Shown: one piece after another, positions 1 to 56,172 of the stretch
Position numbering within the stretch: the stretch's first letter is position 1
Layout: each line of letters begins with the position of its first letter
Source of the DNA: a virus
Direction: 5' to 3' (one strand)
Virus record (IMG/VR): IMGVR_UViG_3300031223_000011
Coordinates: 1 to 56,172 of that record
Length of the DNA: 56,172 bases
Notes under the pieces: model-generated
Databases searched by the model: none
Told to the model about the DNA's origin: nothing
Seen by the model: only the letters and a program-made list of their open reading frames with translations
Translations under genes and position numbers: made by a program

Positions 1-1835
1 GTCCCTCTTATTTTCATATTAGAGCCACTTCTCATCCACTCGATTGCGACGAGGGAGGGGGTGCCTATACCTTGAAAGACTGGAGTATAGGACTCCCACT
101 CCGAACTAGCATAAACATCTGTAGGGGCAAGAGGGTTAACCTTAAATTCGACGTCATCAATAGTCAACACTGCACCAATATTCTCAGTGATAACTTGAAT
201 ACCATAACGCATTTCGGTACAAGTTTCTGGTATATTAAATACCAATTCAGTAGGCTTAACTGTTGCATTTGCTCTTAGTGGAGCAGAGGCTATAACCGCA
301 GAATTAGTTACATCGTATACAATTAAATCTACTTCATTATTGTTACCAGTGTATGTAGAGGAGATGTTAACTCCTGCTAATTGTCCACGCTCTTTGATAT
401 CTACAGCAAAGGCAGGAAAAGCGAAATAGTCCATAGATGAACCAGCTACTTGAGTGTATTTTATACTACGATCTCCTTTTAAAGGAGATACTTCTTCGTT
501 AACAGGACTCGCAGAGGCAACTCCTCCACCAAGAAACGCTGCATCACTACCAGTGGTAGCATCAACAGCTTCTGTTTGTTCAAACCTCTCTACGTGGAAT
601 ATATCAACTCCACCAACACCAGAACCTCCGATTGAAATTAATTCAGCATCAACAACTTGGTACATTTGTTTTTCATCAGTTGCAAAGACAATTTGACCGT
701 TTGAAGCACCAATAGCATAAACCTCTAAGTTTACTTTAGTATCTTGTTTTACATCACTTCTAATGGGCGTTTCTAAAGACGCGCCTTGTATCGTTTTACT
801 TGTGAGTGTTTGCGAGTCGGTAGTTCCAACAACGTCGCCAGTTACACCGTGAACTCCAGAAGTATCTCCCGTATGAGATGTTAGGTCTGCGTTAGTAGCT
901 CTGGTATCAATATCAGTTTGAAGTTCATTTACAGCTTCTTGCATATCAGTCGCAACTAAATTACCAGAAGGAACATTAGAAATAGCTGAAGCGTCATGAG
1001 CATCTACAGCATCCGACAAGTGATCAGATAACCCAGAAGCAGCATCAGAAGCAACAGTTTCGGTTGTGTCTAGTCTTCCCTCAACTTCATCAATGGCACC
1101 TTGAACTTGAGTAGCAGCAAGTCCTGATGTTGTATTAACATACTCTATGGCTGACGCAGCATGAGCGTCCGTAGCATCGGTTATGTGAGCGTCTAGTTGT
1201 CCAGATGTAGCTCTGGTATCAATATCAGTTTGAAGTTCATTTAGAGCACCCTGAGCGTCTGTGGCAGCTAGGTTTCCTGAGGGGGTGTTTGTGATAGCGG
1301 AAGCTGCATGGGCGTCAGTTGCGTCAGCAATATGGTCATCTATATCAGATTGGGCAGAATCTCCAGATCCTTGAGCAGCAGCAGCACTGTTAGCAACGTT
1401 ATCAAGAGCAGCTTGAACATCAGTTCCAGCCACATTAGGATTTGTGTCATCAAAACTGATCTCTGAAGCGTCATCCTTGCCTGCGATAGCAGAAGCAACG
1501 TGAGTTCTAACTGCAGCAGCAGAGGGAAGTTCAGTATCAGTTCCTGCAACACTGATATCGGTAGTCAAAACTCCTGATTTTAGGTTGTCTACTTCTAGGT
1601 TAGACACTGTTGCAGTATCTGCGTCAATTGTAACTGAATTGTCTGCAGAACTTAGAGTTTTGTTACTTAGTGTTTGCGTTTGATCATTCGTGACAATCTC
1701 TCTTTCAGAGCCTTCAGTAAAAATCTTTTGTTTACTATCAGCAGAGTCGTTACGAATTTCACCTTCTTCTGTTGCAGCAGAAGTAGTAGGCTTTGTTATA
1801 ACGCCTTTTGTGAATCTTTTCGATTTAATTGTCAT
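1..1835 (-). CDS. Tail fibre-like protein, 3' end cut by window edge
   Basis: The frame starts at an ATG at 1835, preceded by a good ribosome site (GGAG), and stays open to the left edge, giving 611 visible residues. The middle is built of degenerate repeats of the type 'DATDAHAASAI...NELQTDIDTRATS', which alternate short helices and His-containing turns; such repeats are common in phage tail fibre and appendage proteins. Near the left edge the chain reads 'WESYTPVFQGIGTPSLV' and then 'WMRSGSNMKIRG', a motif typical of C-terminal domains in phage receptor-binding proteins. It follows the capsid genes in the late block. The repeats and the edge motif are seen directly; host recognition is inferred. 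The true C-terminus lies outside the window. Confidence 0.8.
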   Translation of the reverse strand, partial: MTIKSKRFTKGVITKPTTSAATEEGEIRNDSADSKQKIFTEGSEREIVTNDQTQTLSNKTLSSADNSVTIDADTATVSNLEVDNLKSGVLTTDISVAGTDTELPSAAAVRTHVASAIAGKDDASEISFDDTNPNVAGTDVQAALDNVANSAAAAQGSGDSAQSDIDDHIADATDAHAASAITNTPSGNLAATDAQGALNELQTDIDTRATSGQLDAHITDATDAHAASAIEYVNTTSGLAATQVQGAIDEVEGRLDTTETVASDAASGLSDHLSDAVDAHDASAISNVPSGNLVATDMQEAVNELQTDIDTRATNADLTSHTGDTSGVHGVTGDVVGTTDSQTLTSKTIQGASLETPIRSDVKQDTKVNLEVYAIGASNGQIVFATDEKQMYQVVDAELISIGGSGVGGVDIFHVERFEQTEAVDATTGSDAAFLGGGVASASPVNEEVSPLKGDRSIKYTQVAGSSMDYFAFPAFAVDIKERGQLAGVNISSTYTGNNNEVDLIVYDVTNSAVIASAPLRANATVKPTELVFNIPETCTEMRYGIQVITENIGAVLTIDDVEFKVNPLAPTDVYASSEWESYTPVFQGIGTPSLVAIEWMRSGSNMKIRG

Positions 1836-1846
1836 TTATTTCTCCG

Positions 1847-2317
1847 TTATAAATCTATTGTTTGGGCTTTAAAAAGTATCAATGATGAAACGTGATCAGT
1901 TAAGTCACTGGAAGTATATGTGAATTGCCCACCTGAGGTTATATCTAGATTAACTCCAGTGTCATCACCAGTTGATTCGATACTAATTCTAAAATCAGCA
2001 CCATTGAAATTTCCATATATTGGACCAGATTCAGTAATAACGGAAGCTCCGCTATCAAAAGTTCTGATTACGAGATATTCAACATCTATATGTTGAACTT
2101 CACCTGTGTTAAATACTAATCCGGGGATGTTTTGAGGAGTTATAGAATTGTTTGCTAGGTTTGCTGCACTTATCAATATATCATTTGGTCCTAAGAAATT
2201 GGCAAGAGCCGCTGTTACACCTTCTGCCCATGCTGTGGCGTCTTCTCCGTGACCGTTACCTTCACCTTGAACTGGATAATTATATGTAGTATTACCTATT
2301 TGTAACTTGATTGACAT
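1847..2317 (-). CDS. Small structural protein, possibly tail or head-tail associated
   Basis: 156 residues, starting at an ATG after AAAAGG and ending 11 bases before the tail-fibre start. The N-terminus has a short beta-rich stretch followed by 'GEDATAWAEGVTAALA', and the rest looks beta-rich, with no signal peptide or membrane segment. Its place between the major capsid and tail-fibre genes, behind its own copy of the late motif, suggests a virion protein such as a fibre adaptor. I do not recognise a named family. Confidence 0.6.
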   Translation of the reverse strand: MSIKLQIGNTTYNYPVQGEGNGHGEDATAWAEGVTAALANFLGPNDILISAANLANNSITPQNIPGLVFNTGEVQHIDVEYLVIRTFDSGASVITESGPIYGNFNGADFRISIESTGDDTGVNLDITSGGQFTYTSSDLTDHVSSLILFKAQTIDL

Positions 2318-2343
2318 AGTGGACCTTTTAATATTCTCTAATA

Positions 2344-2356
2344 CTAGTTGTTAAAT
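2344..2356 (-). promoter_or_regulatory. Late-region motif, copy A (ATTTAACAACTAG)
   Basis: On the minus strand this reads ATTTAACAACTAG followed by TATTAGAGA. It is shared with sites at 3793-3805 and 10118-10130 and, more weakly, 7221-7230. It lies between the terminator downstream of the capsid gene and the start of the 156-residue structural gene, as expected of a promoter for the last late genes. It does not fit sigma70 boxes well, so a phage-specific or phage-modified polymerase is an inference. Confidence 0.5.
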
Positions 2357-2362
2357 AATACG

Positions 2363-2391
2363 AAAAGAGGGGAACAGAACGCTCCCCTCTT
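2363..2391 (-). terminator. Rho-independent terminator after the major capsid gene
   Basis: On the minus strand an 8-bp stem AAGAGGGG/CCCCTCTT encloses an 11-base loop and runs into a short T-run (CCCCTCTTTTCG). It lies 26 bases downstream of the capsid stop codon. The T tract is short, so termination may be partial and serve to lower expression of the distal late genes. Confidence 0.65.
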
Positions 2392-2416
2392 GAACTTGAA
2401 TACAGGACGTATTCTA

Positions 2417-3664
2417 TTATGATTTAATGAATGTGAGTAGTACTGTTTTACCGGGACAACAGGTAAATAACGCTTGATCTGTGTACATTCTCATTTCGTA
2501 ACCGTTAAAACCTTCCATTAACTTAAGGAATTGACCGCCTAGACCCGGACGCTCATAAGTAACATCGGAAGAACCGATTCTCATGAAGTCTTTCTCACAG
2601 ATCATGTAAGCATATCCTTCTTTACAGTAAATAGTAGAGCTGATGCGGATAGTACCGTTTTGAGCAGTAAACTCAAGTTCTTTTGAACCGTTTTTTAGTT
2701 TAGAATCAGAGTATGAACTATCAAACTGTCTTTTAGCAACTTGCTCAGTAAGAAGGTTAGACCATGATTTAGGGTTACAAAGTAGAAGAACTTCTTCATC
2801 TGCAAGACCTTTTTCCATTGCTCTTGAGATACCAGATTCAACTTTAGCGAAAGAAAGAACAGCTTCGTTACCAGCAAAATCAGTACCAACTTCTACAACG
2901 TTACCTTTCCAGAGATTGTATGCAGAAGCATCAATGTTGAAAAGTACACCAGTATTAGTGATGATTTTGTGAATACCAGCAAATTCGTTGTCTTTTGCAC
3001 CTTTGTAAAAGATTACGTCAGTAGCAGCAACTGAAAGAGTTGTTAGATCTGTCCCAACTGTAACGGTTTTAGCGTCAAAGTCGTAAGAAACAACAGCAAC
3101 TTCACCTCTAAGAGCACCAGCAGCACTATAAATTTGAATTGGCATATTTTCAGTACCAGACCAAATTCCTGCAGCCCATTCGTGATCTTCGATTTTTATT
3201 ACATCATCACCAGCACCTTGTACTGCTTCGACTACACCAAGACCAACTTGACCGTACATAAGTTGTACTTCGAGTCTGCGAACGAATGATTTAAGCATAT
3301 TTTCAACAATAAACTTAGTTTCTTGTACAAAAGCGCCTTTACTGTTGCTTGAACGAGAAGCGGCACCAACAGAAAGAAAAGATCTAAGGACCATTTCGTG
3401 ACCTTTAATCTGGGCTCTTTTGTGAGTAGAAGCAACCGCTTGGTTAAGAGCAAAAGCTGTACCATCTTGTCCACCATAAGTGAAACCGTGCTCAAGACCT
3501 AAAGAAACAGGTTGAACGTAGTCAAGACCGTTTTGTTTCTCAGCTCCGATAAAAGCAATTGAGTTATAAAGTTTAACGCCTTCAGGAATGAGATCTACGA
3601 TCTTATCAGCATAGATATCCTTAAAGTGTGCGTTAAGTGTTTGAAAATCGTTATTTTGTGGCAT
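2417..3664 (-). CDS. Major capsid protein
   Basis: 415 residues; start at ATG after TAGGAG. The N-terminal part 'LNAHFKDIYADKIVDLIPEG' and the region with 'SNSKGAFVQETKFIVENMLK' are typical of the HK97-fold major capsid proteins of phages that make a separate scaffold. The gene follows portal and scaffold-like genes, has a terminator behind it and a late-motif copy about 130 bases upstream, all of which fit the most strongly expressed virion gene. No prohead-protease domain is fused. The assignment rests on length, order and general resemblance. Confidence 0.85.
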   Translation of the reverse strand: MPQNNDFQTLNAHFKDIYADKIVDLIPEGVKLYNSIAFIGAEKQNGLDYVQPVSLGLEHGFTYGGQDGTAFALNQAVASTHKRAQIKGHEMVLRSFLSVGAASRSSNSKGAFVQETKFIVENMLKSFVRRLEVQLMYGQVGLGVVEAVQGAGDDVIKIEDHEWAAGIWSGTENMPIQIYSAAGALRGEVAVVSYDFDAKTVTVGTDLTTLSVAATDVIFYKGAKDNEFAGIHKIITNTGVLFNIDASAYNLWKGNVVEVGTDFAGNEAVLSFAKVESGISRAMEKGLADEEVLLLCNPKSWSNLLTEQVAKRQFDSSYSDSKLKNGSKELEFTAQNGTIRISSTIYCKEGYAYMICEKDFMRIGSSDVTYERPGLGGQFLKLMEGFNGYEMRMYTDQALFTCCPGKTVLLTFIKS

Positions 3665-3792
3665 TATTAATCTCCTAATAGATTTTTGTTTTAAAGTGTG
3701 TTATGATTAAATTGTCATATTCACATGAGGGTATCTAACAATCCATTAAGGGTATGTATGAATCCTAGTTATGTTTCAATAACTCTCTAATG

Positions 3793-3805
3793 CTAGTTGT
3801 TAAAT
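3793..3805 (-). promoter_or_regulatory. Late-region motif, copy B
   Basis: Minus strand ATTTAACAACTAG followed by CATTAGAGAG; with copy A it shares ATTTAACAACTAG, one variable base, then ATTAGAG. It overlaps the last base of the scaffold-like gene's stop codon and lies about 130 bases upstream of the capsid start, with no gene between, which suits a strong promoter for the capsid gene. Confidence 0.5.
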
Positions 3806-4809
3806 TATCGTCCTAAGTTCCTGAAAAAGTCAGAAGATCTAAGTTTTTCTTTTGAAGAATCTTCTGTTTTCGATACCTTAGCCGTTTCTTTTATTGTTTG
3901 CTTTGGGTTATTCTTTATAGAATCTACTCGACTTTTACGAAGTCTTTCGATATTCTTTTTACCAATAACTTCCTCCATCATAGTTTCTGGTGCGTTGTCT
4001 AGGAAACTTCTCATCTCTGCTCTAATTTCTTTTTCTACTTCAGGTATAATATCTGCAACAGTGATTCCGCTTGCATCATATCCATTCTCTTCAGCATAAT
4101 CCATAGCATGTAACAGTGCATCTGCAATCCTAGCCATAGTTTTTTGTGTCGGAGGTAAAGTACTGTTATCTTTTAATTCAGTAATGATTTCTTCTTCTAA
4201 TTGCGCTCCAGCTTCTGCTATTTTTTCTTGTTCTTCTTTGTCTTGTTGAGTTTTCTCAATTTCTTGAAGACGTTTGCGTGCTTGAGATAGTTCGATTTCC
4301 ATCTTTTCTTTCTCTAGTTGATCTGGGGTTTTTTTCATTTCTTCAATTCGATCTTCGATGAATCTTTCATTAAGATCTTCTGGATCTAGACCTAGCTCTT
4401 TTAATACTTCCCAAGGATTAGATTGTAGTCGGGCAATTTCATTTTCATACGTTTTTTTTAATTTTGCAGCTTCTTGGGCTGTGTGATTAAAAGCTGCTGA
4501 TTTTTGAAGTTCTTGTCGGACGGCATCTTCATCCGAAAGATCAATCTCTCTTTCAATTGTTTTACCATTAACTTTTAATTGGAACTTACGTACCATTGAT
4601 TTAACTTCTTCTTCCGAAGCACCATCTTCAATAGCCTCTGCCACTTCTTCTTGAAACTCTTCGGTAGTTTCTGCTTCAACTTCGGGTGAATCAACGATAT
4701 CAGGTGAATCAACGATATTAGGTGAATCGTCAACAATTTCTAGATCTGTTGTTTCTTCTAAAACTTCCGTTACTTCTTCTGGTGCTGAATCTACTGCTTC
4801 ATTCGACAT
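3805..4809 (-). CDS. Scaffolding protein-like, acidic N-terminus
   Basis: 334 residues; start at ATG after AGGAG. The first 70 residues are very acidic and contain the near-repeats 'SPNIVDSPDIVDSPEVE'. A long charged helical or coiled-coil centre (about 130-200) follows, then a basic C-terminus. An acidic, helical protein encoded between portal and major capsid genes is the usual picture of a capsid scaffold. No serine protease motif is visible, so a separate protease, if any, lies elsewhere. The role is inferred from position and composition. Confidence 0.65.
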   Translation of the reverse strand: MSNEAVDSAPEEVTEVLEETTDLEIVDDSPNIVDSPDIVDSPEVEAETTEEFQEEVAEAIEDGASEEEVKSMVRKFQLKVNGKTIEREIDLSDEDAVRQELQKSAAFNHTAQEAAKLKKTYENEIARLQSNPWEVLKELGLDPEDLNERFIEDRIEEMKKTPDQLEKEKMEIELSQARKRLQEIEKTQQDKEEQEKIAEAGAQLEEEIITELKDNSTLPPTQKTMARIADALLHAMDYAEENGYDASGITVADIIPEVEKEIRAEMRSFLDNAPETMMEEVIGKKNIERLRKSRVDSIKNNPKQTIKETAKVSKTEDSSKEKLRSSDFFRNLGR

Positions 4810-4870
4810 AATCTTCTCCTATGTTACAATTTATATATGTAAACATGTCTCAGCCGTTATTGGTATGAGA

Positions 4871-5140
4871 CTAAAATGCTGTGTTGTCGTCTTCGAATTT
4901 TCTTTGTTCTCTTAATTTTTTTAGTTTTTTTAATATCCTCTCTTCTTTTTTTGTGTCACCATCTTCTGATGCTTGGATTGAGTCTTTCGCTAATTTCTTC
5001 ATAACAGACGTCATTGTTTTATCTCTTAGTTTTTCCAAAGCTTTTTTCCGAGCTGTATTGGGACTTTTTAATGATTCAGAACCATCTACTTCAACAACAT
5101 CACTATCTAAATACGTCTTTACTCTCTTTTTATCTTTCAT
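4871..5140 (-). CDS. Small charged protein between portal and scaffold genes
   Basis: 89 residues, rich in Lys, Glu and Asp and probably all helical. Its ATG overlaps the portal stop (TAATG), so translation is likely coupled. No family recognised; position suggests a role in head assembly. Confidence 0.55.
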   Translation of the reverse strand: MKDKKRVKTYLDSDVVEVDGSESLKSPNTARKKALEKLRDKTMTSVMKKLAKDSIQASEDGDTKKEERILKKLKKLREQRKFEDDNTAF

Positions 5141-7206
5141 TAACCTACCTTTGGTGGTTGTGCAACTCTAGGCATCCCTGAGGTATTAGATGCTTGTTGG
5201 GACTCTGCTCCGGGGTTTCCCATTGCAGGAGAGGGTGCTTGATTAGGTTGAGGTGCTGCTGCATTATTAGGATTGACAGGACTACCTCCAACTGGAGCTA
5301 GAGGTTGTTCTCCTATTATACTAAGAAGATCTGGGTTAACTTGTCTCAACGCATCAACGTGCTCTTGGATATGAGCTAGTGCTCTTGTAACTAATTCGAT
5401 GTCTAGTCGAGCATCGGGGTCAGCAAGTACAATTTTATGCTCTCTAATGTGTAAAGCATGATCGTCGGTATCAATTGCAATAACATCACTACTATCATCA
5501 ACCAGTCTTTCGTTTTCTGCTTTTATTAATAACAGTTCGTCGTGTTGACCTTGGATCAAAGGTTCTAGTTTACCAGTATTAAGCACTGCGAAATATTCTT
5601 CTGGACTTTTTATTAGTCCCATTTGTAAAAGATTAGAAGCCATCTCTGCTCTACCGGCTGTCGTCTGGGAAAGAGGATTACCGGCATCAACCACAACTCT
5701 AGTGATACTATTAACATCATCTCCGACAAATTCTTTCATCTTACTTCGATTAGATTTTCCTGCAATTTCGGCTATCCTAGGGACTTTTGCAAAATCCTGA
5801 ATTAGCTTAATTAAGCCTGTACCGAGGTCTTCAATCAATTGGATATAAGATTGAGACAGACCTGAAAGAAACTGTAATGCTTGAGATTGAACTAATGCTA
5901 GTGCATTACCCGACCTCAGTGAAGCTTCAGGATTACCCCTTGCAACAGAGTTAACACCAGAAACCGTTTCCATTGCTCTCTCTATCATTTGTAGGAAGTT
6001 AAAGATTTCTCCGGGGGTCTGAGTTAAGTTTAATGAAGTAGGTGCACCTCCGTTTGGAGCCCCATCTACTGTGTTGTATTCGATAAAATTCATACCTTCT
6101 GCAACCTGAGAAACTTTAACGTCATTACCTCTTGGACTTAAAATACTTTGAACTCCGTGCGCATTTTGGTTAGTGAGAATTGTAGAATATAATGTATTTA
6201 CTGCATCCTGCATTGGAAGTAAATCAAACATTGAAGTATACCCATAAGGTGTACCTAATATGTCCGAAGGAGATATCCTATATATAGGCAGGTTTCTATA
6301 AGGCATGGGAGTATCCATAAGCGCGATATTAGTATCAACATAAAGAAGATACCTGCCCTCAGGAATGGACTCTGTTTTTTTATGAAAAAACTCATACACA
6401 GGAACTTCAACGGTATCATCGATATACGACAACGTTGCGCGTATCCCACTTTGTTCTTGGTTTTTAGACTTTAGAGACATTATTTCTTCAGCTTTTTCTG
6501 GATATTTTGCCGCAATGTCGAATTTATTCTTAAACGTTCTAGTAAGAACCCAATCGTGGTTTTCTGCGCTTTCTTTTGTATTATCAAAAATAACATCATA
6601 AGGTGATAGGTTTTCAAACTCAACATCACCTTGATATACTGGGAATGGTTTTAGAATACGACCATTCTCGTCAAGAGGGTTATCGTCTTCATCATAGTCA
6701 ACTATTAGTTCTTCATCAAAGTCTATTGTATCGTATACTTCACCGCTAGTTGAGTTCCATTCCATTTTTATAAAACCCGAACCAAGAACGATAGCATACT
6801 CAACCGCTTTTTTAATAAACCTTTCTAGTCGTTTTTCTCTCATATAGTATTCTAGGATGCCATGAGCGAGGTATGTTTGAACTTGAGATTTATGGTCGAT
6901 ATTAGATGATCGTGCTTGGAAAGCTGGTCGAGTTGATGTCACCATAACTAACATATGTTGAGCTATATTTCTAAAGTGATTAACCGCAATATTTACATAC
7001 TCACCTTGCTCTCCTCCGAAAGTTATTTGATGTCCATCTCCACCATTATCAGTAAAATAGGCTCCATGATACGACATCCAGCTTCTTTTAATTTTTTCAA
7101 GGTATCTATTATGATATAGGTGATTAAACCAATTAGAACCTTTCTTTGATAAATATTCGACGGTTTTCTCTACTTTGTCTGCAGCAAAATATATTTCTGA
7201 ACTCAT
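5140..7206 (-). CDS. Portal protein
   Basis: 688 residues; start at ATG after CAGGAG. It follows the large terminase gene directly. The protein has the mixed alpha/beta body of large portal proteins, with the 'VSGVNSVARGNPEASLRSG' segment seen in portal proteins of the podovirus and related types, and a flexible Pro/Asn/Gln-rich tail from about residue 640. The portal dodecamer forms the DNA entry channel of the capsid and docks the terminase. Length and order both fit. Confidence 0.85.
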   Translation of the reverse strand: MSSEIYFAADKVEKTVEYLSKKGSNWFNHLYHNRYLEKIKRSWMSYHGAYFTDNGGDGHQITFGGEQGEYVNIAVNHFRNIAQHMLVMVTSTRPAFQARSSNIDHKSQVQTYLAHGILEYYMREKRLERFIKKAVEYAIVLGSGFIKMEWNSTSGEVYDTIDFDEELIVDYDEDDNPLDENGRILKPFPVYQGDVEFENLSPYDVIFDNTKESAENHDWVLTRTFKNKFDIAAKYPEKAEEIMSLKSKNQEQSGIRATLSYIDDTVEVPVYEFFHKKTESIPEGRYLLYVDTNIALMDTPMPYRNLPIYRISPSDILGTPYGYTSMFDLLPMQDAVNTLYSTILTNQNAHGVQSILSPRGNDVKVSQVAEGMNFIEYNTVDGAPNGGAPTSLNLTQTPGEIFNFLQMIERAMETVSGVNSVARGNPEASLRSGNALALVQSQALQFLSGLSQSYIQLIEDLGTGLIKLIQDFAKVPRIAEIAGKSNRSKMKEFVGDDVNSITRVVVDAGNPLSQTTAGRAEMASNLLQMGLIKSPEEYFAVLNTGKLEPLIQGQHDELLLIKAENERLVDDSSDVIAIDTDDHALHIREHKIVLADPDARLDIELVTRALAHIQEHVDALRQVNPDLLSIIGEQPLAPVGGSPVNPNNAAAPQPNQAPSPAMGNPGAESQQASNTSGMPRVAQPPKVG

Positions 7207-7220
7207 ATTATCTCCTGTTT

Positions 7221-7230
7221 CTAGTTGTTA
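7221..7230 (-). promoter_or_regulatory. Late-region motif, weak copy C
   Basis: Minus strand TAACAACTAG followed by AAACAGGAG, between the terminase stop codon and portal start. Only the 10-base core matches the other copies and part of the site overlaps the terminase stop codon, so this may be chance. Confidence 0.25.
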
Positions 7231-8709
7231 CTTTTTCCGATTCATCACTGAGTTCATAAAAGTTTGTTGACTAGTTTGTTTATTTCCTAAGTGTGATTGG
7301 TAAACATTACTTCCTGATAATTCGAAATACCCTTCTGGATAGGGATTTTTTTCAGGTTGCAAATTTCTAACGAGATACACGAGCGCATCAAGTAAATCTG
7401 AGTGATTAGCTTTAATATTCTTATTTTTATTTCCTTTATTTCTAGCAAATTCTTTTCTATTAGGTTTCCATTTAGCATTGCGAATATGTTCTATTAAATT
7501 AACACATCGGGGATGGATCTCTATCTCACCACGTTTAAACATCATCCTAACCATGTTCACTTTATCTTCTTTTCCGTCTTTTTTTGTAGCTTTAAATCTG
7601 ATATCATGGTTAGCAAGAAGGTCGTTTATGAGAAGTGGTAAGTTATTATCAATAATTCTCATGTAAGGTTTTTTTACTTCGCCAGTATACGGGTTTGTGT
7701 ATACTGAGGATTCTTTTCTAACTATACAATTAGCTATATCGTCAGTGGTTAATGCTCTTTGTCCTTCTCCACCAAGAACACCTTCATCTACTATTACTAG
7801 TTTTTTTCTAAGGTAATCAAAATAACCAAAAACTATTCCAGTTAAATCGACAACTGCCGGATCGCACGACACGTACCCATCGTAGTAAACTGGAATTTCT
7901 ACCTCTTTGAGTATATCTTTTTCAAGATCGGACCACTCAGGAATAACCATTAAAGAACTATATGTATTACTCTTAAGAAGGTATTCTCTTTGGTATTCTG
8001 GATCTTCCTCTCCTAGAGGGTATCTGGCTATAATTTTTTCTCTAACTTTATCATTAATTAACGGATTCGAGTATATATCGTACTCAACAAGCCAACCTTT
8101 GGATCTATAAACATCAACAAAGTTAGTTAAAAAAGGATGATCAGGTTCTTTAGAGGGAGTTGATGCTATTATCATTTTACCATTAGTAGTTGTCATGGTA
8201 GGTAATAGAATAGAGTTAACTATGTACATCATGTCGTTATAAGGAAAAAACCCACCTTCGTCACATAATATTAAATGTATAGTCTTTCCTCTTGCCGCTT
8301 CTGCATGTCCACCATCAGCACCAGCCATCATAATAATAGAACCGTTGGGGTATACAAATTCTTTATCTGCGATTTTATGTTCAGGTTTAAGGTATTCAGG
8401 ACAATCTTTATGTATTGTTCTCATTTGTTCTTTAGCGACTGCTGCTGCCATGTTTTTTTTAGGAAACATTAATAGAACTTTTGTGTTCGGGTTTTTTTGA
8501 CAATACTCTGCAGCAATTAAACACATGGTATAACTTTTTCCTGTTTGTCTCGAACATAAGAAAACGGTAATGTCGTGAGGCGAGTCGTACACTTTATCGC
8601 GCATTTCTTTTTGTATTCCTTTTAGCTTATACGACAAATCTCCAATTTCCCAGAGTTTCGCTATTGCTTGTTCTTTAGATAATGTCTTTTTTCCACGTTT
8701 GGTTGTCAT
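7228..8709 (-). CDS. Terminase large subunit (packaging ATPase-nuclease)
   Basis: 493 residues. The ATPase half carries a Walker A-type loop 'SRQTGKS' at 53-59 and a Walker B 'LILCDEGG' with D150-E151. The C-terminal half has an RNase H-like nuclease pattern: 'SCDPAVVDLTG' near 285, an Asp in 'RIIDNN' near 355 and 'NHSDLLDALVYL' near 450. The enzyme drives DNA into the prohead through the portal and cuts concatemers. It is followed by the portal gene. The ribosome site is weak (ACGGAAC). Confidence 0.93.
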   Translation of the reverse strand: MTTKRGKKTLSKEQAIAKLWEIGDLSYKLKGIQKEMRDKVYDSPHDITVFLCSRQTGKSYTMCLIAAEYCQKNPNTKVLLMFPKKNMAAAVAKEQMRTIHKDCPEYLKPEHKIADKEFVYPNGSIIMMAGADGGHAEAARGKTIHLILCDEGGFFPYNDMMYIVNSILLPTMTTTNGKMIIASTPSKEPDHPFLTNFVDVYRSKGWLVEYDIYSNPLINDKVREKIIARYPLGEEDPEYQREYLLKSNTYSSLMVIPEWSDLEKDILKEVEIPVYYDGYVSCDPAVVDLTGIVFGYFDYLRKKLVIVDEGVLGGEGQRALTTDDIANCIVRKESSVYTNPYTGEVKKPYMRIIDNNLPLLINDLLANHDIRFKATKKDGKEDKVNMVRMMFKRGEIEIHPRCVNLIEHIRNAKWKPNRKEFARNKGNKNKNIKANHSDLLDALVYLVRNLQPEKNPYPEGYFELSGSNVYQSHLGNKQTSQQTFMNSVMNRKK

Positions 8710-8744
8710 TTGTTCCGTCGAATTTATTAGATTTACTGTTATTT

Positions 8745-9092
8745 TTAACTTTTTGCTATTTTGATCAGATCTTTAACTTGGGCTTTAGTTTTGGTTTTAG
8801 CTTTCTTTTTAGGTTGACCTCCCCTAATAAGGTTCAAGTCTTTCACTAGAGTGTCGAATATTTTAGCTTGTTCTTGGTCGAAAGCCATTCCTTCAGATTG
8901 TTCCTTTAATCTACCTATCTGAGAGATACATATATATTCCTCATCTGACATTTCAGGTATATCATCTATGTCTAGGTCATTATCTCTTATAATCTGTTCA
9001 TACTTGTAGATTTCTTTTTCTAATTCGGAAATTTTTTTTCTTAAAGCTTCATTCTCAAATCCACTTTCCATTCCTAGTATATCATCTGACAT
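8745..9092 (-). CDS. Candidate terminase small subunit
   Basis: 115 residues; start at ATG after AGGAG. The N-terminal half is coiled coil, the middle has 'DEEYICISQIGRLKEQS' and 'TLVKDLNLIRG', and the C-terminus is basic (KKKAKTKTKA). Proteins of this size, with a similar central motif, are often encoded just before the large terminase in marine and T4-like phages and recognise DNA for packaging. The call rests on position and general resemblance. The alternative is an unrelated small late protein. Confidence 0.5.
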   Translation of the reverse strand: MSDDILGMESGFENEALRKKISELEKEIYKYEQIIRDNDLDIDDIPEMSDEEYICISQIGRLKEQSEGMAFDQEQAKIFDTLVKDLNLIRGGQPKKKAKTKTKAQVKDLIKIAKS

Positions 9093-9360
9093 TCTTTCTC
9101 CTAATCTCTCTAGTAAGTTTCACGCCAAGTCCCATTGCTTGGATGACTCGACGAACTCTTTCTTTTAGGTATCTAATGTCTTTGGTTTGAGATACCCCTC
9201 TCCTAACTATGTTTCCATTACCCATATTAACGATCTCGAATTTCATACCTTCAGGGTAGAGTCTAATGGTATAACGTGCTCCGGTTACTTGTGATAATAT
9301 AACCCCAGATACGAGTCTTTCATTTTTCTGGTCTTTAAAGTATCTTATTCTAGTTTTCAT
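9082..9360 (-). CDS. Small basic protein of the late block
   Basis: 92 residues, strongly basic, mostly beta in the first two thirds and ending in a helix. Start at ATG after GAGG; its end overlaps the next gene by 11 bases. No family recognised. Confidence 0.55.
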   Translation of the reverse strand: MKTRIRYFKDQKNERLVSGVILSQVTGARYTIRLYPEGMKFEIVNMGNGNIVRRGVSQTKDIRYLKERVRRVIQAMGLGVKLTREIRRKNVR

Positions 9361-9424
9361 TAAGTCCTCTTGTCAAAAACATTTATTTACTTCCTGTAAA
9401 TTGTTTTTGCCTACGGCATCCTGC

Positions 9425-9775
9425 CTAAAAGCGCATTCCACCTTTAGTTTCGATAGTTTTACTAATTTCACGTTTTGTGTATTCTTGATCTGTTAAGAAC
9501 TTCTTAAGTTTTAAGGCTGCAATGTCATTTTCTTTTTTTAAGGCAGCGATTTCGGAATCTTCCAAAATAGGCTTTTTAAGGTCAAGCTCTTTATCAAGGA
9601 TACGAAATTTTCTTAAGTCCTTACGGTGTAGATGTGACAACACCTTAGGGACTACCATCAAAAGAGATAGGACACCTAAAACGAGAGCTTCTTGGAATGT
9701 AATTGGATGTAATACTGATTTAGAACAAATAAATAATAAATAGGCTACAAATAAGCCTAACGGAAGGTGTTTCAT
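9425..9775 (-). CDS. Two-segment membrane protein, holin-like by shape
   Basis: 116 residues from the ATG that follows CAGGAG. An earlier in-frame ATG at 9811 lacks a ribosome site. Two hydrophobic segments (about residues 4-19 and 28-45) are followed by a charged coiled-coil tail. Size and topology fit a holin or a small morphogenesis membrane protein. Being first among the late genes does not decide between them. Confidence 0.5.
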   Translation of the reverse strand: MKHLPLGLFVAYLLFICSKSVLHPITFQEALVLGVLSLLMVVPKVLSHLHRKDLRKFRILDKELDLKKPILEDSEIAALKKENDIAALKLKKFLTDQEYTKREISKTIETKGGMRF

Positions 9776-9822
9776 TTTTTCACTCCTGAAGTAAGTCCAG
9801 TAAACCAGCAATTAAGTATTGT

Positions 9823-10059
9823 TTACTTTTTCTTTTTAAGTAGTTTTTTTAATTTATCATATTTGACACCACCACATGCGTAAGTGTCATTATCTTCTCT
9901 TTCTTTTCTTTTTTTGTTGGCAGCATCAATGGCTTTTGCCCGAGCTATGTCAGTTGGGTCCATTCCTTCGTAATTTCTTTCATAAGGATCTTTCTCGCCA
10001 GTTTCTTTTCTTCTTCTTTTTTTAGAGAGCAATTTAGCTCCCATAGCTTTCCAATCCAT
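9823..10059 (-). CDS. First gene of the late block, very basic
   Basis: 78 residues, over a third Lys or Arg, with one Cys and a Lys-rich end (KLKKLLKKKK). Start at ATG after GGGAGAG. It probably binds nucleic acid, but no domain is recognised. Confidence 0.5.
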   Translation of the reverse strand: MDWKAMGAKLLSKKRRRKETGEKDPYERNYEGMDPTDIARAKAIDAANKKRKEREDNDTYACGGVKYDKLKKLLKKKK

Positions 10060-10336
10060 ATGTTGACTCTCCCAAGTATATATGCTATTCTTATTTTGAC
10101 GTATTAATAACCTATATCTAGTTGTTAAATTTATGAAAAACTACCTATTTAAATCTAAAGTTCTTTTCCCTTTGTCCTTCTGAAGAGGAGTATTGGGTAG
10201 ATGCGGAGATTATTGTTGATGAATTAGCCTACATGATTTTATCTCAATGGGAAGTAGGGTCATCTAGAGCAGTTTGGTAGGTTGAGAACAATAATTCTCT
10301 ATATTTTAGGTTTAATGTTACAATTAAGGAGTCAAT
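10060..10336. other. Divergent junction between late and early blocks
   Basis: This 277-base stretch separates the minus-strand late genes from the plus-strand early genes. It holds late-motif copy D. On the plus strand, one frame from about 10170 to 10278 is open and coding-like ('PSEEEYWVDAEIIVDELAYM') but has no start codon except an internal ATG near its end. An ATG at 10133 lies in another frame and stops after 16 codons. The end of this open stretch (10250-10277) resembles the start of the next gene (10337-10364), 21 of 28 bases by hand count. It may be the remains of a decayed or frameshifted gene. I see no clear sigma70 promoter here. Confidence 0.4.
10118..10130 (-). promoter_or_regulatory. 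Late-region motif, copy D, ahead of the whole late block
   Basis: Minus strand ATTTAACAACTAG followed by ATATAGG, 59 bases upstream of the first late gene. Together with copies A and B it supports a shared late signal. Confidence 0.5.
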
Positions 10337-10561
10337 ATGGGGTTATCTGGAGCAGTCTGTCCGGCAAATAGGTCTAAAAACATTCTAAAAGACCTTCAAT
10401 ACATAAAAGAAACCTATGTTGAGTACTTTTTAGGTGGAAATGAGAGTGGTTTGCGTGAAGCTAGTGATCTTTTTTCTAAGATTGAAAAGTATATAGTAGA
10501 AATCTCAGCAGAAAGGAAAGTACTAGATGCTAAATTGGCTGAAGAAATTAAAAAATCTTAA
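10337..10561 (+). CDS. Small unknown protein, first early gene
   Basis: 74 residues after a good ribosome site (AAGGAGT). Mostly helical, with one Cys and no recognised domain. The segment 'YFLGGNESGLREASDLFSKIEKYI' region suggests two amphipathic helices. Confidence 0.55.
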   Translation: MGLSGAVCPANRSKNILKDLQYIKETYVEYFLGGNESGLREASDLFSKIEKYIVEISAERKVLDAKLAEEIKKS

Positions 10562-10615
10562 AATTTGGTGTTATTTTGGGTTTCATAGATGGGTAAAGAT
10601 TAAAAAGGAGTTGAT

Positions 10616-10903
10616 TTGTTCAAAATGTGGAAAGATTGTACTATTCTAATAGGTCTTTCACTGCCTCCCGTACTTTTTATTTGCTTTTGTTTGTATTTTA
10701 TAGTACCTTCTTACAGAGTTGGTGATTGTTTATTGCTAAATGATAACAATAAGTTGTACAGAGTTACTGGTTTCAGACTAGACCGCTATATTTTGAACGA
10801 AAAGATAAAATTAAATTATAGAATGGTAGATAATAGCTCTAAAAAAGTAAAATGTACCATTTCTGTAAAAGATAAATATATGTTAGATAAGGACTTTAAA
10901 TGA
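10616..10903 (+). CDS. Membrane-anchored small protein
   Basis: 95 residues from a TTG start, six bases after AAAAAGGAG; an ATG nine bases later is further from the ribosome site. One membrane segment (about 8-30) is followed by a soluble part with 'VGDCLLLNDNNKLYRVTG', which resembles an SH3-like barrel. Likely anchored in the inner membrane with the tail outside. Role unknown. Confidence 0.55.
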   Translation: MFKMWKDCTILIGLSLPPVLFICFCLYFIVPSYRVGDCLLLNDNNKLYRVTGFRLDRYILNEKIKLNYRMVDNSSKKVKCTISVKDKYMLDKDFK

Positions 10904-10986
10904 GAAAAGTGTTTGATAGCATTGCTATAATTCTAATAGGTTGGAGTTTAGGTACATTAATTACACACTTAGTATTAGGAGTTTAG
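10900..10986 (+). CDS. 28-residue single-span membrane peptide
   Basis: Starts at an ATG that overlaps the previous stop (ATGA). Almost the whole chain is one hydrophobic helix ('IAIILIGWSLGTLITHLVLG'). The coupled overlap supports translation. Confidence 0.45.
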   Translation: MRKVFDSIAIILIGWSLGTLITHLVLGV

Positions 10987-10987
10987 T

Positions 10988-11164
10988 ATGTATTGTGCTA
11001 TATTAACTTTGTTGTTGGTTAACGGACAGAATTGGACATTTGAAGACCTGAATGATATGGAGTATCAGGCAATCAAATGTAATACCAGAGGGTTAGGTTG
11101 TTTAAGTAAGGTTACGAAAAAGAGTGAATACGAAATAGAATACACTTGTGAGGTAAAAAGATGA
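10988..11164 (+). CDS. Small exported Cys protein, paralog of 11400-11579
   Basis: 58 residues. A short hydrophobic N-terminus ('CAILTLLLVNGQNWTFEDL') looks like a signal sequence. The mature part has conserved Cys and a 'CLSKVTKK' motif. It matches the next-but-one gene along its length (LLLVNGQNWTFEDL against LVLLNGQTWTFKDL; GCLSKVTKK against QCLGKFVKK), so the two are a duplicated pair. Ends overlapping the next ATG (ATGA). Confidence 0.5.
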   Translation: MYCAILTLLLVNGQNWTFEDLNDMEYQAIKCNTRGLGCLSKVTKKSEYEIEYTCEVKR

Positions 11165-11403
11165 GTAATTATACGTTTTTATTAGAAAATGAAAATAGAA
11201 GACTAAGAAAGTCAGTTAAAAAAGAAGTTGAAGACAACCATAATCAATTATTTGATAGAATTGACTTTTTAAATGACAAAATTATCGAAGCAATCGGTTG
11301 GATGCACGCTGAAGCTTGTGTTGCTGTAGACAAAGGGGAAGATATTAGAAATATATCAATCCCAGATTTAATAGATAGAGCAAAAAGGGATTTAGAGTTG
11401 TGA
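11161..11403 (+). CDS. Small coiled-coil protein
   Basis: 80 residues, start coupled to the previous stop. The first 55 residues form a likely coiled coil ('LLENENRRLRKSVKKEVED'). No recognised domain. It lies between the two members of the exported Cys pair. Confidence 0.5.
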   Translation: MSNYTFLLENENRRLRKSVKKEVEDNHNQLFDRIDFLNDKIIEAIGWMHAEACVAVDKGEDIRNISIPDLIDRAKRDLEL

Positions 11404-11579
11404 TCTGTACGGTACTGTTGTTAGTTCTACTAAATGGTCAAACATGGACCTTCAAAGACCTGACTAATATCAGAGCTTCTGCTAAATCTTGCCAAAGAGA
11501 ATATAAACAATGCTTAGGTAAGTTTGTGAAAAAGGGTAATAGGAATTACTATGCAGAATGTAAAAATAAAAGTAAGTAA
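11400..11579 (+). CDS. Small exported Cys protein, paralog of 10988-11164
   Basis: 59 residues from a GTG overlapping the previous stop (GTGA). Hydrophobic signal-like N-terminus, then 'GQTWTFKDLTNI' and four Cys in all. Same layout as its neighbour copy. Disulfide-linked periplasmic peptides are a reasonable guess. Function unknown. Confidence 0.5.
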   Translation: MICTVLLLVLLNGQTWTFKDLTNIRASAKSCQREYKQCLGKFVKKGNRNYYAECKNKSK

Positions 11580-11826
11580 ATATAAAAGAGAGATAGAAGA
11601 ATACTACATGTATGAAGATATTTTTTGTACTAACTGTGGAGAAAAAGGACACGTTTATAGTCGGCTAGGTAATGAATGTTACTACCAAGGGGCAACTTAT
11701 TATTGTATTAATTGTAGTAGCGTGGCAATGGAACCTTGCTTCCATAAAACCGAAAATGACGAATCTATCATTGCTTTGAAGAAGACATTAGAGAAGGCTT
11801 TAGAGCTTGACAAGAAAGAGGACTAG
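11551..11826 (+). CDS. Zinc-ribbon protein
   Basis: 91 residues. Two CxxC pairs ('CTNCGEKGHVY' and 'CINCSS') about 25 residues apart form a likely zinc ribbon, followed by a helical tail. Start at 11551 is supported by AGG upstream and overlaps the previous gene by 29 bases; an alternative ATG is at 11608. Probably binds nucleic acid or protein. Confidence 0.55.
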   Translation: MQNVKIKVSKYKREIEEYYMYEDIFCTNCGEKGHVYSRLGNECYYQGATYYCINCSSVAMEPCFHKTENDESIIALKKTLEKALELDKKED

Positions 11827-11895
11827 GGATAGTATAGGTTTAGCCCATGGGAGGGCTTAGAGAAAGGATGAGAGCTTCTGGGGGAGGAGTTAGTA

Positions 11896-12030
11896 ATGGA
11901 GACTACGTTTACAATAAAATTAGACCATGAAGGGTTTTTTATTGCAAGAAATGTGACAGTTATGTCACCCCCTACAAGATTAACCGAAGAACAATTAATG
12001 GAGCTAAACGTTGACGTTGTATATATTTAA
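11896..12030 (+). CDS. 44-residue unknown protein
   Basis: Starts at an ATG behind a strong ribosome site (GGGGAGGAG). Beta-rich, with 'HEGFFIARNVTVMSPP' and a helical end. It resembles small HicB/YcfA-antitoxin-like folds only in general shape. No firm family. Confidence 0.4.
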   Translation: METTFTIKLDHEGFFIARNVTVMSPPTRLTEEQLMELNVDVVYI

Positions 12031-12057
12031 TACTATAAGACAAGCGATCTACCAAAA

Positions 12058-12287
12058 ATGCTTCCTGAATGTTCCAAGCTAAGTTTAAACGGAACTAAAG
12101 ATTACAAAGTACACACGCTAACCCAGAGAACCGATCGTCTTAGAGGGTGTAGGTTTTATTTGTCGATTGTTTTTGGTTTAATGAAACGTGCGAAGAAATA
12201 ATCCGTATCACCAAAAGGGACACTAAAGTTCAAGCTATTGATTGTTGGTCTGGAGAATGGGGTGATGTGTGTAACATACAGTATTAA
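12058..12287 (+). pseudogene. Likely frameshifted small gene
   Basis: From the ATG at 12058 one frame encodes 47 residues and stops at 12201. The -1 frame is open from 12153 to 12287 and looks more protein-like ('VDCFWFNETCEEIIRITK', then 'AIDCWSGEWGDVCNI') but has no start codon. Joining them near 12153 would give about 76 residues. No ribosome site precedes the ATG and no canonical slippery heptamer is present, so decay is more likely than programmed frameshifting. Confidence 0.35.
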
Positions 12288-12367
12288 GTCTAGGTAAGTA
12301 TATATATTGTTAGAGAGTCTCCTATAAATCACCCAACCCAAATGTCCCTCACCCCCCACCACCCCCC

Positions 12368-12516
12368 TTGGCATGGAACTTGCAGATGCAATAAACGTGC
12401 CAGTGTTCTAGCTGGCATGGAACTTGCAGTAGCAATAATTGTACCAGAGCTACCCCTTGCAAGTAACGGACCAAGAAGACTTGGCAACCTACTTGCAGAT
12501 GCAATAGTTGTGCCAA
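12368..12516. repeat. Three 36-base imperfect repeats with nested dyads
   Basis: Copies are at 12368-12403, 12412-12447 and 12481-12516. Each has an outer dyad (TTGGCA...TGCCAA, exact in the third copy) and an inner palindrome TTGCA-GA-TGCAA in copies 1 and 3. The unit length is a multiple of three and copies 1 and 3 encode similar short peptides ending in VPVF-stop and VPTF-stop, so a decayed coding duplication is an alternative to iterons. Confidence 0.55.
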
Positions 12517-12522
12517 CCTTCT

Positions 12523-12578
12523 AAGATAGTTCTTGACACATAATAGTTTGATTACCCAAACAAAGATAGTTCTTGACA
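12523..12578. repeat. Two direct copies of AAGATAGTTCTTGACA
   Basis: Exact 16-base copies at 12523-12538 and 12563-12578, 40 bases apart. Each ends in TTGACA, a perfect -35 box, but no good -10 box follows at 16-18 bases in either case. Confidence 0.5.
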
Positions 12579-12837
12579 AACCTTTTAGTATGCAAGATCT
12601 ATGCCATTAATACCTTGTCAAGTGTTAATATTCTGACACCCATTGTATAAACATTTTACATATCTATCAGGATAACAGAATGACCGCTCTAAGCTATCCT
12701 AACGTTACCCCTAGTCAGTACATGGAAAGTTATTTTAAATGGATTCTAGAGGTAATCTGAGCTGCCACAGATTGTTGGTATTAGGTCTATGGCATGTTTC
12801 TTGCAATACCTTCTTATAGTGTATATAAAAATAGTGC

Positions 12838-12865
12838 TTGTAATAAATGACACATGGTGTATACT
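12838..12865 (+). promoter_or_regulatory. Early promoter with ACAC-N3-GTGT palindrome
   Basis: TTGTAA, 16 bases, TATACT. The palindrome ACACATGGTGT (12850-12860) abuts the -10 box. The same 29-base block recurs at 13173. It drives the gene at 12900. Confidence 0.65.
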
Positions 12866-12899
12866 GGTTATATAGAAATAAACAACAAAGGAATTAAAT

Positions 12900-13163
12900 A
12901 TGACTAAGTGTCCAAGTATTTTAACTCACCTATTAAGCGTTTATAAATCAGCCAATGATGAGGGAGCTGCTTACAGAACATTAAAGGCTTGTGTATTCAC
13001 TAATAATCAGCCAGTCAATATAGTGTCAGCGATGACGGCGATTAGAGACATTCAATGTATGATTAGATTAGATAGGTGTCATGCTGTAGAATTAGAGTAT
13101 TGTATCAGATACTTTTCAGAAGTAACGGCATATAGTGCGATTGAAATAAATCAGCGATTATAA
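12900..13163 (+). CDS. Small helical protein behind an early promoter
   Basis: 87 residues, start at ATG after AAAGGAA. Contains 'CVFTNNQPVNIVSAMTAIRD' and ends with a helical part; four Cys but no metal-binding spacing. It is flanked by two near-identical promoters, so it forms its own transcription unit. Function unknown; such units often encode host-takeover proteins. Confidence 0.55.
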   Translation: MTKCPSILTHLLSVYKSANDEGAAYRTLKACVFTNNQPVNIVSAMTAIRDIQCMIRLDRCHAVELEYCIRYFSEVTAYSAIEINQRL

Positions 13164-13172
13164 AAATAGTGC

Positions 13173-13200
13173 TTGTAATAAATGACACATGGTGTATAAT
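13173..13200 (+). promoter_or_regulatory. Early promoter, near copy of 12838-12865
   Basis: TTGTAA, 16 bases, TATAAT, with ACACATGGTGT at 13185-13195. The sequence from 'AAAAATAGTGC' to the -10 box is the same as at the previous promoter except for one base in the -10. Confidence 0.65.
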
Positions 13201-13231
13201 GAAGTATAGAAACAAACAACAAAGGGAACTT

Positions 13232-13498
13232 ATGAACTTAGACACTACACTTATAGAAAATTTAGAGCTGATAGACAAAAAGAGAGTAGGTCAGGAATTT
13301 GAAATGATTTCAAAGCATGGTAACGCATACAGGTTTAGTCTTATTTTTAATAGTCGTGGTAACTATGGCTATATAATTGAAAGGCAAAACGGAATTACAG
13401 GAAAATACCATTTTGAAACTTCTAGCGGATACCTAACAAGTAGGTCTCACCTATATCAATGCGTGGAGTCTCAAGTATTTTACCACTATGAACTTTAA
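13232..13498 (+). CDS. Small beta-rich protein behind an early promoter
   Basis: 88 residues from the ATG that follows AAAGGGA. Upstream in-frame ATGs fall inside the promoter and are rejected. Contains 'FEMISKHGNAYRFSLIF' and 'RGNYGYIIERQNG', suggesting a beta sheet. No family recognised. Confidence 0.5.
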   Translation: MNLDTTLIENLELIDKKRVGQEFEMISKHGNAYRFSLIFNSRGNYGYIIERQNGITGKYHFETSSGYLTSRSHLYQCVESQVFYHYEL

Positions 13499-13513
13499 TA
13501 CTTTTTAATTATG

Positions 13514-13529
13514 ACACATGGTGTATAAT
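13514..13529 (+). promoter_or_regulatory. Early promoter -10 region with palindrome
   Basis: ACACATGGTGT (13514-13524) runs into TATAAT (13524-13529), exactly as in the two preceding promoters, but no good -35 box is present (CTTTTT). Either a weak or activator-dependent promoter. Confidence 0.55.
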
Positions 13530-13570
13530 GAGCTGATTTACTAGAGTGTAACAAAGATAGGGGGTAACTA

Positions 13571-13831
13571 ATGATTTACTTTGTGCAATTACTAAAAGCT
13601 GTTAAAGATAAAAGAATGTTAGCAATGATGCTAAATGATATTCAGTGGGAAGTGGAGGAGCTAGGTTACACTGGTCTAGAGAGTGAACTAATAAATGAAT
13701 TATTGTCTAGTCATTTTGGTGTCGAGATAGAATGCCCTAATCAACTAGATATGTTAACTAAGTGGGTACTCAATAATCAAGGTCTCATCAATACAAAGGC
13801 TGAAGAACTAGTGAAATCATATAACCTGTAA
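13571..13831 (+). CDS. Small acidic helical protein
   Basis: 86 residues after a strong ribosome site (AGGGGGT). Begins 'MIYFVQLLKAVKDKRMLAMM' and continues as amphipathic helices. Third of three single-gene units with their own promoters; a terminator closes the group. Function unknown. Confidence 0.5.
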   Translation: MIYFVQLLKAVKDKRMLAMMLNDIQWEVEELGYTGLESELINELLSSHFGVEIECPNQLDMLTKWVLNNQGLINTKAEELVKSYNL

Positions 13832-13857
13832 ACTAGGTAACATTTAAAAGATCATAG

Positions 13858-13881
13858 CCCCTAGAAATAGGGGTTTTTTTT
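13858..13881 (+). terminator. Rho-independent terminator
   Basis: A perfect 6-bp stem CCCCTA/TAGGGG with a GAAA tetraloop is followed by eight T. It lies 27 bases after the 86-residue gene and ends the promoter-rich group. This is the clearest terminator on the plus strand. Confidence 0.9.
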
Positions 13882-13895
13882 GGTTAAAATAGTTA

Positions 13896-13923
13896 TTGAC
13901 AAACAGTGGCACTTGTGCATACA
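13896..13923 (+). promoter_or_regulatory. Promoter-like site with GCAC-TT-GTGC dyad
   Basis: TTGACA, 16 bases, CATACA. The dyad GCACTTGTGC (13909-13918) sits just before the poor -10, where other early promoters carry ACAC-N3-GTGT. No gene follows closely. Confidence 0.4.
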
Positions 13924-14106
13924 GGGGATAGTTGCAATGACCTAAAACTGCTGGAAGAACTGGACCTAATATTGACTGAGATAGAGGTAAGTGGTTGATA
14001 TCAAAGGGGTTTTATGGCAGCCTTCTTTGGTATACCCTATACACTACTTTTAAGCTGTATAACCTAATTCGCTATCAGCTAGTAACCTTAAGCACTCTTT
14101 ATTGTA

Positions 14107-14328
14107 ATGTTTGGAAGTTTTATAGATAAGAAAAATGTTGGTGACTACATGGTTACTCTGTACTACCAGTTGTTAAATGTTGACTTACGCATTTAGTTAA
14201 ATGGCGAATTTCTAGGATAGGAGACCTAAGAGGATGTAATAGATATTAAAGCACGGTCGTACTTACGCACAACTAAGTTGTTGATTACTGGTGAGCGTAA
14301 ACAGATTCCAAGTACTTACAAAATGTAA
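14107..14328 (+). pseudogene. Possible decayed gene with three in-frame stops
   Basis: A single frame from ATG 14107 to TAA 14328 reads as protein ('MFGSFIDKKNVGDYMVTLYY', later 'EDVIDIKARSYLRTTKLLI') but is broken by stops at codons 30, 38 and 41. No frameshift is needed to read through it. No family recognised. Confidence 0.35.
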
Positions 14329-14407
14329 TTTGGTGGAAAGATTTTCAGGTATTAAAATAATAATTCAATTATAGCCTATTATTAAATAGTTATAATAAAT
14401 TATTTTC

Positions 14408-14436
14408 TTTACACGAGGTGTTATTTTTGCTATTAT
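14408..14436 (+). promoter_or_regulatory. Early promoter with palindrome at the -35 box
   Basis: TTTACA, 17 bases, TATTAT. ACACGAGGTGT (14411-14421) matches ACAC-N3-GTGT but overlaps the -35 box instead of the -10. It precedes the leader-like frame and the 130-residue gene. Confidence 0.55.
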
Positions 14437-14469
14437 AGTTATAGGGAAACAAAACAAGGGATTAAAGCA

Positions 14470-14517
14470 ATGAACCAACTAAACGAAGATTATATCTTTG
14501 AAGTGAGGAAAAAATGA
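14470..14517 (+). CDS. 15-codon leader-like frame
   Basis: ATG after CAAGGGA, ending AGG AAA AAA TGA. In the +1 frame, right after the stop, coding-like sequence 'EVDLDNYTAKGQC' continues to TAA at 14557. It may be a leader peptide, a decayed gene, or a frameshifted one. Confidence 0.3.
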   Translation: MNQLNEDYIFEVRKK

Positions 14518-14588
14518 AGTGGACTTAGACAATTATACCGCAAAAGGTCAATGTTAAAAAATACTTCACTTTCGGGGAGAAAATAGTA

Positions 14589-14981
14589 ATGAAAATAGAA
14601 ATAACACCTAAACAATTATACTTGATAGAACTAATTAATGAGAAGCGGGGTAAAAGAAATAAGTTATTAGCTAGTCAGTCTTCCATAGACTATTACACTA
14701 AGTGGTGGGCTGATTACGCTCTAGAAATAATAGAAGAGCTAGGAGACTTTGATTTTAGTGGGGTAGAGGTAGAGATAACAGATAGCACTAGTTCAAATTG
14801 TTATCGTTCAGAAAATTATAAAGTAACATCTCCTAGAAAGCTAGAATCAAGAGACCTAGATATACTTAGAGCTTATGATACTTTTATGGGAGGTCAGGAG
14901 GTGGGAAAGTTATACCGAGAGGAGGAGATAAACGGAAAATTTGTCTATAATCTAAAATCGGTATGTGATAGTTCAGACTAA
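14589..14981 (+). CDS. Unknown early protein
   Basis: 130 residues after GGGGAG. Helical N-terminal half with 'YTKWWADYALEIIEELGDFD', then a beta segment. One Cys near the middle and one near the end. No recognised family. Confidence 0.55.
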   Translation: MKIEITPKQLYLIELINEKRGKRNKLLASQSSIDYYTKWWADYALEIIEELGDFDFSGVEVEITDSTSSNCYRSENYKVTSPRKLESRDLDILRAYDTFMGGQEVGKLYREEEINGKFVYNLKSVCDSSD

Positions 14982-15014
14982 ACAAAATTATTAGAATAGT
15001 GGTTTATTTTTTAA

Positions 15015-15043
15015 TTGACATACTGTATTAAATAATGTATACT
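15015..15043 (+). promoter_or_regulatory. Early sigma70-like promoter
   Basis: TTGACA, 17 bases, TATACT: perfect -35, one mismatch in the -10. No ACAC/GTGT palindrome. It drives the small zinc-ribbon gene at 15062. Confidence 0.7.
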
Positions 15044-15061
15044 AATTTTAGAAGGTAATAA

Positions 15062-15235
15062 ATGATTCAAAAAGGAGACAGCATGACTATTACTAAACAA
15101 ATATCAGTTATCATTAGAATTCTAAACAATTCTAGATTACACACTTGCCCTTGTGGATTTCAATGTATGCCTATGATTGTCAGTGGTAATAAGTTTACGT
15201 GTCCAGAATGTGAAAATGAAAGCGAGATTCAATAA
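15062..15235 (+). CDS. Small zinc-ribbon protein
   Basis: 57 residues from the first ATG (GAAGGT upstream) or 50 from an ATG at 15083 that has GGAG five bases ahead; the second is at least as likely. 'CPCGFQC' and 'CPECENE' form a four-Cys ribbon. Stop overlaps the next ATG (TAATG). Confidence 0.5.
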   Translation: MIQKGDSMTITKQISVIIRILNNSRLHTCPCGFQCMPMIVSGNKFTCPECENESEIQ

Positions 15236-15324
15236 TGATAGAATTATTTGTATACATTAACGGCTTTGTTATTGTAACAATAATCGGTATTGATATGTTG
15301 ATGAATAGTAAAAGGAGAAGATAG
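15235..15324 (+). CDS. 29-residue membrane peptide
   Basis: One hydrophobic helix ('LFVYINGFVIVTIIGIDML') with a basic tail (NSKRRR). Start coupled to the previous stop; its own 3' end supplies the AGGAG for the next gene. Confidence 0.45.
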   Translation: MIELFVYINGFVIVTIIGIDMLMNSKRRR

Positions 15325-15458
15325 TGAAATATGTAATTGCGCCACATAAAGGATACTGGGCAGTATGGGAAGATGTTGACAATTGGAAGAAGTGTAACCC
15401 TATTAGTGATCTTTATGTGGATTATATGGGAGCATTCCAATGGTTATTAACAAAATAG
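15324..15458 (+). CDS. 44-residue unknown protein
   Basis: GTG start overlapping the previous TAG, eight bases after AGGAG. Aromatic-rich ('HKGYWAVWEDVDNWKK'). Function unknown. Confidence 0.45.
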   Translation: MKYVIAPHKGYWAVWEDVDNWKKCNPISDLYVDYMGAFQWLLTK

Positions 15459-15461
15459 TTA

Positions 15462-15490
15462 TTGACGCAGTGTATAAAGTATGATATAAT
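15462..15490 (+). promoter_or_regulatory. Early sigma70-like promoter
   Basis: TTGACG, 17 bases, TATAAT. An imperfect ACGC-A-GTGT dyad follows the -35. It drives the DUF2786 gene. Confidence 0.65.
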
Positions 15491-15518
15491 TATGTATAAC
15501 CTAAAAAAGAGGACAATC

Positions 15519-16166
15519 ATGGAAAAATCAATACTCGAAAAAATACAAAAACTTTTAAAACTAGCCGAGTCGTCAAATGAGAATGAAGCAAAACTAGCAA
15601 TGACTAAAGCGCAGGACCTCATGTTGAGACATAATATCAGTATGCGTAGCGTTGAAAACCATGATAGTGAATATATCAATGAAACTTCAGACACTTTTAA
15701 AAGAAAGCCCGAAAATTCGGACTATATCAATAACATTTTAAGAAAATACTTTTTTATTGAGATAGTAACATCTAAAAGACATGGGGGTTCATTTTTTAAT
15801 TATATAGGTGAAAAAAATAACGTTAATACGGCTATTTATATGAGAAACTTTATAACTGATACTTTTAAAAGGTTGTGGTTAGACTACAAAAAAGAGACTG
15901 GGGTAAGTGTTAGGTCTAAAAGTTCTTTCATGTATGGATTACATCAAGGTTTTTGTGAGAAGTTAGAAGAACAACGACAAAACGTAGAGCAAGAAACAGG
16001 ACTAGTACTTGTAAACGACCAAAAAGCAACCAACAAAATGAATGAATTATTTTCTAAATTGTCAAAGGGTAGGGCTTCAAAAACTACTATTAGGGATTGT
16101 CAAGCTGTTAATAGTGGTGTAAGACAAGGTAAAAAGATTACAATATCAGCAGGTGCACTAAAATAG
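15519..16166 (+). CDS. DUF2786 domain protein
   Basis: 215 residues from the ATG that follows AAGAGGA; upstream ATGs overlap the promoter. Residues 1-40 match the DUF2786 signature ('ILEKIQKLLKLAES' then 'EAKLAMTKAQDLMLRHNI'), and the rest resembles the C-terminal half usual in this family. The family is widespread in phages and bacteria and its function is unknown; DNA association is often supposed. Confidence 0.8.
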   Translation: MEKSILEKIQKLLKLAESSNENEAKLAMTKAQDLMLRHNISMRSVENHDSEYINETSDTFKRKPENSDYINNILRKYFFIEIVTSKRHGGSFFNYIGEKNNVNTAIYMRNFITDTFKRLWLDYKKETGVSVRSKSSFMYGLHQGFCEKLEEQRQNVEQETGLVLVNDQKATNKMNELFSKLSKGRASKTTIRDCQAVNSGVRQGKKITISAGALK

Positions 16167-16169
16167 TTA

Positions 16170-16199
16170 TTGACATACTATAACACACTGTGTTATACT
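16170..16199 (+). promoter_or_regulatory. Early promoter with perfect 13-base palindrome
   Basis: TTGACA, 18 bases, TATACT. AACACACTGTGTT (16182-16194) is a perfect palindrome about its centre and touches the -10 box. The following TTAGGTAAGGGAG leader is shared with the promoter at 18669. Confidence 0.7.
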
Positions 16200-16217
16200 T
16201 AGGTAAGGGAGTAAAAG

Positions 16218-16688
16218 GTGAACTACAAAAGAAAAGACATTGATCTAGCTTATAGTAATATTAGAACTATTATTGATAAGCTCATGATACGATATCAGGT
16301 TAATTTTAAGCCCTCTAGTAATGCTCCTAGTACTTACAAGGCTATGCGCTCTAAAAGAGACGAGAACGGCTATTTCGTTGTTTACAACGGTGGTGATCAT
16401 GGACTACTAGGTGAGGACTATAATATTAAGTTTAGAGCCCTACATGACTTTATGCATTACAAGCATAATTTAAGTTTTAAATTTGAAGATGAAAGAAAAT
16501 TGTCCGATATAACAATGATAACTTTTAGTGAAATGGCATGGGGTGAACTAAACATTACAGCTTGGCAGACTCATTGCATTCGACAAGTTATAGATAGGGA
16601 AATAAGAGGACAAATTGATTATTTTGAAACAAGAGGTCACTATGTACCTAATCAAAGTGTGTTTATTTTAGACCACTTCAACTTATAA
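16218..16688 (+). CDS. Unknown protein with His-rich metal-like motif
   Basis: 156 residues from a GTG. The central 'RALHDFMHYKHNLSF' with a following 'FEDERKL' and a later conserved Glu in 'FSEMAWGE' could form a metal site. Predicted helical in the second half. I do not recognise the family; a phage metal-dependent fold is a guess. Confidence 0.5.
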   Translation: MNYKRKDIDLAYSNIRTIIDKLMIRYQVNFKPSSNAPSTYKAMRSKRDENGYFVVYNGGDHGLLGEDYNIKFRALHDFMHYKHNLSFKFEDERKLSDITMITFSEMAWGELNITAWQTHCIRQVIDREIRGQIDYFETRGHYVPNQSVFILDHFNL

Positions 16689-16703
16689 ACAAAAGGAATT
16701 TAC

Positions 16704-17189
16704 ATGAAAAAACTAATCGCATTGGCTACTCTAGTTTTACTAACAAGTTGCGGGAAAGACATTTCAGTTATTGAAACTTTTAAAACTCAAGATTTCGAAG
16801 GTTTCTATTTTTGCGACAATCAATCAAGTTTAGAATTACTAGTTGATTTTAACAATAGAGTGACATTTGAAACAAGCGGTCAATCTCTTAATACCGTTAA
16901 TCCAGTTAACGACACACTAGGGACACATCCAACAATTGGAGAAAGGGATTTATTGATGGCTAACAATAAACTAATAGTTACACCTAGAAACTACAACTAT
17001 AATTCAGCCACACACGATATCGAAGAGGACATTGGTGGGTCCGACATCAATGGTAACAGACGCACGGACTTAGAGGTAGTTTTGGTTAAAGAAAAGGAAG
17101 TGAACATTACTATCAGCATTTTTGCTAATGCTGTAAATTCAAATGTCAATAATGTTGTAGTAAAAAGAACAATTAATTGTAAAAAATAA
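16704..17189 (+). CDS. Lipoprotein
   Basis: 161 residues with a signal peptide and lipobox 'LLTSC' (Cys16). Two further Cys (in 'FYFCDNQ' and near the C-terminus) may pair. The mature part is beta-rich. Anchored to the host membrane from the periplasmic side if processed; a surface role such as superinfection exclusion is possible but not shown. Confidence 0.65.
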   Translation: MKKLIALATLVLLTSCGKDISVIETFKTQDFEGFYFCDNQSSLELLVDFNNRVTFETSGQSLNTVNPVNDTLGTHPTIGERDLLMANNKLIVTPRNYNYNSATHDIEEDIGGSDINGNRRTDLEVVLVKEKEVNITISIFANAVNSNVNNVVVKRTINCKK

Positions 17190-17190
17190 G

Positions 17191-17218
17191 TTGACAATAA
17201 TAACGCATAGTGTATAAT
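17191..17218 (+). promoter_or_regulatory. Early promoter with near-palindrome
   Basis: TTGACA, 16 bases, TATAAT: perfect boxes. ACGCATAGTGT (17203-17213) is a one-mismatch version of the shared palindrome and touches the -10. Confidence 0.75.
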
Positions 17219-17244
17219 TAAAGTAAGTCAAAAAGGGGGTATTT

Positions 17245-17439
17245 ATGGCATCACAAAATTATCTAAATACTCAAGAAGGTGAAACTACGGAATTGGTTCA
17301 AATTTTCCTACCTACCATAGATACCCCCCCTTCTATTTCTCGTTTACATGAGCTGAGGATGACGAAAAGAGTAATGGACAAAGTAAAGAAACAAAGCGAA
17401 ACATTTTATAGATATAACGACAAGGAGAATGTAGCATGA
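17245..17439 (+). CDS. Small unknown protein
   Basis: 64 residues after AAAGGGGG. Contains a Pro-rich turn (TIDTPPSISRL) and a basic C-terminal half. Stop overlaps the next ATG. Confidence 0.5.
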   Translation: MASQNYLNTQEGETTELVQIFLPTIDTPPSISRLHELRMTKRVMDKVKKQSETFYRYNDKENVA

Positions 17440-17537
17440 AAGGATTAAATAGTCAGAATTTTTTCTATTTAGGATTACTAATTGGTTTATCTATTTTAAT
17501 AATTATGCAGGAGCTACTGGAATGGTTTATTGGATAA
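17436..17537 (+). CDS. 33-residue membrane peptide
   Basis: One membrane helix ('FFYLGLLIGLSILIIM'). Coupled to the previous gene by ATGA overlap. Confidence 0.45.
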   Translation: MKGLNSQNFFYLGLLIGLSILIIMQELLEWFIG

Positions 17538-17590
17538 CAAAACATTTAATTTTATTGTACTTTTTAATTTTTATAATCAATCAAGCTTAA
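17522..17590 (+). CDS. 22-residue hydrophobic peptide
   Basis: ATG overlaps the end of the preceding peptide gene by 16 bases. Hydrophobic ('HLILLYFLIFIINQ'). Weak ribosome site, so translation is uncertain. Confidence 0.25.
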   Translation: MVYWITKHLILLYFLIFIINQA

Positions 17591-17602
17591 TAGGAGCATA
17601 AC

Positions 17603-18244
17603 ATGGCAGATAAAAAAGGGAACACTGGTTACAGGAACACTGGTTACAGGAACACTGGTGACATGAACACTGGTAACTATAACAATGGTGACAGTAACAC
17701 TGGTAGCTGTAACACTGGTTACAGGAACACTGGTAACATGAACACTGGTAACATGAACACTGGTAGCTGGAACACTGGTAACATGAACACTGGTAGCTGG
17801 AACACTGGTAACTGGAACACTGGTAACTATAACACTGGTAGCTGTAACACAACAACACCTAATGTTAGATTATTTAACAAAGAAACAGACTGGAAATTTA
17901 CGGGGACGAAGTACGCATCTTTTTTGAATAAAATTTATAAATACCAATGTAATCTTTGTAGGTGGGTATATAGTAAAGACATGACACTTGAAGAGAAAAG
18001 GGACCATAAGACACACGAAACTACAGGAGGTTATTTAAAAGTGTTAAAATCTAAATACAACGAAAAAGAAGTCTCAAAAGAGGACATTGATTACTTTGAA
18101 AGTCTTCCTAACTTTTGTCCTAAGATACTAGAGGAGACTACTGGAATTGTATTAAATAAAACCAAAACAATAGAAATTGACGGAGAGACCATTGAAATTA
18201 GTCTAGATAGTTTTAATCAATTAAAGAAAAGTTTACTTAAATAG
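17603..18244 (+). CDS. NTGxx pentapeptide-repeat protein, copy 1
   Basis: 213 residues. After 'MADKKG' come about 16 units of the form Asn-Thr-Gly-x-x (residues 7-86), the Asn/Gly type of pentapeptide repeat (Pentapeptide_2-like), expected to form a right-handed beta helix. The C-terminal domain (about 90-213) begins 'VRLFNKETDW' and has 'TTGGYLKV' and 'LPNFCPKILEETTGI', a module seen at the end of other phage pentapeptide proteins. A paralog lies at 31618. The DNA repeats (AACACTGGT plus six bases) are nearly identical, so copy number probably varies. DNA mimicry is known for some pentapeptide proteins; here the target is unknown. Confidence 0.8.
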   Translation: MADKKGNTGYRNTGYRNTGDMNTGNYNNGDSNTGSCNTGYRNTGNMNTGNMNTGSWNTGNMNTGSWNTGNWNTGNYNTGSCNTTTPNVRLFNKETDWKFTGTKYASFLNKIYKYQCNLCRWVYSKDMTLEEKRDHKTHETTGGYLKVLKSKYNEKEVSKEDIDYFESLPNFCPKILEETTGIVLNKTKTIEIDGETIEISLDSFNQLKKSLLK

Positions 18245-18254
18245 GAGAAGGACT

Positions 18255-18665
18255 ATGCGTCAAGTTGTATTTACAGAATTTTTTATCTTTTCAGCACATA
18301 AAAAGGGACTCTCGGTAAACGAGAATCATAAGAGGTCTAGAGAGCTTTGGAATGTTTTAACAGATTTAGGTGTCAACTTTGTTAACGTGGGAGGATGTTA
18401 TAAAGACGATAAACAACAATCAATTATGTTACTAGACGGGAATGAGGAAACTGTAAAAGAGCTATGCGGCTTATATGATCAAGAAAGCTACTTGCATAGA
18501 AGTGCGGATAACTCCGTTTTACTTAAAATGTTAGAAGGGGAAATTATAGAGTTAGGAGAACCATTGGTAATAACTCAAAATGAACTAAACGATTTTGAAA
18601 GTTACACAATTTTACCTCAAAAAAATGGCACTAATCTGTATTTTACTTTTAAAAAGGTACAATAA
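18255..18665 (+). CDS. Unknown protein
   Basis: 136 residues after TAGGAG. Alpha/beta pattern with 'LGVNFVNVGGCYKDDKQQSI', which resembles small proteins annotated with unknown-function domains in phages. No family named. Followed at once by a promoter. Confidence 0.5.
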   Translation: MRQVVFTEFFIFSAHKKGLSVNENHKRSRELWNVLTDLGVNFVNVGGCYKDDKQQSIMLLDGNEETVKELCGLYDQESYLHRSADNSVLLKMLEGEIIELGEPLVITQNELNDFESYTILPQKNGTNLYFTFKKVQ

Positions 18666-18668
18666 AGG

Positions 18669-18697
18669 TTGACAAGTAATGACACATAGTGTATACT
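18669..18697 (+). promoter_or_regulatory. Early promoter with ACAC-N3-GTGT palindrome
   Basis: TTGACA, 17 bases, TATACT, with ACACATAGTGT (18682-18692) touching the -10. The leader TTAGGTAAGGGAG equals that of the promoter at 16170. Confidence 0.75.
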
Positions 18698-18715
18698 TAG
18701 GTAAGGGAGATGAGA

Positions 18716-19264
18716 ATGAACTACAGCAAGAACATTGAAAATATCTTTAAGCAAGCAAAACCTTATCAGATCGCTCAAGGCAAAAATTGGTATAGACAAG
18801 CTAATGCGTTTTGTGAAGAAATTTCACAAAGTCATAATTTGCCTACTTGGAAAGTGGCGTTAATTGTTTCTGCATTGTCACCTAGAAATAAATGGCATAG
18901 AAATAAACTAGACGCTATCAATCTAATTGAAAAACAATTAGACGGGAAGTATTCAACTTTTAATTCTAATAGAGATAAGGCTATCAATATTCTAGGTTGT
19001 GAGAATATATTACAAGGGCTATCTCTACTAGGTAAAGGTAAGAAAACACGAGCTTTCTTTTTTAACATCTATAACCCAAAAAGTAAGGTTGTTTGCGTAG
19101 ACTCGTGGGCGTGTAGGATAGCTGGACATCCAAAAGACTCACCTACTCCTAAGCAATATGACGTTATAAGTGACGCATATAAAAAGGTAGCAAGTAAGTT
19201 TAACATGACGGCTAGTGAATTACAGGCAATTACTTGGTGTGTATTTAGAGGAGCTGCGGCATGA
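18716..19264 (+). CDS. Conserved protein, DNA-glycosylase-like by resemblance
   Basis: 182 residues from the second ATG, seven bases after GGGAG. The motifs 'LSPRNKWHRNKLDA', 'GKGKKTRAFFFNI' and 'VCVDSWACRI' recur in a family found in actinobacteriophages and other phages (annotated DUF7178 as I recall). The 'VDSWACR' position matches the helix after an HhH-GPD-type motif where glycosylases keep a catalytic Asp, so a base-excision-like fold is suspected. Function is not established. Confidence 0.55.
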   Translation: MNYSKNIENIFKQAKPYQIAQGKNWYRQANAFCEEISQSHNLPTWKVALIVSALSPRNKWHRNKLDAINLIEKQLDGKYSTFNSNRDKAINILGCENILQGLSLLGKGKKTRAFFFNIYNPKSKVVCVDSWACRIAGHPKDSPTPKQYDVISDAYKKVASKFNMTASELQAITWCVFRGAAA

Positions 19265-19386
19265 TGATATTTTTAACATGTAACGATTGTAACGAAGAGG
19301 TAGAGGTCTATTGTGATGGTGACGGTCCTATGATGTGTCCAGAGTGTATGAGTATTGATAACTTTAGTGAGGTGGATTATGAATAA
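19261..19386 (+). CDS. 41-residue zinc-ribbon protein
   Basis: 'CNDCNEE' and 'CPECMS' give a four-Cys zinc site; the rest is acidic. Starts on an ATG that overlaps the previous stop and ends overlapping the next start. Confidence 0.5.
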   Translation: MMIFLTCNDCNEEVEVYCDGDGPMMCPECMSIDNFSEVDYE

Positions 19387-19642
19387 ACGAGAACAATTAA
19401 AAAAAGAATTAAAAGGTAAATTTTTTACAGTAGTATTCACTAAGAAAAACGGCACACTTAGGAAAATGAATGCAAGACTTGGTGTTACTAAACATTTAAA
19501 AGGTGGCAGTAAGTCTTTTAATGACGCTGATTTTAATTATCTAACAGTCTTTGACCTACAAAAGAAAGCTTATAGAACTGTAAACCTAAACACTGTAAAA
19601 AAGATAACCTGTAAAAAAGACTTGACGCATCTTGTTAATTAG
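19379..19642 (+). CDS. Small conserved phage protein, SH3-like
   Basis: 87 residues. 'FFTVVFTKKNGTLRKMNARL', 'GVTKHLKGG' and 'LTVFDLQKKAYRTVNL' match a small family (DUF2693-like) common in phages and Bacteroidota, thought to be a beta barrel. The C-terminal end overlaps the promoter of the next gene. Confidence 0.65.
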   Translation: MNKREQLKKELKGKFFTVVFTKKNGTLRKMNARLGVTKHLKGGSKSFNDADFNYLTVFDLQKKAYRTVNLNTVKKITCKKDLTHLVN

Positions 19643-19650
19643 GATATAAT
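19622..19650 (+). promoter_or_regulatory. Promoter ahead of the rIIA/rIIB operon
   Basis: TTGACG, 17 bases, TATAAT, inside the end of the preceding gene. AGGAGG follows for the 68-residue gene. No ACAC/GTGT palindrome. Confidence 0.7.
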
Positions 19651-19667
19651 ATAAATAGGAGGTAATT

Positions 19668-19874
19668 ATGAACTTAAACGAAAAAGATTTTAAATTAATT
19701 ATCAAAAGCTTAGAACTTCTTACAAAAGAAGCCGACAGTCAAAAAAGCAAACAATACATAGTAGAACTTAGGGATTACTTTTCGAATGCGCTTTGTGATA
19801 TGTTACCCCTAGAAACAACTAAAGAAGATTGTCCAGACTATAATAGACTAACAGTAGAGGAGAGTAACAAATGA
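19668..19874 (+). CDS. Small unknown protein upstream of rIIA
   Basis: 68 residues after AGGAGG, helical and acidic, two Cys near the C-terminus. Ends overlapping the rIIA start (ATGA), so translation is coupled. Confidence 0.55.
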   Translation: MNLNEKDFKLIIKSLELLTKEADSQKSKQYIVELRDYFSNALCDMLPLETTKEDCPDYNRLTVEESNK

Positions 19875-21835
19875 AATACCAAACTTCAGAAAATAAACTA
19901 ATACAGTCACAGAAAACTATGTCGGTAGAGTTGAGCCTTAATGACACAAAAAAGGCTATTGAACTTCTTTACTCTCAATACAGAAATCCAATTAGAACTA
20001 CCGTACAGGAAATTGTATCCAATGCTTTTGATGCGATGACGCAATCTGGCAAGGAAAATGTGCCTATAAAAATACAAGTACCTAACGAAATAAATGACTT
20101 TATGTTTGGTGTTAGGGATTACGGCAATAGTATGGATGATCATACTATAAAAACAGTTTATATGAGAGTAAACGCTACGACAAAAGGCGCAAGTAACAAT
20201 CAAATAGGAGGATTTGGTATTGGCTCTAAGACACCTTGGAGTTACACCGACACGTTTATATTGAAAACCTTTTTAAATGGAGTAGAGACTCATTACGTGC
20301 TTGTTAAGGGTAGAAATACAGTGCAAATAGGTTACAAAGGTGAGACTGAAGAAGATAATGGCACTGAGGTACTTTTTAAAACTAAAAGACAAGACGTTGA
20401 TTCATTTAAGTCTGCCATTAGTCGAATTAGTTTGCTAGCTAAGACTAAACCACAAGTAAATGGACACGTTAGAAATAAAGTGCTTAACAAAATCGAAGCT
20501 TCTAGTAACATATTTTTGATTGACAATTACATTGATTCCGAGATCTCTAAGGTTTTTGTGAGTATGGGAGGAGTTTTGTATAGAATATGTCGTAATGATT
20601 TCCCACTACCTTTAATAGGTCAAATAACTACAGGACTAAAAAATTGTAATCTCATTATAACCTTACCTATTGGATCATTGATGCCACTACAGACAAGGGA
20701 GGGGTTATTCACACAAGGAGACGAGGGACAAAATAACAAAACAATACTAAAAAAAATCCTAAAATCCACTTATGATAAATTAGTAGCCCTAGAGACAAAA
20801 GAAAAAAGTAAAATTGTTGATATAGAGACCGCAATAAACTATAATGCGACGGCTAAATTTACCTTAGAACATAAAGAGTTTTCTTTTGGTAAAGTAAAGG
20901 TAAATTGTAGAAATCAAATTGACGTATCAGAGTTCAAGGTAAAAAACCTATTTAGCATTATTACAAGGAAAAGGAAGCGTTATGGACAAGGCAAAAATTT
21001 GACTGCAAGAAAAGATACTCAAAATTGGATTACCATAGGAGAGAAAACCGTCATGTTTAGTGAAGTTTCACCCAATATAGCTAAACTAAATAAAAGACTT
21101 TGCGAGATTACATATAAAGAAGACGTTGTTGTTCTTGAAAAACATTTATTTGAAAACCAAGAAACTTACGAAATGCTTAAACTTCAATTAAAAGCGATTG
21201 ATGTTCTCAAGATCGAAGTGCCTAAGGTAACTAGAACTTTATCCAGTAGTTACAAGAGAGATAGTAATGAGGTTGTTTTATATAATTATGACAATAGCAG
21301 ATCACATAGCGTATACCTTGACGAAGGGTTTAAATCTCCGACCATCATAAGAAAAAAAGGTGACAACAATGGTATATTTACAGCTAAACATTTAGGTGTA
21401 CTTGGTTATGACGTTTATTATGTTGCACCTTCTAACTTTAAGAAATTTAAAGGTGTTAGTAATGTATTTAATGATTCGGACGTAAATGACCTAACACCAT
21501 TAAGAAAGGAGTATGTTATATGTTTTGCTAACAGGGTAACTAAAAATATTCAACTACAATGGGACTCTGAAAAAATAGAGCTATTACCTGAAAATAAGAG
21601 AATCTTATTTAAAACTAAAACGACTACATTAGATCATTATAATTTCTACGGAATAGAAAAGCTACTAAAAACGAATAAATTCGATAAAGAAATGAGAAGG
21701 GAGATAAAAAGAAAAATAAGAGCTTTCAATTTAGAAAAAAAATTACCTTTAGTTGGGGTAGTAGAATCTTATGACATTGATGGTCAAATAGCTACAGAAT
21801 TAAAAACCTACATAAACAATAAATTGGGAGAATAG
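19871..21835 (+). CDS. rIIA: rIIA-like protein (GHKL ATPase)
   Basis: 654 residues, close to the size of T4 rIIA. The N-terminal GHKL ATPase domain shows the N-box 'EIVSNAFDAM', the G1 box 'DYGNSMDD' and the G2 box 'GGFGIGSKTPWSYTD', which match rIIA proteins. The C-terminal two thirds is less conserved. In T4, rIIA and rIIB are membrane-associated, affect lysis inhibition and allow growth on lambda lysogens carrying the RexAB defence. Paired with rIIB here, separated by one base, so co-translated. Confidence 0.85.
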   Translation: MKYQTSENKLIQSQKTMSVELSLNDTKKAIELLYSQYRNPIRTTVQEIVSNAFDAMTQSGKENVPIKIQVPNEINDFMFGVRDYGNSMDDHTIKTVYMRVNATTKGASNNQIGGFGIGSKTPWSYTDTFILKTFLNGVETHYVLVKGRNTVQIGYKGETEEDNGTEVLFKTKRQDVDSFKSAISRISLLAKTKPQVNGHVRNKVLNKIEASSNIFLIDNYIDSEISKVFVSMGGVLYRICRNDFPLPLIGQITTGLKNCNLIITLPIGSLMPLQTREGLFTQGDEGQNNKTILKKILKSTYDKLVALETKEKSKIVDIETAINYNATAKFTLEHKEFSFGKVKVNCRNQIDVSEFKVKNLFSIITRKRKRYGQGKNLTARKDTQNWITIGEKTVMFSEVSPNIAKLNKRLCEITYKEDVVVLEKHLFENQETYEMLKLQLKAIDVLKIEVPKVTRTLSSSYKRDSNEVVLYNYDNSRSHSVYLDEGFKSPTIIRKKGDNNGIFTAKHLGVLGYDVYYVAPSNFKKFKGVSNVFNDSDVNDLTPLRKEYVICFANRVTKNIQLQWDSEKIELLPENKRILFKTKTTTLDHYNFYGIEKLLKTNKFDKEMRREIKRKIRAFNLEKKLPLVGVVESYDIDGQIATELKTYINNKLGE

Positions 21836-21836
21836 C

Positions 21837-22601
21837 ATGCCAACTGTATTTATTACAAATAAAACTATGACAGTTATTAACAAAGGTAAAATAGAAATAG
21901 TAGATTTGAATACTGATCTAGGTAAGGAATGTTTAATTGCATATCAAGATGATGACATTGATGATATTATTTTTATGATAAACGAAGATAAAATTTTAGG
22001 AGATGATGTAGAAGAATCAACAACCGGAAACATATTAATAGAAGGGGTAGAGTTAGAAGTTGACCTAGCTAACAAAGTTCGACAATTTAAAAACGAAAAC
22101 GTTCCTTTTGATCACCTTCTAAAGTTCGCGGAAAGGGTAAAAGATAACCCCTCTTTTAACAGTAGGAAGATGCTGTATAAGTTTTTAGAACATAACGGTC
22201 ATCCTATCACAAAAACAGGGACTTTTCTTGCTTATAAAAAGGTTACGCATGATTTTAAGGATTTACATACTAAATCTTTTGATAATTCAATTGGTAACGT
22301 AGTAGAGATGGATAGGAATCTAGTAGATGATAATCCGAATAATACCTGTTCTAGTGGGTTACATGTTGCATCTTTTGGGTATGCAAAAGACTTCGGAAAT
22401 GGTAAGCTACTCTTAGTAGAGGTTGCTCCAGAGGACGTAGTCAGCGTTCCAGTAGACTACAAAGGCACAAAGATGAGAACTTCTAGGTACACCGTGTTAA
22501 GTGAAGTTAACGAAGAATTAGACGGTCTAATAGTGGAGGATCGCGACGAATCATTTGAAGAAGATTGGAGTATTGACTATGATGGTAGTTTGTATTGGTG
22601 A
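21837..22601 (+). CDS. rIIB: rIIB-like protein
   Basis: 254 residues. The central and C-terminal part carries the rIIB signature: 'NGHPITKTGTFLAYKKVT', 'SFDNSIGNVVEMDRN', 'CSSGLHVASFGYAKDFG' and 'VVSVPVDYKGTKMR'. Residues 1-60 form a separate N-terminal domain. It directly follows rIIA, as in T4-like phages. Role with rIIA is established only in T4; the same function here is inferred. Confidence 0.85.
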   Translation: MPTVFITNKTMTVINKGKIEIVDLNTDLGKECLIAYQDDDIDDIIFMINEDKILGDDVEESTTGNILIEGVELEVDLANKVRQFKNENVPFDHLLKFAERVKDNPSFNSRKMLYKFLEHNGHPITKTGTFLAYKKVTHDFKDLHTKSFDNSIGNVVEMDRNLVDDNPNNTCSSGLHVASFGYAKDFGNGKLLLVEVAPEDVVSVPVDYKGTKMRTSRYTVLSEVNEELDGLIVEDRDESFEEDWSIDYDGSLYW

Positions 22602-22610
22602 GGAGTAGAA

Positions 22611-22754
22611 ATGAAATGGATATTTTTAATTGTCACAATTAGTACTTTAGCTAGCGAGGTCTGTTACGAAGTGACTTGCACAAGAGTAACTAATGGTGTA
22701 ACTTTATACACAACAGCATGTAACTACTGTCCGATAGGTTGGACACAAGAATAG
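22611..22754 (+). CDS. Small exported Cys protein
   Basis: 47 residues after GAGGAG. A signal-like N-terminus ('WIFLIVTISTLAS') precedes a short mature part with four Cys ('VCYEVTC', 'ACNYC'). Similar in style to the pair at 10988 and 11400 but without clear sequence match. Likely a disulfide-bonded periplasmic peptide. Confidence 0.5.
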   Translation: MKWIFLIVTISTLASEVCYEVTCTRVTNGVTLYTTACNYCPIGWTQE

Positions 22755-22761
22755 GAGAGAT

Positions 22762-22986
22762 ATGAGAACTTTTAAGAAATACGCTAACAGAAAGCTTTAT
22801 AGCACTCAGGATAGTAAGTATGTAAACCTTACTCAATTGTACAATGAAGTAAAAGGCGGAGTGACCGTTATCGTTACTGAAAATAAGACTGGTAGGGATG
22901 TTACACTAGAGACTCTAAAACAGGCTGTAATGCGTTGTAAACCTATGAGCTTAGATAGTGTAGAAGAATTAATTAGAAACGATTAG
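22762..22986 (+). CDS. Stand-alone PhaR-type DNA-binding domain
   Basis: 74 residues after AGGAGA. 'KKYANRKLYSTQDSKYVNLT' and 'TGRDVTLETLKQAV' match the N-terminal DNA-binding domain of PhaR, the polyhydroxyalkanoate synthesis repressor. The C-terminal regulatory part of PhaR is absent. It probably binds DNA, either phage or host promoters; the target is not known. Confidence 0.75.
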   Translation: MRTFKKYANRKLYSTQDSKYVNLTQLYNEVKGGVTVIVTENKTGRDVTLETLKQAVMRCKPMSLDSVEELIRND

Positions 22987-22994
22987 GAGGCATA

Positions 22995-23222
22995 ATGAAG
23001 TACGCTGAGAGCACATTGATGTTACAGTCTATATTAGATAAACTCATTATGGACCATAATGTGGATACTGAACTAAGAGCTGACATTGATGGATATCAAG
23101 TTGCTATGTTTGATTATGAAACTCAAGAAATGTTGGCTAGTTTTAGTGGTGAGGATGAAAAAGAACTAATAGTTAACATGGCACTAGGTAATTTCATTGG
23201 CAGAAGAAGACTTTCATGGTAG
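22995..23222 (+). CDS. Small acidic protein
   Basis: 75 residues after AGGAGG, alpha/beta, with 'RADIDGYQVAMFDYETQEM'. No family recognised. Overlaps the next gene by seven bases. Confidence 0.55.
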   Translation: MKYAESTLMLQSILDKLIMDHNVDTELRADIDGYQVAMFDYETQEMLASFSGEDEKELIVNMALGNFIGRRRLSW

Positions 23223-23413
23223 TGTTATATGTGTTTTTACTTGTAGTACTTTCTTGGTTATTTTCGGTTCATCATGTGGAAAGAGCACATAAGATAGTGG
23301 AAAGGTGTAGGATAGAAAGAACATCTAGGTATAGAAAGTTAAAAAAAGAATTGTTTATAGAAAGAGAACATGTTAAACTACTAGTGAGTTCAGCAGCAAG
23401 GAGAGTGAAGTGA
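23216..23413 (+). CDS. Single-span membrane protein with basic coiled tail
   Basis: 65 residues: an N-terminal membrane segment ('VLYVFLLVVLSWLFSV') followed by a basic helical tail. The topology recalls an inner-membrane spanin but it is much too short to be one with confidence. Confidence 0.45.
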   Translation: MVVLYVFLLVVLSWLFSVHHVERAHKIVERCRIERTSRYRKLKKELFIEREHVKLLVSSAARRVK

Positions 23414-24297
23414 TAACAATAAGAACTCAGAGAGAATGGGATGAGCTACCAGAATTGTTCGATGAGTTTACCGTGATTGAAATAAGGTCGGAAGAATGGG
23501 TTAAGATAAGAAAGACACCTGAAAACTCTCGTGTTGAGGCATGGGGCTCTTCTCGTGTTGAGGCAAGGGGCTCTTCTCGTGTTGAGGCAAGGGGCTCTTC
23601 TCGTGTTGAGGCATGGGGTTCTTCTCATGTTGAGGCATGGGGTTTTTCTCGTGTTGTGGCATGGGGCTCTTCTCGTGTTACGGCATGGGGCTCTTCTGTT
23701 TGTGATAACGGGTCAACAAACACTCAAATTCAAGCAGGAGACAATTCTACACTATATCTAAATGTCGAGCCGGCACACTTTAAGGCTGAAGACACGGTAA
23801 ATATTATCAGGGAGTTTATTTCGCCTTCTTTCGAGCGGTGGCTGAGTCGTGGTTGGGTTGTTGCCGACGGTATTAGACAAAAATTGGTCAGCAAAAAATC
23901 CCTTGGCAACATTACAATTTACACCACTGAGGATTTTTGGGGCGAGACTTTTTACGTCGCACAGCTTGGTGATAAGTTCGCACACGCAAATTCTATTGAA
24001 GAAGCAAAAAATGACCTTAGGTACAAAATTTCTGACAGAGATAAGTCACACTACGAAAGCTGGACGCTCGAAACCAGCGCAAAGGTAGACGATATGATTG
24101 AGGCGTATAGAGTAATAACCGGTGCGTGTTCGACTGGCACGAAAATGTTTTGTGAAGGACGCGAGCTGAAGGATGACTACACGGTTAAAGAGGTGATTGA
24201 TTTAACTAAAGGACAATATGCAAGCGAACAGTTTTCGCAGTTTTTTAAGAGCAAGCAAGGAGAGTTTTTAGCTAAGATTAATGGAGGTGAGAAATGA
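23410..24297 (+). CDS. Octapeptide-repeat (SRVEAWGS) protein
   Basis: 295 residues from a GTG overlapping the previous stop. An N-terminal segment (1-38) is followed by seven or eight tandem copies of an eight-residue unit S-R-V-E-A-W-G-S (about 39-97), probably a beta solenoid. The C-terminal part (about 120-295) has 'YRVITGACSTGTKMF' and 'EVIDLTKGQYASEQF', a module I know from C-termini of phage repeat proteins in other hosts. From about 23760 to 24290 the G+C and codon choice (GCG, CTC, GCC) differ from the AT-rich surroundings, suggesting recent transfer. Function unknown. Confidence 0.6.
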   Translation: MITIRTQREWDELPELFDEFTVIEIRSEEWVKIRKTPENSRVEAWGSSRVEARGSSRVEARGSSRVEAWGSSHVEAWGFSRVVAWGSSRVTAWGSSVCDNGSTNTQIQAGDNSTLYLNVEPAHFKAEDTVNIIREFISPSFERWLSRGWVVADGIRQKLVSKKSLGNITIYTTEDFWGETFYVAQLGDKFAHANSIEEAKNDLRYKISDRDKSHYESWTLETSAKVDDMIEAYRVITGACSTGTKMFCEGRELKDDYTVKEVIDLTKGQYASEQFSQFFKSKQGEFLAKINGGEK

Positions 24298-24482
24298 AAT
24301 ACTTAATATTACTATTGTTTATGGGGTGCGCAACACCAAGACCTGAGGTAACTACACCAAAACAAATAGTATTCAAAAGTAAGCAGGTCCGAATTATGGA
24401 ATGTCTACAATTCGTAAAGTCAATGGAAAGTGATGATAAATTTGCAGGTGAGTTCTGTAGAGGTATCTACAAGGAGGATTAG
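24294..24482 (+). CDS. Small lipoprotein
   Basis: 62 residues with signal peptide and lipobox 'LFMGC' (Cys12). The mature part has 'MECLQFVKSM' and a further Cys near the end. Starts in overlap with the preceding gene. Confidence 0.6.
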   Translation: MKYLILLLFMGCATPRPEVTTPKQIVFKSKQVRIMECLQFVKSMESDDKFAGEFCRGIYKED

Positions 24483-25069
24483 TGTACGTATGTCAATGTG
24501 ATCCAAGTAAGGATGACGCTTTAGAAGCAGTGGGTTCTTTTAGACAGGTGGAAGTAGATGGTGAAGGGATATGTAATGAGTGTGGGTATTATGCATTATT
24601 CACTACCACCTTTCAGGGATCTGCCATGAGAGGAATGTTCGATTCACAAGGATGTACTATTTTTACGAGCAATAAATTGTTTACTTATTTTGAAAACATT
24701 AGACACATAGAGTCAAAGTATCAACTTTATAAGATTAGAAAAGGACTCTCGGAAAATGGATACTATAATGGTAAAAATTACACTGTCATCCTAGGTCATA
24801 AAAATGAACTACCTGAAGAGTTAAAATTTAGTGAACCTAAACCTATATACGTTTTTAAAACTACAGGAAGCTTTGAAGGAGTATACGATACCCAAAAAGC
24901 GGTAACAGATGGCACTGGTGTATCAAAAGAGATCGTAAGGAAATGCTTAAAAGACGGTCAGTGGAAAACTAAGAAAGGGTTTATTATTACTTATAATAAA
25001 AACCTAAACGTACAAGAACATCTTAAAAATATAAAAAAATTAAGGGACCAAGAAGAAATCGATTACTAA
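24482..25069 (+). CDS. Zinc-ribbon and NUMOD1-like DNA-binding protein
   Basis: 195 residues from a GTG. N-terminal Cys pairs ('VCQC' and 'CNECGYY') suggest a zinc ribbon. Residues about 120-170 ('YVFKTTGSFEGVYDTQKAV', 'GVSKEIVRKCLKDG') match NUMOD1-type helix-turn-helix modules found with homing endonucleases, but no nuclease domain is present. It may be a regulator or a homing-nuclease remnant. Confidence 0.55.
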   Translation: MYVCQCDPSKDDALEAVGSFRQVEVDGEGICNECGYYALFTTTFQGSAMRGMFDSQGCTIFTSNKLFTYFENIRHIESKYQLYKIRKGLSENGYYNGKNYTVILGHKNELPEELKFSEPKPIYVFKTTGSFEGVYDTQKAVTDGTGVSKEIVRKCLKDGQWKTKKGFIITYNKNLNVQEHLKNIKKLRDQEEIDY

Positions 25070-25079
25070 AGGTGATAGA

Positions 25080-25307
25080 ATGTTTAAAATAGAAGACGTA
25101 TATTTTGATGAACTAGATTATTTTTTTAACTACGAGTTTGATTTTCCTAATGATGAAACTTTTCCACTAGATAATAAACAGAAAGAGATTGACACAGGGT
25201 ATTGTTCATGTAATAATAGGAAAGAGACTAAGGTTCTAATTATGAACGAAGTTGTATATGTATGTAAAAAAGCCGATGGTGGCTGTGGTCGAGAAATAAA
25301 AAAATGA
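25080..25307 (+). CDS. Small protein with C-terminal zinc ribbon
   Basis: 75 residues. An acidic, aromatic first half is followed by 'YCSCNN' and 'CKKADGGCG', a likely zinc ribbon. Its stop overlaps the start of the PRPP-synthetase-like gene, so it is co-translated with the NAD+ island. Confidence 0.5.
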   Translation: MFKIEDVYFDELDYFFNYEFDFPNDETFPLDNKQKEIDTGYCSCNNRKETKVLIMNEVVYVCKKADGGCGREIKK

Positions 25308-26074
25308 TATACTTAGAAAACCAACCAGTGGATGTTACTATATTTCCTGATAAAACCTCTCAAGTATGGAATGTTAATGAACAATGTTTAGCCTCAATAA
25401 AAAACTTTACTAATGGCGCTCAGTGTACCGTTACTTGGTCTTTTGAAAGTGAGGGTGAATTTCTTCATCTTGCTCAATTAAAAGATCTACTAGATAGCGA
25501 AGGTATTTCGTCTATACTAAATATACCAACGTTACCCTATGCTAGACAAGATAAGGAGATTAACAATAAAGAAACGTTTGCACTTAGAACTTTTGCTAAA
25601 TTATTAAATACTCTAAAATTTAAAAGAGTCTATTCAAAAGACGTACATAATATAAAATTAACGGAAAGTCTAATAGACAACTTCGCTAACATAGCTGCCG
25701 ACCCTTCTATCAATATGGTATTTGATAGAGTAAAAGCTGATATGATATGTTTTCCTGACGAGGGAGCTAAACTTAGGTATAACCTAAAAAAAGAGAGCTG
25801 TTATGGTATCAAAAAACGATGTCCTGAAACAGGGTATATAGAAGGGTATAATTTCGTTGGTGAAGTTAGAGGTAAGATTATTCTGATCTGTGATGATCTT
25901 GTTGATGGCGGTATGACATTTATAAAATGTACTGAGAAATTACTACAAGGGGGGGCGAAAGAGGTTTACTTATATGCCAGTCATGGTATATTTAGTAAAG
26001 GAACTAACGTTCTTTTTGATGCAGGAATTAGTAGAATTTTTACAAAGGAAGGAGAAATAAATGAAAGGTCTTAA
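25304..26074 (+). CDS. PRPP synthetase-like enzyme (candidate ADP-ribose pyrophosphokinase)
   Basis: 256 residues, shorter than the usual 310. It keeps the ATP-binding segment 'PYARQDKE' (79-86), a 'SKDVHN' in place of the usual VDLHA loop, and the PRPP-type loop 'ICDDLVDGGMT' (VDDMIDTGGT in bacterial enzymes). It overlaps the NAMPT gene by 14 bases. In phages with the NARP1 pathway, a Prs-like enzyme (Adps) pyrophosphorylates ADP-ribose and a NAMPT-like enzyme (Namat) adds nicotinamide to rebuild NAD+. The pairing suggests that role. Making PRPP for nicotinamide salvage is the alternative and cannot be excluded by sequence reading. Confidence 0.8.
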   Translation: MIYLENQPVDVTIFPDKTSQVWNVNEQCLASIKNFTNGAQCTVTWSFESEGEFLHLAQLKDLLDSEGISSILNIPTLPYARQDKEINNKETFALRTFAKLLNTLKFKRVYSKDVHNIKLTESLIDNFANIAADPSINMVFDRVKADMICFPDEGAKLRYNLKKESCYGIKKRCPETGYIEGYNFVGEVRGKIILICDDLVDGGMTFIKCTEKLLQGGAKEVYLYASHGIFSKGTNVLFDAGISRIFTKEGEINERS

Positions 26075-28499
26075 TGCGATGTTATTAGCTGATTTTTATA
26101 AGCTAGCTCATCGTCGCCAGTATCCAGAGGGGACAGAATATGTATTCTCCACTTGGACTCCACGATCAGGAAAACATTTACCCAACTCAGAACATGCTGT
26201 TTGTTTTGGTATTCAAGGATTCGTTAAAGAATTTCTAATTGACTTTTTTAATGAGAGTTTTTTCAGTAAAGACAAGCAAGAAATAGTAAAAGAGTACAAA
26301 AGATTCGTAAGTGCTACATTATTAGTTAAAGACCCAGAAACTGATCATATCGAAGATCTTCACGATCTAGGTTATTTACCTATCCTTGTTAAATCGTTAG
26401 AGGAGGGCACTAGAGTTCCTTTCCGAGTTCCCATGATGACCATTGAGAACACTGATCCTAGATTCTTCTGGTTGACTAATTATCTAGAAACCCTAGCTTC
26501 ATGTAATCTATGGAAACCTTCAACAACTGCAACTATTTCTTTAATGTATCGAGAAATCTTGAACAAGTATGCTATGGAGACAACGGGCTCTATGGAGGGC
26601 GTAGAGTTCCAAGGGCATGATTTTAGTATGAGAGGGATGAGTGGTATGGAAGATGCTGCTAGAGCTGGTACCGGGCATCTTCTGAGCTTTGTAGGCACTG
26701 ATACTATACCTGCTATCCAATATTTAGAACAATACTATAATACTGACGTTACAAAAGAACTTGTAGGATGTTCAGTTCCTGCTTCAGAGCATTCTGTGAT
26801 GTCATCAGGTTCGAAAGAAGGAGAGTTTGAAACTTACAGAAGATTGATTGAAGACGTACATCCTACTGGAATTGTTTCACTTGTTTCTGATACTTGGAAT
26901 CTATGGCATGTAATAACTGACACTCTTCCTAAACTTAAAGATAAGATTATGACTAGAGACGGTGGACCTGACAGTTTAGATAAAGTCGTCATCAGACCCG
27001 ACTGCTACGATGACCAAACTAAGATTATGACGGAAAGAGGGTGGGTTTTCTTTGATGACTTACGACCTGAAGATAAAGTAGCGCAGGTTTTAGATGATGG
27101 ATCTCGGGAGTATATTAAACCAACTAAAGTAGTAAAACAAAGATATGAAGGACCTATGGTTAGTTTTAAGGATCATTTTGGTAAAATGGATTTGATTGTT
27201 ACCCCCAACCATAGAATGATTTTTAATAAAAAAGGAACTGAGTTTGTTCAACTAGCTGAAGATTTCACTCAAGGGTATCATGGTAAAAACATAGTTAGAA
27301 GTTCACCAACAAAAGACCTCAATGAATTTATCAGTCCTATGGATAGATTAAAGATAGCATTTCAGGCTGACGGTAGTTACCAAACAGGCAAGACTGATAG
27401 AATTAGGTTTAGCTTTTCTAAAGAGAGGAAAATAAAAAGACTATCTAATATCCTCGATCAGTTAAACTATGAATATAAAATAAACAACTTAGGTGGCGGG
27501 AGCGTTGAATTTAAAGTCAACACTGTTGTTGAATTAAGTAAAGACTTCAATTGGGTAAACACGGTTAATCCTTGTTCTAATTGGTGTAAGCAATTCATAA
27601 ACGAACTATCTCATTGGGATGCAACTATTAGAAATGAAGGTAGAATAAAGTTCGATACAACAAACGAAAATGTCATAGGAGTCGTTGAGGAAATCGCATT
27701 ATGTTCTGGTTATGGGGTTTTGGTTTGTGAAAAAGAAGATAATAGAAAAGAACATTTTTCTAAGGTATACACTGCTCATATATTAAAGAATAATGAAATC
27801 GGTGGACAGTCTATAAAAAAAGAAACTATAGAAAAGTATAATGGATTTGTTCATTGTGTACAAGTGCCAACTGGTAAGATTTTAGTAAAAAGGAACAGAT
27901 GTACTGCGGTTTGTGGTAACAGTGGCGACCCTGTAGACATCCTTTGTGGAACATATAAAGAAGGTCATATATTACCAAAATCTCTACCAGAGCATAAAGG
28001 AGTGGTAGAACTTCTATGGGACATTTTTGGAGGAACTGTAAATGAACAAGGCTACAAAGTTCTAGACTCTCACATTGGAGCTATCTACGGAGACTCTATC
28101 ACCCCTGAGAGATGTACACAGATTTGTGAAAGGTTGAAAGCTAAAGGTTTTGCTTCAACCAATGTTGTCTTCGGTATCGGTTCTTATACTTACCAATACA
28201 TAACCAGAGATTCTTTAGGCTTTGCTATGAAAGCTACTTCCGTTACTATTAACGGAAAAAAACAAGCTATCTTCAAAGATCCAATTACAGATGATGGGAC
28301 AAAGAAATCAGCTAAGGGTAGAGTTGTGGTGCTTGAGGACGAGGAGAACGGTATCCATTATGTAGATAGTAGTATGTATAACAGTAGTGAATTGAACCTA
28401 TTATCACAATCTGACCTGTTGACACCTATTTTTGAAAATGGTAAACTCTTAAAAGAGACATCATTGGTAGAAGTGAGGAGTAGGTTAAATGATAACTAA
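26061..28499 (+). CDS. NAMPT-like enzyme interrupted by an intein
   Basis: 812 residues as translated; 506 after removal of a 306-residue intein, matching the roughly 490 of NAMPT. The N-extein begins 'LLADFYKLAHRRQYPEGT' and includes 'FSMRGMSGMEDA' and 'ASEHSVMSSGSKEGE', the conserved substrate-binding region with the catalytic His. The intein splits 'VIRPD' from 'SGDPVDILCG', at the invariant Arg-x-Asp nucleotide-binding motif. The enzyme joins nicotinamide to PRPP, or in phage NARP1 (Namat) to ADP-ribose pyrophosphate to give NAD+ directly. Its gene is flanked in overlap by the Prs-like and macro domain genes. Confidence 0.9.
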   Translation: MKGLNAMLLADFYKLAHRRQYPEGTEYVFSTWTPRSGKHLPNSEHAVCFGIQGFVKEFLIDFFNESFFSKDKQEIVKEYKRFVSATLLVKDPETDHIEDLHDLGYLPILVKSLEEGTRVPFRVPMMTIENTDPRFFWLTNYLETLASCNLWKPSTTATISLMYREILNKYAMETTGSMEGVEFQGHDFSMRGMSGMEDAARAGTGHLLSFVGTDTIPAIQYLEQYYNTDVTKELVGCSVPASEHSVMSSGSKEGEFETYRRLIEDVHPTGIVSLVSDTWNLWHVITDTLPKLKDKIMTRDGGPDSLDKVVIRPDCYDDQTKIMTERGWVFFDDLRPEDKVAQVLDDGSREYIKPTKVVKQRYEGPMVSFKDHFGKMDLIVTPNHRMIFNKKGTEFVQLAEDFTQGYHGKNIVRSSPTKDLNEFISPMDRLKIAFQADGSYQTGKTDRIRFSFSKERKIKRLSNILDQLNYEYKINNLGGGSVEFKVNTVVELSKDFNWVNTVNPCSNWCKQFINELSHWDATIRNEGRIKFDTTNENVIGVVEEIALCSGYGVLVCEKEDNRKEHFSKVYTAHILKNNEIGGQSIKKETIEKYNGFVHCVQVPTGKILVKRNRCTAVCGNSGDPVDILCGTYKEGHILPKSLPEHKGVVELLWDIFGGTVNEQGYKVLDSHIGAIYGDSITPERCTQICERLKAKGFASTNVVFGIGSYTYQYITRDSLGFAMKATSVTINGKKQAIFKDPITDDGTKKSAKGRVVVLEDEENGIHYVDSSMYNSSELNLLSQSDLLTPIFENGKLLKETSLVEVRSRLNDN
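27003..27920 (+). mobile_element. Intein with LAGLIDADG-type endonuclease remnant in NAMPT
   Basis: 306 residues (315-620 of the precursor). It begins with Cys ('CYDDQTKIMTERGWVFFDDL'), has the block B 'TPNH' motif, and ends 'VCGN' before Ser, so the nucleophiles are Cys1, the terminal Asn and +1 Ser; the penultimate residue is Gly rather than the usual His. The middle holds 'KIAFQADGS' and, about 140 residues on, 'FINELSHWDA', which fit the two motifs of a DOD/LAGLIDADG homing endonuclease, both with Asp retained. It may be active. Confidence 0.88.
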
Positions 28500-28944
28500 A
28501 CACATCAAGGGTGACGTTAGAGACACAGAACTTAACTTCATGGCTCACGGTGTAAACTGTCAGAATGTCATGGGTAGTGGGGTAGCTAGAGCTTTATTTG
28601 AAAGATACCCAGAAGTAAAAAGCGAATACCACCGTTACCTTTCTCTAGATGATGAAGTATTTGGTAGTGCTCATAGACTAGGAGAAGTGCAACTTGTTGA
28701 TGTTGGATCTGATAAAACCGTGCTTAACATGTTCACACAGAATAACTACGGAGGTGACGGTAGTAGGTATGTTAATTATGATGCTATATTTAATTGTTTC
28801 ATTTTCGTTAATAACGTGCTAAAGTTACCTAAATTGGCAATACCTAAGATAGGATGTGGGCTTGCTGGAGGTAGTTGGAATCTAGTTGAAGCTATTATAA
28901 ATGAGTGTACACCAGATACTGAGGTATGGGTTTATGAGTATTGA
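28489..28944 (+). CDS. Macro domain protein (ADP-ribose binding or phosphatase)
   Basis: 151 residues, a single macro domain. 'IKGDVRDTELNFMAHGVNCQ', 'GSGVARALFERYPEV' and 'IPKIGCGLAGGSWNLV' match the ALC1/TARG1/Poa1 branch, whose members bind ADP-ribose and include ADP-ribose-1''-phosphatases and deacylating hydrolases. It overlaps the end of the NAMPT gene by 11 bases. In this setting it may clear ADP-ribose-1''-phosphate, remove ADP-ribosylation, or bind a defence signal; the choice is inference. Confidence 0.85.
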   Translation: MITKHIKGDVRDTELNFMAHGVNCQNVMGSGVARALFERYPEVKSEYHRYLSLDDEVFGSAHRLGEVQLVDVGSDKTVLNMFTQNNYGGDGSRYVNYDAIFNCFIFVNNVLKLPKLAIPKIGCGLAGGSWNLVEAIINECTPDTEVWVYEY

Positions 28945-29446
28945 TTGGTCTAAATCTCATTGTGGCGTCATGTTATGTTCTTTTGACGAAACCATAAGAA
29001 TGATGCCAGAAGTGAAACCTATTCTAGACGATCTTATAGGTAAACTCGAACTAGATATTAGTGAATGTGTCGTTGATGTAAAAGTTCACATGTTGATGCC
29101 GGATGAATACCCCTGTATACCTAACTGGCATAGAGATTTTATACCTAGGAATACTAAATTACACAAATTACATAAAAATATCAGTAATCAAAAAATGTAC
29201 TTGTGGATAAGCGGAGAACCGAAGACTGAATGGAAAAAAGAACCAAAAAAACTATCAGGAGAGTATGATTGGGTTGAATTTACGCAACGAGATGTTCACA
29301 GAGGAGTTAAATCAACGAAACATACATGGAGGTGTTTTATTAGAGTTATACCTAAAGACTTCATTCACCCAACAACAACTAATGTTGGTCAACTTAGAAG
29401 ACATTCGCAGGTTTACATTGACGATCCTGATAGGTTCAATTGGTGA
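28934..29446 (+). CDS. Probable 2-oxoglutarate/Fe(II) oxygenase-like protein
   Basis: 170 residues from the ATG nine bases after GAGGT, overlapping the macro gene. 'CIPNWHRDFIPR' gives an HxD pair and 'RDVHRGVKSTKHTWRCFIRV' a distal His and Arg, in the order and spacing of the double-stranded beta-helix oxygenases. The middle 'KMYLWISGEP' fits a core strand. The substrate is unknown. Co-translation with the NAD+ genes suggests, but does not show, a joint task. Confidence 0.55.
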   Translation: MSIDWSKSHCGVMLCSFDETIRMMPEVKPILDDLIGKLELDISECVVDVKVHMLMPDEYPCIPNWHRDFIPRNTKLHKLHKNISNQKMYLWISGEPKTEWKKEPKKLSGEYDWVEFTQRDVHRGVKSTKHTWRCFIRVIPKDFIHPTTTNVGQLRRHSQVYIDDPDRFNW

Positions 29447-29613
29447 ATTATAATATTTGGAGATTCATATGGGACAGTTTTGACTTGTTTTACAGTATTA
29501 CAGGATTGAGAGCGCAAGTTCCAATTGAATATTTTTATCCTAATTTATGTCAGTGGTTATTTGCAAAAATGACAGGAATAAAAGGGGTCAGGGTTGAAAA
29601 GAAATCCTTGTAA
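29443..29613 (+). CDS. Small unknown protein
   Basis: 56 residues from a GTG overlapping the previous stop (GTGA). Aromatic-rich ('WRFIWDSFDLFYSITG'), perhaps membrane-associated. Ends 20 bases inside the HNH gene. Confidence 0.4.
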   Translation: MNYNIWRFIWDSFDLFYSITGLRAQVPIEYFYPNLCQWLFAKMTGIKGVRVEKKSL

Positions 29614-29935
29614 TAGAGATAGAGTGTGTTTTCATGGTTACACCGTTCTCAGAGATGGAACCGTTCTAAGCAAAAAAGGTCAACCTATGAAGTTTGAGAA
29701 AAGAATGAGAAGAGGTAACGACGGTAAGTTTGACTTGTGTGTTAGGTTAAGATATCGTGGCAAGAGCAAGAAGTGGACTTTGCAAAGGCTAATTGCTGCA
29801 TGTTTTCTTGGTCCAATAGATGGATATGAAATCAATCACATAGACCGTGATCCTACAAATTGTCATGTTAATAACTTAGAGAGACTCACGCCTTCTGAAA
29901 ACCAGAAACATTGGAGAGATGATGAGAAGTCCTGA
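29594..29935 (+). CDS. HNH homing endonuclease
   Basis: 113 residues from a TTG, the only start in its frame. The N-terminal part has 'HGYTVLRDGTVLSKKGQPM', as in NUMOD-type modules, and residues about 85-110 ('GYEINHIDRDPTNCHVNNLE') form the HNH core with catalytic His in INHID. Free-standing HNH genes spread by cutting genomes that lack them. It sits between otherwise coupled genes, overlapping both. Confidence 0.85.
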   Translation: MKRNPCNRDRVCFHGYTVLRDGTVLSKKGQPMKFEKRMRRGNDGKFDLCVRLRYRGKSKKWTLQRLIAACFLGPIDGYEINHIDRDPTNCHVNNLERLTPSENQKHWRDDEKS

Positions 29936-30185
29936 CTATATATACACTTGGAGTTATTACTCAGAAAAACAAAAAGCAGTAAATACTGTTATTAAAAGAT
30001 ATAAACTACCAATGTCTTTCGGAATCTCAGAATATGTGAATACTAGTAATGATTCTATTATTGATTATTTAATGAATAGATTAAACTATGCACAAAGTGA
30101 AGAATGTGGAGAAGCCGCCAACTCTGGCGTTTATAATGCACAAAAGGCTATTGAATTACTAAACACACTAAAAGGTATATTATGA
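29919..30185 (+). CDS. Small unknown protein
   Basis: 88 residues, helical with a Tyr-rich start ('YIYTWSYYSEKQKAV'). Overlaps the HNH gene by 17 bases and the nuclease gene by four. No family recognised. Confidence 0.5.
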   Translation: MMRSPDYIYTWSYYSEKQKAVNTVIKRYKLPMSFGISEYVNTSNDSIIDYLMNRLNYAQSEECGEAANSGVYNAQKAIELLNTLKGIL

Positions 30186-31222
30186 AGATCAGTCATTCAG
30201 CAAAAGAAACATTCTTACAATGTGGTGAGAAATATCGACTCCACTACCAAGAACGACTTAGGTCTAAGATATATCCTTCGTTCTTTCTATTAGGAGGGGC
30301 ATTTGACGAAGCCTTGAATTGTCTTTTACTAAGTAAAAAGAGACCTGAAAATTTTACAGAAGAAGAGAGACTTCTCTTCGAACAAGATCCTTATGTGGTA
30401 TTAGACAATGAACTGACTACTCAAGTTTTCAATGGGGAAACGATATATGTTCCGACTTTCATATACGCTAAGTATTTTAGTAAAGACTTTGATGTAAGTT
30501 TAATAGAAGATGAAGACCTAATGTTAATCAATTCAACAGCCGAACGTACAGGTTATAACAGCCTCACTGCGGGGTCCTGTGAAGAGTTCATACTAACATG
30601 TAGGAATGAGATTAAAACGTCTAAGAGGCTCGATGACGACGCTCAGGTGCTTTATAACCTTATCAACTGGTGTACTTGCAGAAGAAGACTTAGATATCTA
30701 TTGGAAATGTACGAGAAAGATGTTCTACCTTTAGTACATGAGGTTTTTGCTGTACAAAAGAAAGTAGAACTTTCAGCAGGCGACCACACTCTAATAGGAT
30801 ATATTGATGTGGTCTTGAGTTATGTTGACGAACCTGATGTTGTTTATGTTACTGATAATAAGTTAGCAAGTAAAGGATACCCCGATAACGCAATTGATGA
30901 TGCTGTACAATTAGCTACATACTGTGAACATGAGGAAACAAATAAGGCTTCTTTTATTGTCACAGAGAAACCACTAAGAAAGAGAGACCCTAGGCATAGG
31001 ATACAAATACTAAAAGGCGAGATAACTGAAGAATTGTTTGAGAAAACGTTTGACGAGTTCGGAGAAGTGGTATATTCTGTAGAGAATGGCGAGTTTGAGA
31101 AGACTGGTATGGATGGAAGTAGACAAGAGTGTTTTAGTTTTGGTCAGAGATGTCAATTTTATAATACATGCAGAGGTGAACCTGAGAAGGATTTTTTAAT
31201 TAAACTAGAAGGTAATAAATGA
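30182..31222 (+). CDS. RecB-like PD-(D/E)XK nuclease with probable Fe-S cluster
   Basis: 346 residues. The N-terminus 'SHSAKETFLQCGEKYRLHY' and the late 'ECFSFGQRCQFYNTC' provide one plus three Cys, the Cas4/AddB pattern for a 4Fe-4S cluster. The catalytic core is visible as 'GYIDVVLSY', 'VYVTDNKLASKG' and 'AVQLATYC'. Such phage enzymes are 5'-3' exonucleases acting with an annealing protein, here Erf at 33041. It lies at the head of the recombination group. Confidence 0.8.
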   Translation: MKISHSAKETFLQCGEKYRLHYQERLRSKIYPSFFLLGGAFDEALNCLLLSKKRPENFTEEERLLFEQDPYVVLDNELTTQVFNGETIYVPTFIYAKYFSKDFDVSLIEDEDLMLINSTAERTGYNSLTAGSCEEFILTCRNEIKTSKRLDDDAQVLYNLINWCTCRRRLRYLLEMYEKDVLPLVHEVFAVQKKVELSAGDHTLIGYIDVVLSYVDEPDVVYVTDNKLASKGYPDNAIDDAVQLATYCEHEETNKASFIVTEKPLRKRDPRHRIQILKGEITEELFEKTFDEFGEVVYSVENGEFEKTGMDGSRQECFSFGQRCQFYNTCRGEPEKDFLIKLEGNK

Positions 31223-31395
31223 TCATAAAGGATAAAGACGAACAAGAATTTAAAGATATGATGGATAGTTGTCTAGAGAGTGTTAATGGAGAAGGACAAA
31301 TTAAAAGAGTCGAATTTGACATAGACAGTAAAGAAGTTAAATTTGTCTTCAAACTTTCCGAATACGAAGGTTGTCTAACTTTTTTGGAGTATTAA
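31219..31395 (+). CDS. 58-residue unknown protein
   Basis: Coupled to the nuclease gene by ATGA overlap and to the next by TAATG. Acidic, with a beta hairpin-like 'RVEFDIDSKEVKFVFKLSE'. Function unknown. Confidence 0.5.
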   Translation: MIIKDKDEQEFKDMMDSCLESVNGEGQIKRVEFDIDSKEVKFVFKLSEYEGCLTFLEY

Positions 31396-31628
31396 TGAAC
31401 ATTCGGGATAAAAAATTATTAATTCAACATGGTTATGGTTTATACATATATACGATCAGTGAAATAGACGATATCTATAGTAAAGACAACGAAGCAGATA
31501 TTTCTTTTCTTTTGCCCAAAAACGGATTGTTTTTTGAAGAAGTAAAAATAAGAAATAGAAATCATTTTTTTCAGTATATAGATGAATTACAATTAGAATT
31601 AAATAAAGGAAACAATGATGGCAGATAA
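31395..31628 (+). CDS. Small unknown protein
   Basis: 77 residues from the ATG in the TAATG overlap. Alpha/beta, with 'KKLLIQHGYGLYIYTISEID'. No family recognised. Confidence 0.5.
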   Translation: MNIRDKKLLIQHGYGLYIYTISEIDDIYSKDNEADISFLLPKNGLFFEEVKIRNRNHFFQYIDELQLELNKGNNDGR

Positions 31629-32301
31629 AAAAGGGAACACTGGTTACAGGAACACTGGTAGCTGGAACACTGGTTACAGGAACACTGGTGACATGAACAC
31701 TGGTAACTATAACAATGGTGACAGTAACACTGGTAGCTGTAACACTGGTAGCCGGAACACTGGTAACTATAACAATGGTGACAGTAACACTGGTAGCTGT
31801 AACACTGGTTACAGGAACACTGGTAACATGAACACTGGTAACATGAACACTGGTAGCTGGAACACTGGTAACTGGAACACTGGTAACTGGAACACTGGTG
31901 ACTGGAACACTGGTGACCTAAATACTACCAAACCTACCGTTAGGCTTTTTAATAAAGATAGCGGATTAGAGTTTAATGGAGAAGTTCACATTAAAATTAG
32001 AAACACTGTAAGTAGTTATCAAAAAATGCTAGGTGAATGGGTCTATGAAAAAAACATGACTGACCAAGAGAAGACTGATAATCCTACATATAAAACTACT
32101 GGAGGATACTTAAAAGTAAACAAAAGTGTTTACAACGGCAAAAAGGTAACGAAGGAGCATATATGTTTTCTAGAATCTTTGCCTAATTTTTGTCCTAAGA
32201 TTCTAAAGGAATGTACTGGTATTGACTTAGAAGAAAAAACATGTAACAATAAAATTGTTGAAATTGATGGCAAAAAATACAAGCTTATGGAGTTAAAATG
32301 A
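31618..32301 (+). CDS. NTGxx pentapeptide-repeat protein, copy 2
   Basis: 227 residues from the second of two tandem ATGs, which gives the same 'MADKKGNTGYRNTG' start as copy 1 at 17603. It has about 20 NTGxx units (residues 7-107), four more than copy 1, then the same C-terminal module ('VRLFNKDSGLEF', 'TTGGYLKVNKSVYNG', 'LPNFCPKILKECTGI'). Repeat DNA is almost identical between the copies while the C-terminal domains have diverged, which points to gene conversion or repeat expansion. Confidence 0.8.
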   Translation: MADKKGNTGYRNTGSWNTGYRNTGDMNTGNYNNGDSNTGSCNTGSRNTGNYNNGDSNTGSCNTGYRNTGNMNTGNMNTGSWNTGNWNTGNWNTGDWNTGDLNTTKPTVRLFNKDSGLEFNGEVHIKIRNTVSSYQKMLGEWVYEKNMTDQEKTDNPTYKTTGGYLKVNKSVYNGKKVTKEHICFLESLPNFCPKILKECTGIDLEEKTCNNKIVEIDGKKYKLMELK

Positions 32302-32603
32302 ATAAGAAGGAATTAGAAGAACATAACAAAGCACTTAGATCTAAACTGGATGAAGTCCAGAAAGATCTAGACGCCTATAAGAATGAAGAGAAGGTCTTAG
32401 GTTTATTAGACGAAGAAGCTGTTGGTGCTTTTTTTGATGATGAGGAAAGAATGTGGAATTTAGTTACCTTAGGTTACAATAAGGACACAGGTGAGGCTAA
32501 AGTAGAAAAGATAGAAAAAGTAAGTCAAGACTTTGCTATGTTAGATTATAGAATTAAACAATTCGTAGCAGAGAATATCAATTTAAAAAACCTTAGGAGG
32601 TAA
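32298..32603 (+). CDS. Small coiled-coil protein
   Basis: 101 residues. The N-terminal 35 residues are coiled coil ('ELEEHNKALRSKLDEVQKDL'); the rest is acidic. Coupled by ATGA to the preceding gene. Confidence 0.5.
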   Translation: MNKKELEEHNKALRSKLDEVQKDLDAYKNEEKVLGLLDEEAVGAFFDDEERMWNLVTLGYNKDTGEAKVEKIEKVSQDFAMLDYRIKQFVAENINLKNLRR

Positions 32604-32605
32604 TT

Positions 32606-33040
32606 ATGGAACTAAAGGATTTAGGGAGGTTCGCAGTAGATGCGGCTCCTCACGCAACAGGAAGAATGATGGTCACTGTAACCCAGTTAGCAGAAAGTAA
32701 GCTAGATGGTGGCAATCAACGATCTTTGTCAGCTATTAATGTGACTTCGGGCGGTAAAAATGAATCTGCTGCTACAGAAAACGGAATCAAACTAGCACTA
32801 AAGAGATTAACTGACCTAAAAGGTAAGTCTGAAATTGTAAAACTAGGCGTTGTGAGCTTGGAAGAGAACAAGAAAGACAACACTTTTGAGAGTGTGGTCC
32901 AGCTTGGTTTTTTTGATAAATCTAATGACGGTGCTGATCTTATTAAGAAAAAATGTCTAGGATTTGGTAGTGGTAAAACAGCAGATGCTGCTGAAGAGGC
33001 TGCTATTAAAAGCGCTCTTAGTTTAATGGGAGAGAAGTAG
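32606..33040 (+). CDS. Unknown protein upstream of Erf
   Basis: 144 residues after TAGGAGG. Two related beta-alpha halves, with 'AATENGIKLALKRLTDLKG' and 'KTADAAEEAAIKSALSLMG', which resemble the ends of double-stranded-RNA-binding or Rad52-like folds in general shape only. Adjacent to Erf, so a recombination role is possible. Confidence 0.5.
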   Translation: MELKDLGRFAVDAAPHATGRMMVTVTQLAESKLDGGNQRSLSAINVTSGGKNESAATENGIKLALKRLTDLKGKSEIVKLGVVSLEENKKDNTFESVVQLGFFDKSNDGADLIKKKCLGFGSGKTADAAEEAAIKSALSLMGEK

Positions 33041-33607
33041 ATGGAAGACGTAAAAAATACAGAGACAAAATTAATTTCAGTGGTAATGTCGAACAATATT
33101 GCAGATATTGCGACTGCATTATCGAAAGCTCAATCTGAACTAGACTCTGCTAAAAAAGACAGCTCTGGCTATGGATACAATTATTCAGATTTAGCATCTG
33201 TTATAAATACATCAAAACCAGTATTAGCAAAACACAATTTATCAGTTGTACAATTAGTAGGCAAACAAACAGAAACTCAAGTTGAAGTTACTACAATCTT
33301 AGCCCACAGTTCAGGTCAGTTTTTTAAGTCGATTGCAACTTTACCTGTTATCGAGATGAAAGGTTGCAACAAGGCACAAGGTGCCGGGGCTTCGTTGAGT
33401 TATCTTAGACGCTATGCATACCAATCAATTATCGGTCAACCGAGTGAAGATAATGATGGGAGTAGTGAAAATAAAAAACCAGCAACCTCTTCTAATTTTA
33501 AGAAGAAAGAGGAACCTAAGAAAGCCGCTAAAAAAGAAGCTACTGCTAAAAAGCCTAACTTTAGAAAGAAAGCTGTAACTACCGAAACAAGTAGTGGAGG
33601 TCTTTAA
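33041..33607 (+). CDS. erf: Erf-family single-strand annealing protein
   Basis: 188 residues. The Erf core is visible: 'IADIATALSKAQSELDSAKK', 'YNYSDLASVINTSKPVLAKH' and 'AQGAGASLSYLRRYAYQSII' followed by 'SEDNDG'. A Lys-rich linker and short tail follow. Erf proteins anneal complementary single strands in phage recombination and end repair; partner is likely the nuclease at 30182. Confidence 0.9.
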   Translation: MEDVKNTETKLISVVMSNNIADIATALSKAQSELDSAKKDSSGYGYNYSDLASVINTSKPVLAKHNLSVVQLVGKQTETQVEVTTILAHSSGQFFKSIATLPVIEMKGCNKAQGAGASLSYLRRYAYQSIIGQPSEDNDGSSENKKPATSSNFKKKEEPKKAAKKEATAKKPNFRKKAVTTETSSGGL

Positions 33608-33939
33608 TGGATAAAGCAGAAGAACTTGCATCAAAAATGGACGTTGATTATTTTAACCGTCTATTACAAGACCAAGTTAGAGATTTTAATAACCTAATAG
33701 CCAAGAAAAAGAAAATGCTATCAAAAGGAGAGCTATTTCAACTAACAAAGGCGTTAGTTAATTACCCTGATACTACAGGTATCTTAAAAACAGAGAATTT
33801 AAAAGACCTAATAGAACTTGGGGTAGCAGCAAAAGAATCATATCTAGCATTAACGGTACAGATGTTAATTGAACAAGGACAAAAAGTACAAAAAGAGAGC
33901 GACAATAAATTCGTTCCAGAAGGAGAGAGTAATGAGTAA
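33607..33939 (+). CDS. Unknown protein
   Basis: 110 residues, all helical, start overlapping the Erf stop by one base. No family recognised; the position suggests a recombination or replication accessory. Confidence 0.5.
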   Translation: MDKAEELASKMDVDYFNRLLQDQVRDFNNLIAKKKKMLSKGELFQLTKALVNYPDTTGILKTENLKDLIELGVAAKESYLALTVQMLIEQGQKVQKESDNKFVPEGESNE

Positions 33940-34174
33940 GAAGTATTTAGATTTTGCATCAATTTTAGAAGGCAAACCTGAAAATGGAGGGGGCTTCTAC
34001 ATTAAGGTTAACTCAGCAGTGACACTTAAAGAAGGTGAAATTGTTTACGTTGATAAACCTGCTGATAAAATCAACAAACTAGTTGAACTAGGATTTATTG
34101 ATGAAGCAGAAGCTGAGTCTAGAATCGAAAGGGTTCCTAGCTTTATTAAGTACACGTTGACAAAGAAAAACTAA
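33932..34174 (+). CDS. Small unknown protein
   Basis: 80 residues from the ATG after AGGAGAG. Beta-rich: 'FASILEGKPENGGGFYIKVN' then a conserved-looking 'DKPADKINKLVELGFI'. Resembles small phage proteins near replication genes. Function unknown. Confidence 0.5.
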   Translation: MSKKYLDFASILEGKPENGGGFYIKVNSAVTLKEGEIVYVDKPADKINKLVELGFIDEAEAESRIERVPSFIKYTLTKKN

Positions 34175-34236
34175 TACCCCCTCTCTTCTTTCGAGATTAG
34201 AGTTGCCCTGAGTACTGGCATAAAAAGACTCACCAT

Positions 34237-34309
34237 TAGGGGCTAGTTTAATCGGTTGGAATACTAGATTGTGAATCTGGAGACGGGAGTTTGATTCTCC
34301 CACCCCTGA
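34237..34309 (+). tRNA. tRNA-His (GTG)
   Basis: A 73-base cloverleaf. The anticodon arm CTAGA-TTGTGAA-TCTGG has anticodon GTG at 34271-34273. The D arm (GTTT/GAAT) and T arm (GGGAG-TTTGATT-CTCCC) pair well. The acceptor stem has one mismatch (C7-A66) and a T-G end pair, and the expected extra 5' G of tRNA-His opposite a C is not seen. CCA is not encoded. The AGTTTAAT...ACTAGATTGTGA stretch closely follows known tRNA-His genes. Single tRNA in the window. Confidence 0.8.
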
Positions 34310-34327
34310 CCGTTACTGGGAGGTAAA

Positions 34328-34549
34328 ATGTCTATTAAATACAAAATGAGGGACTACCGTGCCAGTATAAAAGGTCTAGTAAAGGCTTATGAAAAAAAGG
34401 GACTGGAAGGTGTTCAAATGTACTGTGTTGTTTCATTTATCCCAGTTGCAGTAGCCTATACTTACCTACTAAGAACACACAAAGACGAGAAGATGAAAGA
34501 ATGTTTAGAAGGTGTAATTAAATTTTATAAATGCGAGGTAATCGACTAA
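34328..34549 (+). CDS. Small helical protein
   Basis: 73 residues after GGGAGG, helical, with a hydrophobic 'YCVVSFIPVAVAYTYLL'. Its stop overlaps the primase-helicase start (TAATG). Confidence 0.5.
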   Translation: MSIKYKMRDYRASIKGLVKAYEKKGLEGVQMYCVVSFIPVAVAYTYLLRTHKDEKMKECLEGVIKFYKCEVID

Positions 34550-36558
34550 TGGAAAAACGATTTTACAGGATATGCGAAACTTTAACCGATTACGGAAAAT
34601 ATGTCCCATATGATGAAGATATATTCAAACACGTAAACCAAAGTAAACCATTCTATCAAAGTATTTACACCTATAACGAAGAACAAGTAAAAGCTGCCAA
34701 AGAAATGATTGAAGTTACCAAGAATAACAAAACAATAACAAGACCCAGAGGTATCGTTGGCGTAACTGATGTTCTATCTAAAAGACTAGTATGGGACTTC
34801 GACAGCGATGAAATAGAGAATGCACAAAAAGATACACAACAATTAGTAGACAAACTTCAGGAGAACGGAATTTCTGAAGATTATATTGGCATTTACTTCT
34901 CAGGAAGGAAAGGATTCCATGTAGAAATCGAGACTGACACTTTTTTAACGCCTCAACAGTTTAAAAGCATTACCTCCCATTTTGCTCAAGATCTCGAAAC
35001 TTTTGACTCAGTAGTGGCTAATCCTGCAAGGATTTTCCGCATAGCTTACACAAAGCACAACTCTACTGAATTCTACAAAACTCGACTATCTCTTCAAGAG
35101 TTAAACGAGTCCTCAGTACAGCAAGTACTGGAAATTGCCAAAGAAGCATACCAGCCAGAAGGGGTGGAGGAATTATCTTTAACTCCATCTCTTCTGGCAT
35201 TTGGTAAAGAGGAAGAGAAACCAAAGAAGCAAAAACCTAATTTGTTAGATAGGTTAAACAAGTATACTAACGGCATACATGAGGGAGATTTTAGTCTAGA
35301 CCTAACAAAGAAGCCTCCTTATTTATCTAATTGGAAGTATGCAATATCACAGGGTTTATACCTTGCAGGTAGTAAACATCAAGCAAGGATGATATTGGCT
35401 GCAACCTACAAAGGACTGGGTAAGGAAAAACAAGAAGCATACTACCTACTAAAATCTGCAGCAGATATGCAAGCTATTAGGTTTAATGAAGAGAGAACGC
35501 CTAAAGAGATGATGTGGAGTGCTATTGAAGATGTCTACTGTGAGATGTGGAATGGAGGAACTTACTCAGAAGATAATTTTCCAAAAGAAATCACTAAATA
35601 CTTAGAGGAATTAGAGATCCCTAGGTTCTCTGATGTAGAGATAGATGAAGACCTTATCGTTAACGTCTCCGAAGGATTTGATAACTTTTATGACTATGCA
35701 ACTAAGATTGATGAAAACCGACTAAATTTTGGCATTCCATCCCTTGACAATATCTTAAAACCACAAAAAGGACATTTAATTGGATTGTTAGCTGGTCCGG
35801 GGGTGGGGAAAACTAGTCTTGCTCTAGAATTGCTTTCTAACACATCTAAAGACGGTTGTAAGAGTTTCTTTGGTTCTTATGATATGAACAGTAACATTTT
35901 GTTCCAAAAGCTCTTACAAAGGGAAACAACATTCACTGATGATGAAATTTATGACGTTTACCGAAGGGGCGATCAAGAACAGATTGATAAATTTAAACTT
36001 ATTCTAGAAAAACATTACGAAAACGTAACTTTTTGTTTTAAAGTCGGTCAGAGCATTGGGGACTTAAAAAGATCTATCGCACAAAAGGAACAGACTTTAG
36101 GGGAAAAAATAGGACTAGTTGTTGTTGATTATATTGAGTTAATATTATCTGATAAATCCGACTCAACACAAGCCTCGGCTGAAGCTGCTCAAGGGTTGAG
36201 AGAAATAGCCAACTCAGGTAAGGTCGTAGTAGTGTTACTTCAACCTAATAAAATGAGCAGTAAACCTGACGAAGCTCCTAAAAGCTATAACGCAGCAAAA
36301 GGATCATCAGCTATTCCTCAAGCTGCAACATCTATGATGGGGTGCTTTAGACCTGGATATAATCCAGAAGATACCTCAATGGATAAATTCTTTGGCGTTG
36401 CTATATTAAAGAACAGAATGGGACCGCTTGGCACTTGTTATTTTGATTGGGTTGGAGCTAGAGGTAAAATCACAGAATTAGAAGACATCCAAAAACAAGA
36501 ACTATCTGAGTTTCTTGAAATGAAGAAAGCAAATAACACAGAGGATCATGGACTATGA
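34549..36558 (+). CDS. Primase-helicase fusion
   Basis: 669 residues from the ATG after GAGGT. The N-terminal archaeo-eukaryotic-type primase domain has 'VWDFDSDE' (D83, D85), 'FSGRKGFHVEI' (H124) and 'ARIFRIAYTKH'. The C-terminal RecA-like helicase domain has Walker A 'GPGVGKTS' (416-423), Walker B 'LVVVDYIELI' near 525 and a DnaB-type end. A single chain would prime and unwind at the fork, working with the polymerase at 39446. Confidence 0.88.
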   Translation: MEKRFYRICETLTDYGKYVPYDEDIFKHVNQSKPFYQSIYTYNEEQVKAAKEMIEVTKNNKTITRPRGIVGVTDVLSKRLVWDFDSDEIENAQKDTQQLVDKLQENGISEDYIGIYFSGRKGFHVEIETDTFLTPQQFKSITSHFAQDLETFDSVVANPARIFRIAYTKHNSTEFYKTRLSLQELNESSVQQVLEIAKEAYQPEGVEELSLTPSLLAFGKEEEKPKKQKPNLLDRLNKYTNGIHEGDFSLDLTKKPPYLSNWKYAISQGLYLAGSKHQARMILAATYKGLGKEKQEAYYLLKSAADMQAIRFNEERTPKEMMWSAIEDVYCEMWNGGTYSEDNFPKEITKYLEELEIPRFSDVEIDEDLIVNVSEGFDNFYDYATKIDENRLNFGIPSLDNILKPQKGHLIGLLAGPGVGKTSLALELLSNTSKDGCKSFFGSYDMNSNILFQKLLQRETTFTDDEIYDVYRRGDQEQIDKFKLILEKHYENVTFCFKVGQSIGDLKRSIAQKEQTLGEKIGLVVVDYIELILSDKSDSTQASAEAAQGLREIANSGKVVVVLLQPNKMSSKPDEAPKSYNAAKGSSAIPQAATSMMGCFRPGYNPEDTSMDKFFGVAILKNRMGPLGTCYFDWVGARGKITELEDIQKQELSEFLEMKKANNTEDHGL

Positions 36559-36749
36559 ATAACGTTGTAAATTTATTACACAAAGACGAAGAAGACTCGA
36601 CAAATGAAACTCAACATGTTAATATTGATTTACTGGACAACGGATACGTTGTTCACGTAACTACTGAGGCTAATGAGAGCAAGTTGGTATTTTCTTACAA
36701 TGAACGAGTAGAAATGATGAAATATCTTGAGGAGGTATTGGGCGTATGA
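36555..36749 (+). CDS. Small unknown protein
   Basis: 64 residues, beta-rich centre ('DLLDNGYVVHVTTEANES'), coupled by ATGA to genes on both sides. Confidence 0.5.
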   Translation: MNNVVNLLHKDEEDSTNETQHVNIDLLDNGYVVHVTTEANESKLVFSYNERVEMMKYLEEVLGV

Positions 36750-37378
36750 TTAAAGTGCAATATGTAGACCATATGGGAGATGACCTGCGAGTTGTAAACT
36801 CTGCAAGAATCTCTATGGGGAAATCAACAGACATTTTAGAGAAGAAAGATGAGAAACTTATAAAATACCTAGCAGATCATTCACATATGACACCTTTTGA
36901 ACATAATATCCTCACAGTTATCATTGAATGTCCTTTGGATATCAGAACTCAATTGATTCGACACAGAACATTCAGCTTCAATGAAGTGAGTAGGAGATAT
37001 ACGTCAGAGGATATCGAATTGTTTACTGAATCTAAGTTCAGGAAGCAACATAAATCTTCCAAGCAATGTTCAGATGGAGAACTTTCAGATGAAGACCAAT
37101 TGAAAGCTCAGGTTATTGAACAAGATATACATAGAAAATGTATGGACGCTTTTCAGGCTCTCCTTGATATCGGAGTATCCAGAGAGCAGGCTAGGAGAAA
37201 GTTGCCTATTGGGATGATGACTAAATTCTACATGACGGGGAACCTGAGAAACTGGTCACACTTTTTAAAACTAAGATTGGATAGTCATGCCCAAGAGGAA
37301 GCTCAAATTGTGGCTAGACAAGTTAGGGATATCCTAGTTGACAAGTTCCCTTTTTCTGGTAAGTTGTTACTAAAGTGA
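36746..37378 (+). CDS. thyX: Flavin-dependent thymidylate synthase ThyX
   Basis: 210 residues. The signature 'RHRTFSFNEVSRRY' (72-85) is exactly of the ThyX type (RHRxxSxNExSxR), and 'HSHMTPFEHN' and 'NLRNWSHFLKLR' fit the FAD and dUMP sites. It makes dTMP from dUMP with FAD and methylenetetrahydrofolate. Works with the dUTPase at 42344 to raise the thymidine nucleotide supply. Confidence 0.97.
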   Translation: MIKVQYVDHMGDDLRVVNSARISMGKSTDILEKKDEKLIKYLADHSHMTPFEHNILTVIIECPLDIRTQLIRHRTFSFNEVSRRYTSEDIELFTESKFRKQHKSSKQCSDGELSDEDQLKAQVIEQDIHRKCMDAFQALLDIGVSREQARRKLPIGMMTKFYMTGNLRNWSHFLKLRLDSHAQEEAQIVARQVRDILVDKFPFSGKLLLK

Positions 37379-37503
37379 TTGACAATATCATAACTTCTGT
37401 TAAAATATTATTATGTTCGATAGTTGGTCACAATTGGGAACATTTTAAGAATAGTGCAGTCTGTTCCAGATGTGGACTAATTTTAACTAAGGTTAAAAAA
37501 TGA
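37375..37503 (+). CDS. 42-residue zinc-ribbon protein
   Basis: GTG start overlapping the thyX stop (GTGA), ending in overlap with the next ATG. 'LLCSIVGHNWEH' and 'VCSRCGLIL' match small phage zinc-ribbon proteins of the DUF1660 kind (C...GHxW...CxxC). Confidence 0.55.
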   Translation: MIDNIITSVKILLCSIVGHNWEHFKNSAVCSRCGLILTKVKK

Positions 37504-37829
37504 AACTAACAGAAATTGAATACTATAGACTAACAGTAGTCCTTCTTGAAAAAAAGCTAACTTACAATGATATGTTAACGTGGCTAGAAACCAAAGACCT
37601 AAAACTTAACGGTATACCTAGGGCTTTAATTGGAATAGGAGAAGGTGAAAGGGTCATAGAAAGGATTCGAGAAATGACAAACACTTGTTACGCATGTAAA
37701 ATTAATTGCGGAAACGATAACTGTTTTACCAATCGAGATAACCCTAAATATTACATATTCGATAATGACAGAGAGGACATTCAATTACTAGAAAAACTAC
37801 GAAAACAAAAGAAAGCTGGAAATGAGTAA
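37500..37829 (+). CDS. Unknown Cys-containing protein
   Basis: 109 residues. Helical N-terminal half, then 'CYACKINCGNDNCF', four Cys that could bind a metal or form disulfides. No family recognised. Confidence 0.5.
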   Translation: MKLTEIEYYRLTVVLLEKKLTYNDMLTWLETKDLKLNGIPRALIGIGEGERVIERIREMTNTCYACKINCGNDNCFTNRDNPKYYIFDNDREDIQLLEKLRKQKKAGNE

Positions 37830-37959
37830 ACTCGAAAAGTGTATCATAAAAAACGATCGGATACGTAAGATACAAAGTCTAGTTGACTGGACTATGTGTA
37901 TTATATTTATAACAAGTACTATTTCATTATGGGTACTTATCATATCAACGGTTCTATGA
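37822..37959 (+). CDS. 45-residue membrane peptide
   Basis: A basic N-terminal half then one membrane helix ('MCIIFITSTISLWVLIIS'). Coupled by overlap on both sides. Confidence 0.45.
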   Translation: MSKLEKCIIKNDRIRKIQSLVDWTMCIIFITSTISLWVLIISTVL

Positions 37960-38258
37960 CCTCCGTATTAGGAGCTGTAGGCTCTCTTCTCCTTGCCCTA
38001 TGCGCCCTACCAGAAGTAATTTCAAGTATCCGTAAGGGCTATTGTGGAGCCTCTAATGGGTTGTTATTTACATGGCTGCTAGGGGAATGTCTAACCTTAG
38101 CGTACGTATACTTAACCTCAAAAGATATTTTCCTCTTGCTAAACTATGGAACTAATGTTATCTTAATCTTGGTGCTAGTTTTTTACAAAACTAAGCCGGT
38201 GAAGTTTCAACCTAACAAAACGATTAGTAATTTCCTAGCTCTAAAGGAGCGTAAATGA
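37956..38258 (+). CDS. PQ-loop-like three-helix membrane protein
   Basis: 100 residues from the ATG that overlaps the previous stop. Three membrane helices; the first carries 'LCALPEVISSIRKG' and then 'SNGLLFTWLLGE', the pattern of a PQ-loop (LPQ, here LPE) as in SemiSWEET and related small transporters. A dimer could transport a small molecule. The alternative upstream ATG at 37929 is possible. Confidence 0.6.
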   Translation: MTSVLGAVGSLLLALCALPEVISSIRKGYCGASNGLLFTWLLGECLTLAYVYLTSKDIFLLLNYGTNVILILVLVFYKTKPVKFQPNKTISNFLALKERK

Positions 38259-38641
38259 CAATAGATTGTCCCGTATGTGATCATAACTTTGAACCTGAAA
38301 CTGACGCAGAAGGGAAATGTTACTGTCCTAGCTGTGGGACTGGTATGATGTTACTCAATTCTTCTACTGGAGGTTTTGATTATACTAATGATTTTTCTGA
38401 CTGTTACCTTGAATCGGCTATCATAGAGAATGAAGTCAAGAACATAGATGATACTCACTTAGAGGATGAAATAGCTCAAGAGATGGCAATAGGAACTTAC
38501 ATGAAAGGTACTGAGTGTATATTTCAAGAAATGTCTAGTGTGGGTTATATGGCATATGATACCAGAAAGAAAGCTGAAGGTGTGTATATATTAATGCATA
38601 GTAGATTATGGTTTAAGGGGTTTAAAAATGAACATCATTGA
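38255..38641 (+). CDS. Zinc-ribbon protein
   Basis: 128 residues. 'CPVCDHNF' and 'CPSCGTGM' form an N-terminal zinc ribbon; the rest is acidic and helical. Overlaps the previous stop by four bases. Confidence 0.55.
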   Translation: MTIDCPVCDHNFEPETDAEGKCYCPSCGTGMMLLNSSTGGFDYTNDFSDCYLESAIIENEVKNIDDTHLEDEIAQEMAIGTYMKGTECIFQEMSSVGYMAYDTRKKAEGVYILMHSRLWFKGFKNEHH

Positions 38642-39033
38642 AACTGACGAATTTGAGGAGTACTGAAAAGACTTTAACCAAGAATCACATACTGGTTTAC
38701 CTATTTTTACTGAAGGCGACAAGGTTCTTGCTAAAGAAATCTGGGATCACCAAGAAAGTAAAACTTGGAAAGAAGTGACAGAACTAGGTAGTTGTTATGT
38801 CGAGATGGAAAAAGAACAACAAAAGAAAATCGACGAGCTAGAAAAAGAGATTTATTGGTTTAATCAGATATTATCAGGTCACATTAAAAGATGTTGTTGA
38901 AAAGCTCACTCAAGTCACCAAAGAGAATGTTGCACGGAAGACTTGTCTGGAATTCTACATAAACGAAAATACAGATATCATCGCAGTAAAAGCTATACAA
39001 TGTGAAGAGAAAATAAAAAAGGACAAAAAATGA
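38628..39033 (+). pseudogene. Broken gene: in-frame TGA plus a frameshift
   Basis: From ATG 38628 a frame reads 12 codons, meets TGA (38664-38666), and continues open as 'KDFNQESHTGLPIFTEGD' to TGA at 38900. Near 38875 the coding signal passes to the +1 frame ('VVEKLTQVTKENVARKTCLE') and ends at 39033, overlapping the next ATG as intact genes here do. Trp at the TGA (EEY-W-KDF) would be natural. TGA is a normal stop elsewhere in this phage, so mutation is likelier than recoding. Confidence 0.65.
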
Positions 39034-39458
39034 GAATTATTAGGATAGGTATATTATTAAGTATAGCTATATTTGCTATCCATTTTAATAGTTGTGGGAC
39101 TCCCGTAAACAAAAACGTAAAAGACAAAGTTAAATCATTTGAAGAATTAACTGGGAGAAAGATCACTAGTCGCATACGTTTCGCTAACCTAAAAGGTAGA
39201 ACTGTTGGATTATGTATCTACGGTCTAAATCACGTATACCTTGATAAGGTATATTACGACTCGGCAAGTGATATACAAAGAACTGCTCTTATTTACCACG
39301 AATTGGGACATTGTGAATGCTTATCAGGTCATGTAGACCCTAAAGAATTTTCTTTTTGTCCTGATAGCATTATGAATGCCACTACCACAACAGACTGGTG
39401 TAACCGAATTAAGTGGAATCAATACAAAACAGACCTAAGGAAAAGATGTCAGAAATAA
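39030..39458 (+). CDS. Zinc metallopeptidase-like lipoprotein
   Basis: 142 residues. Signal peptide with lipobox 'FNSC' (Cys22). The active-site motif 'IYHELGHCECLSGH' has H90, E91, H94 and a possible third ligand H101, followed by 'DSIMN', which fits the Met-turn of this kind of small metallopeptidase. Once lipidated it would sit on the periplasmic side of a host membrane. Targets unknown; it overlaps the polymerase start. Confidence 0.75.
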   Translation: MRIIRIGILLSIAIFAIHFNSCGTPVNKNVKDKVKSFEELTGRKITSRIRFANLKGRTVGLCIYGLNHVYLDKVYYDSASDIQRTALIYHELGHCECLSGHVDPKEFSFCPDSIMNATTTTDWCNRIKWNQYKTDLRKRCQK

Positions 39459-41899
39459 TATTTGGCAAAGATAAAACAAAAGGCATAGTTGCAGCCGAAG
39501 TTGTTGAAGATTATGTCGTTTGTTTAACTAACGAAGAGGATCAAATTTACTTTCCATTAATCTATTGGGTTCTTACTAGGTTTCCTACAAAAAACTCCCA
39601 GCCTTTAACAGGTAAGAATCATTACCGACATATCGTCACATTCGATAATAGGAAAGAATGGCAACTCTTTCTCAAAAAAGCAAGATCTAAACGTGTTGAC
39701 TTCTACACTATATATAATGAAATTGAATCCGCAATGCTCTATTATGGGTTCACCTTTTTCAAGGATATTAAAATTGAAGAGGTTTCTGTTCTTTCTTTTG
39801 ATATTGAGGCTAATGGTCTTGTTCGAGATCATACCTCTGAAACTTTCGTTATAACTAATACCTACAGAAATAGAAAGGGTGAAACATCCAAGAAACAATT
39901 TATACTTGATGATCGTGGTCAGGAATTAATGATTGCTGAATGGTGTGATTGGGTTAGAGAAGTAGACCCTGACTTTATCACAGGTCATAACATAAACGGA
40001 TACGATTTACCCTACTTAGAGCACTGTTCAGGAAATGGTCTTAAATTAGGTAGGGATGATAGTTACATTTCATTCCGTGACAGAAGCTCTAATTACCGAG
40101 TAGACGGCTCTCAAACTTGGGAGTATAATAAGATAACATGCTATGGTCGTGGAGTGATTGACGGTATGTTTCTAGCTGTTAAACACGACATTGGTAGGAA
40201 CTATCCAAGCTGGGGTTTGAAAACTATTGCTGAGTATGAAGGTTTTGTTAGTGAAGATCGTCAGTTTTACGATGCAAGTCTTATTGGTAAAAACTGGCAC
40301 ATACCTGAAGAAAGAGAAAAGATTATTAATTACTGTGAAGACGATTCTGATGATTCATTGAAAGTCTTCGACCTGATGGCTCCATCGTTCTTCTATATGT
40401 GTCAATCCATACCTAAACCGTTCCAACTAGTAACTGAATCTGCATCTGGTAGTTGGTTAAATGCTATACTAGTTAGGTCTTATCTACAAAAAGGACATTC
40501 AATACCTAAGGCTAGCGAAAAGGAATACGTTGGTGGGGGTATGAGTTGGGGAAATCCCGGTTTATACACTAACGTATCTAAATGGGATGCTGCTTCATTC
40601 TACCCTAGCACAATTCTTGCTTTTAATCTCTATGATAGAAAGAAAGATCCTGACGGACATTATTATGAAATGATCGAATACTTTACCAATAAAAGATTTG
40701 AACAGAAAGCAAAATATAAAGAAACAGGTGATAAATATTACGATGATATGCAAGCCTCAAGCAAAGTTTTTATAAATTCCGGTTATGGGCTGATGGGAAC
40801 TAGCGGTCTGAATTTTAATAATTTTAGCATAGCTCAAGAGATTACTAAGTGTTGTCGGAAAGGTTTACAAAAATGTATAGTCTGGGCAACAGGGAAAAAT
40901 GTTAACGAATGGTGGGGTGTAGATGAAAAACTATACAAAATCATAGAATTTCCTAAAGCTGACATGTGGAAAATGACTAAAAAATATGAAGAATTCATTG
41001 AAGTGATCGAGGACGGAGAAATAATTAAAGCATGGGTTCCTAAAGGAAAAACAGGAAAAGATTGGAAAGTTTGTTATAAACACAGTAAAGCTGCCAAGCA
41101 AGATTATCCCAACTTTGATCACATTGACACAATGGCTAAAGTTAAATTCGATGAGATGAACAGACACGATTGGGTCTTAGTAAATATTGATACTGACGCT
41201 CTTGCCTTCGCTAAAAAAGACGGATCTGAGTTTACAAAAGAACAGAATAAATACATTGAAGAATGTATAAATAATATAATGTATTCAAGATGGGAAGCTG
41301 ATGGCGAGTTTGATAAGTTCTTGGTAGTTAAGGCTAAGAATTATGTAATGCAAGAGAAAGGAGAAACTAAATATAAATACAAAGGAAGCAGTTTAACGGA
41401 CCAAAAGAAAGAACCAGCTCTCATAGAACTACTTCAGGTCATGATAGATAAGATAATGCACAGTAGACCAGACGAGTTGTCAGAAGTATATAACGACTAT
41501 ATTCGAGAAGTTAAAGAAATTAAAGACATATTTCGATGGTCGGTTAAGAAAAGCGTAACTTCTTCAGTTCTTAACCCTGAACGAGCCAACGAACAAAAGG
41601 TTTTAGACGCTCTCACTGGACTAGAAGTTCAAGAAGGAGATAAATATTACATGTTTTCTGATATCGATGGTCAGATTCAGCAAGTTCAAAAAGGAGAGCT
41701 TGTGTTTCTGAAAAGCGGAAAACCTAAAATGATCGATAATCGAATACTCCGACTTGCTGAAAATTATGCAGGTTCTTATGATTTACTTCACTACCTAGAA
41801 AGAGTCTATAAGACTGTAGATATTTTAAATACAGTTGTTGACATGGATCTTTTTACGAAGTATAGTAAAAGCAAGTTAAAACTATTGGAGGAATTATGA
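39446..41899 (+). CDS. Family B DNA polymerase
   Basis: 817 residues from the ATG after AAGGA. The exonuclease motifs are 'SFDIEANG' (D119, E121), 'TGHNINGYDLPYL' and 'YCEDDSDDS'; the polymerase motifs are 'KWDAASFYPSTI', 'FINSGYGLMG' and 'NIDTDALAF', where the usual DTDS is DTDA. Proofreading and synthesis are both intact. With the primase-helicase it makes a phage-coded replication core. Confidence 0.95.
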   Translation: MSEIIFGKDKTKGIVAAEVVEDYVVCLTNEEDQIYFPLIYWVLTRFPTKNSQPLTGKNHYRHIVTFDNRKEWQLFLKKARSKRVDFYTIYNEIESAMLYYGFTFFKDIKIEEVSVLSFDIEANGLVRDHTSETFVITNTYRNRKGETSKKQFILDDRGQELMIAEWCDWVREVDPDFITGHNINGYDLPYLEHCSGNGLKLGRDDSYISFRDRSSNYRVDGSQTWEYNKITCYGRGVIDGMFLAVKHDIGRNYPSWGLKTIAEYEGFVSEDRQFYDASLIGKNWHIPEEREKIINYCEDDSDDSLKVFDLMAPSFFYMCQSIPKPFQLVTESASGSWLNAILVRSYLQKGHSIPKASEKEYVGGGMSWGNPGLYTNVSKWDAASFYPSTILAFNLYDRKKDPDGHYYEMIEYFTNKRFEQKAKYKETGDKYYDDMQASSKVFINSGYGLMGTSGLNFNNFSIAQEITKCCRKGLQKCIVWATGKNVNEWWGVDEKLYKIIEFPKADMWKMTKKYEEFIEVIEDGEIIKAWVPKGKTGKDWKVCYKHSKAAKQDYPNFDHIDTMAKVKFDEMNRHDWVLVNIDTDALAFAKKDGSEFTKEQNKYIEECINNIMYSRWEADGEFDKFLVVKAKNYVMQEKGETKYKYKGSSLTDQKKEPALIELLQVMIDKIMHSRPDELSEVYNDYIREVKEIKDIFRWSVKKSVTSSVLNPERANEQKVLDALTGLEVQEGDKYYMFSDIDGQIQQVQKGELVFLKSGKPKMIDNRILRLAENYAGSYDLLHYLERVYKTVDILNTVVDMDLFTKYSKSKLKLLEEL

Positions 41900-41970
41900 C
41901 AAAGGAAAATACTAAATTAGAAAAGATAACAAAATATCTGTTAGAGGAAATAAAAATTCAGAAGATATGA
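41896..41970 (+). CDS. 24-residue peptide
   Basis: Coupled by ATGA to the polymerase stop, helical and charged. A further frame of 14 codons (41967-42011) overlaps its end. Both are uncertain. Confidence 0.3.
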   Translation: MTKENTKLEKITKYLLEEIKIQKI

Positions 41971-42042
41971 AATACATAGCAGTTTGCGCTCACGTTCTTA
42001 TTGTTAACTAGAACTATTACAATAAATTAAGGAGATGGCACG

Positions 42043-42354
42043 ATGAAACTTAAACACAAAGGAGGTATATATTCTTTAAATGTAGATGCCGCCCTAAGAT
42101 TGTCTGAACTGAAACAATTTAACGGAAGGAGTAATACTATAGACCTCCCTAACGTAGAAGGTCTGAACGAAGCTGTCCTTCTTATTAATTACCTATGTAG
42201 TATCACATTACAGAAATACCAAAGAGACTCAGAAGATTATTATCTCTTAGAAAAAGGATCTGAAATAGCGAAATTAGCAAAGGGAGGTTTGGACATGTGT
42301 GAAATAAAAGACATCCTAAAAGAAGTTTACAACAAGGGTAAAAATGAAAACTAA
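42043..42354 (+). CDS. Unknown protein
   Basis: 103 residues after a strong ribosome site (AAGGAGAT). Helical, one long amphipathic region. Overlaps the dUTPase start by 11 bases. No family recognised. Confidence 0.55.
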   Translation: MKLKHKGGIYSLNVDAALRLSELKQFNGRSNTIDLPNVEGLNEAVLLINYLCSITLQKYQRDSEDYYLLEKGSEIAKLAKGGLDMCEIKDILKEVYNKGKNEN

Positions 42355-42772
42355 ATTTAAGAAACTATCACCAGATGCAACAATCCCACAAAAAGCTCAT
42401 CCCTCAGACGCAGGGTATGACCTAGTTGCCACAAGCTGTGTGTATGATCCTGAGACTGGTTTATATACATATGGAACATCTATAGCTTGTGCTATTCCAA
42501 AGGGTACAGTTGGGTTGCTATGTCCTCGTAGTAGTATTTCTAAAACAACATTGAGACTCTCAAACTCAGTTGGAGTAATTGATCAAGATTATAGAGGTGA
42601 GATTATTTTTAAATTCGACATGAAGTTTCCAAATAGATGTAATGAATATAAAGTAGGAGACAGAATAGGACAACTGGTAGTAGTTCCTCTAGGGGATGCT
42701 GGTAGCGAAGAGGTTGAAGATTTAGATGTAACAGTAAGAGGTTCTGGTGGGTTTGGAAGTTCGGGATGTTAA
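42344..42772 (+). CDS. dut: dUTP diphosphatase
   Basis: 142 residues. All five trimeric dUTPase motifs are present: 'SDAGYDL', 'PRSSIS', 'GVIDQDYRGEI', 'GDRIGQLVVVP' and the C-terminal arm 'RGSGGFGSSG'. It hydrolyses dUTP to dUMP, keeping uracil out of DNA and feeding ThyX. Confidence 0.97.
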   Translation: MKTKFKKLSPDATIPQKAHPSDAGYDLVATSCVYDPETGLYTYGTSIACAIPKGTVGLLCPRSSISKTTLRLSNSVGVIDQDYRGEIIFKFDMKFPNRCNEYKVGDRIGQLVVVPLGDAGSEEVEDLDVTVRGSGGFGSSGC

Positions 42773-43065
42773 CATTTTCAGAAGCTTTTGATAGAATCAC
42801 GACATTTGAATCAACAGGTGTTCTTTTTGAATGGATACCTGATATGGAAGATCTTGAAGACCAACTAGCAGAAGGCAATTTTAAAGAAAAACCCCCAAGT
42901 CAAATGGGATACAAAGCTGATATTCTAAGTTTAGTTTGTCTTTTTCGTTTTGAAATAAAACCTCAAACATCATACCTACCAAGAAAGAAAAAGAAAAGAC
43001 TTGCAATGCATTATAAAAAGAAGTACAATAAACTTAACAAAGAGCTTAGGAGGCGTTATGACTAA
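42766..43065 (+). CDS. Unknown protein
   Basis: 99 residues. Acidic first half ('ITTFESTGVLFEWIPDMEDL') and a very basic end ('RKKKKRLAMHYKKKYNK'). Overlaps both neighbours by eight bases or so. Confidence 0.5.
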   Translation: MLTFSEAFDRITTFESTGVLFEWIPDMEDLEDQLAEGNFKEKPPSQMGYKADILSLVCLFRFEIKPQTSYLPRKKKKRLAMHYKKKYNKLNKELRRRYD

Positions 43066-43231
43066 ACAAGAATTCAGATTAAAACTAATACTAGAACTCA
43101 GCAATGGGGTTGCCATTAAAAATGGCGTAAACGTTGATAAGGTATTTAATGAAGCGGCTTCTGCTGGAATTGTTGCTACAGCAAATGCAATAACTGATAG
43201 AGTATTCGCTGAAACAGTAAAGGAAGACTAG
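43058..43231 (+). CDS. Small unknown protein
   Basis: 57 residues from the ATG after AGGAGG. Helical; no family recognised. Confidence 0.5.
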   Translation: MTKQEFRLKLILELSNGVAIKNGVNVDKVFNEAASAGIVATANAITDRVFAETVKED

Positions 43232-43449
43232 TGGAAAACATTATCTATGTCGTCATTGGTCTCGTTTTGGGAGTCCTAGGTCTTACAAAGTATAAATCCA
43301 AAGAACTTCCTAAAGGTCTGTCTGACGATAAAGTAGAAGACCTTTCCGATAAGATTGATGGGTTAGATAAAAAGTCTAACCGTTTAAATAAAGAAGGAGC
43401 TTCTGACCTAAACTCAGAAGAAGTGGAGAATTTTTGGAAGAACAAGTAG
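43231..43449 (+). CDS. Small membrane-anchored protein
   Basis: 72 residues from a GTG overlapping the previous TAG. N-terminal membrane helix ('IIYVVIGLVLGVLGL') and a charged coiled tail. Confidence 0.45.
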   Translation: MENIIYVVIGLVLGVLGLTKYKSKELPKGLSDDKVEDLSDKIDGLDKKSNRLNKEGASDLNSEEVENFWKNK

Positions 43450-43562
43450 AACATAATTGTGAAAATTGTGGAAAAGATTCTGAAGCGTTAAGTATGTACA
43501 CTGGATACGGATATCATGAAGAAACCCCTTGGCTATGTGAGGTATGCTTTGACGATGAGTAA
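43434..43562 (+). CDS. 42-residue zinc-ribbon protein
   Basis: TTG start nine bases after GGAG, inside the end of the previous gene. 'CENCGKD' and 'CEVCFDDE' give four Cys for zinc. Confidence 0.45.
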   Translation: MEEQVEHNCENCGKDSEALSMYTGYGYHEETPWLCEVCFDDE

Positions 43563-43629
43563 ACTAGATATGAGATTTCTGATTAGTGAAAATAAGAGGT
43601 TAACTGTTGAAAATGAAATTGAGGGATGA
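43555..43629 (+). CDS. 24-residue peptide
   Basis: ATG overlaps the previous stop; helical ('MRFLISENKRLTVENEI'). Overlaps the next gene. Uncertain. Confidence 0.25.
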   Translation: MSKLDMRFLISENKRLTVENEIEG

Positions 43630-43801
43630 GTTTTTAAGAGAAATGGAAAATGCTAGTACAGATTATCTAGACTGGGAAGAATTATACTTTGGTGATAAAG
43701 AAAAGTCGGGATTAGAAGAAGCTACTGCTTCCTATGAAGGATTTAAGCATGCAATATTGTTCTTATCTTTAAAAGGGTATTTAAAAAAGGAAGAGAAATG
43801 A
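43607..43801 (+). CDS. Small acidic protein
   Basis: 64 residues from TTG 43607 (AGAGG upstream) or 62 from ATG 43613. Helical, with 'FLREMENASTDYLDWEELYF'. No family recognised. Confidence 0.45.
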   Translation: MKMKLRDEFLREMENASTDYLDWEELYFGDKEKSGLEEATASYEGFKHAILFLSLKGYLKKEEK

Positions 43802-44145
43802 AACTACTACTAGCCCTAATATTATCAATTAACCTATCTTTTGCTCAGACAATCAAACCCATTAACCAAGGCGACACAGCTCCCTTTACTGGTTACATCA
43901 TTGATAAGAAGTTTGAACAAGCTAGAAGAACAGAGAGAGAACTATTAGACCTTGAGAAGTCTAAAACGGTAGTTCTAAGGGAGTTGGGTAAGGTTCATGT
44001 AGGTAGGACTGAATTTTACAAGGAAGAGGCTAAGAGGGCTAAAAGAGAGGTTCTTAAGGGACAGTTTAAGACTGTTCTATATTTTGTTGGTGGTATCGTT
44101 TTAGGGGGTGCTGCTGTGTATCTAGGATCAAAGGTGGCTAAATGA
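43798..44145 (+). CDS. Exported coiled-coil protein, possibly lysis-related
   Basis: 115 residues. A cleavable signal peptide ('LLALILSINLSFAQ') leads to 'PINQGDTAPFTGYIID', a motif I know from phage membrane proteins of the Rz type, then a coiled coil and a C-terminal membrane helix ('VLYFVGGIVLGGAAVYLG'). It overlaps a small lipoprotein gene, as in spanin pairs, though the topology differs from a classic inner-membrane spanin. Confidence 0.45.
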   Translation: MKLLLALILSINLSFAQTIKPINQGDTAPFTGYIIDKKFEQARRTERELLDLEKSKTVVLRELGKVHVGRTEFYKEEAKRAKREVLKGQFKTVLYFVGGIVLGGAAVYLGSKVAK

Positions 44146-44399
44146 TTAATGTTTTGAGAATTTTATTGGTAATGGTATTTTTAGTAAGTTGCAGCGAAGA
44201 TCCAATTAGTGAAACAGGTACTGATAATCCTAATATTAAAATAGATCTTCTATTTAATCATAATGGATGTAGTGTTTATAGGTTTAGAGATGGTGGATAT
44301 TCTCGCTATTTTTCTGACTGTAGCGGTTCTATAAGTTCTAGAGTCTACTGTGGAAAAACCTGCACCAGACCAAACACAACAATTAATATGGGACAATAA
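44142..44399 (+). CDS. Small lipoprotein, possible outer-membrane spanin
   Basis: 85 residues with lipobox 'FLVSC' (Cys17). The mature part has 'GCSVYRFRDGGYSRYF' and three more Cys and matches small DUF4884-like lipoproteins (C-x-VYRF-x-D-x-G). Its ATGA overlap with the gene before it recalls nested spanin genes. Confidence 0.5.
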   Translation: MINVLRILLVMVFLVSCSEDPISETGTDNPNIKIDLLFNHNGCSVYRFRDGGYSRYFSDCSGSISSRVYCGKTCTRPNTTINMGQ

Positions 44400-44402
44400 G
44401 TC

Positions 44403-45428
44403 ATGAAATTCACAAGATATTCATCAATTGAAAACGCATACAGAACCAAATTTATTCAAAAAATGCAAATGTATATGAGTAATGAAGAGTTTGTTGTTCA
44501 AGAAAAAATACATGGAGCTAACTTCTCTTTCTATTGTGATGGTGAAACTGTTCTTTGTGGAAAACGATCTTCTATTTTACAAGGAGAGGAAATAGGTCAA
44601 TTCTTCAATGCCGATAGTTTACTTAGTCAACATAAAAGTAAAATACTGGAGATATTTAACCACGTTAGATTGATAAAATTCTTTGATAAAGAAAGCACAG
44701 ACGTAACCTCAATATCTATACATGGTGAACTTTACGGAGGAACATATCCCCACGATAATGTAGATAAAAATAACTCAGCCAAGAAAGTTCAGAAAGGTGT
44801 ATTTTATTCACCAGATAATGAATTTGTTGCTTTTGATATGAAAGTTAACGAAGAGTATGTGAATATCGATCACATGAACGAATGGCTTGATAGGTCAGGA
44901 TTAACTAGATTAGAGATCTTAAAAAGAGGAAAATTAAATGAATGTTTAGATTACCCTAACGACTTTAATAGTCACTTACATAAATGTTTTCCTGAACTTG
45001 ATAACAACACTTGTGAAGGAGTGGTTATTAAGACTGTCAATCCTGTTAGATTCCCTAGTGGAGATAGACCTATTGTTAAGAATAAAAACGCCAAATGGAG
45101 TGAAAAGAAGAAAGGAGAGGGTAAAAGTGTACAAAAAGAACTACCTGAACATGTTAAGAAGCATGTATTGATAGGTCAAGAATACATTACGGAGAATAGA
45201 CTGAGGAACGTACTATCTTACATTGGTCCAATTGTTGAAGTCAAGAAAGCCTTTGGTCAGATCTTGGGAGCTTTTAATAAAGATGTTATAAAAGACCTCA
45301 TGGTAGAAAACGAAGAGTTCTTGGACCTAGAAAAACAAGATAGGAAAATAGTGACTAGTATGTTAAAGGGGTTGTCAGCGGAGATGATTAGACCCAACTT
45401 CGCCAATATACTCGATGGGGAGTTTTAA
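44403..45428 (+). CDS. RNA ligase, T4 Rnl2 type
   Basis: 341 residues against 334 in T4 Rnl2. Motif I is 'EKIHGANFSF' with the lysine nucleophile at K35, the same position as in T4. Further motifs are 'HGELYGGTYP', 'VAFDMKVNE', 'CEGVVIKT' and 'VKNKNAKW'. It seals 3'-OH/5'-phosphate nicks in RNA. First gene of a three-gene RNA repair cassette, followed at once by the HD-kinase gene. Confidence 0.93.
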   Translation: MKFTRYSSIENAYRTKFIQKMQMYMSNEEFVVQEKIHGANFSFYCDGETVLCGKRSSILQGEEIGQFFNADSLLSQHKSKILEIFNHVRLIKFFDKESTDVTSISIHGELYGGTYPHDNVDKNNSAKKVQKGVFYSPDNEFVAFDMKVNEEYVNIDHMNEWLDRSGLTRLEILKRGKLNECLDYPNDFNSHLHKCFPELDNNTCEGVVIKTVNPVRFPSGDRPIVKNKNAKWSEKKKGEGKSVQKELPEHVKKHVLIGQEYITENRLRNVLSYIGPIVEVKKAFGQILGAFNKDVIKDLMVENEEFLDLEKQDRKIVTSMLKGLSAEMIRPNFANILDGEF

Positions 45429-46435
45429 TGTCTACAATGACAGAGAAAATTATATGGTTTCAAAAATACCATCCAGAATTAGTAAAAGAAATGCAACAAT
45501 GTACTCATCATGGTGAAGACCTCAATCCTTATCACTTAGAAGGGGATGTTTGGACTCACACTATGATGGTCTGTAAGCAATCAGAGAATCAATCGGAATT
45601 AGTACAATGGGCAACTTTACTACATGACATTGGTAAACCTAAGGTTCATTCTATTAATAAAAAAGGACATTCGTGCTTTTATAATCATGATGCAGTTAGT
45701 GCTTTTATGGCTTTAGACGTTCTAGAAAATGCTAACTTTTGGAAGTTTAGCAACTTAATTGACCGACATAAGTTAACAATTTTTAAAGCAATATCAATAC
45801 ATACCCAAGTGTTTAAACAAACACCTGACAAACTTGGGGAAATGTTTGCTAATGATGTTCTTACTGCTGAAACTTTCTATGAGCTTGGGGTAGCTGATCA
45901 TTCAGGTAGATTTACTAGTACAGAGGGTTCAGTTAACGAACCGGTATATACTTCTAGAGGATATCCTTCCGATAAAACAAAAAGACTCACTCTGTTATGC
46001 GGATTACCTGCTTCTGGCAAATCAAGTCATGTTAGTATCTCTGATTACGATTTTGTAGTATCTAGAGACGGATTAATAGAAAGTTCTTCACTAAATGGAA
46101 CTTACAATGAAAAATGGAAGAACGCTGACCAGAAAGAAATAGATAGGTTACTGCAACTGCAATATGTCTGGGCAAAACAATACAATAATGTTGTTATAGA
46201 TATGACACATATGAACAAGAAGAGTAGAAGAAAATCTCTTTCTCACTTTGGAGATGAATACTATAAATGTTGTATTGTGTATATTTCACCTCTTTCAGTA
46301 TTAGAGTTGCGTAATATGAATAGAAATGGTAAGGCAGTACCTGATGAGGTTTATGAAAGGATGTTGAAGTCTTTCTATCCTCCACTAATGGACGAGTTTG
46401 ACGAGGTAATCTGGAAATATGACAACACTTTTTAA
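45428..46435 (+). CDS. HD-domain / polynucleotide kinase fusion
   Basis: 335 residues. The N-terminal HD domain shows 'GDVWTHTMM', 'LLHDIGKP' (H66, D67) and 'NHDAVSAF'. The C-terminal P-loop kinase domain has 'GLPASGKSS' (192-200) and a T4-Pnk-like 'VIDMTHMNKKSRR'. T4 Pnk pairs this kinase with a HAD-type 3'-phosphatase; here an HD domain takes that place and could remove 3' or 2',3'-cyclic phosphate, as HD domains of CCA-adding enzymes do. Lying between two RNA ligases, it likely heals broken RNA ends. Confidence 0.85.
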   Translation: MSTMTEKIIWFQKYHPELVKEMQQCTHHGEDLNPYHLEGDVWTHTMMVCKQSENQSELVQWATLLHDIGKPKVHSINKKGHSCFYNHDAVSAFMALDVLENANFWKFSNLIDRHKLTIFKAISIHTQVFKQTPDKLGEMFANDVLTAETFYELGVADHSGRFTSTEGSVNEPVYTSRGYPSDKTKRLTLLCGLPASGKSSHVSISDYDFVVSRDGLIESSSLNGTYNEKWKNADQKEIDRLLQLQYVWAKQYNNVVIDMTHMNKKSRRKSLSHFGDEYYKCCIVYISPLSVLELRNMNRNGKAVPDEVYERMLKSFYPPLMDEFDEVIWKYDNTF

Positions 46436-47498
46436 AGAACTAGATAAAAGAGTAGAAGATGGACATCTAAGAAAGGTAATATCCCCATGCAGAAAACTCG
46501 TACTTTTTAACTATACTGATGCTTGCACTTACGATAAAGCATGGGACGAGCATACTTTAAACGCAAGAGGTACTGTTTACGAAATCGAAACAGGTAATAT
46601 TATTGCTCAAGCTTTTCCAAAATTCTTCAACTACGGAGAGCTAGACTTAGATTTACAAAAAGACTTATTACATAGAAAGGATTTCGATGTTTATGAAAAA
46701 GCTGATGGCAGTTTAGGTATTATATATCATTTTGATGGTGAGTGGAGGGTCAACACTAGAGGGAGTTTTTCTTCAGACCAATCTGTATTTGCATCTAGTA
46801 TGTTAGGCAATTACGATCTATCGGGATTCCCTAAAGACATAACGCTCCTTGTTGAGATTATATATCCTGAAAATAGAATAATAGTAGACTATGGGGACGA
46901 TAAAAAGTTAATACTTTTAGGAGCTTTTCAAAATGTCATTGATTTAAATTCTGAATTATTCGATATAGGATCTCGAATCAAAATGGAAGTCGCTCAAAAG
47001 AAGTCTTTCAGCTCTATTGACGAACTAATCAAAGAAAGAGAAGTTATTCCTGCAGGAGAAGAAGGATTTGTTGTTAGGTTTTCGGATGGAGAAAGAGTTA
47101 AATTTAAAGGAATGGAATATCTAAAAGTTGCAAGAATACTCCAAGGTTGTTCTCCCCTAACATTTTGGGAGTCTATGGTCGAAGGTAATGTTGATAGGAC
47201 AATACTAGAACAGATACCAGAAGAGTTTAGGGATGAATTTGATAGGATTGCTCAGGTTATTGAACATAAATACAGCGTCCAAAAACAACAATACACTGCT
47301 CTTTACTTTGATATAACAAGAAAACTAGCATTACCTCTAGTTCACGATCAAGTTAACGAAGAACATAGAAAGAAATTAGGTATATACTTAAAGGAAAATA
47401 ACATTAAAGAGTCTGGTGTTATTTTTACATTACTACTTGGACAGTCTATAGATAAGCAAGTGATGAGAGCAATAAGACCTACAGCGAACGTTCTATGA
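46419..47498 (+). CDS. RNA ligase, T4 Rnl1-like
   Basis: 359 residues. 'FPKFFNYGE' and motif I 'YEKADGSLG' (K94; T4 Rnl1 uses K99) are followed by 'NTRGSF', 'VEIIYPENRIIVDYG', 'EEGFVVRF' and 'VKFKGMEYL'. T4 Rnl1 reseals tRNA cut by the host anticodon nuclease PrrC. It overlaps the HD-kinase gene by 17 bases. Confidence 0.9.
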   Translation: MTTLFKELDKRVEDGHLRKVISPCRKLVLFNYTDACTYDKAWDEHTLNARGTVYEIETGNIIAQAFPKFFNYGELDLDLQKDLLHRKDFDVYEKADGSLGIIYHFDGEWRVNTRGSFSSDQSVFASSMLGNYDLSGFPKDITLLVEIIYPENRIIVDYGDDKKLILLGAFQNVIDLNSELFDIGSRIKMEVAQKKSFSSIDELIKEREVIPAGEEGFVVRFSDGERVKFKGMEYLKVARILQGCSPLTFWESMVEGNVDRTILEQIPEEFRDEFDRIAQVIEHKYSVQKQQYTALYFDITRKLALPLVHDQVNEEHRKKLGIYLKENNIKESGVIFTLLLGQSIDKQVMRAIRPTANVL

Positions 47499-47692
47499 CA
47501 ATTAAACTTTTATTTCCCACCATTTATGTAGAAAAAAAGTCTGAAGCATTGTTAGGTCAAGACCTAATAGAGACTAACATATCTTTCCCTACACAACTAA
47601 ATTTGCAAACTTGGTCCAATTCCGTTATACTAATTATTAGTGTGTTGGGGTTTGGAGTAAGGATATATTGGAGATACAATGAACAAACATGA
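47495..47692 (+). CDS. Small membrane protein
   Basis: 65 residues with one C-terminal membrane helix ('SVILIISVLGFGVRIYW'). Coupled by ATGA to the ligase gene. Confidence 0.45.
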   Translation: MTIKLLFPTIYVEKKSEALLGQDLIETNISFPTQLNLQTWSNSVILIISVLGFGVRIYWRYNEQT

Positions 47693-47957
47693 ATGCTTAG
47701 AATTTGAAAAAAGAGGTGTGCTTCATTTTATAGGAGCTGACTTTAAAAACAACACGATAATTATAAATTCCAAGTTCGAATTAAGAAAACCTACAGTTAT
47801 TGATGTACTAAAAGCATACCTAACGTTAACAATACCTGCAGCAATGTTGGCTAGGGTTATCAGAAAAACTAGAAACAGAAAAGGAACAGTTCTGGAAAAT
47901 ATATGTATGAAATATTATTATGACAACACGGTAAAACTTTTAGCAAAGGAAAGTTAA
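47679..47957 (+). CDS. Small basic protein
   Basis: 92 residues, with a hydrophobic 'YLTLTIPAAMLARVI' and a basic centre (RKTRNRKG). No family recognised. Confidence 0.5.
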   Translation: MNKHECLEFEKRGVLHFIGADFKNNTIIINSKFELRKPTVIDVLKAYLTLTIPAAMLARVIRKTRNRKGTVLENICMKYYYDNTVKLLAKES

Positions 47958-47959
47958 TT

Positions 47960-49150
47960 ATGAAAAGCTATACGCACACGGATGAACAATTACAGTTTAT
48001 AGTAAAAGAAGGCAATAGAGACGACATTTCTTGGAAACAACTTGCTATCAATTTTGAAAAGAAGTTTGGTATAAGTAAAACAGAAAACGCTGTTAGAAAG
48101 CTACACTCTACTTGGAAAGATCACGACTTTTCTTCTGACGAAATGTTAAAAAACATCAAAACAGCGCATAGTACCAAGAAATTAAACAGTAAGTTAAGAA
48201 AAGAGAACAATACTATACTAGACCATCTTGCGTTAATGGAGAACTTTCTTGACGACATTAATGAAGTAATCGTAAAATCTAAGGTTAAAAAAGAAAATCT
48301 ACCCAAGGCAAGGTATAGCAAAAAAAAGAAGAATATGGGAGTAGAACTTTTTATATCTGACGTTCACGTTGGATTAAAAACGAAAAGTTACAATTTAGAA
48401 GTTTGTGAAAAAAGAGTAAAGAAGTATACTGAGGATGCAATTAAAGATATCGGTAGACACGAGAAAGATTATAATATTTCAAAAATACAAATAAACTTTG
48501 CTGGAGATCTAATGCAAGGGGAACATTTACATGGAGCTGATAGTCAACACTCGTGTGAGTTTTCAGATGCAAGGCAAATGGCAGAATCGATCAGAGTGTT
48601 CTTCTATAAAGTAGTATTGCCTGTTGCTAGGTTAGGACATAAAGTAGATATCATTGGTATAGCAGGGAACCACGACAGACAGTCTAAGGACCGACCTATT
48701 ACTAATGCTGGAGAAAGATATTTAACCTACACTATCTATAAAGCTATGGAAATGTTATGTATTGAAGCAAGGCTAACCAATGTCACTTGGGAAATACCTT
48801 TAAAAGAGTATACTTCTTTTGATATGTTTGGTCACAATTTCATTGTCGAACACGGTCACGCTAAAGGAATTCAACCAAATAGTAACGCTTTAGAAAAGCA
48901 ACTACTAAAAAGAGCAAACCAACTAGGTATCATTGCAAAAGGGATTAGAATAGGACACTTCCACACTTCGGTAGTTTCTAATAACGGCAGACATATTGTC
49001 GGACCTTCACCAGTATCAGATGACTGCTTTGGTGATCACTTAGGTTACGTCTCTCACCCTGCTATGATGATTAATTACTATGTTGAAACAAAAGAGAGAA
49101 ATACTAGTTTTTACCATAGTTTTGATGTTAACTTGGAAAACGTAACATGA
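47960..49150 (+). CDS. Calcineurin-like phosphoesterase with N-terminal helix-turn-helix
   Basis: 396 residues. Residues 1-55 resemble a Myb/HTH-type DNA-binding fold. The metallophosphoesterase domain starts near 128 with 'LFISDVHVG', then 'NFAGDLMQGE', 'GIAGNHDRQ', 'VEHGHAKG' and 'IGHFHTS', the complete two-metal set. Relatives include SbcD/Mre11-type nucleases and phage phosphoesterases. The DNA-binding end favours a nucleic acid substrate, as inference. Confidence 0.82.
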   Translation: MKSYTHTDEQLQFIVKEGNRDDISWKQLAINFEKKFGISKTENAVRKLHSTWKDHDFSSDEMLKNIKTAHSTKKLNSKLRKENNTILDHLALMENFLDDINEVIVKSKVKKENLPKARYSKKKKNMGVELFISDVHVGLKTKSYNLEVCEKRVKKYTEDAIKDIGRHEKDYNISKIQINFAGDLMQGEHLHGADSQHSCEFSDARQMAESIRVFFYKVVLPVARLGHKVDIIGIAGNHDRQSKDRPITNAGERYLTYTIYKAMEMLCIEARLTNVTWEIPLKEYTSFDMFGHNFIVEHGHAKGIQPNSNALEKQLLKRANQLGIIAKGIRIGHFHTSVVSNNGRHIVGPSPVSDDCFGDHLGYVSHPAMMINYYVETKERNTSFYHSFDVNLENVT

Positions 49151-49722
49151 AAGACGCCATTTCTCAACTATTCGACTACGATTTATGTTTAGAAACTAGA
49201 ACAATAACATTTTTTGACGAGGTTAACGAAGAATCAGCTAGTAAGTTCCTAAAAGCTCTACATTTACTAGACAACTATAAGACAGGAACAATCACAGTAC
49301 TTATTACCACCGAGGGTGGAGATGTTGGTGCTGGGTTAAAGATGTTAGACGCTATCAGGCTTCTAAAAAACCCCTCTAGAGCCATTTGTTACGCAGGGGT
49401 TGAGTCTATGGGTACTGTAATCCTACAAGCGTTCACAGAACGTTGTATGACCGCTAATAGTTATTTAATGATTCACGGCGGGGAGTCGGGAGCAATAGGT
49501 AAAAGCAAAGACCGAGCTGAGTGGAACAGACTGTTAGACTATCAAGAAGACATCTGCGTAAAAGAGTATTTAGACAAGATAAACAACAGACAGAAAGATA
49601 AGAAAAAGAGAAAGTACACAAAAGAAGGCTTGACTAAAATTTTAGATTTTGATAAGATTTTGTTACCAAAAGAGGCAGTTCAATTGGGACTTGCTGATAT
49701 GATGATGGAAGGTGATTATTGA
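49147..49722 (+). CDS. ClpP-like serine protease
   Basis: 191 residues. ClpP/crotonase fold: 'LITTEGGDVGAGLKMLDAIR', the nucleophile in 'GVESMGTVILQA' (S87) and 'YLMIHGGESGAIG' (H110). No signal peptide. In phages such proteases either act in prohead maturation or in the host cell; here it is far from the capsid genes and among early genes, which favours a non-virion role. Overlaps both neighbours. Confidence 0.85.
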   Translation: MKDAISQLFDYDLCLETRTITFFDEVNEESASKFLKALHLLDNYKTGTITVLITTEGGDVGAGLKMLDAIRLLKNPSRAICYAGVESMGTVILQAFTERCMTANSYLMIHGGESGAIGKSKDRAEWNRLLDYQEDICVKEYLDKINNRQKDKKKRKYTKEGLTKILDFDKILLPKEAVQLGLADMMMEGDY

Positions 49723-50297
49723 TGGGTATTAAAGTTGGTGATAAATTTAAAGTAAATAATAAATACAATGACGAATTGTTTAATGTTGGGGACATTATTA
49801 CTATAGTAGACCATAAACTTAATGATTATGATGTTCGAGCTTCAGGGTCCACTCTTAAACCAGACAACTATTGGTATATTCCAAAAAAATACCTAACTCC
49901 ATTAAAAGATGAACCTAAACTTAGGGTTGGAGATGCCATTGAAAAAACCCCCCCAACAACAGAAGGAGGGGCTTTACGTTACAACGAAGGTAAACCTCAG
50001 TTTTCTCATTTATCTCCAGACTTCATACTAGAGATGATGAAAAGCATGACCGCTGCTAACGAAAAATATGGTTATTTGAATTACGCAAAGAAAATGGACG
50101 TTCGTACAGCATCAGATAGTCTCATGAGACATTTCCTAAAGTTTCAGCAAGGGGATAACATAGACGAAGAACTAGGAACTCACCACTTAGCTTTGGTGGC
50201 AGTTAATGCTATGATAATGTATCAGAATCTTATGGATTTTGGTGACGAAGTGGATAATAGGTATTCAAAAGCAAAAGATGAGGTCCAGAATGTTTGA
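49719..50297 (+). CDS. DUF5664-type protein (dATP/dGTP pyrophosphohydrolase-like domain)
   Basis: 192 residues. An N-terminal SH3-like part (1-60) is followed by 'GGALRYNEGKPQFSHLSPD', 'TAANEKYGYLNYAKKMD', 'DSLMRHFLKFQQGDNIDEE' and 'THHLALVAVNAMIMYQN', which match DUF5664, a helical domain linked to dNTP pyrophosphohydrolases. It probably acts on nucleotides; catalytic activity is not proved by the motifs. Confidence 0.72.
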   Translation: MMGIKVGDKFKVNNKYNDELFNVGDIITIVDHKLNDYDVRASGSTLKPDNYWYIPKKYLTPLKDEPKLRVGDAIEKTPPTTEGGALRYNEGKPQFSHLSPDFILEMMKSMTAANEKYGYLNYAKKMDVRTASDSLMRHFLKFQQGDNIDEELGTHHLALVAVNAMIMYQNLMDFGDEVDNRYSKAKDEVQNV

Positions 50298-50454
50298 ATT
50301 AGCTTTAAAAATAACAATGGGGACATTTGCTCTATTCTTCTTTCTTATGTTTTTAGTTAGTTCTATTGGTATTTTTTCTGTAACCTTTGAAATGATAAGC
50401 GGTATAGACTTAATAACTGCTTTTATTAGACCTTTTTTCCAAAGTTTAATTTGA
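50290..50454 (+). CDS. Membrane peptide
   Basis: 54 residues from the ATG overlapping the previous stop; hydrophobic throughout ('TFALFFFLMFLVSSIGIFSV'). Confidence 0.45.
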   Translation: MFELALKITMGTFALFFFLMFLVSSIGIFSVTFEMISGIDLITAFIRPFFQSLI

Positions 50455-50497
50455 CTATTTTTTAATAACATGGTATTTTTATTTAAAGGAGAACTCA

Positions 50498-50782
50498 ATG
50501 TTTAGCAAAATTAAAAGAATGTCCAACTGGAGATTAAAAATAAAGTTTATGAAAGAAGCTCACGGTTTTAATTATTTTAATATACTTACTCTTTTTTTAG
50601 AAGAAAGACCATTGGATGATAACCCAGAGAATTTAATTAATTCTGGATTTTTTTTACTATTTTCTCTTACTAAAGACATTGGACCAGAAGGTAAGATCGA
50701 CGGTAATTGGAACATTAGAGTACATAATAAATACTACCTAAACGGTCCGAAAGGACTCTGGAACCCAGCAACTAAACCTTAA
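50498..50782 (+). CDS. Unknown protein
   Basis: 94 residues after AAAGGAG. Mixed composition, 'DGNWNIRVHNKYYLNGPKG' near the end. No family recognised. Confidence 0.5.
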   Translation: MFSKIKRMSNWRLKIKFMKEAHGFNYFNILTLFLEERPLDDNPENLINSGFFLLFSLTKDIGPEGKIDGNWNIRVHNKYYLNGPKGLWNPATKP

Positions 50783-50809
50783 ATACTTACTTAACAAAAA
50801 GGAATAAGA

Positions 50810-51019
50810 ATGATCAATAAATTAAAACAAACTATCGAAGCTAAATATAAATACTGGATTGCAGATTTTGTATCCTTGTTTATATTTTTAGTACTAGCTT
50901 CTATTGTGTCTACTTTTTTAGACTCAGCTTACTTGGGCGTAGTATTCTTTGGATCGGGACTTCTGCATGGAAAACTTTCTAAACCATTAGAGGAAAAGTT
51001 AGTTGAAAAAATTAAATAA
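50810..51019 (+). CDS. Small membrane protein
   Basis: 69 residues after AAGGAA. Two hydrophobic segments separated by 'FLDSA', charged ends. Holin-like by shape but not by position. Confidence 0.45.
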   Translation: MINKLKQTIEAKYKYWIADFVSLFIFLVLASIVSTFLDSAYLGVVFFGSGLLHGKLSKPLEEKLVEKIK

Positions 51020-51215
51020 TCACATTGGCGAATGGACGAACGAATATACTGATCTCGTTCTTATTGTTAAAAAAGTACATCACAGATACGAAGACGGTAC
51101 AGTAAAAATTAGATACCGTCTTCTCAATAAGAAAAATGGCATAGAATATGAGAATCGTAACGGTAAACTTCCCAGTACTTTTTTTAAAATAAACAAAAGA
51201 ATAGCGAACACATAA
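51003..51215 (+). CDS. Small basic protein
   Basis: 70 residues from a TTG after AGGAA, overlapping the previous gene by 17 bases. Beta-rich ('YTDLVLIVKKVHHRYEDGTV'). No family recognised. Confidence 0.45.
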   Translation: MKKLNNHIGEWTNEYTDLVLIVKKVHHRYEDGTVKIRYRLLNKKNGIEYENRNGKLPSTFFKINKRIANT

Positions 51216-51225
51216 GCGAGTGTAA

Positions 51226-51540
51226 ATGAATAAAAAGGCTCAAAAGATGACTTATCCTAAAGAAGATAATGCTAAACTTAAAGACGCAAATAGAGAATTG
51301 AGAGCTAAAGTAAAAAGACAAAAGAATGAAATCGTACAATTACAGAGACGACTAGACCAGTATGAAGATGCTTTTGCTAGAAATTACGACCATATTACAG
51401 GAATGATGGAAGGGATGACAGTAGAAGACGCAATAAGGATAACCAAAAAACAATCAAATAAATCTAAACCCGAGACTAAAGAAATAGTAAAAGAAAAGTT
51501 TAAAGAAATGTACAGTAGGAATAAAAATGAAGAGAAGTGA
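51226..51540 (+). CDS. Coiled-coil protein
   Basis: 104 residues. A basic coiled coil (15-50, 'LRAKVKRQKNEIVQLQRRLD') and a basic end. Overlaps the next gene by 14 bases. Confidence 0.5.
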   Translation: MNKKAQKMTYPKEDNAKLKDANRELRAKVKRQKNEIVQLQRRLDQYEDAFARNYDHITGMMEGMTVEDAIRITKKQSNKSKPETKEIVKEKFKEMYSRNKNEEK

Positions 51541-51775
51541 AATGTTAGATATTATAGAGGTTAATATCTTGGAAACCGAGGGTCAACTTAACGCTTATCA
51601 ATTAGCCGAAAGGTTATTGACTAGGATACAACAGTTAGGAATGTTACCACCTCTTTCAAAAACTAACGATGATGTCCTAAATGAGCTTATAATGAGTTCA
51701 GAACCTGTTAATGGTAGAATATACGATTCTGATAATGTTATGTCATATTTTACATGGGAGCCAGAAGATGATTAA
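51527..51775 (+). CDS. Small acidic protein
   Basis: 82 residues, helical first half. Its stop overlaps the next ATG. No family recognised. Confidence 0.5.
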   Translation: MKRSEMLDIIEVNILETEGQLNAYQLAERLLTRIQQLGMLPPLSKTNDDVLNELIMSSEPVNGRIYDSDNVMSYFTWEPEDD

Positions 51776-52133
51776 ACAAGGATATTATGGGTTGGTTAGA
51801 GCTGACCTTGATAGAAAAGAATACCCCCATGGAGCTGTTCTTTTAATTATGTCACACAATACTCACGAAAAACAGTACCAAGTCACTGATGTACTAGATA
51901 GTATTGCAACTAATATAAATCCATACATTTTAGAGAACGAAGAAACAGGCTTTAAGATCACAAAAGAACAATTTGACACAGGAGAGTTTCTTCCTTACAA
52001 TATGGTAGAGCCTTTTACCTTTGAACCTGAGTTGACTGTAGTAAAGTTCTTACGTTCTACTGTGGGCATTATATCGTTAAATGTCTTAGTTTTTTGTGCT
52101 GGCGCACTTCTTGCTCTGGAGTTTGTAAAATAG
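51768..52133 (+). CDS. Tail-anchored membrane protein
   Basis: 121 residues from the ATG that overlaps the previous stop. The N-terminal part is soluble ('YYGLVRADLDRKEYPHGAVL'); the C-terminus is one membrane helix ('TVGIISLNVLVFCAGALLAL'). Confidence 0.5.
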   Translation: MIKQGYYGLVRADLDRKEYPHGAVLLIMSHNTHEKQYQVTDVLDSIATNINPYILENEETGFKITKEQFDTGEFLPYNMVEPFTFEPELTVVKFLRSTVGIISLNVLVFCAGALLALEFVK

Positions 52134-52144
52134 ACCCTATAAAA

Positions 52145-52549
52145 ATGAAACCCAAAATTATATCCGCTCTCAGAAAATTAACTTATGGGTGGGAGCCGAG
52201 AAAGGAAATGTCAGCAGCCGCTAAAAGAGCCCCTGCAACATGGGAATGTTGTGCCTGTAATTATTGGTGTTATGATGGAACTTCTGAAGTCAATTTCAGG
52301 AAACTTAAGGATGAGTTTCCTTCACAAAATATTAAAATGGAAAAATGTAAGGATGACCATATAAACCCAGTGATAGACGTTAAAGATGGGTTCGTAGATT
52401 GGAACACTCTTGTCGAAAGGATGTTTTGTCCTTATGATAATTGGCAAAAAGTTTGTAAAACCTGCCATGATATGAAAACAAAAGAAGAACGAGAACAAAG
52501 AAAACAATGGCGAAAGAAAAGAAAGGTTGAAGAAAATGCAAAGACTTAA
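52145..52549 (+). CDS. HNH endonuclease
   Basis: 134 residues from an ATG with a poor ribosome site. 'WECCACNYWCY', 'DDHINPVID' and 'KVCKTCHDMKTKEE' make a zinc-bound HNH nuclease. It may be a homing nuclease or a resolving or packaging nuclease; the position does not decide. Confidence 0.75.
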   Translation: MKPKIISALRKLTYGWEPRKEMSAAAKRAPATWECCACNYWCYDGTSEVNFRKLKDEFPSQNIKMEKCKDDHINPVIDVKDGFVDWNTLVERMFCPYDNWQKVCKTCHDMKTKEEREQRKQWRKKRKVEENAKT

Positions 52550-53393
52550 CAGATGGGAAGCTAAATATATAACAGATCTAAAAGACAAAGATCTACTAGC
52601 TTGGGATGATTTTTACGCATGGCAAAGATACCCTAAATTCTCTTGGGTTTATGATAAGCAGGCTTTAGCTAAGTTTACTAATCTTCCCACCTACGATCTT
52701 GAAAGAGAGATACCAGATAATTCTTTTTACCCTTATATAGTGAAACCTAGAACAAACTTTGATGGTCTATCTAAAGGCTGTTATGTTGTTAATTCAGAAG
52801 ACGAGATAGAAGACTGGTCTGGGATGATTGCTCAGGAATTTATGGTTGGACAACAAGGCACTGCAGATATCGTAATACTAGAAGGGACGATAAAGGACTC
52901 ATTTGCGTTTACAACTCACACAAACTTCTACGGAGAGATTACTTTATTTGAATCTAACCCATTTCTACCTCTTCCTGTAGCTAACCTAGTTAGGAATCTA
53001 TTTCAAGACTATACAGGAGTAATTAATGTTGAATACATAGAGGGTACTGTATTTGAGATACATCTTAGACCTAGTTTACAATTTTATGACATCTGTGGCG
53101 GTTTTATTGAACAGTTACCTAGTTTTATGAAAACCAAAAAATGGGAAAAGACTAAGTATGAAAGGACGTTTAGTAGAGTATTCAGGACCAAACATGATGG
53201 TATTCCAGAGATAAAATCACTACCCCCTATAGGCGAAGCAATTAGAAGTATTCAATTATGCTGGGAAGACGGAAAGAAACTTAGCGAAACTGATCCTAGT
53301 CTAGGAAAAAATAGATACATGGTAATAAATGGAACAAACTTGCAAGCCATTGAAAACTATGCAAAAGGAATAAACTTATGTCTAAAACCGTAA
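52536..53393 (+). CDS. Possible ATP-grasp enzyme
   Basis: 285 residues from the ATG (a TTG nine bases upstream is an alternative). 'YPYIVKPRTNFDGLSKG' resembles the Lys-containing glycine-rich loop, 'MIAQEFMVGQQGTADIV' the hinge, and 'VINVEYIEGTVFEIHLRPS' the metal-binding end of ATP-grasp ligases. The chain is short for the family and the match is by eye. If correct it would join a carboxylate to an amine or thiol. Confidence 0.5.
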   Translation: MQRLNRWEAKYITDLKDKDLLAWDDFYAWQRYPKFSWVYDKQALAKFTNLPTYDLEREIPDNSFYPYIVKPRTNFDGLSKGCYVVNSEDEIEDWSGMIAQEFMVGQQGTADIVILEGTIKDSFAFTTHTNFYGEITLFESNPFLPLPVANLVRNLFQDYTGVINVEYIEGTVFEIHLRPSLQFYDICGGFIEQLPSFMKTKKWEKTKYERTFSRVFRTKHDGIPEIKSLPPIGEAIRSIQLCWEDGKKLSETDPSLGKNRYMVINGTNLQAIENYAKGINLCLKP

Positions 53394-53554
53394 AATTCAC
53401 TTGTACAAATCGCAAATGTCGTTTAGAGTACAATGTATCTAAGTCTCAAGAGCATATTGAGAGACTTCATACCTGCTTTGACTGTAAGTCAGTTGCAGTA
53501 AAAAACATTGACCAAAAAGTGGTCTTTATTCACCCAAAGAAACGGAGGTTTTAA
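53378..53554 (+). CDS. 58-residue zinc-ribbon protein
   Basis: 'FTCTNRKCRL' and 'HTCFDCKS' supply four Cys. Overlaps the previous gene by 16 bases; AACGGAGG at its end serves the next gene. Confidence 0.5.
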   Translation: MSKTVKFTCTNRKCRLEYNVSKSQEHIERLHTCFDCKSVAVKNIDQKVVFIHPKKRRF

Positions 53555-54267
53555 TGAGGGTAGTTTACTTTCTTTTAGCATTTTTAATCACAGCCTGCAG
53601 TGGCGACCCTAGAACCCCCAAACAGAAAATGAGACAAGACACTGGCAGTGCCGTAGTTAGGATCTTCGGCAAGACCTCTCAAGGATACCCATCAGGAGGC
53701 ACAGGATTCGTCGTAAGAGCTTCTTCAGGAAAGACCTATATTCTCACTAACAAACACATTTGTAAGCTTCAGGACACTTCTCAGAGATTGATAGTGGAGT
53801 TCCCCGGTTTAAAACGTAAATATAAGAAAAGAGTCATTGAAATTAGCGAAGAACATGACCTATGTTTGGTAGAAAATAACCTAGGCTTTAAAAAAGCTCT
53901 GATTATTGCTGACAAAGTATCTACAGGAGAACTAAGTTACGTCGTTGGGCATCCTAAATTGTATGCACTTACTGTGGCTGAAGGCGAGTATATCGAAACA
54001 GCTAATATTTCGGTTATAACGAGTAAAAAGGACGGTAAACCTGTTCGGATTTTTAGAAAAGAGAACTCTTCCATGTCGATTGCAGGAGTTGTCGAGCACA
54101 GTGCCTTTAGGTTTAGTGTTTACTCTAGGGGAGGTAACTCGGGCTCACCTATTGTTAATAACCTAGGTCAAGTTATTTCTGTACTGTTTGCAGGTAACAG
54201 AAATGATGTAATGGAAACGTATGGAGTACCACTAAAAAATGTCAAACGATTCATTGAAGGATATTAG
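53554..54267 (+). CDS. Trypsin-like serine protease lipoprotein
   Basis: 237 residues. Signal peptide and lipobox 'ITAC' (Cys15). A full catalytic triad of the chymotrypsin fold is visible: H68 in 'LTNKHIC', D102 in 'EHDLCLV' and S196 in 'RGGNSGSPIV', with 'GGTGFVV' before the His. The mature enzyme would be membrane-anchored in the periplasm. No PDZ domain. Function might be modifying host surface or envelope proteins; this is inference. Confidence 0.88.
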   Translation: MRVVYFLLAFLITACSGDPRTPKQKMRQDTGSAVVRIFGKTSQGYPSGGTGFVVRASSGKTYILTNKHICKLQDTSQRLIVEFPGLKRKYKKRVIEISEEHDLCLVENNLGFKKALIIADKVSTGELSYVVGHPKLYALTVAEGEYIETANISVITSKKDGKPVRIFRKENSSMSIAGVVEHSAFRFSVYSRGGNSGSPIVNNLGQVISVLFAGNRNDVMETYGVPLKNVKRFIEGY

Positions 54268-54574
54268 TTCCTTACAAAACACAGTATATAGATACCTAAA
54301 AAAACGTAACGTTAGAGGGGGGGGTTGTAAAACTCCTCTTTTCGTGTTATATTATCATTATGTTACTTATTGTCGAACTAACTATTGTAAATTCGTTTCA
54401 CCAATTGAGTTTGCTAGGAGAATGACTGTCTACTTTGAAAAAGGAAAATCAGGTAGATATAGTTACTATTTAACTAATTTGGAACCTCCAGAGTCAAAAA
54501 GAAGACGTAGAATTCGACTGTGGTATGATAAAATTTGGGCAAGGATGCGTAATGACAAAAAAGAAGAGAAGTGA
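54239..54574 (+). CDS. Basic protein, winged-helix-like by resemblance
   Basis: 111 residues starting 29 bases inside the protease gene. 'TPLFVLYYHYVTYCRTNYC' and 'SPIEFARRMTVYFEKGKSG' resemble the winged-helix segment found at the C-terminus of phage D5-type primases. The end is very basic. Likely DNA-binding. Confidence 0.45.
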   Translation: MSNDSLKDISSLQNTVYRYLKKRNVRGGGCKTPLFVLYYHYVTYCRTNYCKFVSPIEFARRMTVYFEKGKSGRYSYYLTNLEPPESKRRRRIRLWYDKIWARMRNDKKEEK

Positions 54575-55235
54575 TTATAAATACCCTAACCTCAGTAGAG
54601 AGGTTAATTTGAAGTCCCGACAGGACTACATTGAAACTGATTACATAAACGGAATATACGACAATAATGGAAACGAATTGATGCGTCCAATGACAGCAGA
54701 AGAAAAGGAATGGTTAGATACTTTCTATGGGGAGACAATTGTTACTTCGAGTAAAAAGTTCAATCCTACACCCGAAACAAAAAAACTAGCAAAAAGAAAA
54801 GGAAAATACAAAGCGAAAGCTGCTAAAAGAAAAAAAGAAATTAAACTAAAAGAACATGAAAATGATAATAAACTAAAGTACTATAAGAAAAAAATTAGTG
54901 ATATTGAAGAGTGTTTAGATTTTTTAAGAAAAGAAGCAGGAGTGTTAAACTATAAATCAGAGGACCAAAGGTCGTTGTATAAAGACAACAACACAAGAAA
55001 TGATTGTATCTATAATAATTTAAAATCCAGAGGAATGTTAATTGATTTAACCATTGAAAATTACGATTCATTTATAGCCCAAATGTGGGAGCTTATTTCG
55101 ACTGACATATATGATTCTCAAGATGCAATGATAGAGGAAGTAGAAAAAAGACTTAGAGGTAGTTTTTTACCAGAATCAGTAGAGAGTTATCCCCAAGATC
55201 TTAGTGATTCCAGCGATTCCTCCGATGATGATTGA
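54552..55235 (+). CDS. Unknown phage protein with charged linker
   Basis: 227 residues from the ATG after AAGGAT. The N-terminal part has 'MTAEEKEWLDTFYGETIV', a motif found in small proteins of many phages; a Lys-rich coil (about 80-115) follows; the C-terminus ends in an acidic Ser-Asp run. The last 60 bases overlap the convergent gene on the other strand. Confidence 0.55.
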   Translation: MTKKKRSDYKYPNLSREVNLKSRQDYIETDYINGIYDNNGNELMRPMTAEEKEWLDTFYGETIVTSSKKFNPTPETKKLAKRKGKYKAKAAKRKKEIKLKEHENDNKLKYYKKKISDIEECLDFLRKEAGVLNYKSEDQRSLYKDNNTRNDCIYNNLKSRGMLIDLTIENYDSFIAQMWELISTDIYDSQDAMIEEVEKRLRGSFLPESVESYPQDLSDSSDSSDDD

Positions 55236-55505
55236 AATAAGACCTAATCTTGTAGACCAGTACTTTACCTTTAAATTTCTCTCTTTCTTTTTTAATTCTT
55301 GAAATTGATGTATTTCAGCTATTTCTACTATTAGTGGAAGTTTTTCCAGAACAGGAATTAATTCATTTATAATCTTTTTGTCACCCGCAATATGTTCTTC
55401 GATTTTAGGTAACATGTGTTTCATGTCAATTCTCATTTCTATAACATCATGCTGCACTTTATCTAACTTATCTTCAATACGCTCTATTCTATTATCAACT
55501 TTCAT
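55176..55505 (-). CDS. Coiled-coil protein with C-terminal membrane helix
   Basis: 109 residues after AGAGG. A long coiled coil (1-45) and amphipathic stretch lead to one membrane helix ('LGLISIIIGGIAGITKILG'). This is the layout of XhlA/hemolysin-type lysis proteins and of some virion membrane proteins. It starts inside the end of the upstream late gene and ends in 60-base antisense overlap with the last early gene. Confidence 0.55.
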   Translation of the reverse strand: MKVDNRIERIEDKLDKVQHDVIEMRIDMKHMLPKIEEHIAGDKKIINELIPVLEKLPLIVEIAEIHQFQELKKKERNLKVKYWSTRLGLISIIIGGIAGITKILGITLY

Positions 55506-56172
55506 CCTCTTTCTCCACTCTACGTAACAGCTCTCTAAATGCTGGTTGCTGTAATAATCCCATCAACGTTGTATTTTTCTTACCTTGACCTTCTCCCTCA
55601 ATTTTTGATAGTACCCTAGCAAAATCCTGAGCAGCAGGACTGTCCATTTCAGCCATTTTAGTTGAAACGAAATTAATATTCTCATCACTTTTGAGACTCT
55701 CTAATTTAGCCACTACCTGACGGTCTGGTTTCTGCTTTAAAGGGGTTCCGGCTTCATAACTACCATAATTAGCCTTACCTGCTTCCCTAGCTTTAGCTTG
55801 TCGATGAGGGGCTTGTCTGTTCATTGCAGCTATTGATATTGGTGTTGGGTTTAACTGTTCCACTGCAGCATAGGCTCCTTTCGCTAGTGGACTTTCTAGA
55901 CCAAACTCATCCCCTGCTTCAGCATAATCTGCAGCAAATGTGGCGAGGGGTAGTGCACCTAATGCAACTTTTCCTAGTCCTTTGACTAGTGGGTTTTTAC
56001 CTATTTTACTTGCAAACTTTGCTCCTCTAGTTGCCATTTCTTGAACTTTTGTTGCTGTACTTCTTAAAGATCTCTCAGCAGGGGCAACTGCCATACCTCC
56101 AGTCTTTACCGCAACTAGAGCATCTAACATACTAGCTTTATTTTCTTTAGTTGATTGTAGTATTTTATTTAA
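55495..56172 (-). CDS. C-terminal part of a virion protein, cut by right edge
   Basis: The frame is open to the edge, with 225 visible residues; an internal ATG at 56130 lacks a clear ribosome site, so the gene probably begins outside the window. Ala/Gly-rich helical part ('GKVALGALPLATFAADYAEA') and a charged end. Such ends occur in large internal or ejection proteins of phage virions. Identity uncertain. Confidence 0.55.
   Translation of the reverse strand, partial: LNKILQSTKENKASMLDALVAVKTGGMAVAPAERSLRSTATKVQEMATRGAKFASKIGKNPLVKGLGKVALGALPLATFAADYAEAGDEFGLESPLAKGAYAAVEQLNPTPISIAAMNRQAPHRQAKAREAGKANYGSYEAGTPLKQKPDRQVVAKLESLKSDENINFVSTKMAEMDSPAAQDFARVLSKIEGEGQGKKNTTLMGLLQQPAFRELLRRVEKEDES

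What the first reader, a model, noticed from the sequence alone, without database searches (positions are those of the whole stretch)
25304..28944. Overlapping NAD+ regeneration island: Prs-like enzyme, NAMPT and macro domain
Three genes overlap by 11-14 bases and together could rebuild NAD+ from ADP-ribose and nicotinamide, the products of NAD+-degrading host defences. The first two match the layout of the phage NARP1 pathway (Adps and Namat). The added, co-translated macro domain would be an extension of that pathway: it could remove dead-end ADP-ribose-1''-phosphate, strip ADP-ribose from proteins or absorb a nucleotide defence signal.
Basis: partly seen in the sequence, partly recalled or inferred. 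Interest (0 to 1): 0.85.

Follow-up and report, generated by a model that had tools for sequence, protein, structure and literature searches.

The report
Phage NAD+ rescue operon with macrodomain
This virus of bacteria carries a short gene set that probably rebuilds the cell's NAD+ after the host destroys it in self-defence, with an added gene that may release more raw material, while one of its key enzymes is split by a protein insert that probably removes itself.

Summary
The three overlapping genes are real (25304-26074, 26061-28499, 28489-28944; overlaps 14 and 11 nt). The first two look like a NARP1 pair (Adps + Namat). The NAMPT-like protein is 57% identical to Namat of phage SPbetaL1, keeps 17 of 20 NAD+-contact residues and the adenine-clamp motif; no NMN adenylyltransferase match was found. 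Other phages carry Namat inteins there or before a second catalytic motif.

The macrodomain has an ALC1-class fold (DarG/SCO6735/BT1257) with three SCO6735 active-site residues. Its link to NARP1 is not chance: 25 of 35 Pfam Macro hits in 79 related viral contigs lie within 6 kb of Adps, all 25 on its strand (6.2 expected), against 11 of 64 (8.9 expected) for a control family; 3 of 80 bacterial NARP1 loci have one.

Best reading: a three-enzyme ADP-ribose recycling operon in which the macro frees ADP-ribose that Adps and Namat turn into NAD+. A macro gene near NARP1, and an accessory enzyme feeding NARP1, are already in print. Macro activity, Adps substrate and splicing are untested.

The parts
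25080..25307 (+). 75-aa Cys-rich ORF overlapping the Adps start by 4 nt (ATGA); role unknown, may be co-translated
   Evidence: no family match
25304..26074 (+). Adps-like protein (Prs family), 256 aa
   Evidence: phrog_619 E 1.1e-53; nearest solved relatives are PRPP synthetases; next to a Namat-like gene in 78 of 79 related viral loci
26061..28499 (+). Namat precursor, 812 aa; 506 aa without the intein
   Evidence: phrog_448 E 1.4e-196; C-extein best match 9w5x/9w5w, E 4e-59; contact residues
26061..27002 (+). N-extein (residues 1-314), ends in RPD (R312, D314 = R306, D308 of SPbetaL1 Namat)
27003..27920 (+). Intein (residues 315-620, 306 aa): Cys1, block B VTPNHRM, LAGLIDADG-like AFQADGS motif, C-terminal GN followed by Ser+1
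   Evidence: Pfam Intein_splicing E 3e-05, under its cut-off; AlphaFold2 pLDDT 84.4; top Foldseek matches are endonuclease inteins TliVMA, PI-PfuI, PI-SceI
27921..28499 (+). C-extein (residues 621-812), starts SGDP; holds the adenine-clamp motif GSYTYQYITRD (residues 707-717)
28489..28944 (+). Macrodomain protein, 151 aa, ALC1-like class (BT1257/Poa1p/TARG1/DarG/SCO6735 fold)
   Evidence: PF01661; model pLDDT 94.3; VIA Z 18.7-21.6 for these; PADLOC DarG profile E 5e-14
28934..29446 (+). Fourth overlapping ORF (170 aa from ATG 28934), phrog_1843, function unknown; no homologue in the other NARP1 loci then held apart from the same virus

Best explanation
A phage NARP1 operon with a third, co-translated enzyme. 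Adps uses ATP to make ADP-ribose pyrophosphate from ADP-ribose; Namat joins it to nicotinamide to give NAD+ in one step, undoing host NAD+ depletion (chemistry shown elsewhere for homologues, inferred here). The macrodomain, of the DarG/SCO6735/BT1257 kind, hydrolyses ADP-ribose off host-made conjugates (DarT- or ART-type marks on DNA, RNA or protein, or soluble derivatives), undoing that attack and handing free ADP-ribose to Adps (inferred). Namat is translated with an intein inside its active site and becomes active only after splicing (insertion shown by sequence and predicted fold; splicing inferred).
For: Namat: 57% identity (279 of 487) to SPbetaL1 Namat; 7/7 nicotinamide, 6/6 ribose-phosphate and 4/7 AMP-side contacts identical, the other three F392Y, A362S, R40K (contacts from PMC12774641 Results); clamp motif as in that paper's consensus. 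No NMN adenylyltransferase family match in either record of this virus. Intein. Macro: fold; H20, N23 and Q84 align with SCO6735 H24, N27 and Q85 (PMC9411070 passages). Gene association: PF01661, 25 of 35 hits within 6 kb of Adps, 25 of 25 on its strand, 6.2 expected, 0 of 20000 simulations; control Metallophos 11 of 64, 8.9 expected; at least 13 gains or losses on well-supported branches of a quick tree; 28 of 79 viral against 3 of 80 bacterial loci. Precedent for an accessory enzyme feeding NARP1: RyDEP (PMC13232231).
Against: No activity was measured. The Adps substrate is inferred from its partner; the FPDxTSQVW change at a motif that lies in the ATP site of PRPP synthetases (recalled) is unexplained. 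The macro is absent within the fetched flanks (up to 6 kb) of 51 of 79 related viral loci, so it is not essential. Macro genes also lie near two Nampt-like pairs (L048, L057), so the link is not strictly to Namat. SCO6735 V25, deemed catalytically important, is G21 here. The intein's penultimate residue is Gly, not the usual His (recalled), and the Pfam intein models score under their cut-offs, so splicing is unsure. The phage Adele paper notes that NAD+ still falls during infection by the related phage PaP1 despite these genes. The fourth overlapping gene is unexplained.
Confidence: 0.62

Rival explanations
1. NARP1 is right, but the macro protein is a sponge or hydrolase for a soluble ADP-ribose-type immune signal (Thoeris-like), acting before NAD+ loss rather than feeding Adps from conjugates.
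For: Macrodomains bind ADP-ribose and derivatives (general knowledge); RyDEP, inside a NARP1 operon, degrades cADPR signals (PMC13232231). Macro genes appear in several positions around NARP1, as expected of a loosely coupled partner.
Against: Active-site residues of the hydrolytic SCO6735 type (H20, N23, Q84) are kept, which a pure binder would not need.
Confidence: 0.17
2. The macro removes ADP-ribose-1''-phosphate made by phage RNA repair (two RNA ligases and a kinase-like protein are encoded), recycling it to ADP-ribose.
For: RNA ligase matches at 44403-45428 and 46419-47498 and a kinase-like ORF between them; the Poa1p fold is close (Z 19.3); the phage Adele authors suggest a Poa1p-like role (PMC12846349).
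Against: No KptA/Tpt1-type transferase match in either record, which may be incomplete. The macro sits with NARP1, about 15 kb from the ligases.
Confidence: 0.1
3. A canonical salvage pair: the Prs-like enzyme makes PRPP and the NAMPT makes NMN, with host enzymes finishing NAD+.
For: The Prs-like protein matches PRPP synthetase profiles (TIGR01251, E 8.4e-28, under its cut-off). Namat keeps activity with PRPP (PMC12774641).
Against: Adenine clamp and contact residues; the TIGR01251 score of 97.2 is below its cut-off of 113; no adenylyltransferase match.
Confidence: 0.06
4. The macro gene is a passenger of the early-gene region without a functional tie to NARP1.
For: Absent within the fetched flanks of 51 of 79 related viral loci.
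Against: Same-strand clustering, 25 of 25 within 6 kb; the control family Metallophos shows none; repeated gain or loss; overlap of the ORF with the Namat end in 15 of the 28 macro loci.
Confidence: 0.05

Closest known systems
NARP1 of phage SPbetaL1 (Adps + Namat; PMC12774641; Osterman 2024 known only through citing papers)
   Same: Gene order Adps-Namat, clamp motif, catalytic and nicotinamide contacts, 57% identity of Namat
   Different: Active-site intein in Namat; overlapping macrodomain gene; Adps only 24-34% identical to the 11 other Adps-like rows of alignment A1 (SPbetaL1 among them) and of the FPDxTSQVW type
Pseudomonas phage Adele NARP1 with macro gene PaAdele_020 (PMC12846349, passages read)
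   Same: Macro gene downstream of a NARP1 pair; same proposal that it frees ADP-ribose for NARP1
   Different: There one phage and a Poa1p comparison; here the macro overlaps Namat by 11 nt and shows SCO6735-type residues, and the link is tested over 79 viral contigs. Adele's sequence was not fetched
Rheinheimera phage Barba19A gp033-gp034-gp035 (PMC6715854, passages read)
   Same: NAPRTase, Prs and macrodomain genes numbered side by side
   Different: Gene order; annotated as pyridine salvage and host signalling, not as NARP1; sequence not fetched here
RyDEP-NARP1 operon of phage DyoEdafos (PMC13232231, abstract, section 3 and passages read)
   Same: NARP1 operon with an accessory enzyme that makes ADP-ribose for Adps
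   Different: RyR-type glycosidase of cADPR, not a macrodomain
Intein in NAMPT of Staphylococcus phage Clo6 (PMC5526547, passages read)
   Same: Hint/intein insertion in the phage NAMPT; the Clo6 intein matches the window intein along its full length at 50.3%; in its relative V1SA09 the site is RPD|SGDP
   Different: Described in 2017, in the passages seen, without the Namat or active-site context; no macro found within about 4 kb in the two Staphylococcus phage regions examined (L005, L006)
SCO6735 / BT1257 / DarG macrodomains
   Same: Fold (Z 18.7-21.6) and, for SCO6735, residues H24/N27/Q85
   Different: SCO6735 V25 is G21 here; the ORF ends at 151 aa, so there is no DarG C-terminal domain; no DarT was seen among the 30 ORFs scanned, but it was not searched for by its own model

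Membership tests
NARP1 / Namat | Clamp motif GS-x6-TRD with aromatics at positions 3 and 7 | tested here: met
   GSYTYQYITRD, residues 707-717; consensus from PMC12774641
NARP1 / Namat | NAD+-contact residues of the Namat crystal structure | tested here: met
   17 of 20 identical; F392Y, A362S, R40K
NARP1 / Namat | Uses ADPR-PP to make NAD+ directly | not testable with these tools
   enzyme assay needed
NARP1 / Adps | Prs-family protein encoded beside Namat | tested here: met
NARP1 / Adps | Substrate-site residues for ADP-ribose rather than ribose-5-phosphate | tested here: inconclusive
   the loop DGGMTF differs from E. coli Prs DTGGTL but is shared with enzymes paired to Nampt-like proteins
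NARP2 (Nampt + Nmnat) | An NMN adenylyltransferase gene | tested here: not met
   PF01467: 0 of 2 records of this virus; both records may be incomplete
NARP2 (Nampt + Nmnat) | Nampt-type helix without clamp aromatics | tested here: not met
LAGLIDADG intein | Hint splicing fold with Cys1, TxxH block B and C-terminal Asn before Ser/Thr/Cys+1 | tested here: met
   Pfam Intein_splicing 24.3 bits against a cut-off of 35.8; penultimate residue is Gly
LAGLIDADG intein | Protein splicing activity | not testable with these tools
   needs expression
LAGLIDADG intein | Two LAGLIDADG endonuclease motifs | tested here: inconclusive
   AFQADG and a W-D pair are invariant in the aligned relatives and Foldseek finds PI-SceI and I-DmoI, but no Pfam LAGLIDADG model matched the window's intein at E up to 1
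ALC1-like macrodomain (DarG/SCO6735/TARG1) | Fold | tested here: met
   Z 18.7-21.6
ALC1-like macrodomain (DarG/SCO6735/TARG1) | TARG1/DarG catalytic Lys | tested here: not met
   Q84 lies at the SCO6735 Q85 position, equivalent to TARG1 K84 / DarG K80
SCO6735 type | Asn27, Gln85 and His24 equivalents | tested here: met
   N23 and H20 in 22 of 22, Q84 in 18 of 22 aligned phage macros (chain numbers shifted by 20 to SCO6735 numbers, my inference); V25 is not kept

The most novel reading that the evidence does not exclude
Many phages carry a three-enzyme ADP-ribose recycling pathway: a DarG/SCO6735-like macrodomain strips ADP-ribose from host-modified DNA, RNA or protein, and Adps and Namat convert it straight back to NAD+. 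One operon would then undo both ADP-ribosylation-based and NAD+-depleting defences, turning the host's weapon into NAD+. A further, much less likely layer (about 0.05) is that splicing of the active-site intein acts as a post-translational switch for the pathway.
Probability: 0.35. Interest if true: 0.75.

Novelty: new variant of a known kind. Interest (0 to 1): 0.55.

Why it matters
NARP1 was described as a two-gene pathway fed by NADase products. If a macrodomain is a common third member in phages, the pathway may also draw on ADP-ribosylated macromolecules, linking defence against NAD+ depletion with defence against DarT/ART-type attack in one operon. That is directly testable with purified enzymes. 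The Namat inteins at two catalytic motifs add a case of mobile elements placed where loss is hard, and suggest that some phage NAMPT entries of about 800 aa are precursors.

Tried and rejected
Canonical Prs + NAMPT salvage: rejected as main reading (clamp, contacts, no adenylyltransferase match). KptA-linked ADP-ribose-1''-phosphate recycling: no KptA family match, kept as a weak rival. Using the Prs ribose-phosphate loop to prove ADP-ribose specificity: failed, the loop does not separate partners. The fourth overlapping gene as a conserved operon member: no homologue among the ORFs of the loci held at that point apart from the same virus; only a chance-level structure match (E 0.9). DNA-level relatives in the phage collection: none by megablast for 18000-36000. 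Single-protein scans of viral contigs gave only the same virus; an alignment was needed. Nudix genes: 6 hits in the 79 contigs, 2 of them within 6 kb of Adps and on its strand (0.4 expected; 1017 of 20000 simulations as high), too few to judge. Promoter scan: 35 sites against 31.2 in shuffles, uninformative.

Limits of the survey: the viral loci are the 80 best of 545 confirmed relatives, itself a capped list, minus L003, which is the same virus, so 79. They were not chosen for macro genes, but they are not a random sample, and some are near-copies; dropping seven such contigs left 24 of 32 PF01661 hits within 6 kb, 5.8 expected. Beyond 6 kb, five PF01661 hits lie at 6.4-9.5 kb on the Adps strand and five more than 60 kb away on the other strand. 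The 28-of-79 count uses a profile built from the same set; the PF01661 count does not. ORF starts were taken at the first start codon, so long Namat-macro overlaps (for example 140 or 182 nt) are start-choice artefacts. Fetched flanks are shorter than 6 kb at contig ends. The bacterial loci are less similar to the window, and the Fisher test (p 2e-7) ignores relatedness. The tree is a quick one; the macro label is somewhat clustered on it (18 changes against 23.6 in shuffles; 4 of 500 as low), so not every case is independent. Paper lists were capped (15 of 521, 10 of 152, 2 of 3, 15 of 26, 10 of 23).

Full report
What is there. The window is a 56,172-base IMG/VR virus record; a second record of the same virus (80,105 b) is 100% identical over the two stretches compared, 12,768 and 12,453 b. 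On the + strand three ORFs overlap by 14 and 11 nt: 25304-26074, 26061-28499 and 28489-28944. A 75-aa ORF before them overlaps by 4 nt, and a fourth ORF after them by 11 nt if it starts at 28934.

The Namat. PHROGs calls the second protein a nicotinamide phosphoribosyl transferase. Its C-terminal part matches PDB 9w5x/9w5w best (E 4e-59); I take these 491-496-aa chains to be the SPbetaL1 Namat of PMC12774641, since the residues printed agree with the SPbetaL1 gene fetched as L008, though the listing names no phage. With the intein left out, the protein is 57% identical (279 of 487) to SPbetaL1 Namat; that paper gives 36.3% between SPbetaL1 Namat and human or Xcc Nampt. Of 20 NAD+-contact residues in the paper, 17 are identical: nicotinamide 7 of 7, ribose-phosphate 6 of 6, AMP side 4 of 7; the rest are F392Y, A362S and R40K. 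The paper allows Lys at the R40 position, with the next residue stacking on adenine; here that is His39. The clamp motif is GSYTYQYITRD; a bacterial Nampt structure (7yqo, Xanthomonas by recall) has GGALLQKVDRD. No NMN adenylyltransferase family match was found in either record.

The intein. Residues 315-620 interrupt RPD|SGDP, between the residues equal to D308 and S309 of SPbetaL1 Namat. They start with Cys, hold VTPNHRM, and end in GN before Ser. PHROG matches over about 312-636 are phage ribonucleotide reductase, PhoH and thymidylate synthase entries, which I read as inteins in those genes. Pfam Intein_splicing matches at E 3e-05 but under its cut-off, and no LAGLIDADG model matched. The model (pLDDT 84.4) finds endonuclease inteins TliVMA, PI-PfuI and PI-SceI first in the PDB. 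The same site is occupied in Citrobacter phage Tr1 (L007), Staphylococcus phage V1SA09 (L005), L030 and L097; a second site, just before the TEHS motif (catalytic histidine by recall from human NAMPT), is occupied in phiSNIID (L006) and L080. In the phage collection 128 records match the intein; of the 40 listed, 11 lie in NAMPT genes (three of these records are unannotated and were placed). Clo6's insertion was reported as a Hint domain in 2017 (PMC5526547). Splicing is inferred; the penultimate Gly is unusual (recalled).

The Adps. It matches the phage Prs family (phrog_619) and falls below the TIGR01251 cut-off (97.2 against 113). Catalytic surroundings (PYARQD, DxH, PDxGA, K-R, DD..GG.TF) are kept, but the loop does not tell Namat partners from Nampt-like partners. 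The window's group has FPDxTSQVW where SPbetaL1 and P. foliorum Adps have FPNGE. So its substrate rests on its partner.

The macrodomain. The model (pLDDT 94.3) matches BT1257 (Z 21.6, 2.1 A over 145), Poa1p (19.3), TARG1 (19.1), DarG (18.9) and SCO6735 (18.7). PADLOC's DarG profile hits it (E 5e-14); NCBIfam DarG also, far below its cut-off (43.9 against 250). In SCO6735, Gln85 replaces the catalytic Lys of TARG1 and DarG, changes at Gln85 and Asn27 abolish activity, and the enzyme cleaves thymidine-linked ADP-ribose on DNA (PMC9411070, title and passages). In the printed alignment the window's Q84, N23 and H20 sit at these places and at His24; V25 is replaced by G21. N23 and H20 are in 22 of 22 aligned phage macros and Q84 in 18 of 22; the other four (L038, L042, L047, L048) carry Ser there and an NSGLF/A.VPW-type motif that resembles Poa1p. 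So more than one macro subtype has joined NARP1.

Is the association real? A scan of viral contigs with the Adps alignment gave 80 loci, one of them the same virus. Of the other 79, 78 have a Namat-like gene, all on the Adps strand. Of the 79, 51 carry the standard clamp, 21 an extended clamp, 3 other letters, 3 a Nampt-like motif and 1 no hit. The control family Metallophos gives 11 of 64 within 6 kb, 8.9 expected, 3 of the 11 on the same strand; Nudix had only 6 hits, 2 within 6 kb. With my own profile 28 of 79 loci have a macro: 15 overlap the Namat end (three of these 15 are near-copies), 6 lie further downstream, 4 between Adps and Namat, 3 upstream. On a quick Namat tree the label needs 18 changes, at least 13 on well-supported branches, though it is more clustered than in shuffles. 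Of 80 bacterial Adps loci, 78 have Namat and only 3 a macro. So in these samples the macro is mainly a phage addition, gained or lost many times.

What is already known. NARP1 chemistry and the clamp: PMC12774641 (abstract, Introduction, Methods and Results read). Osterman 2024 was not held. An accessory enzyme inside a NARP1 operon that makes ADP-ribose for it: RyDEP (PMC13232231; abstract, section 3 and passages). A macro gene downstream of NARP1, with the same proposal: Pseudomonas phage Adele (PMC12846349, passages), which also notes that NAD+ falls during infection by the related PaP1. Barba19A has the three genes side by side (PMC6715854, passages). NADAR genes near NadV: PMC9503650 (passages). 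Phage counter-measures to DarT by an antitoxin mimic are known (PMC11481870, passages). My searches, whose lists were partly capped, did not show a paper that tests the NARP1-macro link across phages or names the Namat active-site intein as such; subscription papers are mostly outside that library.

Mechanism. Shown here: gene order, overlaps, Namat signature, intein and its site, predicted macro fold and residues, statistical link. Inferred: NAD+ formation by this pair, splicing, macro hydrolysis, and ADP-ribose hand-over to Adps. I give 0.62 to the whole reading; the NARP1 identity and the intein alone I would put at about 0.9 or more.

Verdict. It is a new variant of a known kind with a clear biochemical test.

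Noticed in passing
window 28934-29446: Fourth overlapping ORF, phrog_1843 of unknown function; its H-D...H...R pattern could suit a 2OG-Fe oxygenase (recall only, no match found).
   Followed up: partly
window 23410-24297, 31615-32301, 17603-18244: Repeat proteins: SRVEARGSS-type repeats at 23410-24297 and NTG-type repeats at 31615-32301 (translations); the DNA at about 17619-17850 is 89-93% like part of the NTG-repeat stretch.
   Followed up: no
window 44403-47498: RNA-repair-like cassette: RNA ligase (phrog_548), kinase-like ORF, second RNA ligase (phrog_562).
   Followed up: no
window 34237-34311: tRNA-His gene.
   Followed up: no
L048, L057, L085: Prs-like genes beside Nampt-like proteins (GGLLLQ motif) that nest among Namats in the quick tree; L048 and L057 also have macro genes. 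Possible loss of the clamp or long-branch placement.
   Followed up: partly
21 loci between L051 and L090: Namats with an extended clamp helix (by hand count about 9 to 24 extra residues before TRD); 14 of these 21 have a macro gene, against 11 of 51 with the standard clamp.
   Followed up: partly
L006 3998-6436, L080 2440-4974: Inteins at a second Namat site, just before the TEHS motif.
   Followed up: yes
L086 8197-8703 and 11316-11759: Two different macro genes downstream of one NARP1 pair.
   Followed up: no
window 29594-29935: HNH endonuclease ORF shortly after the operon.
   Followed up: no
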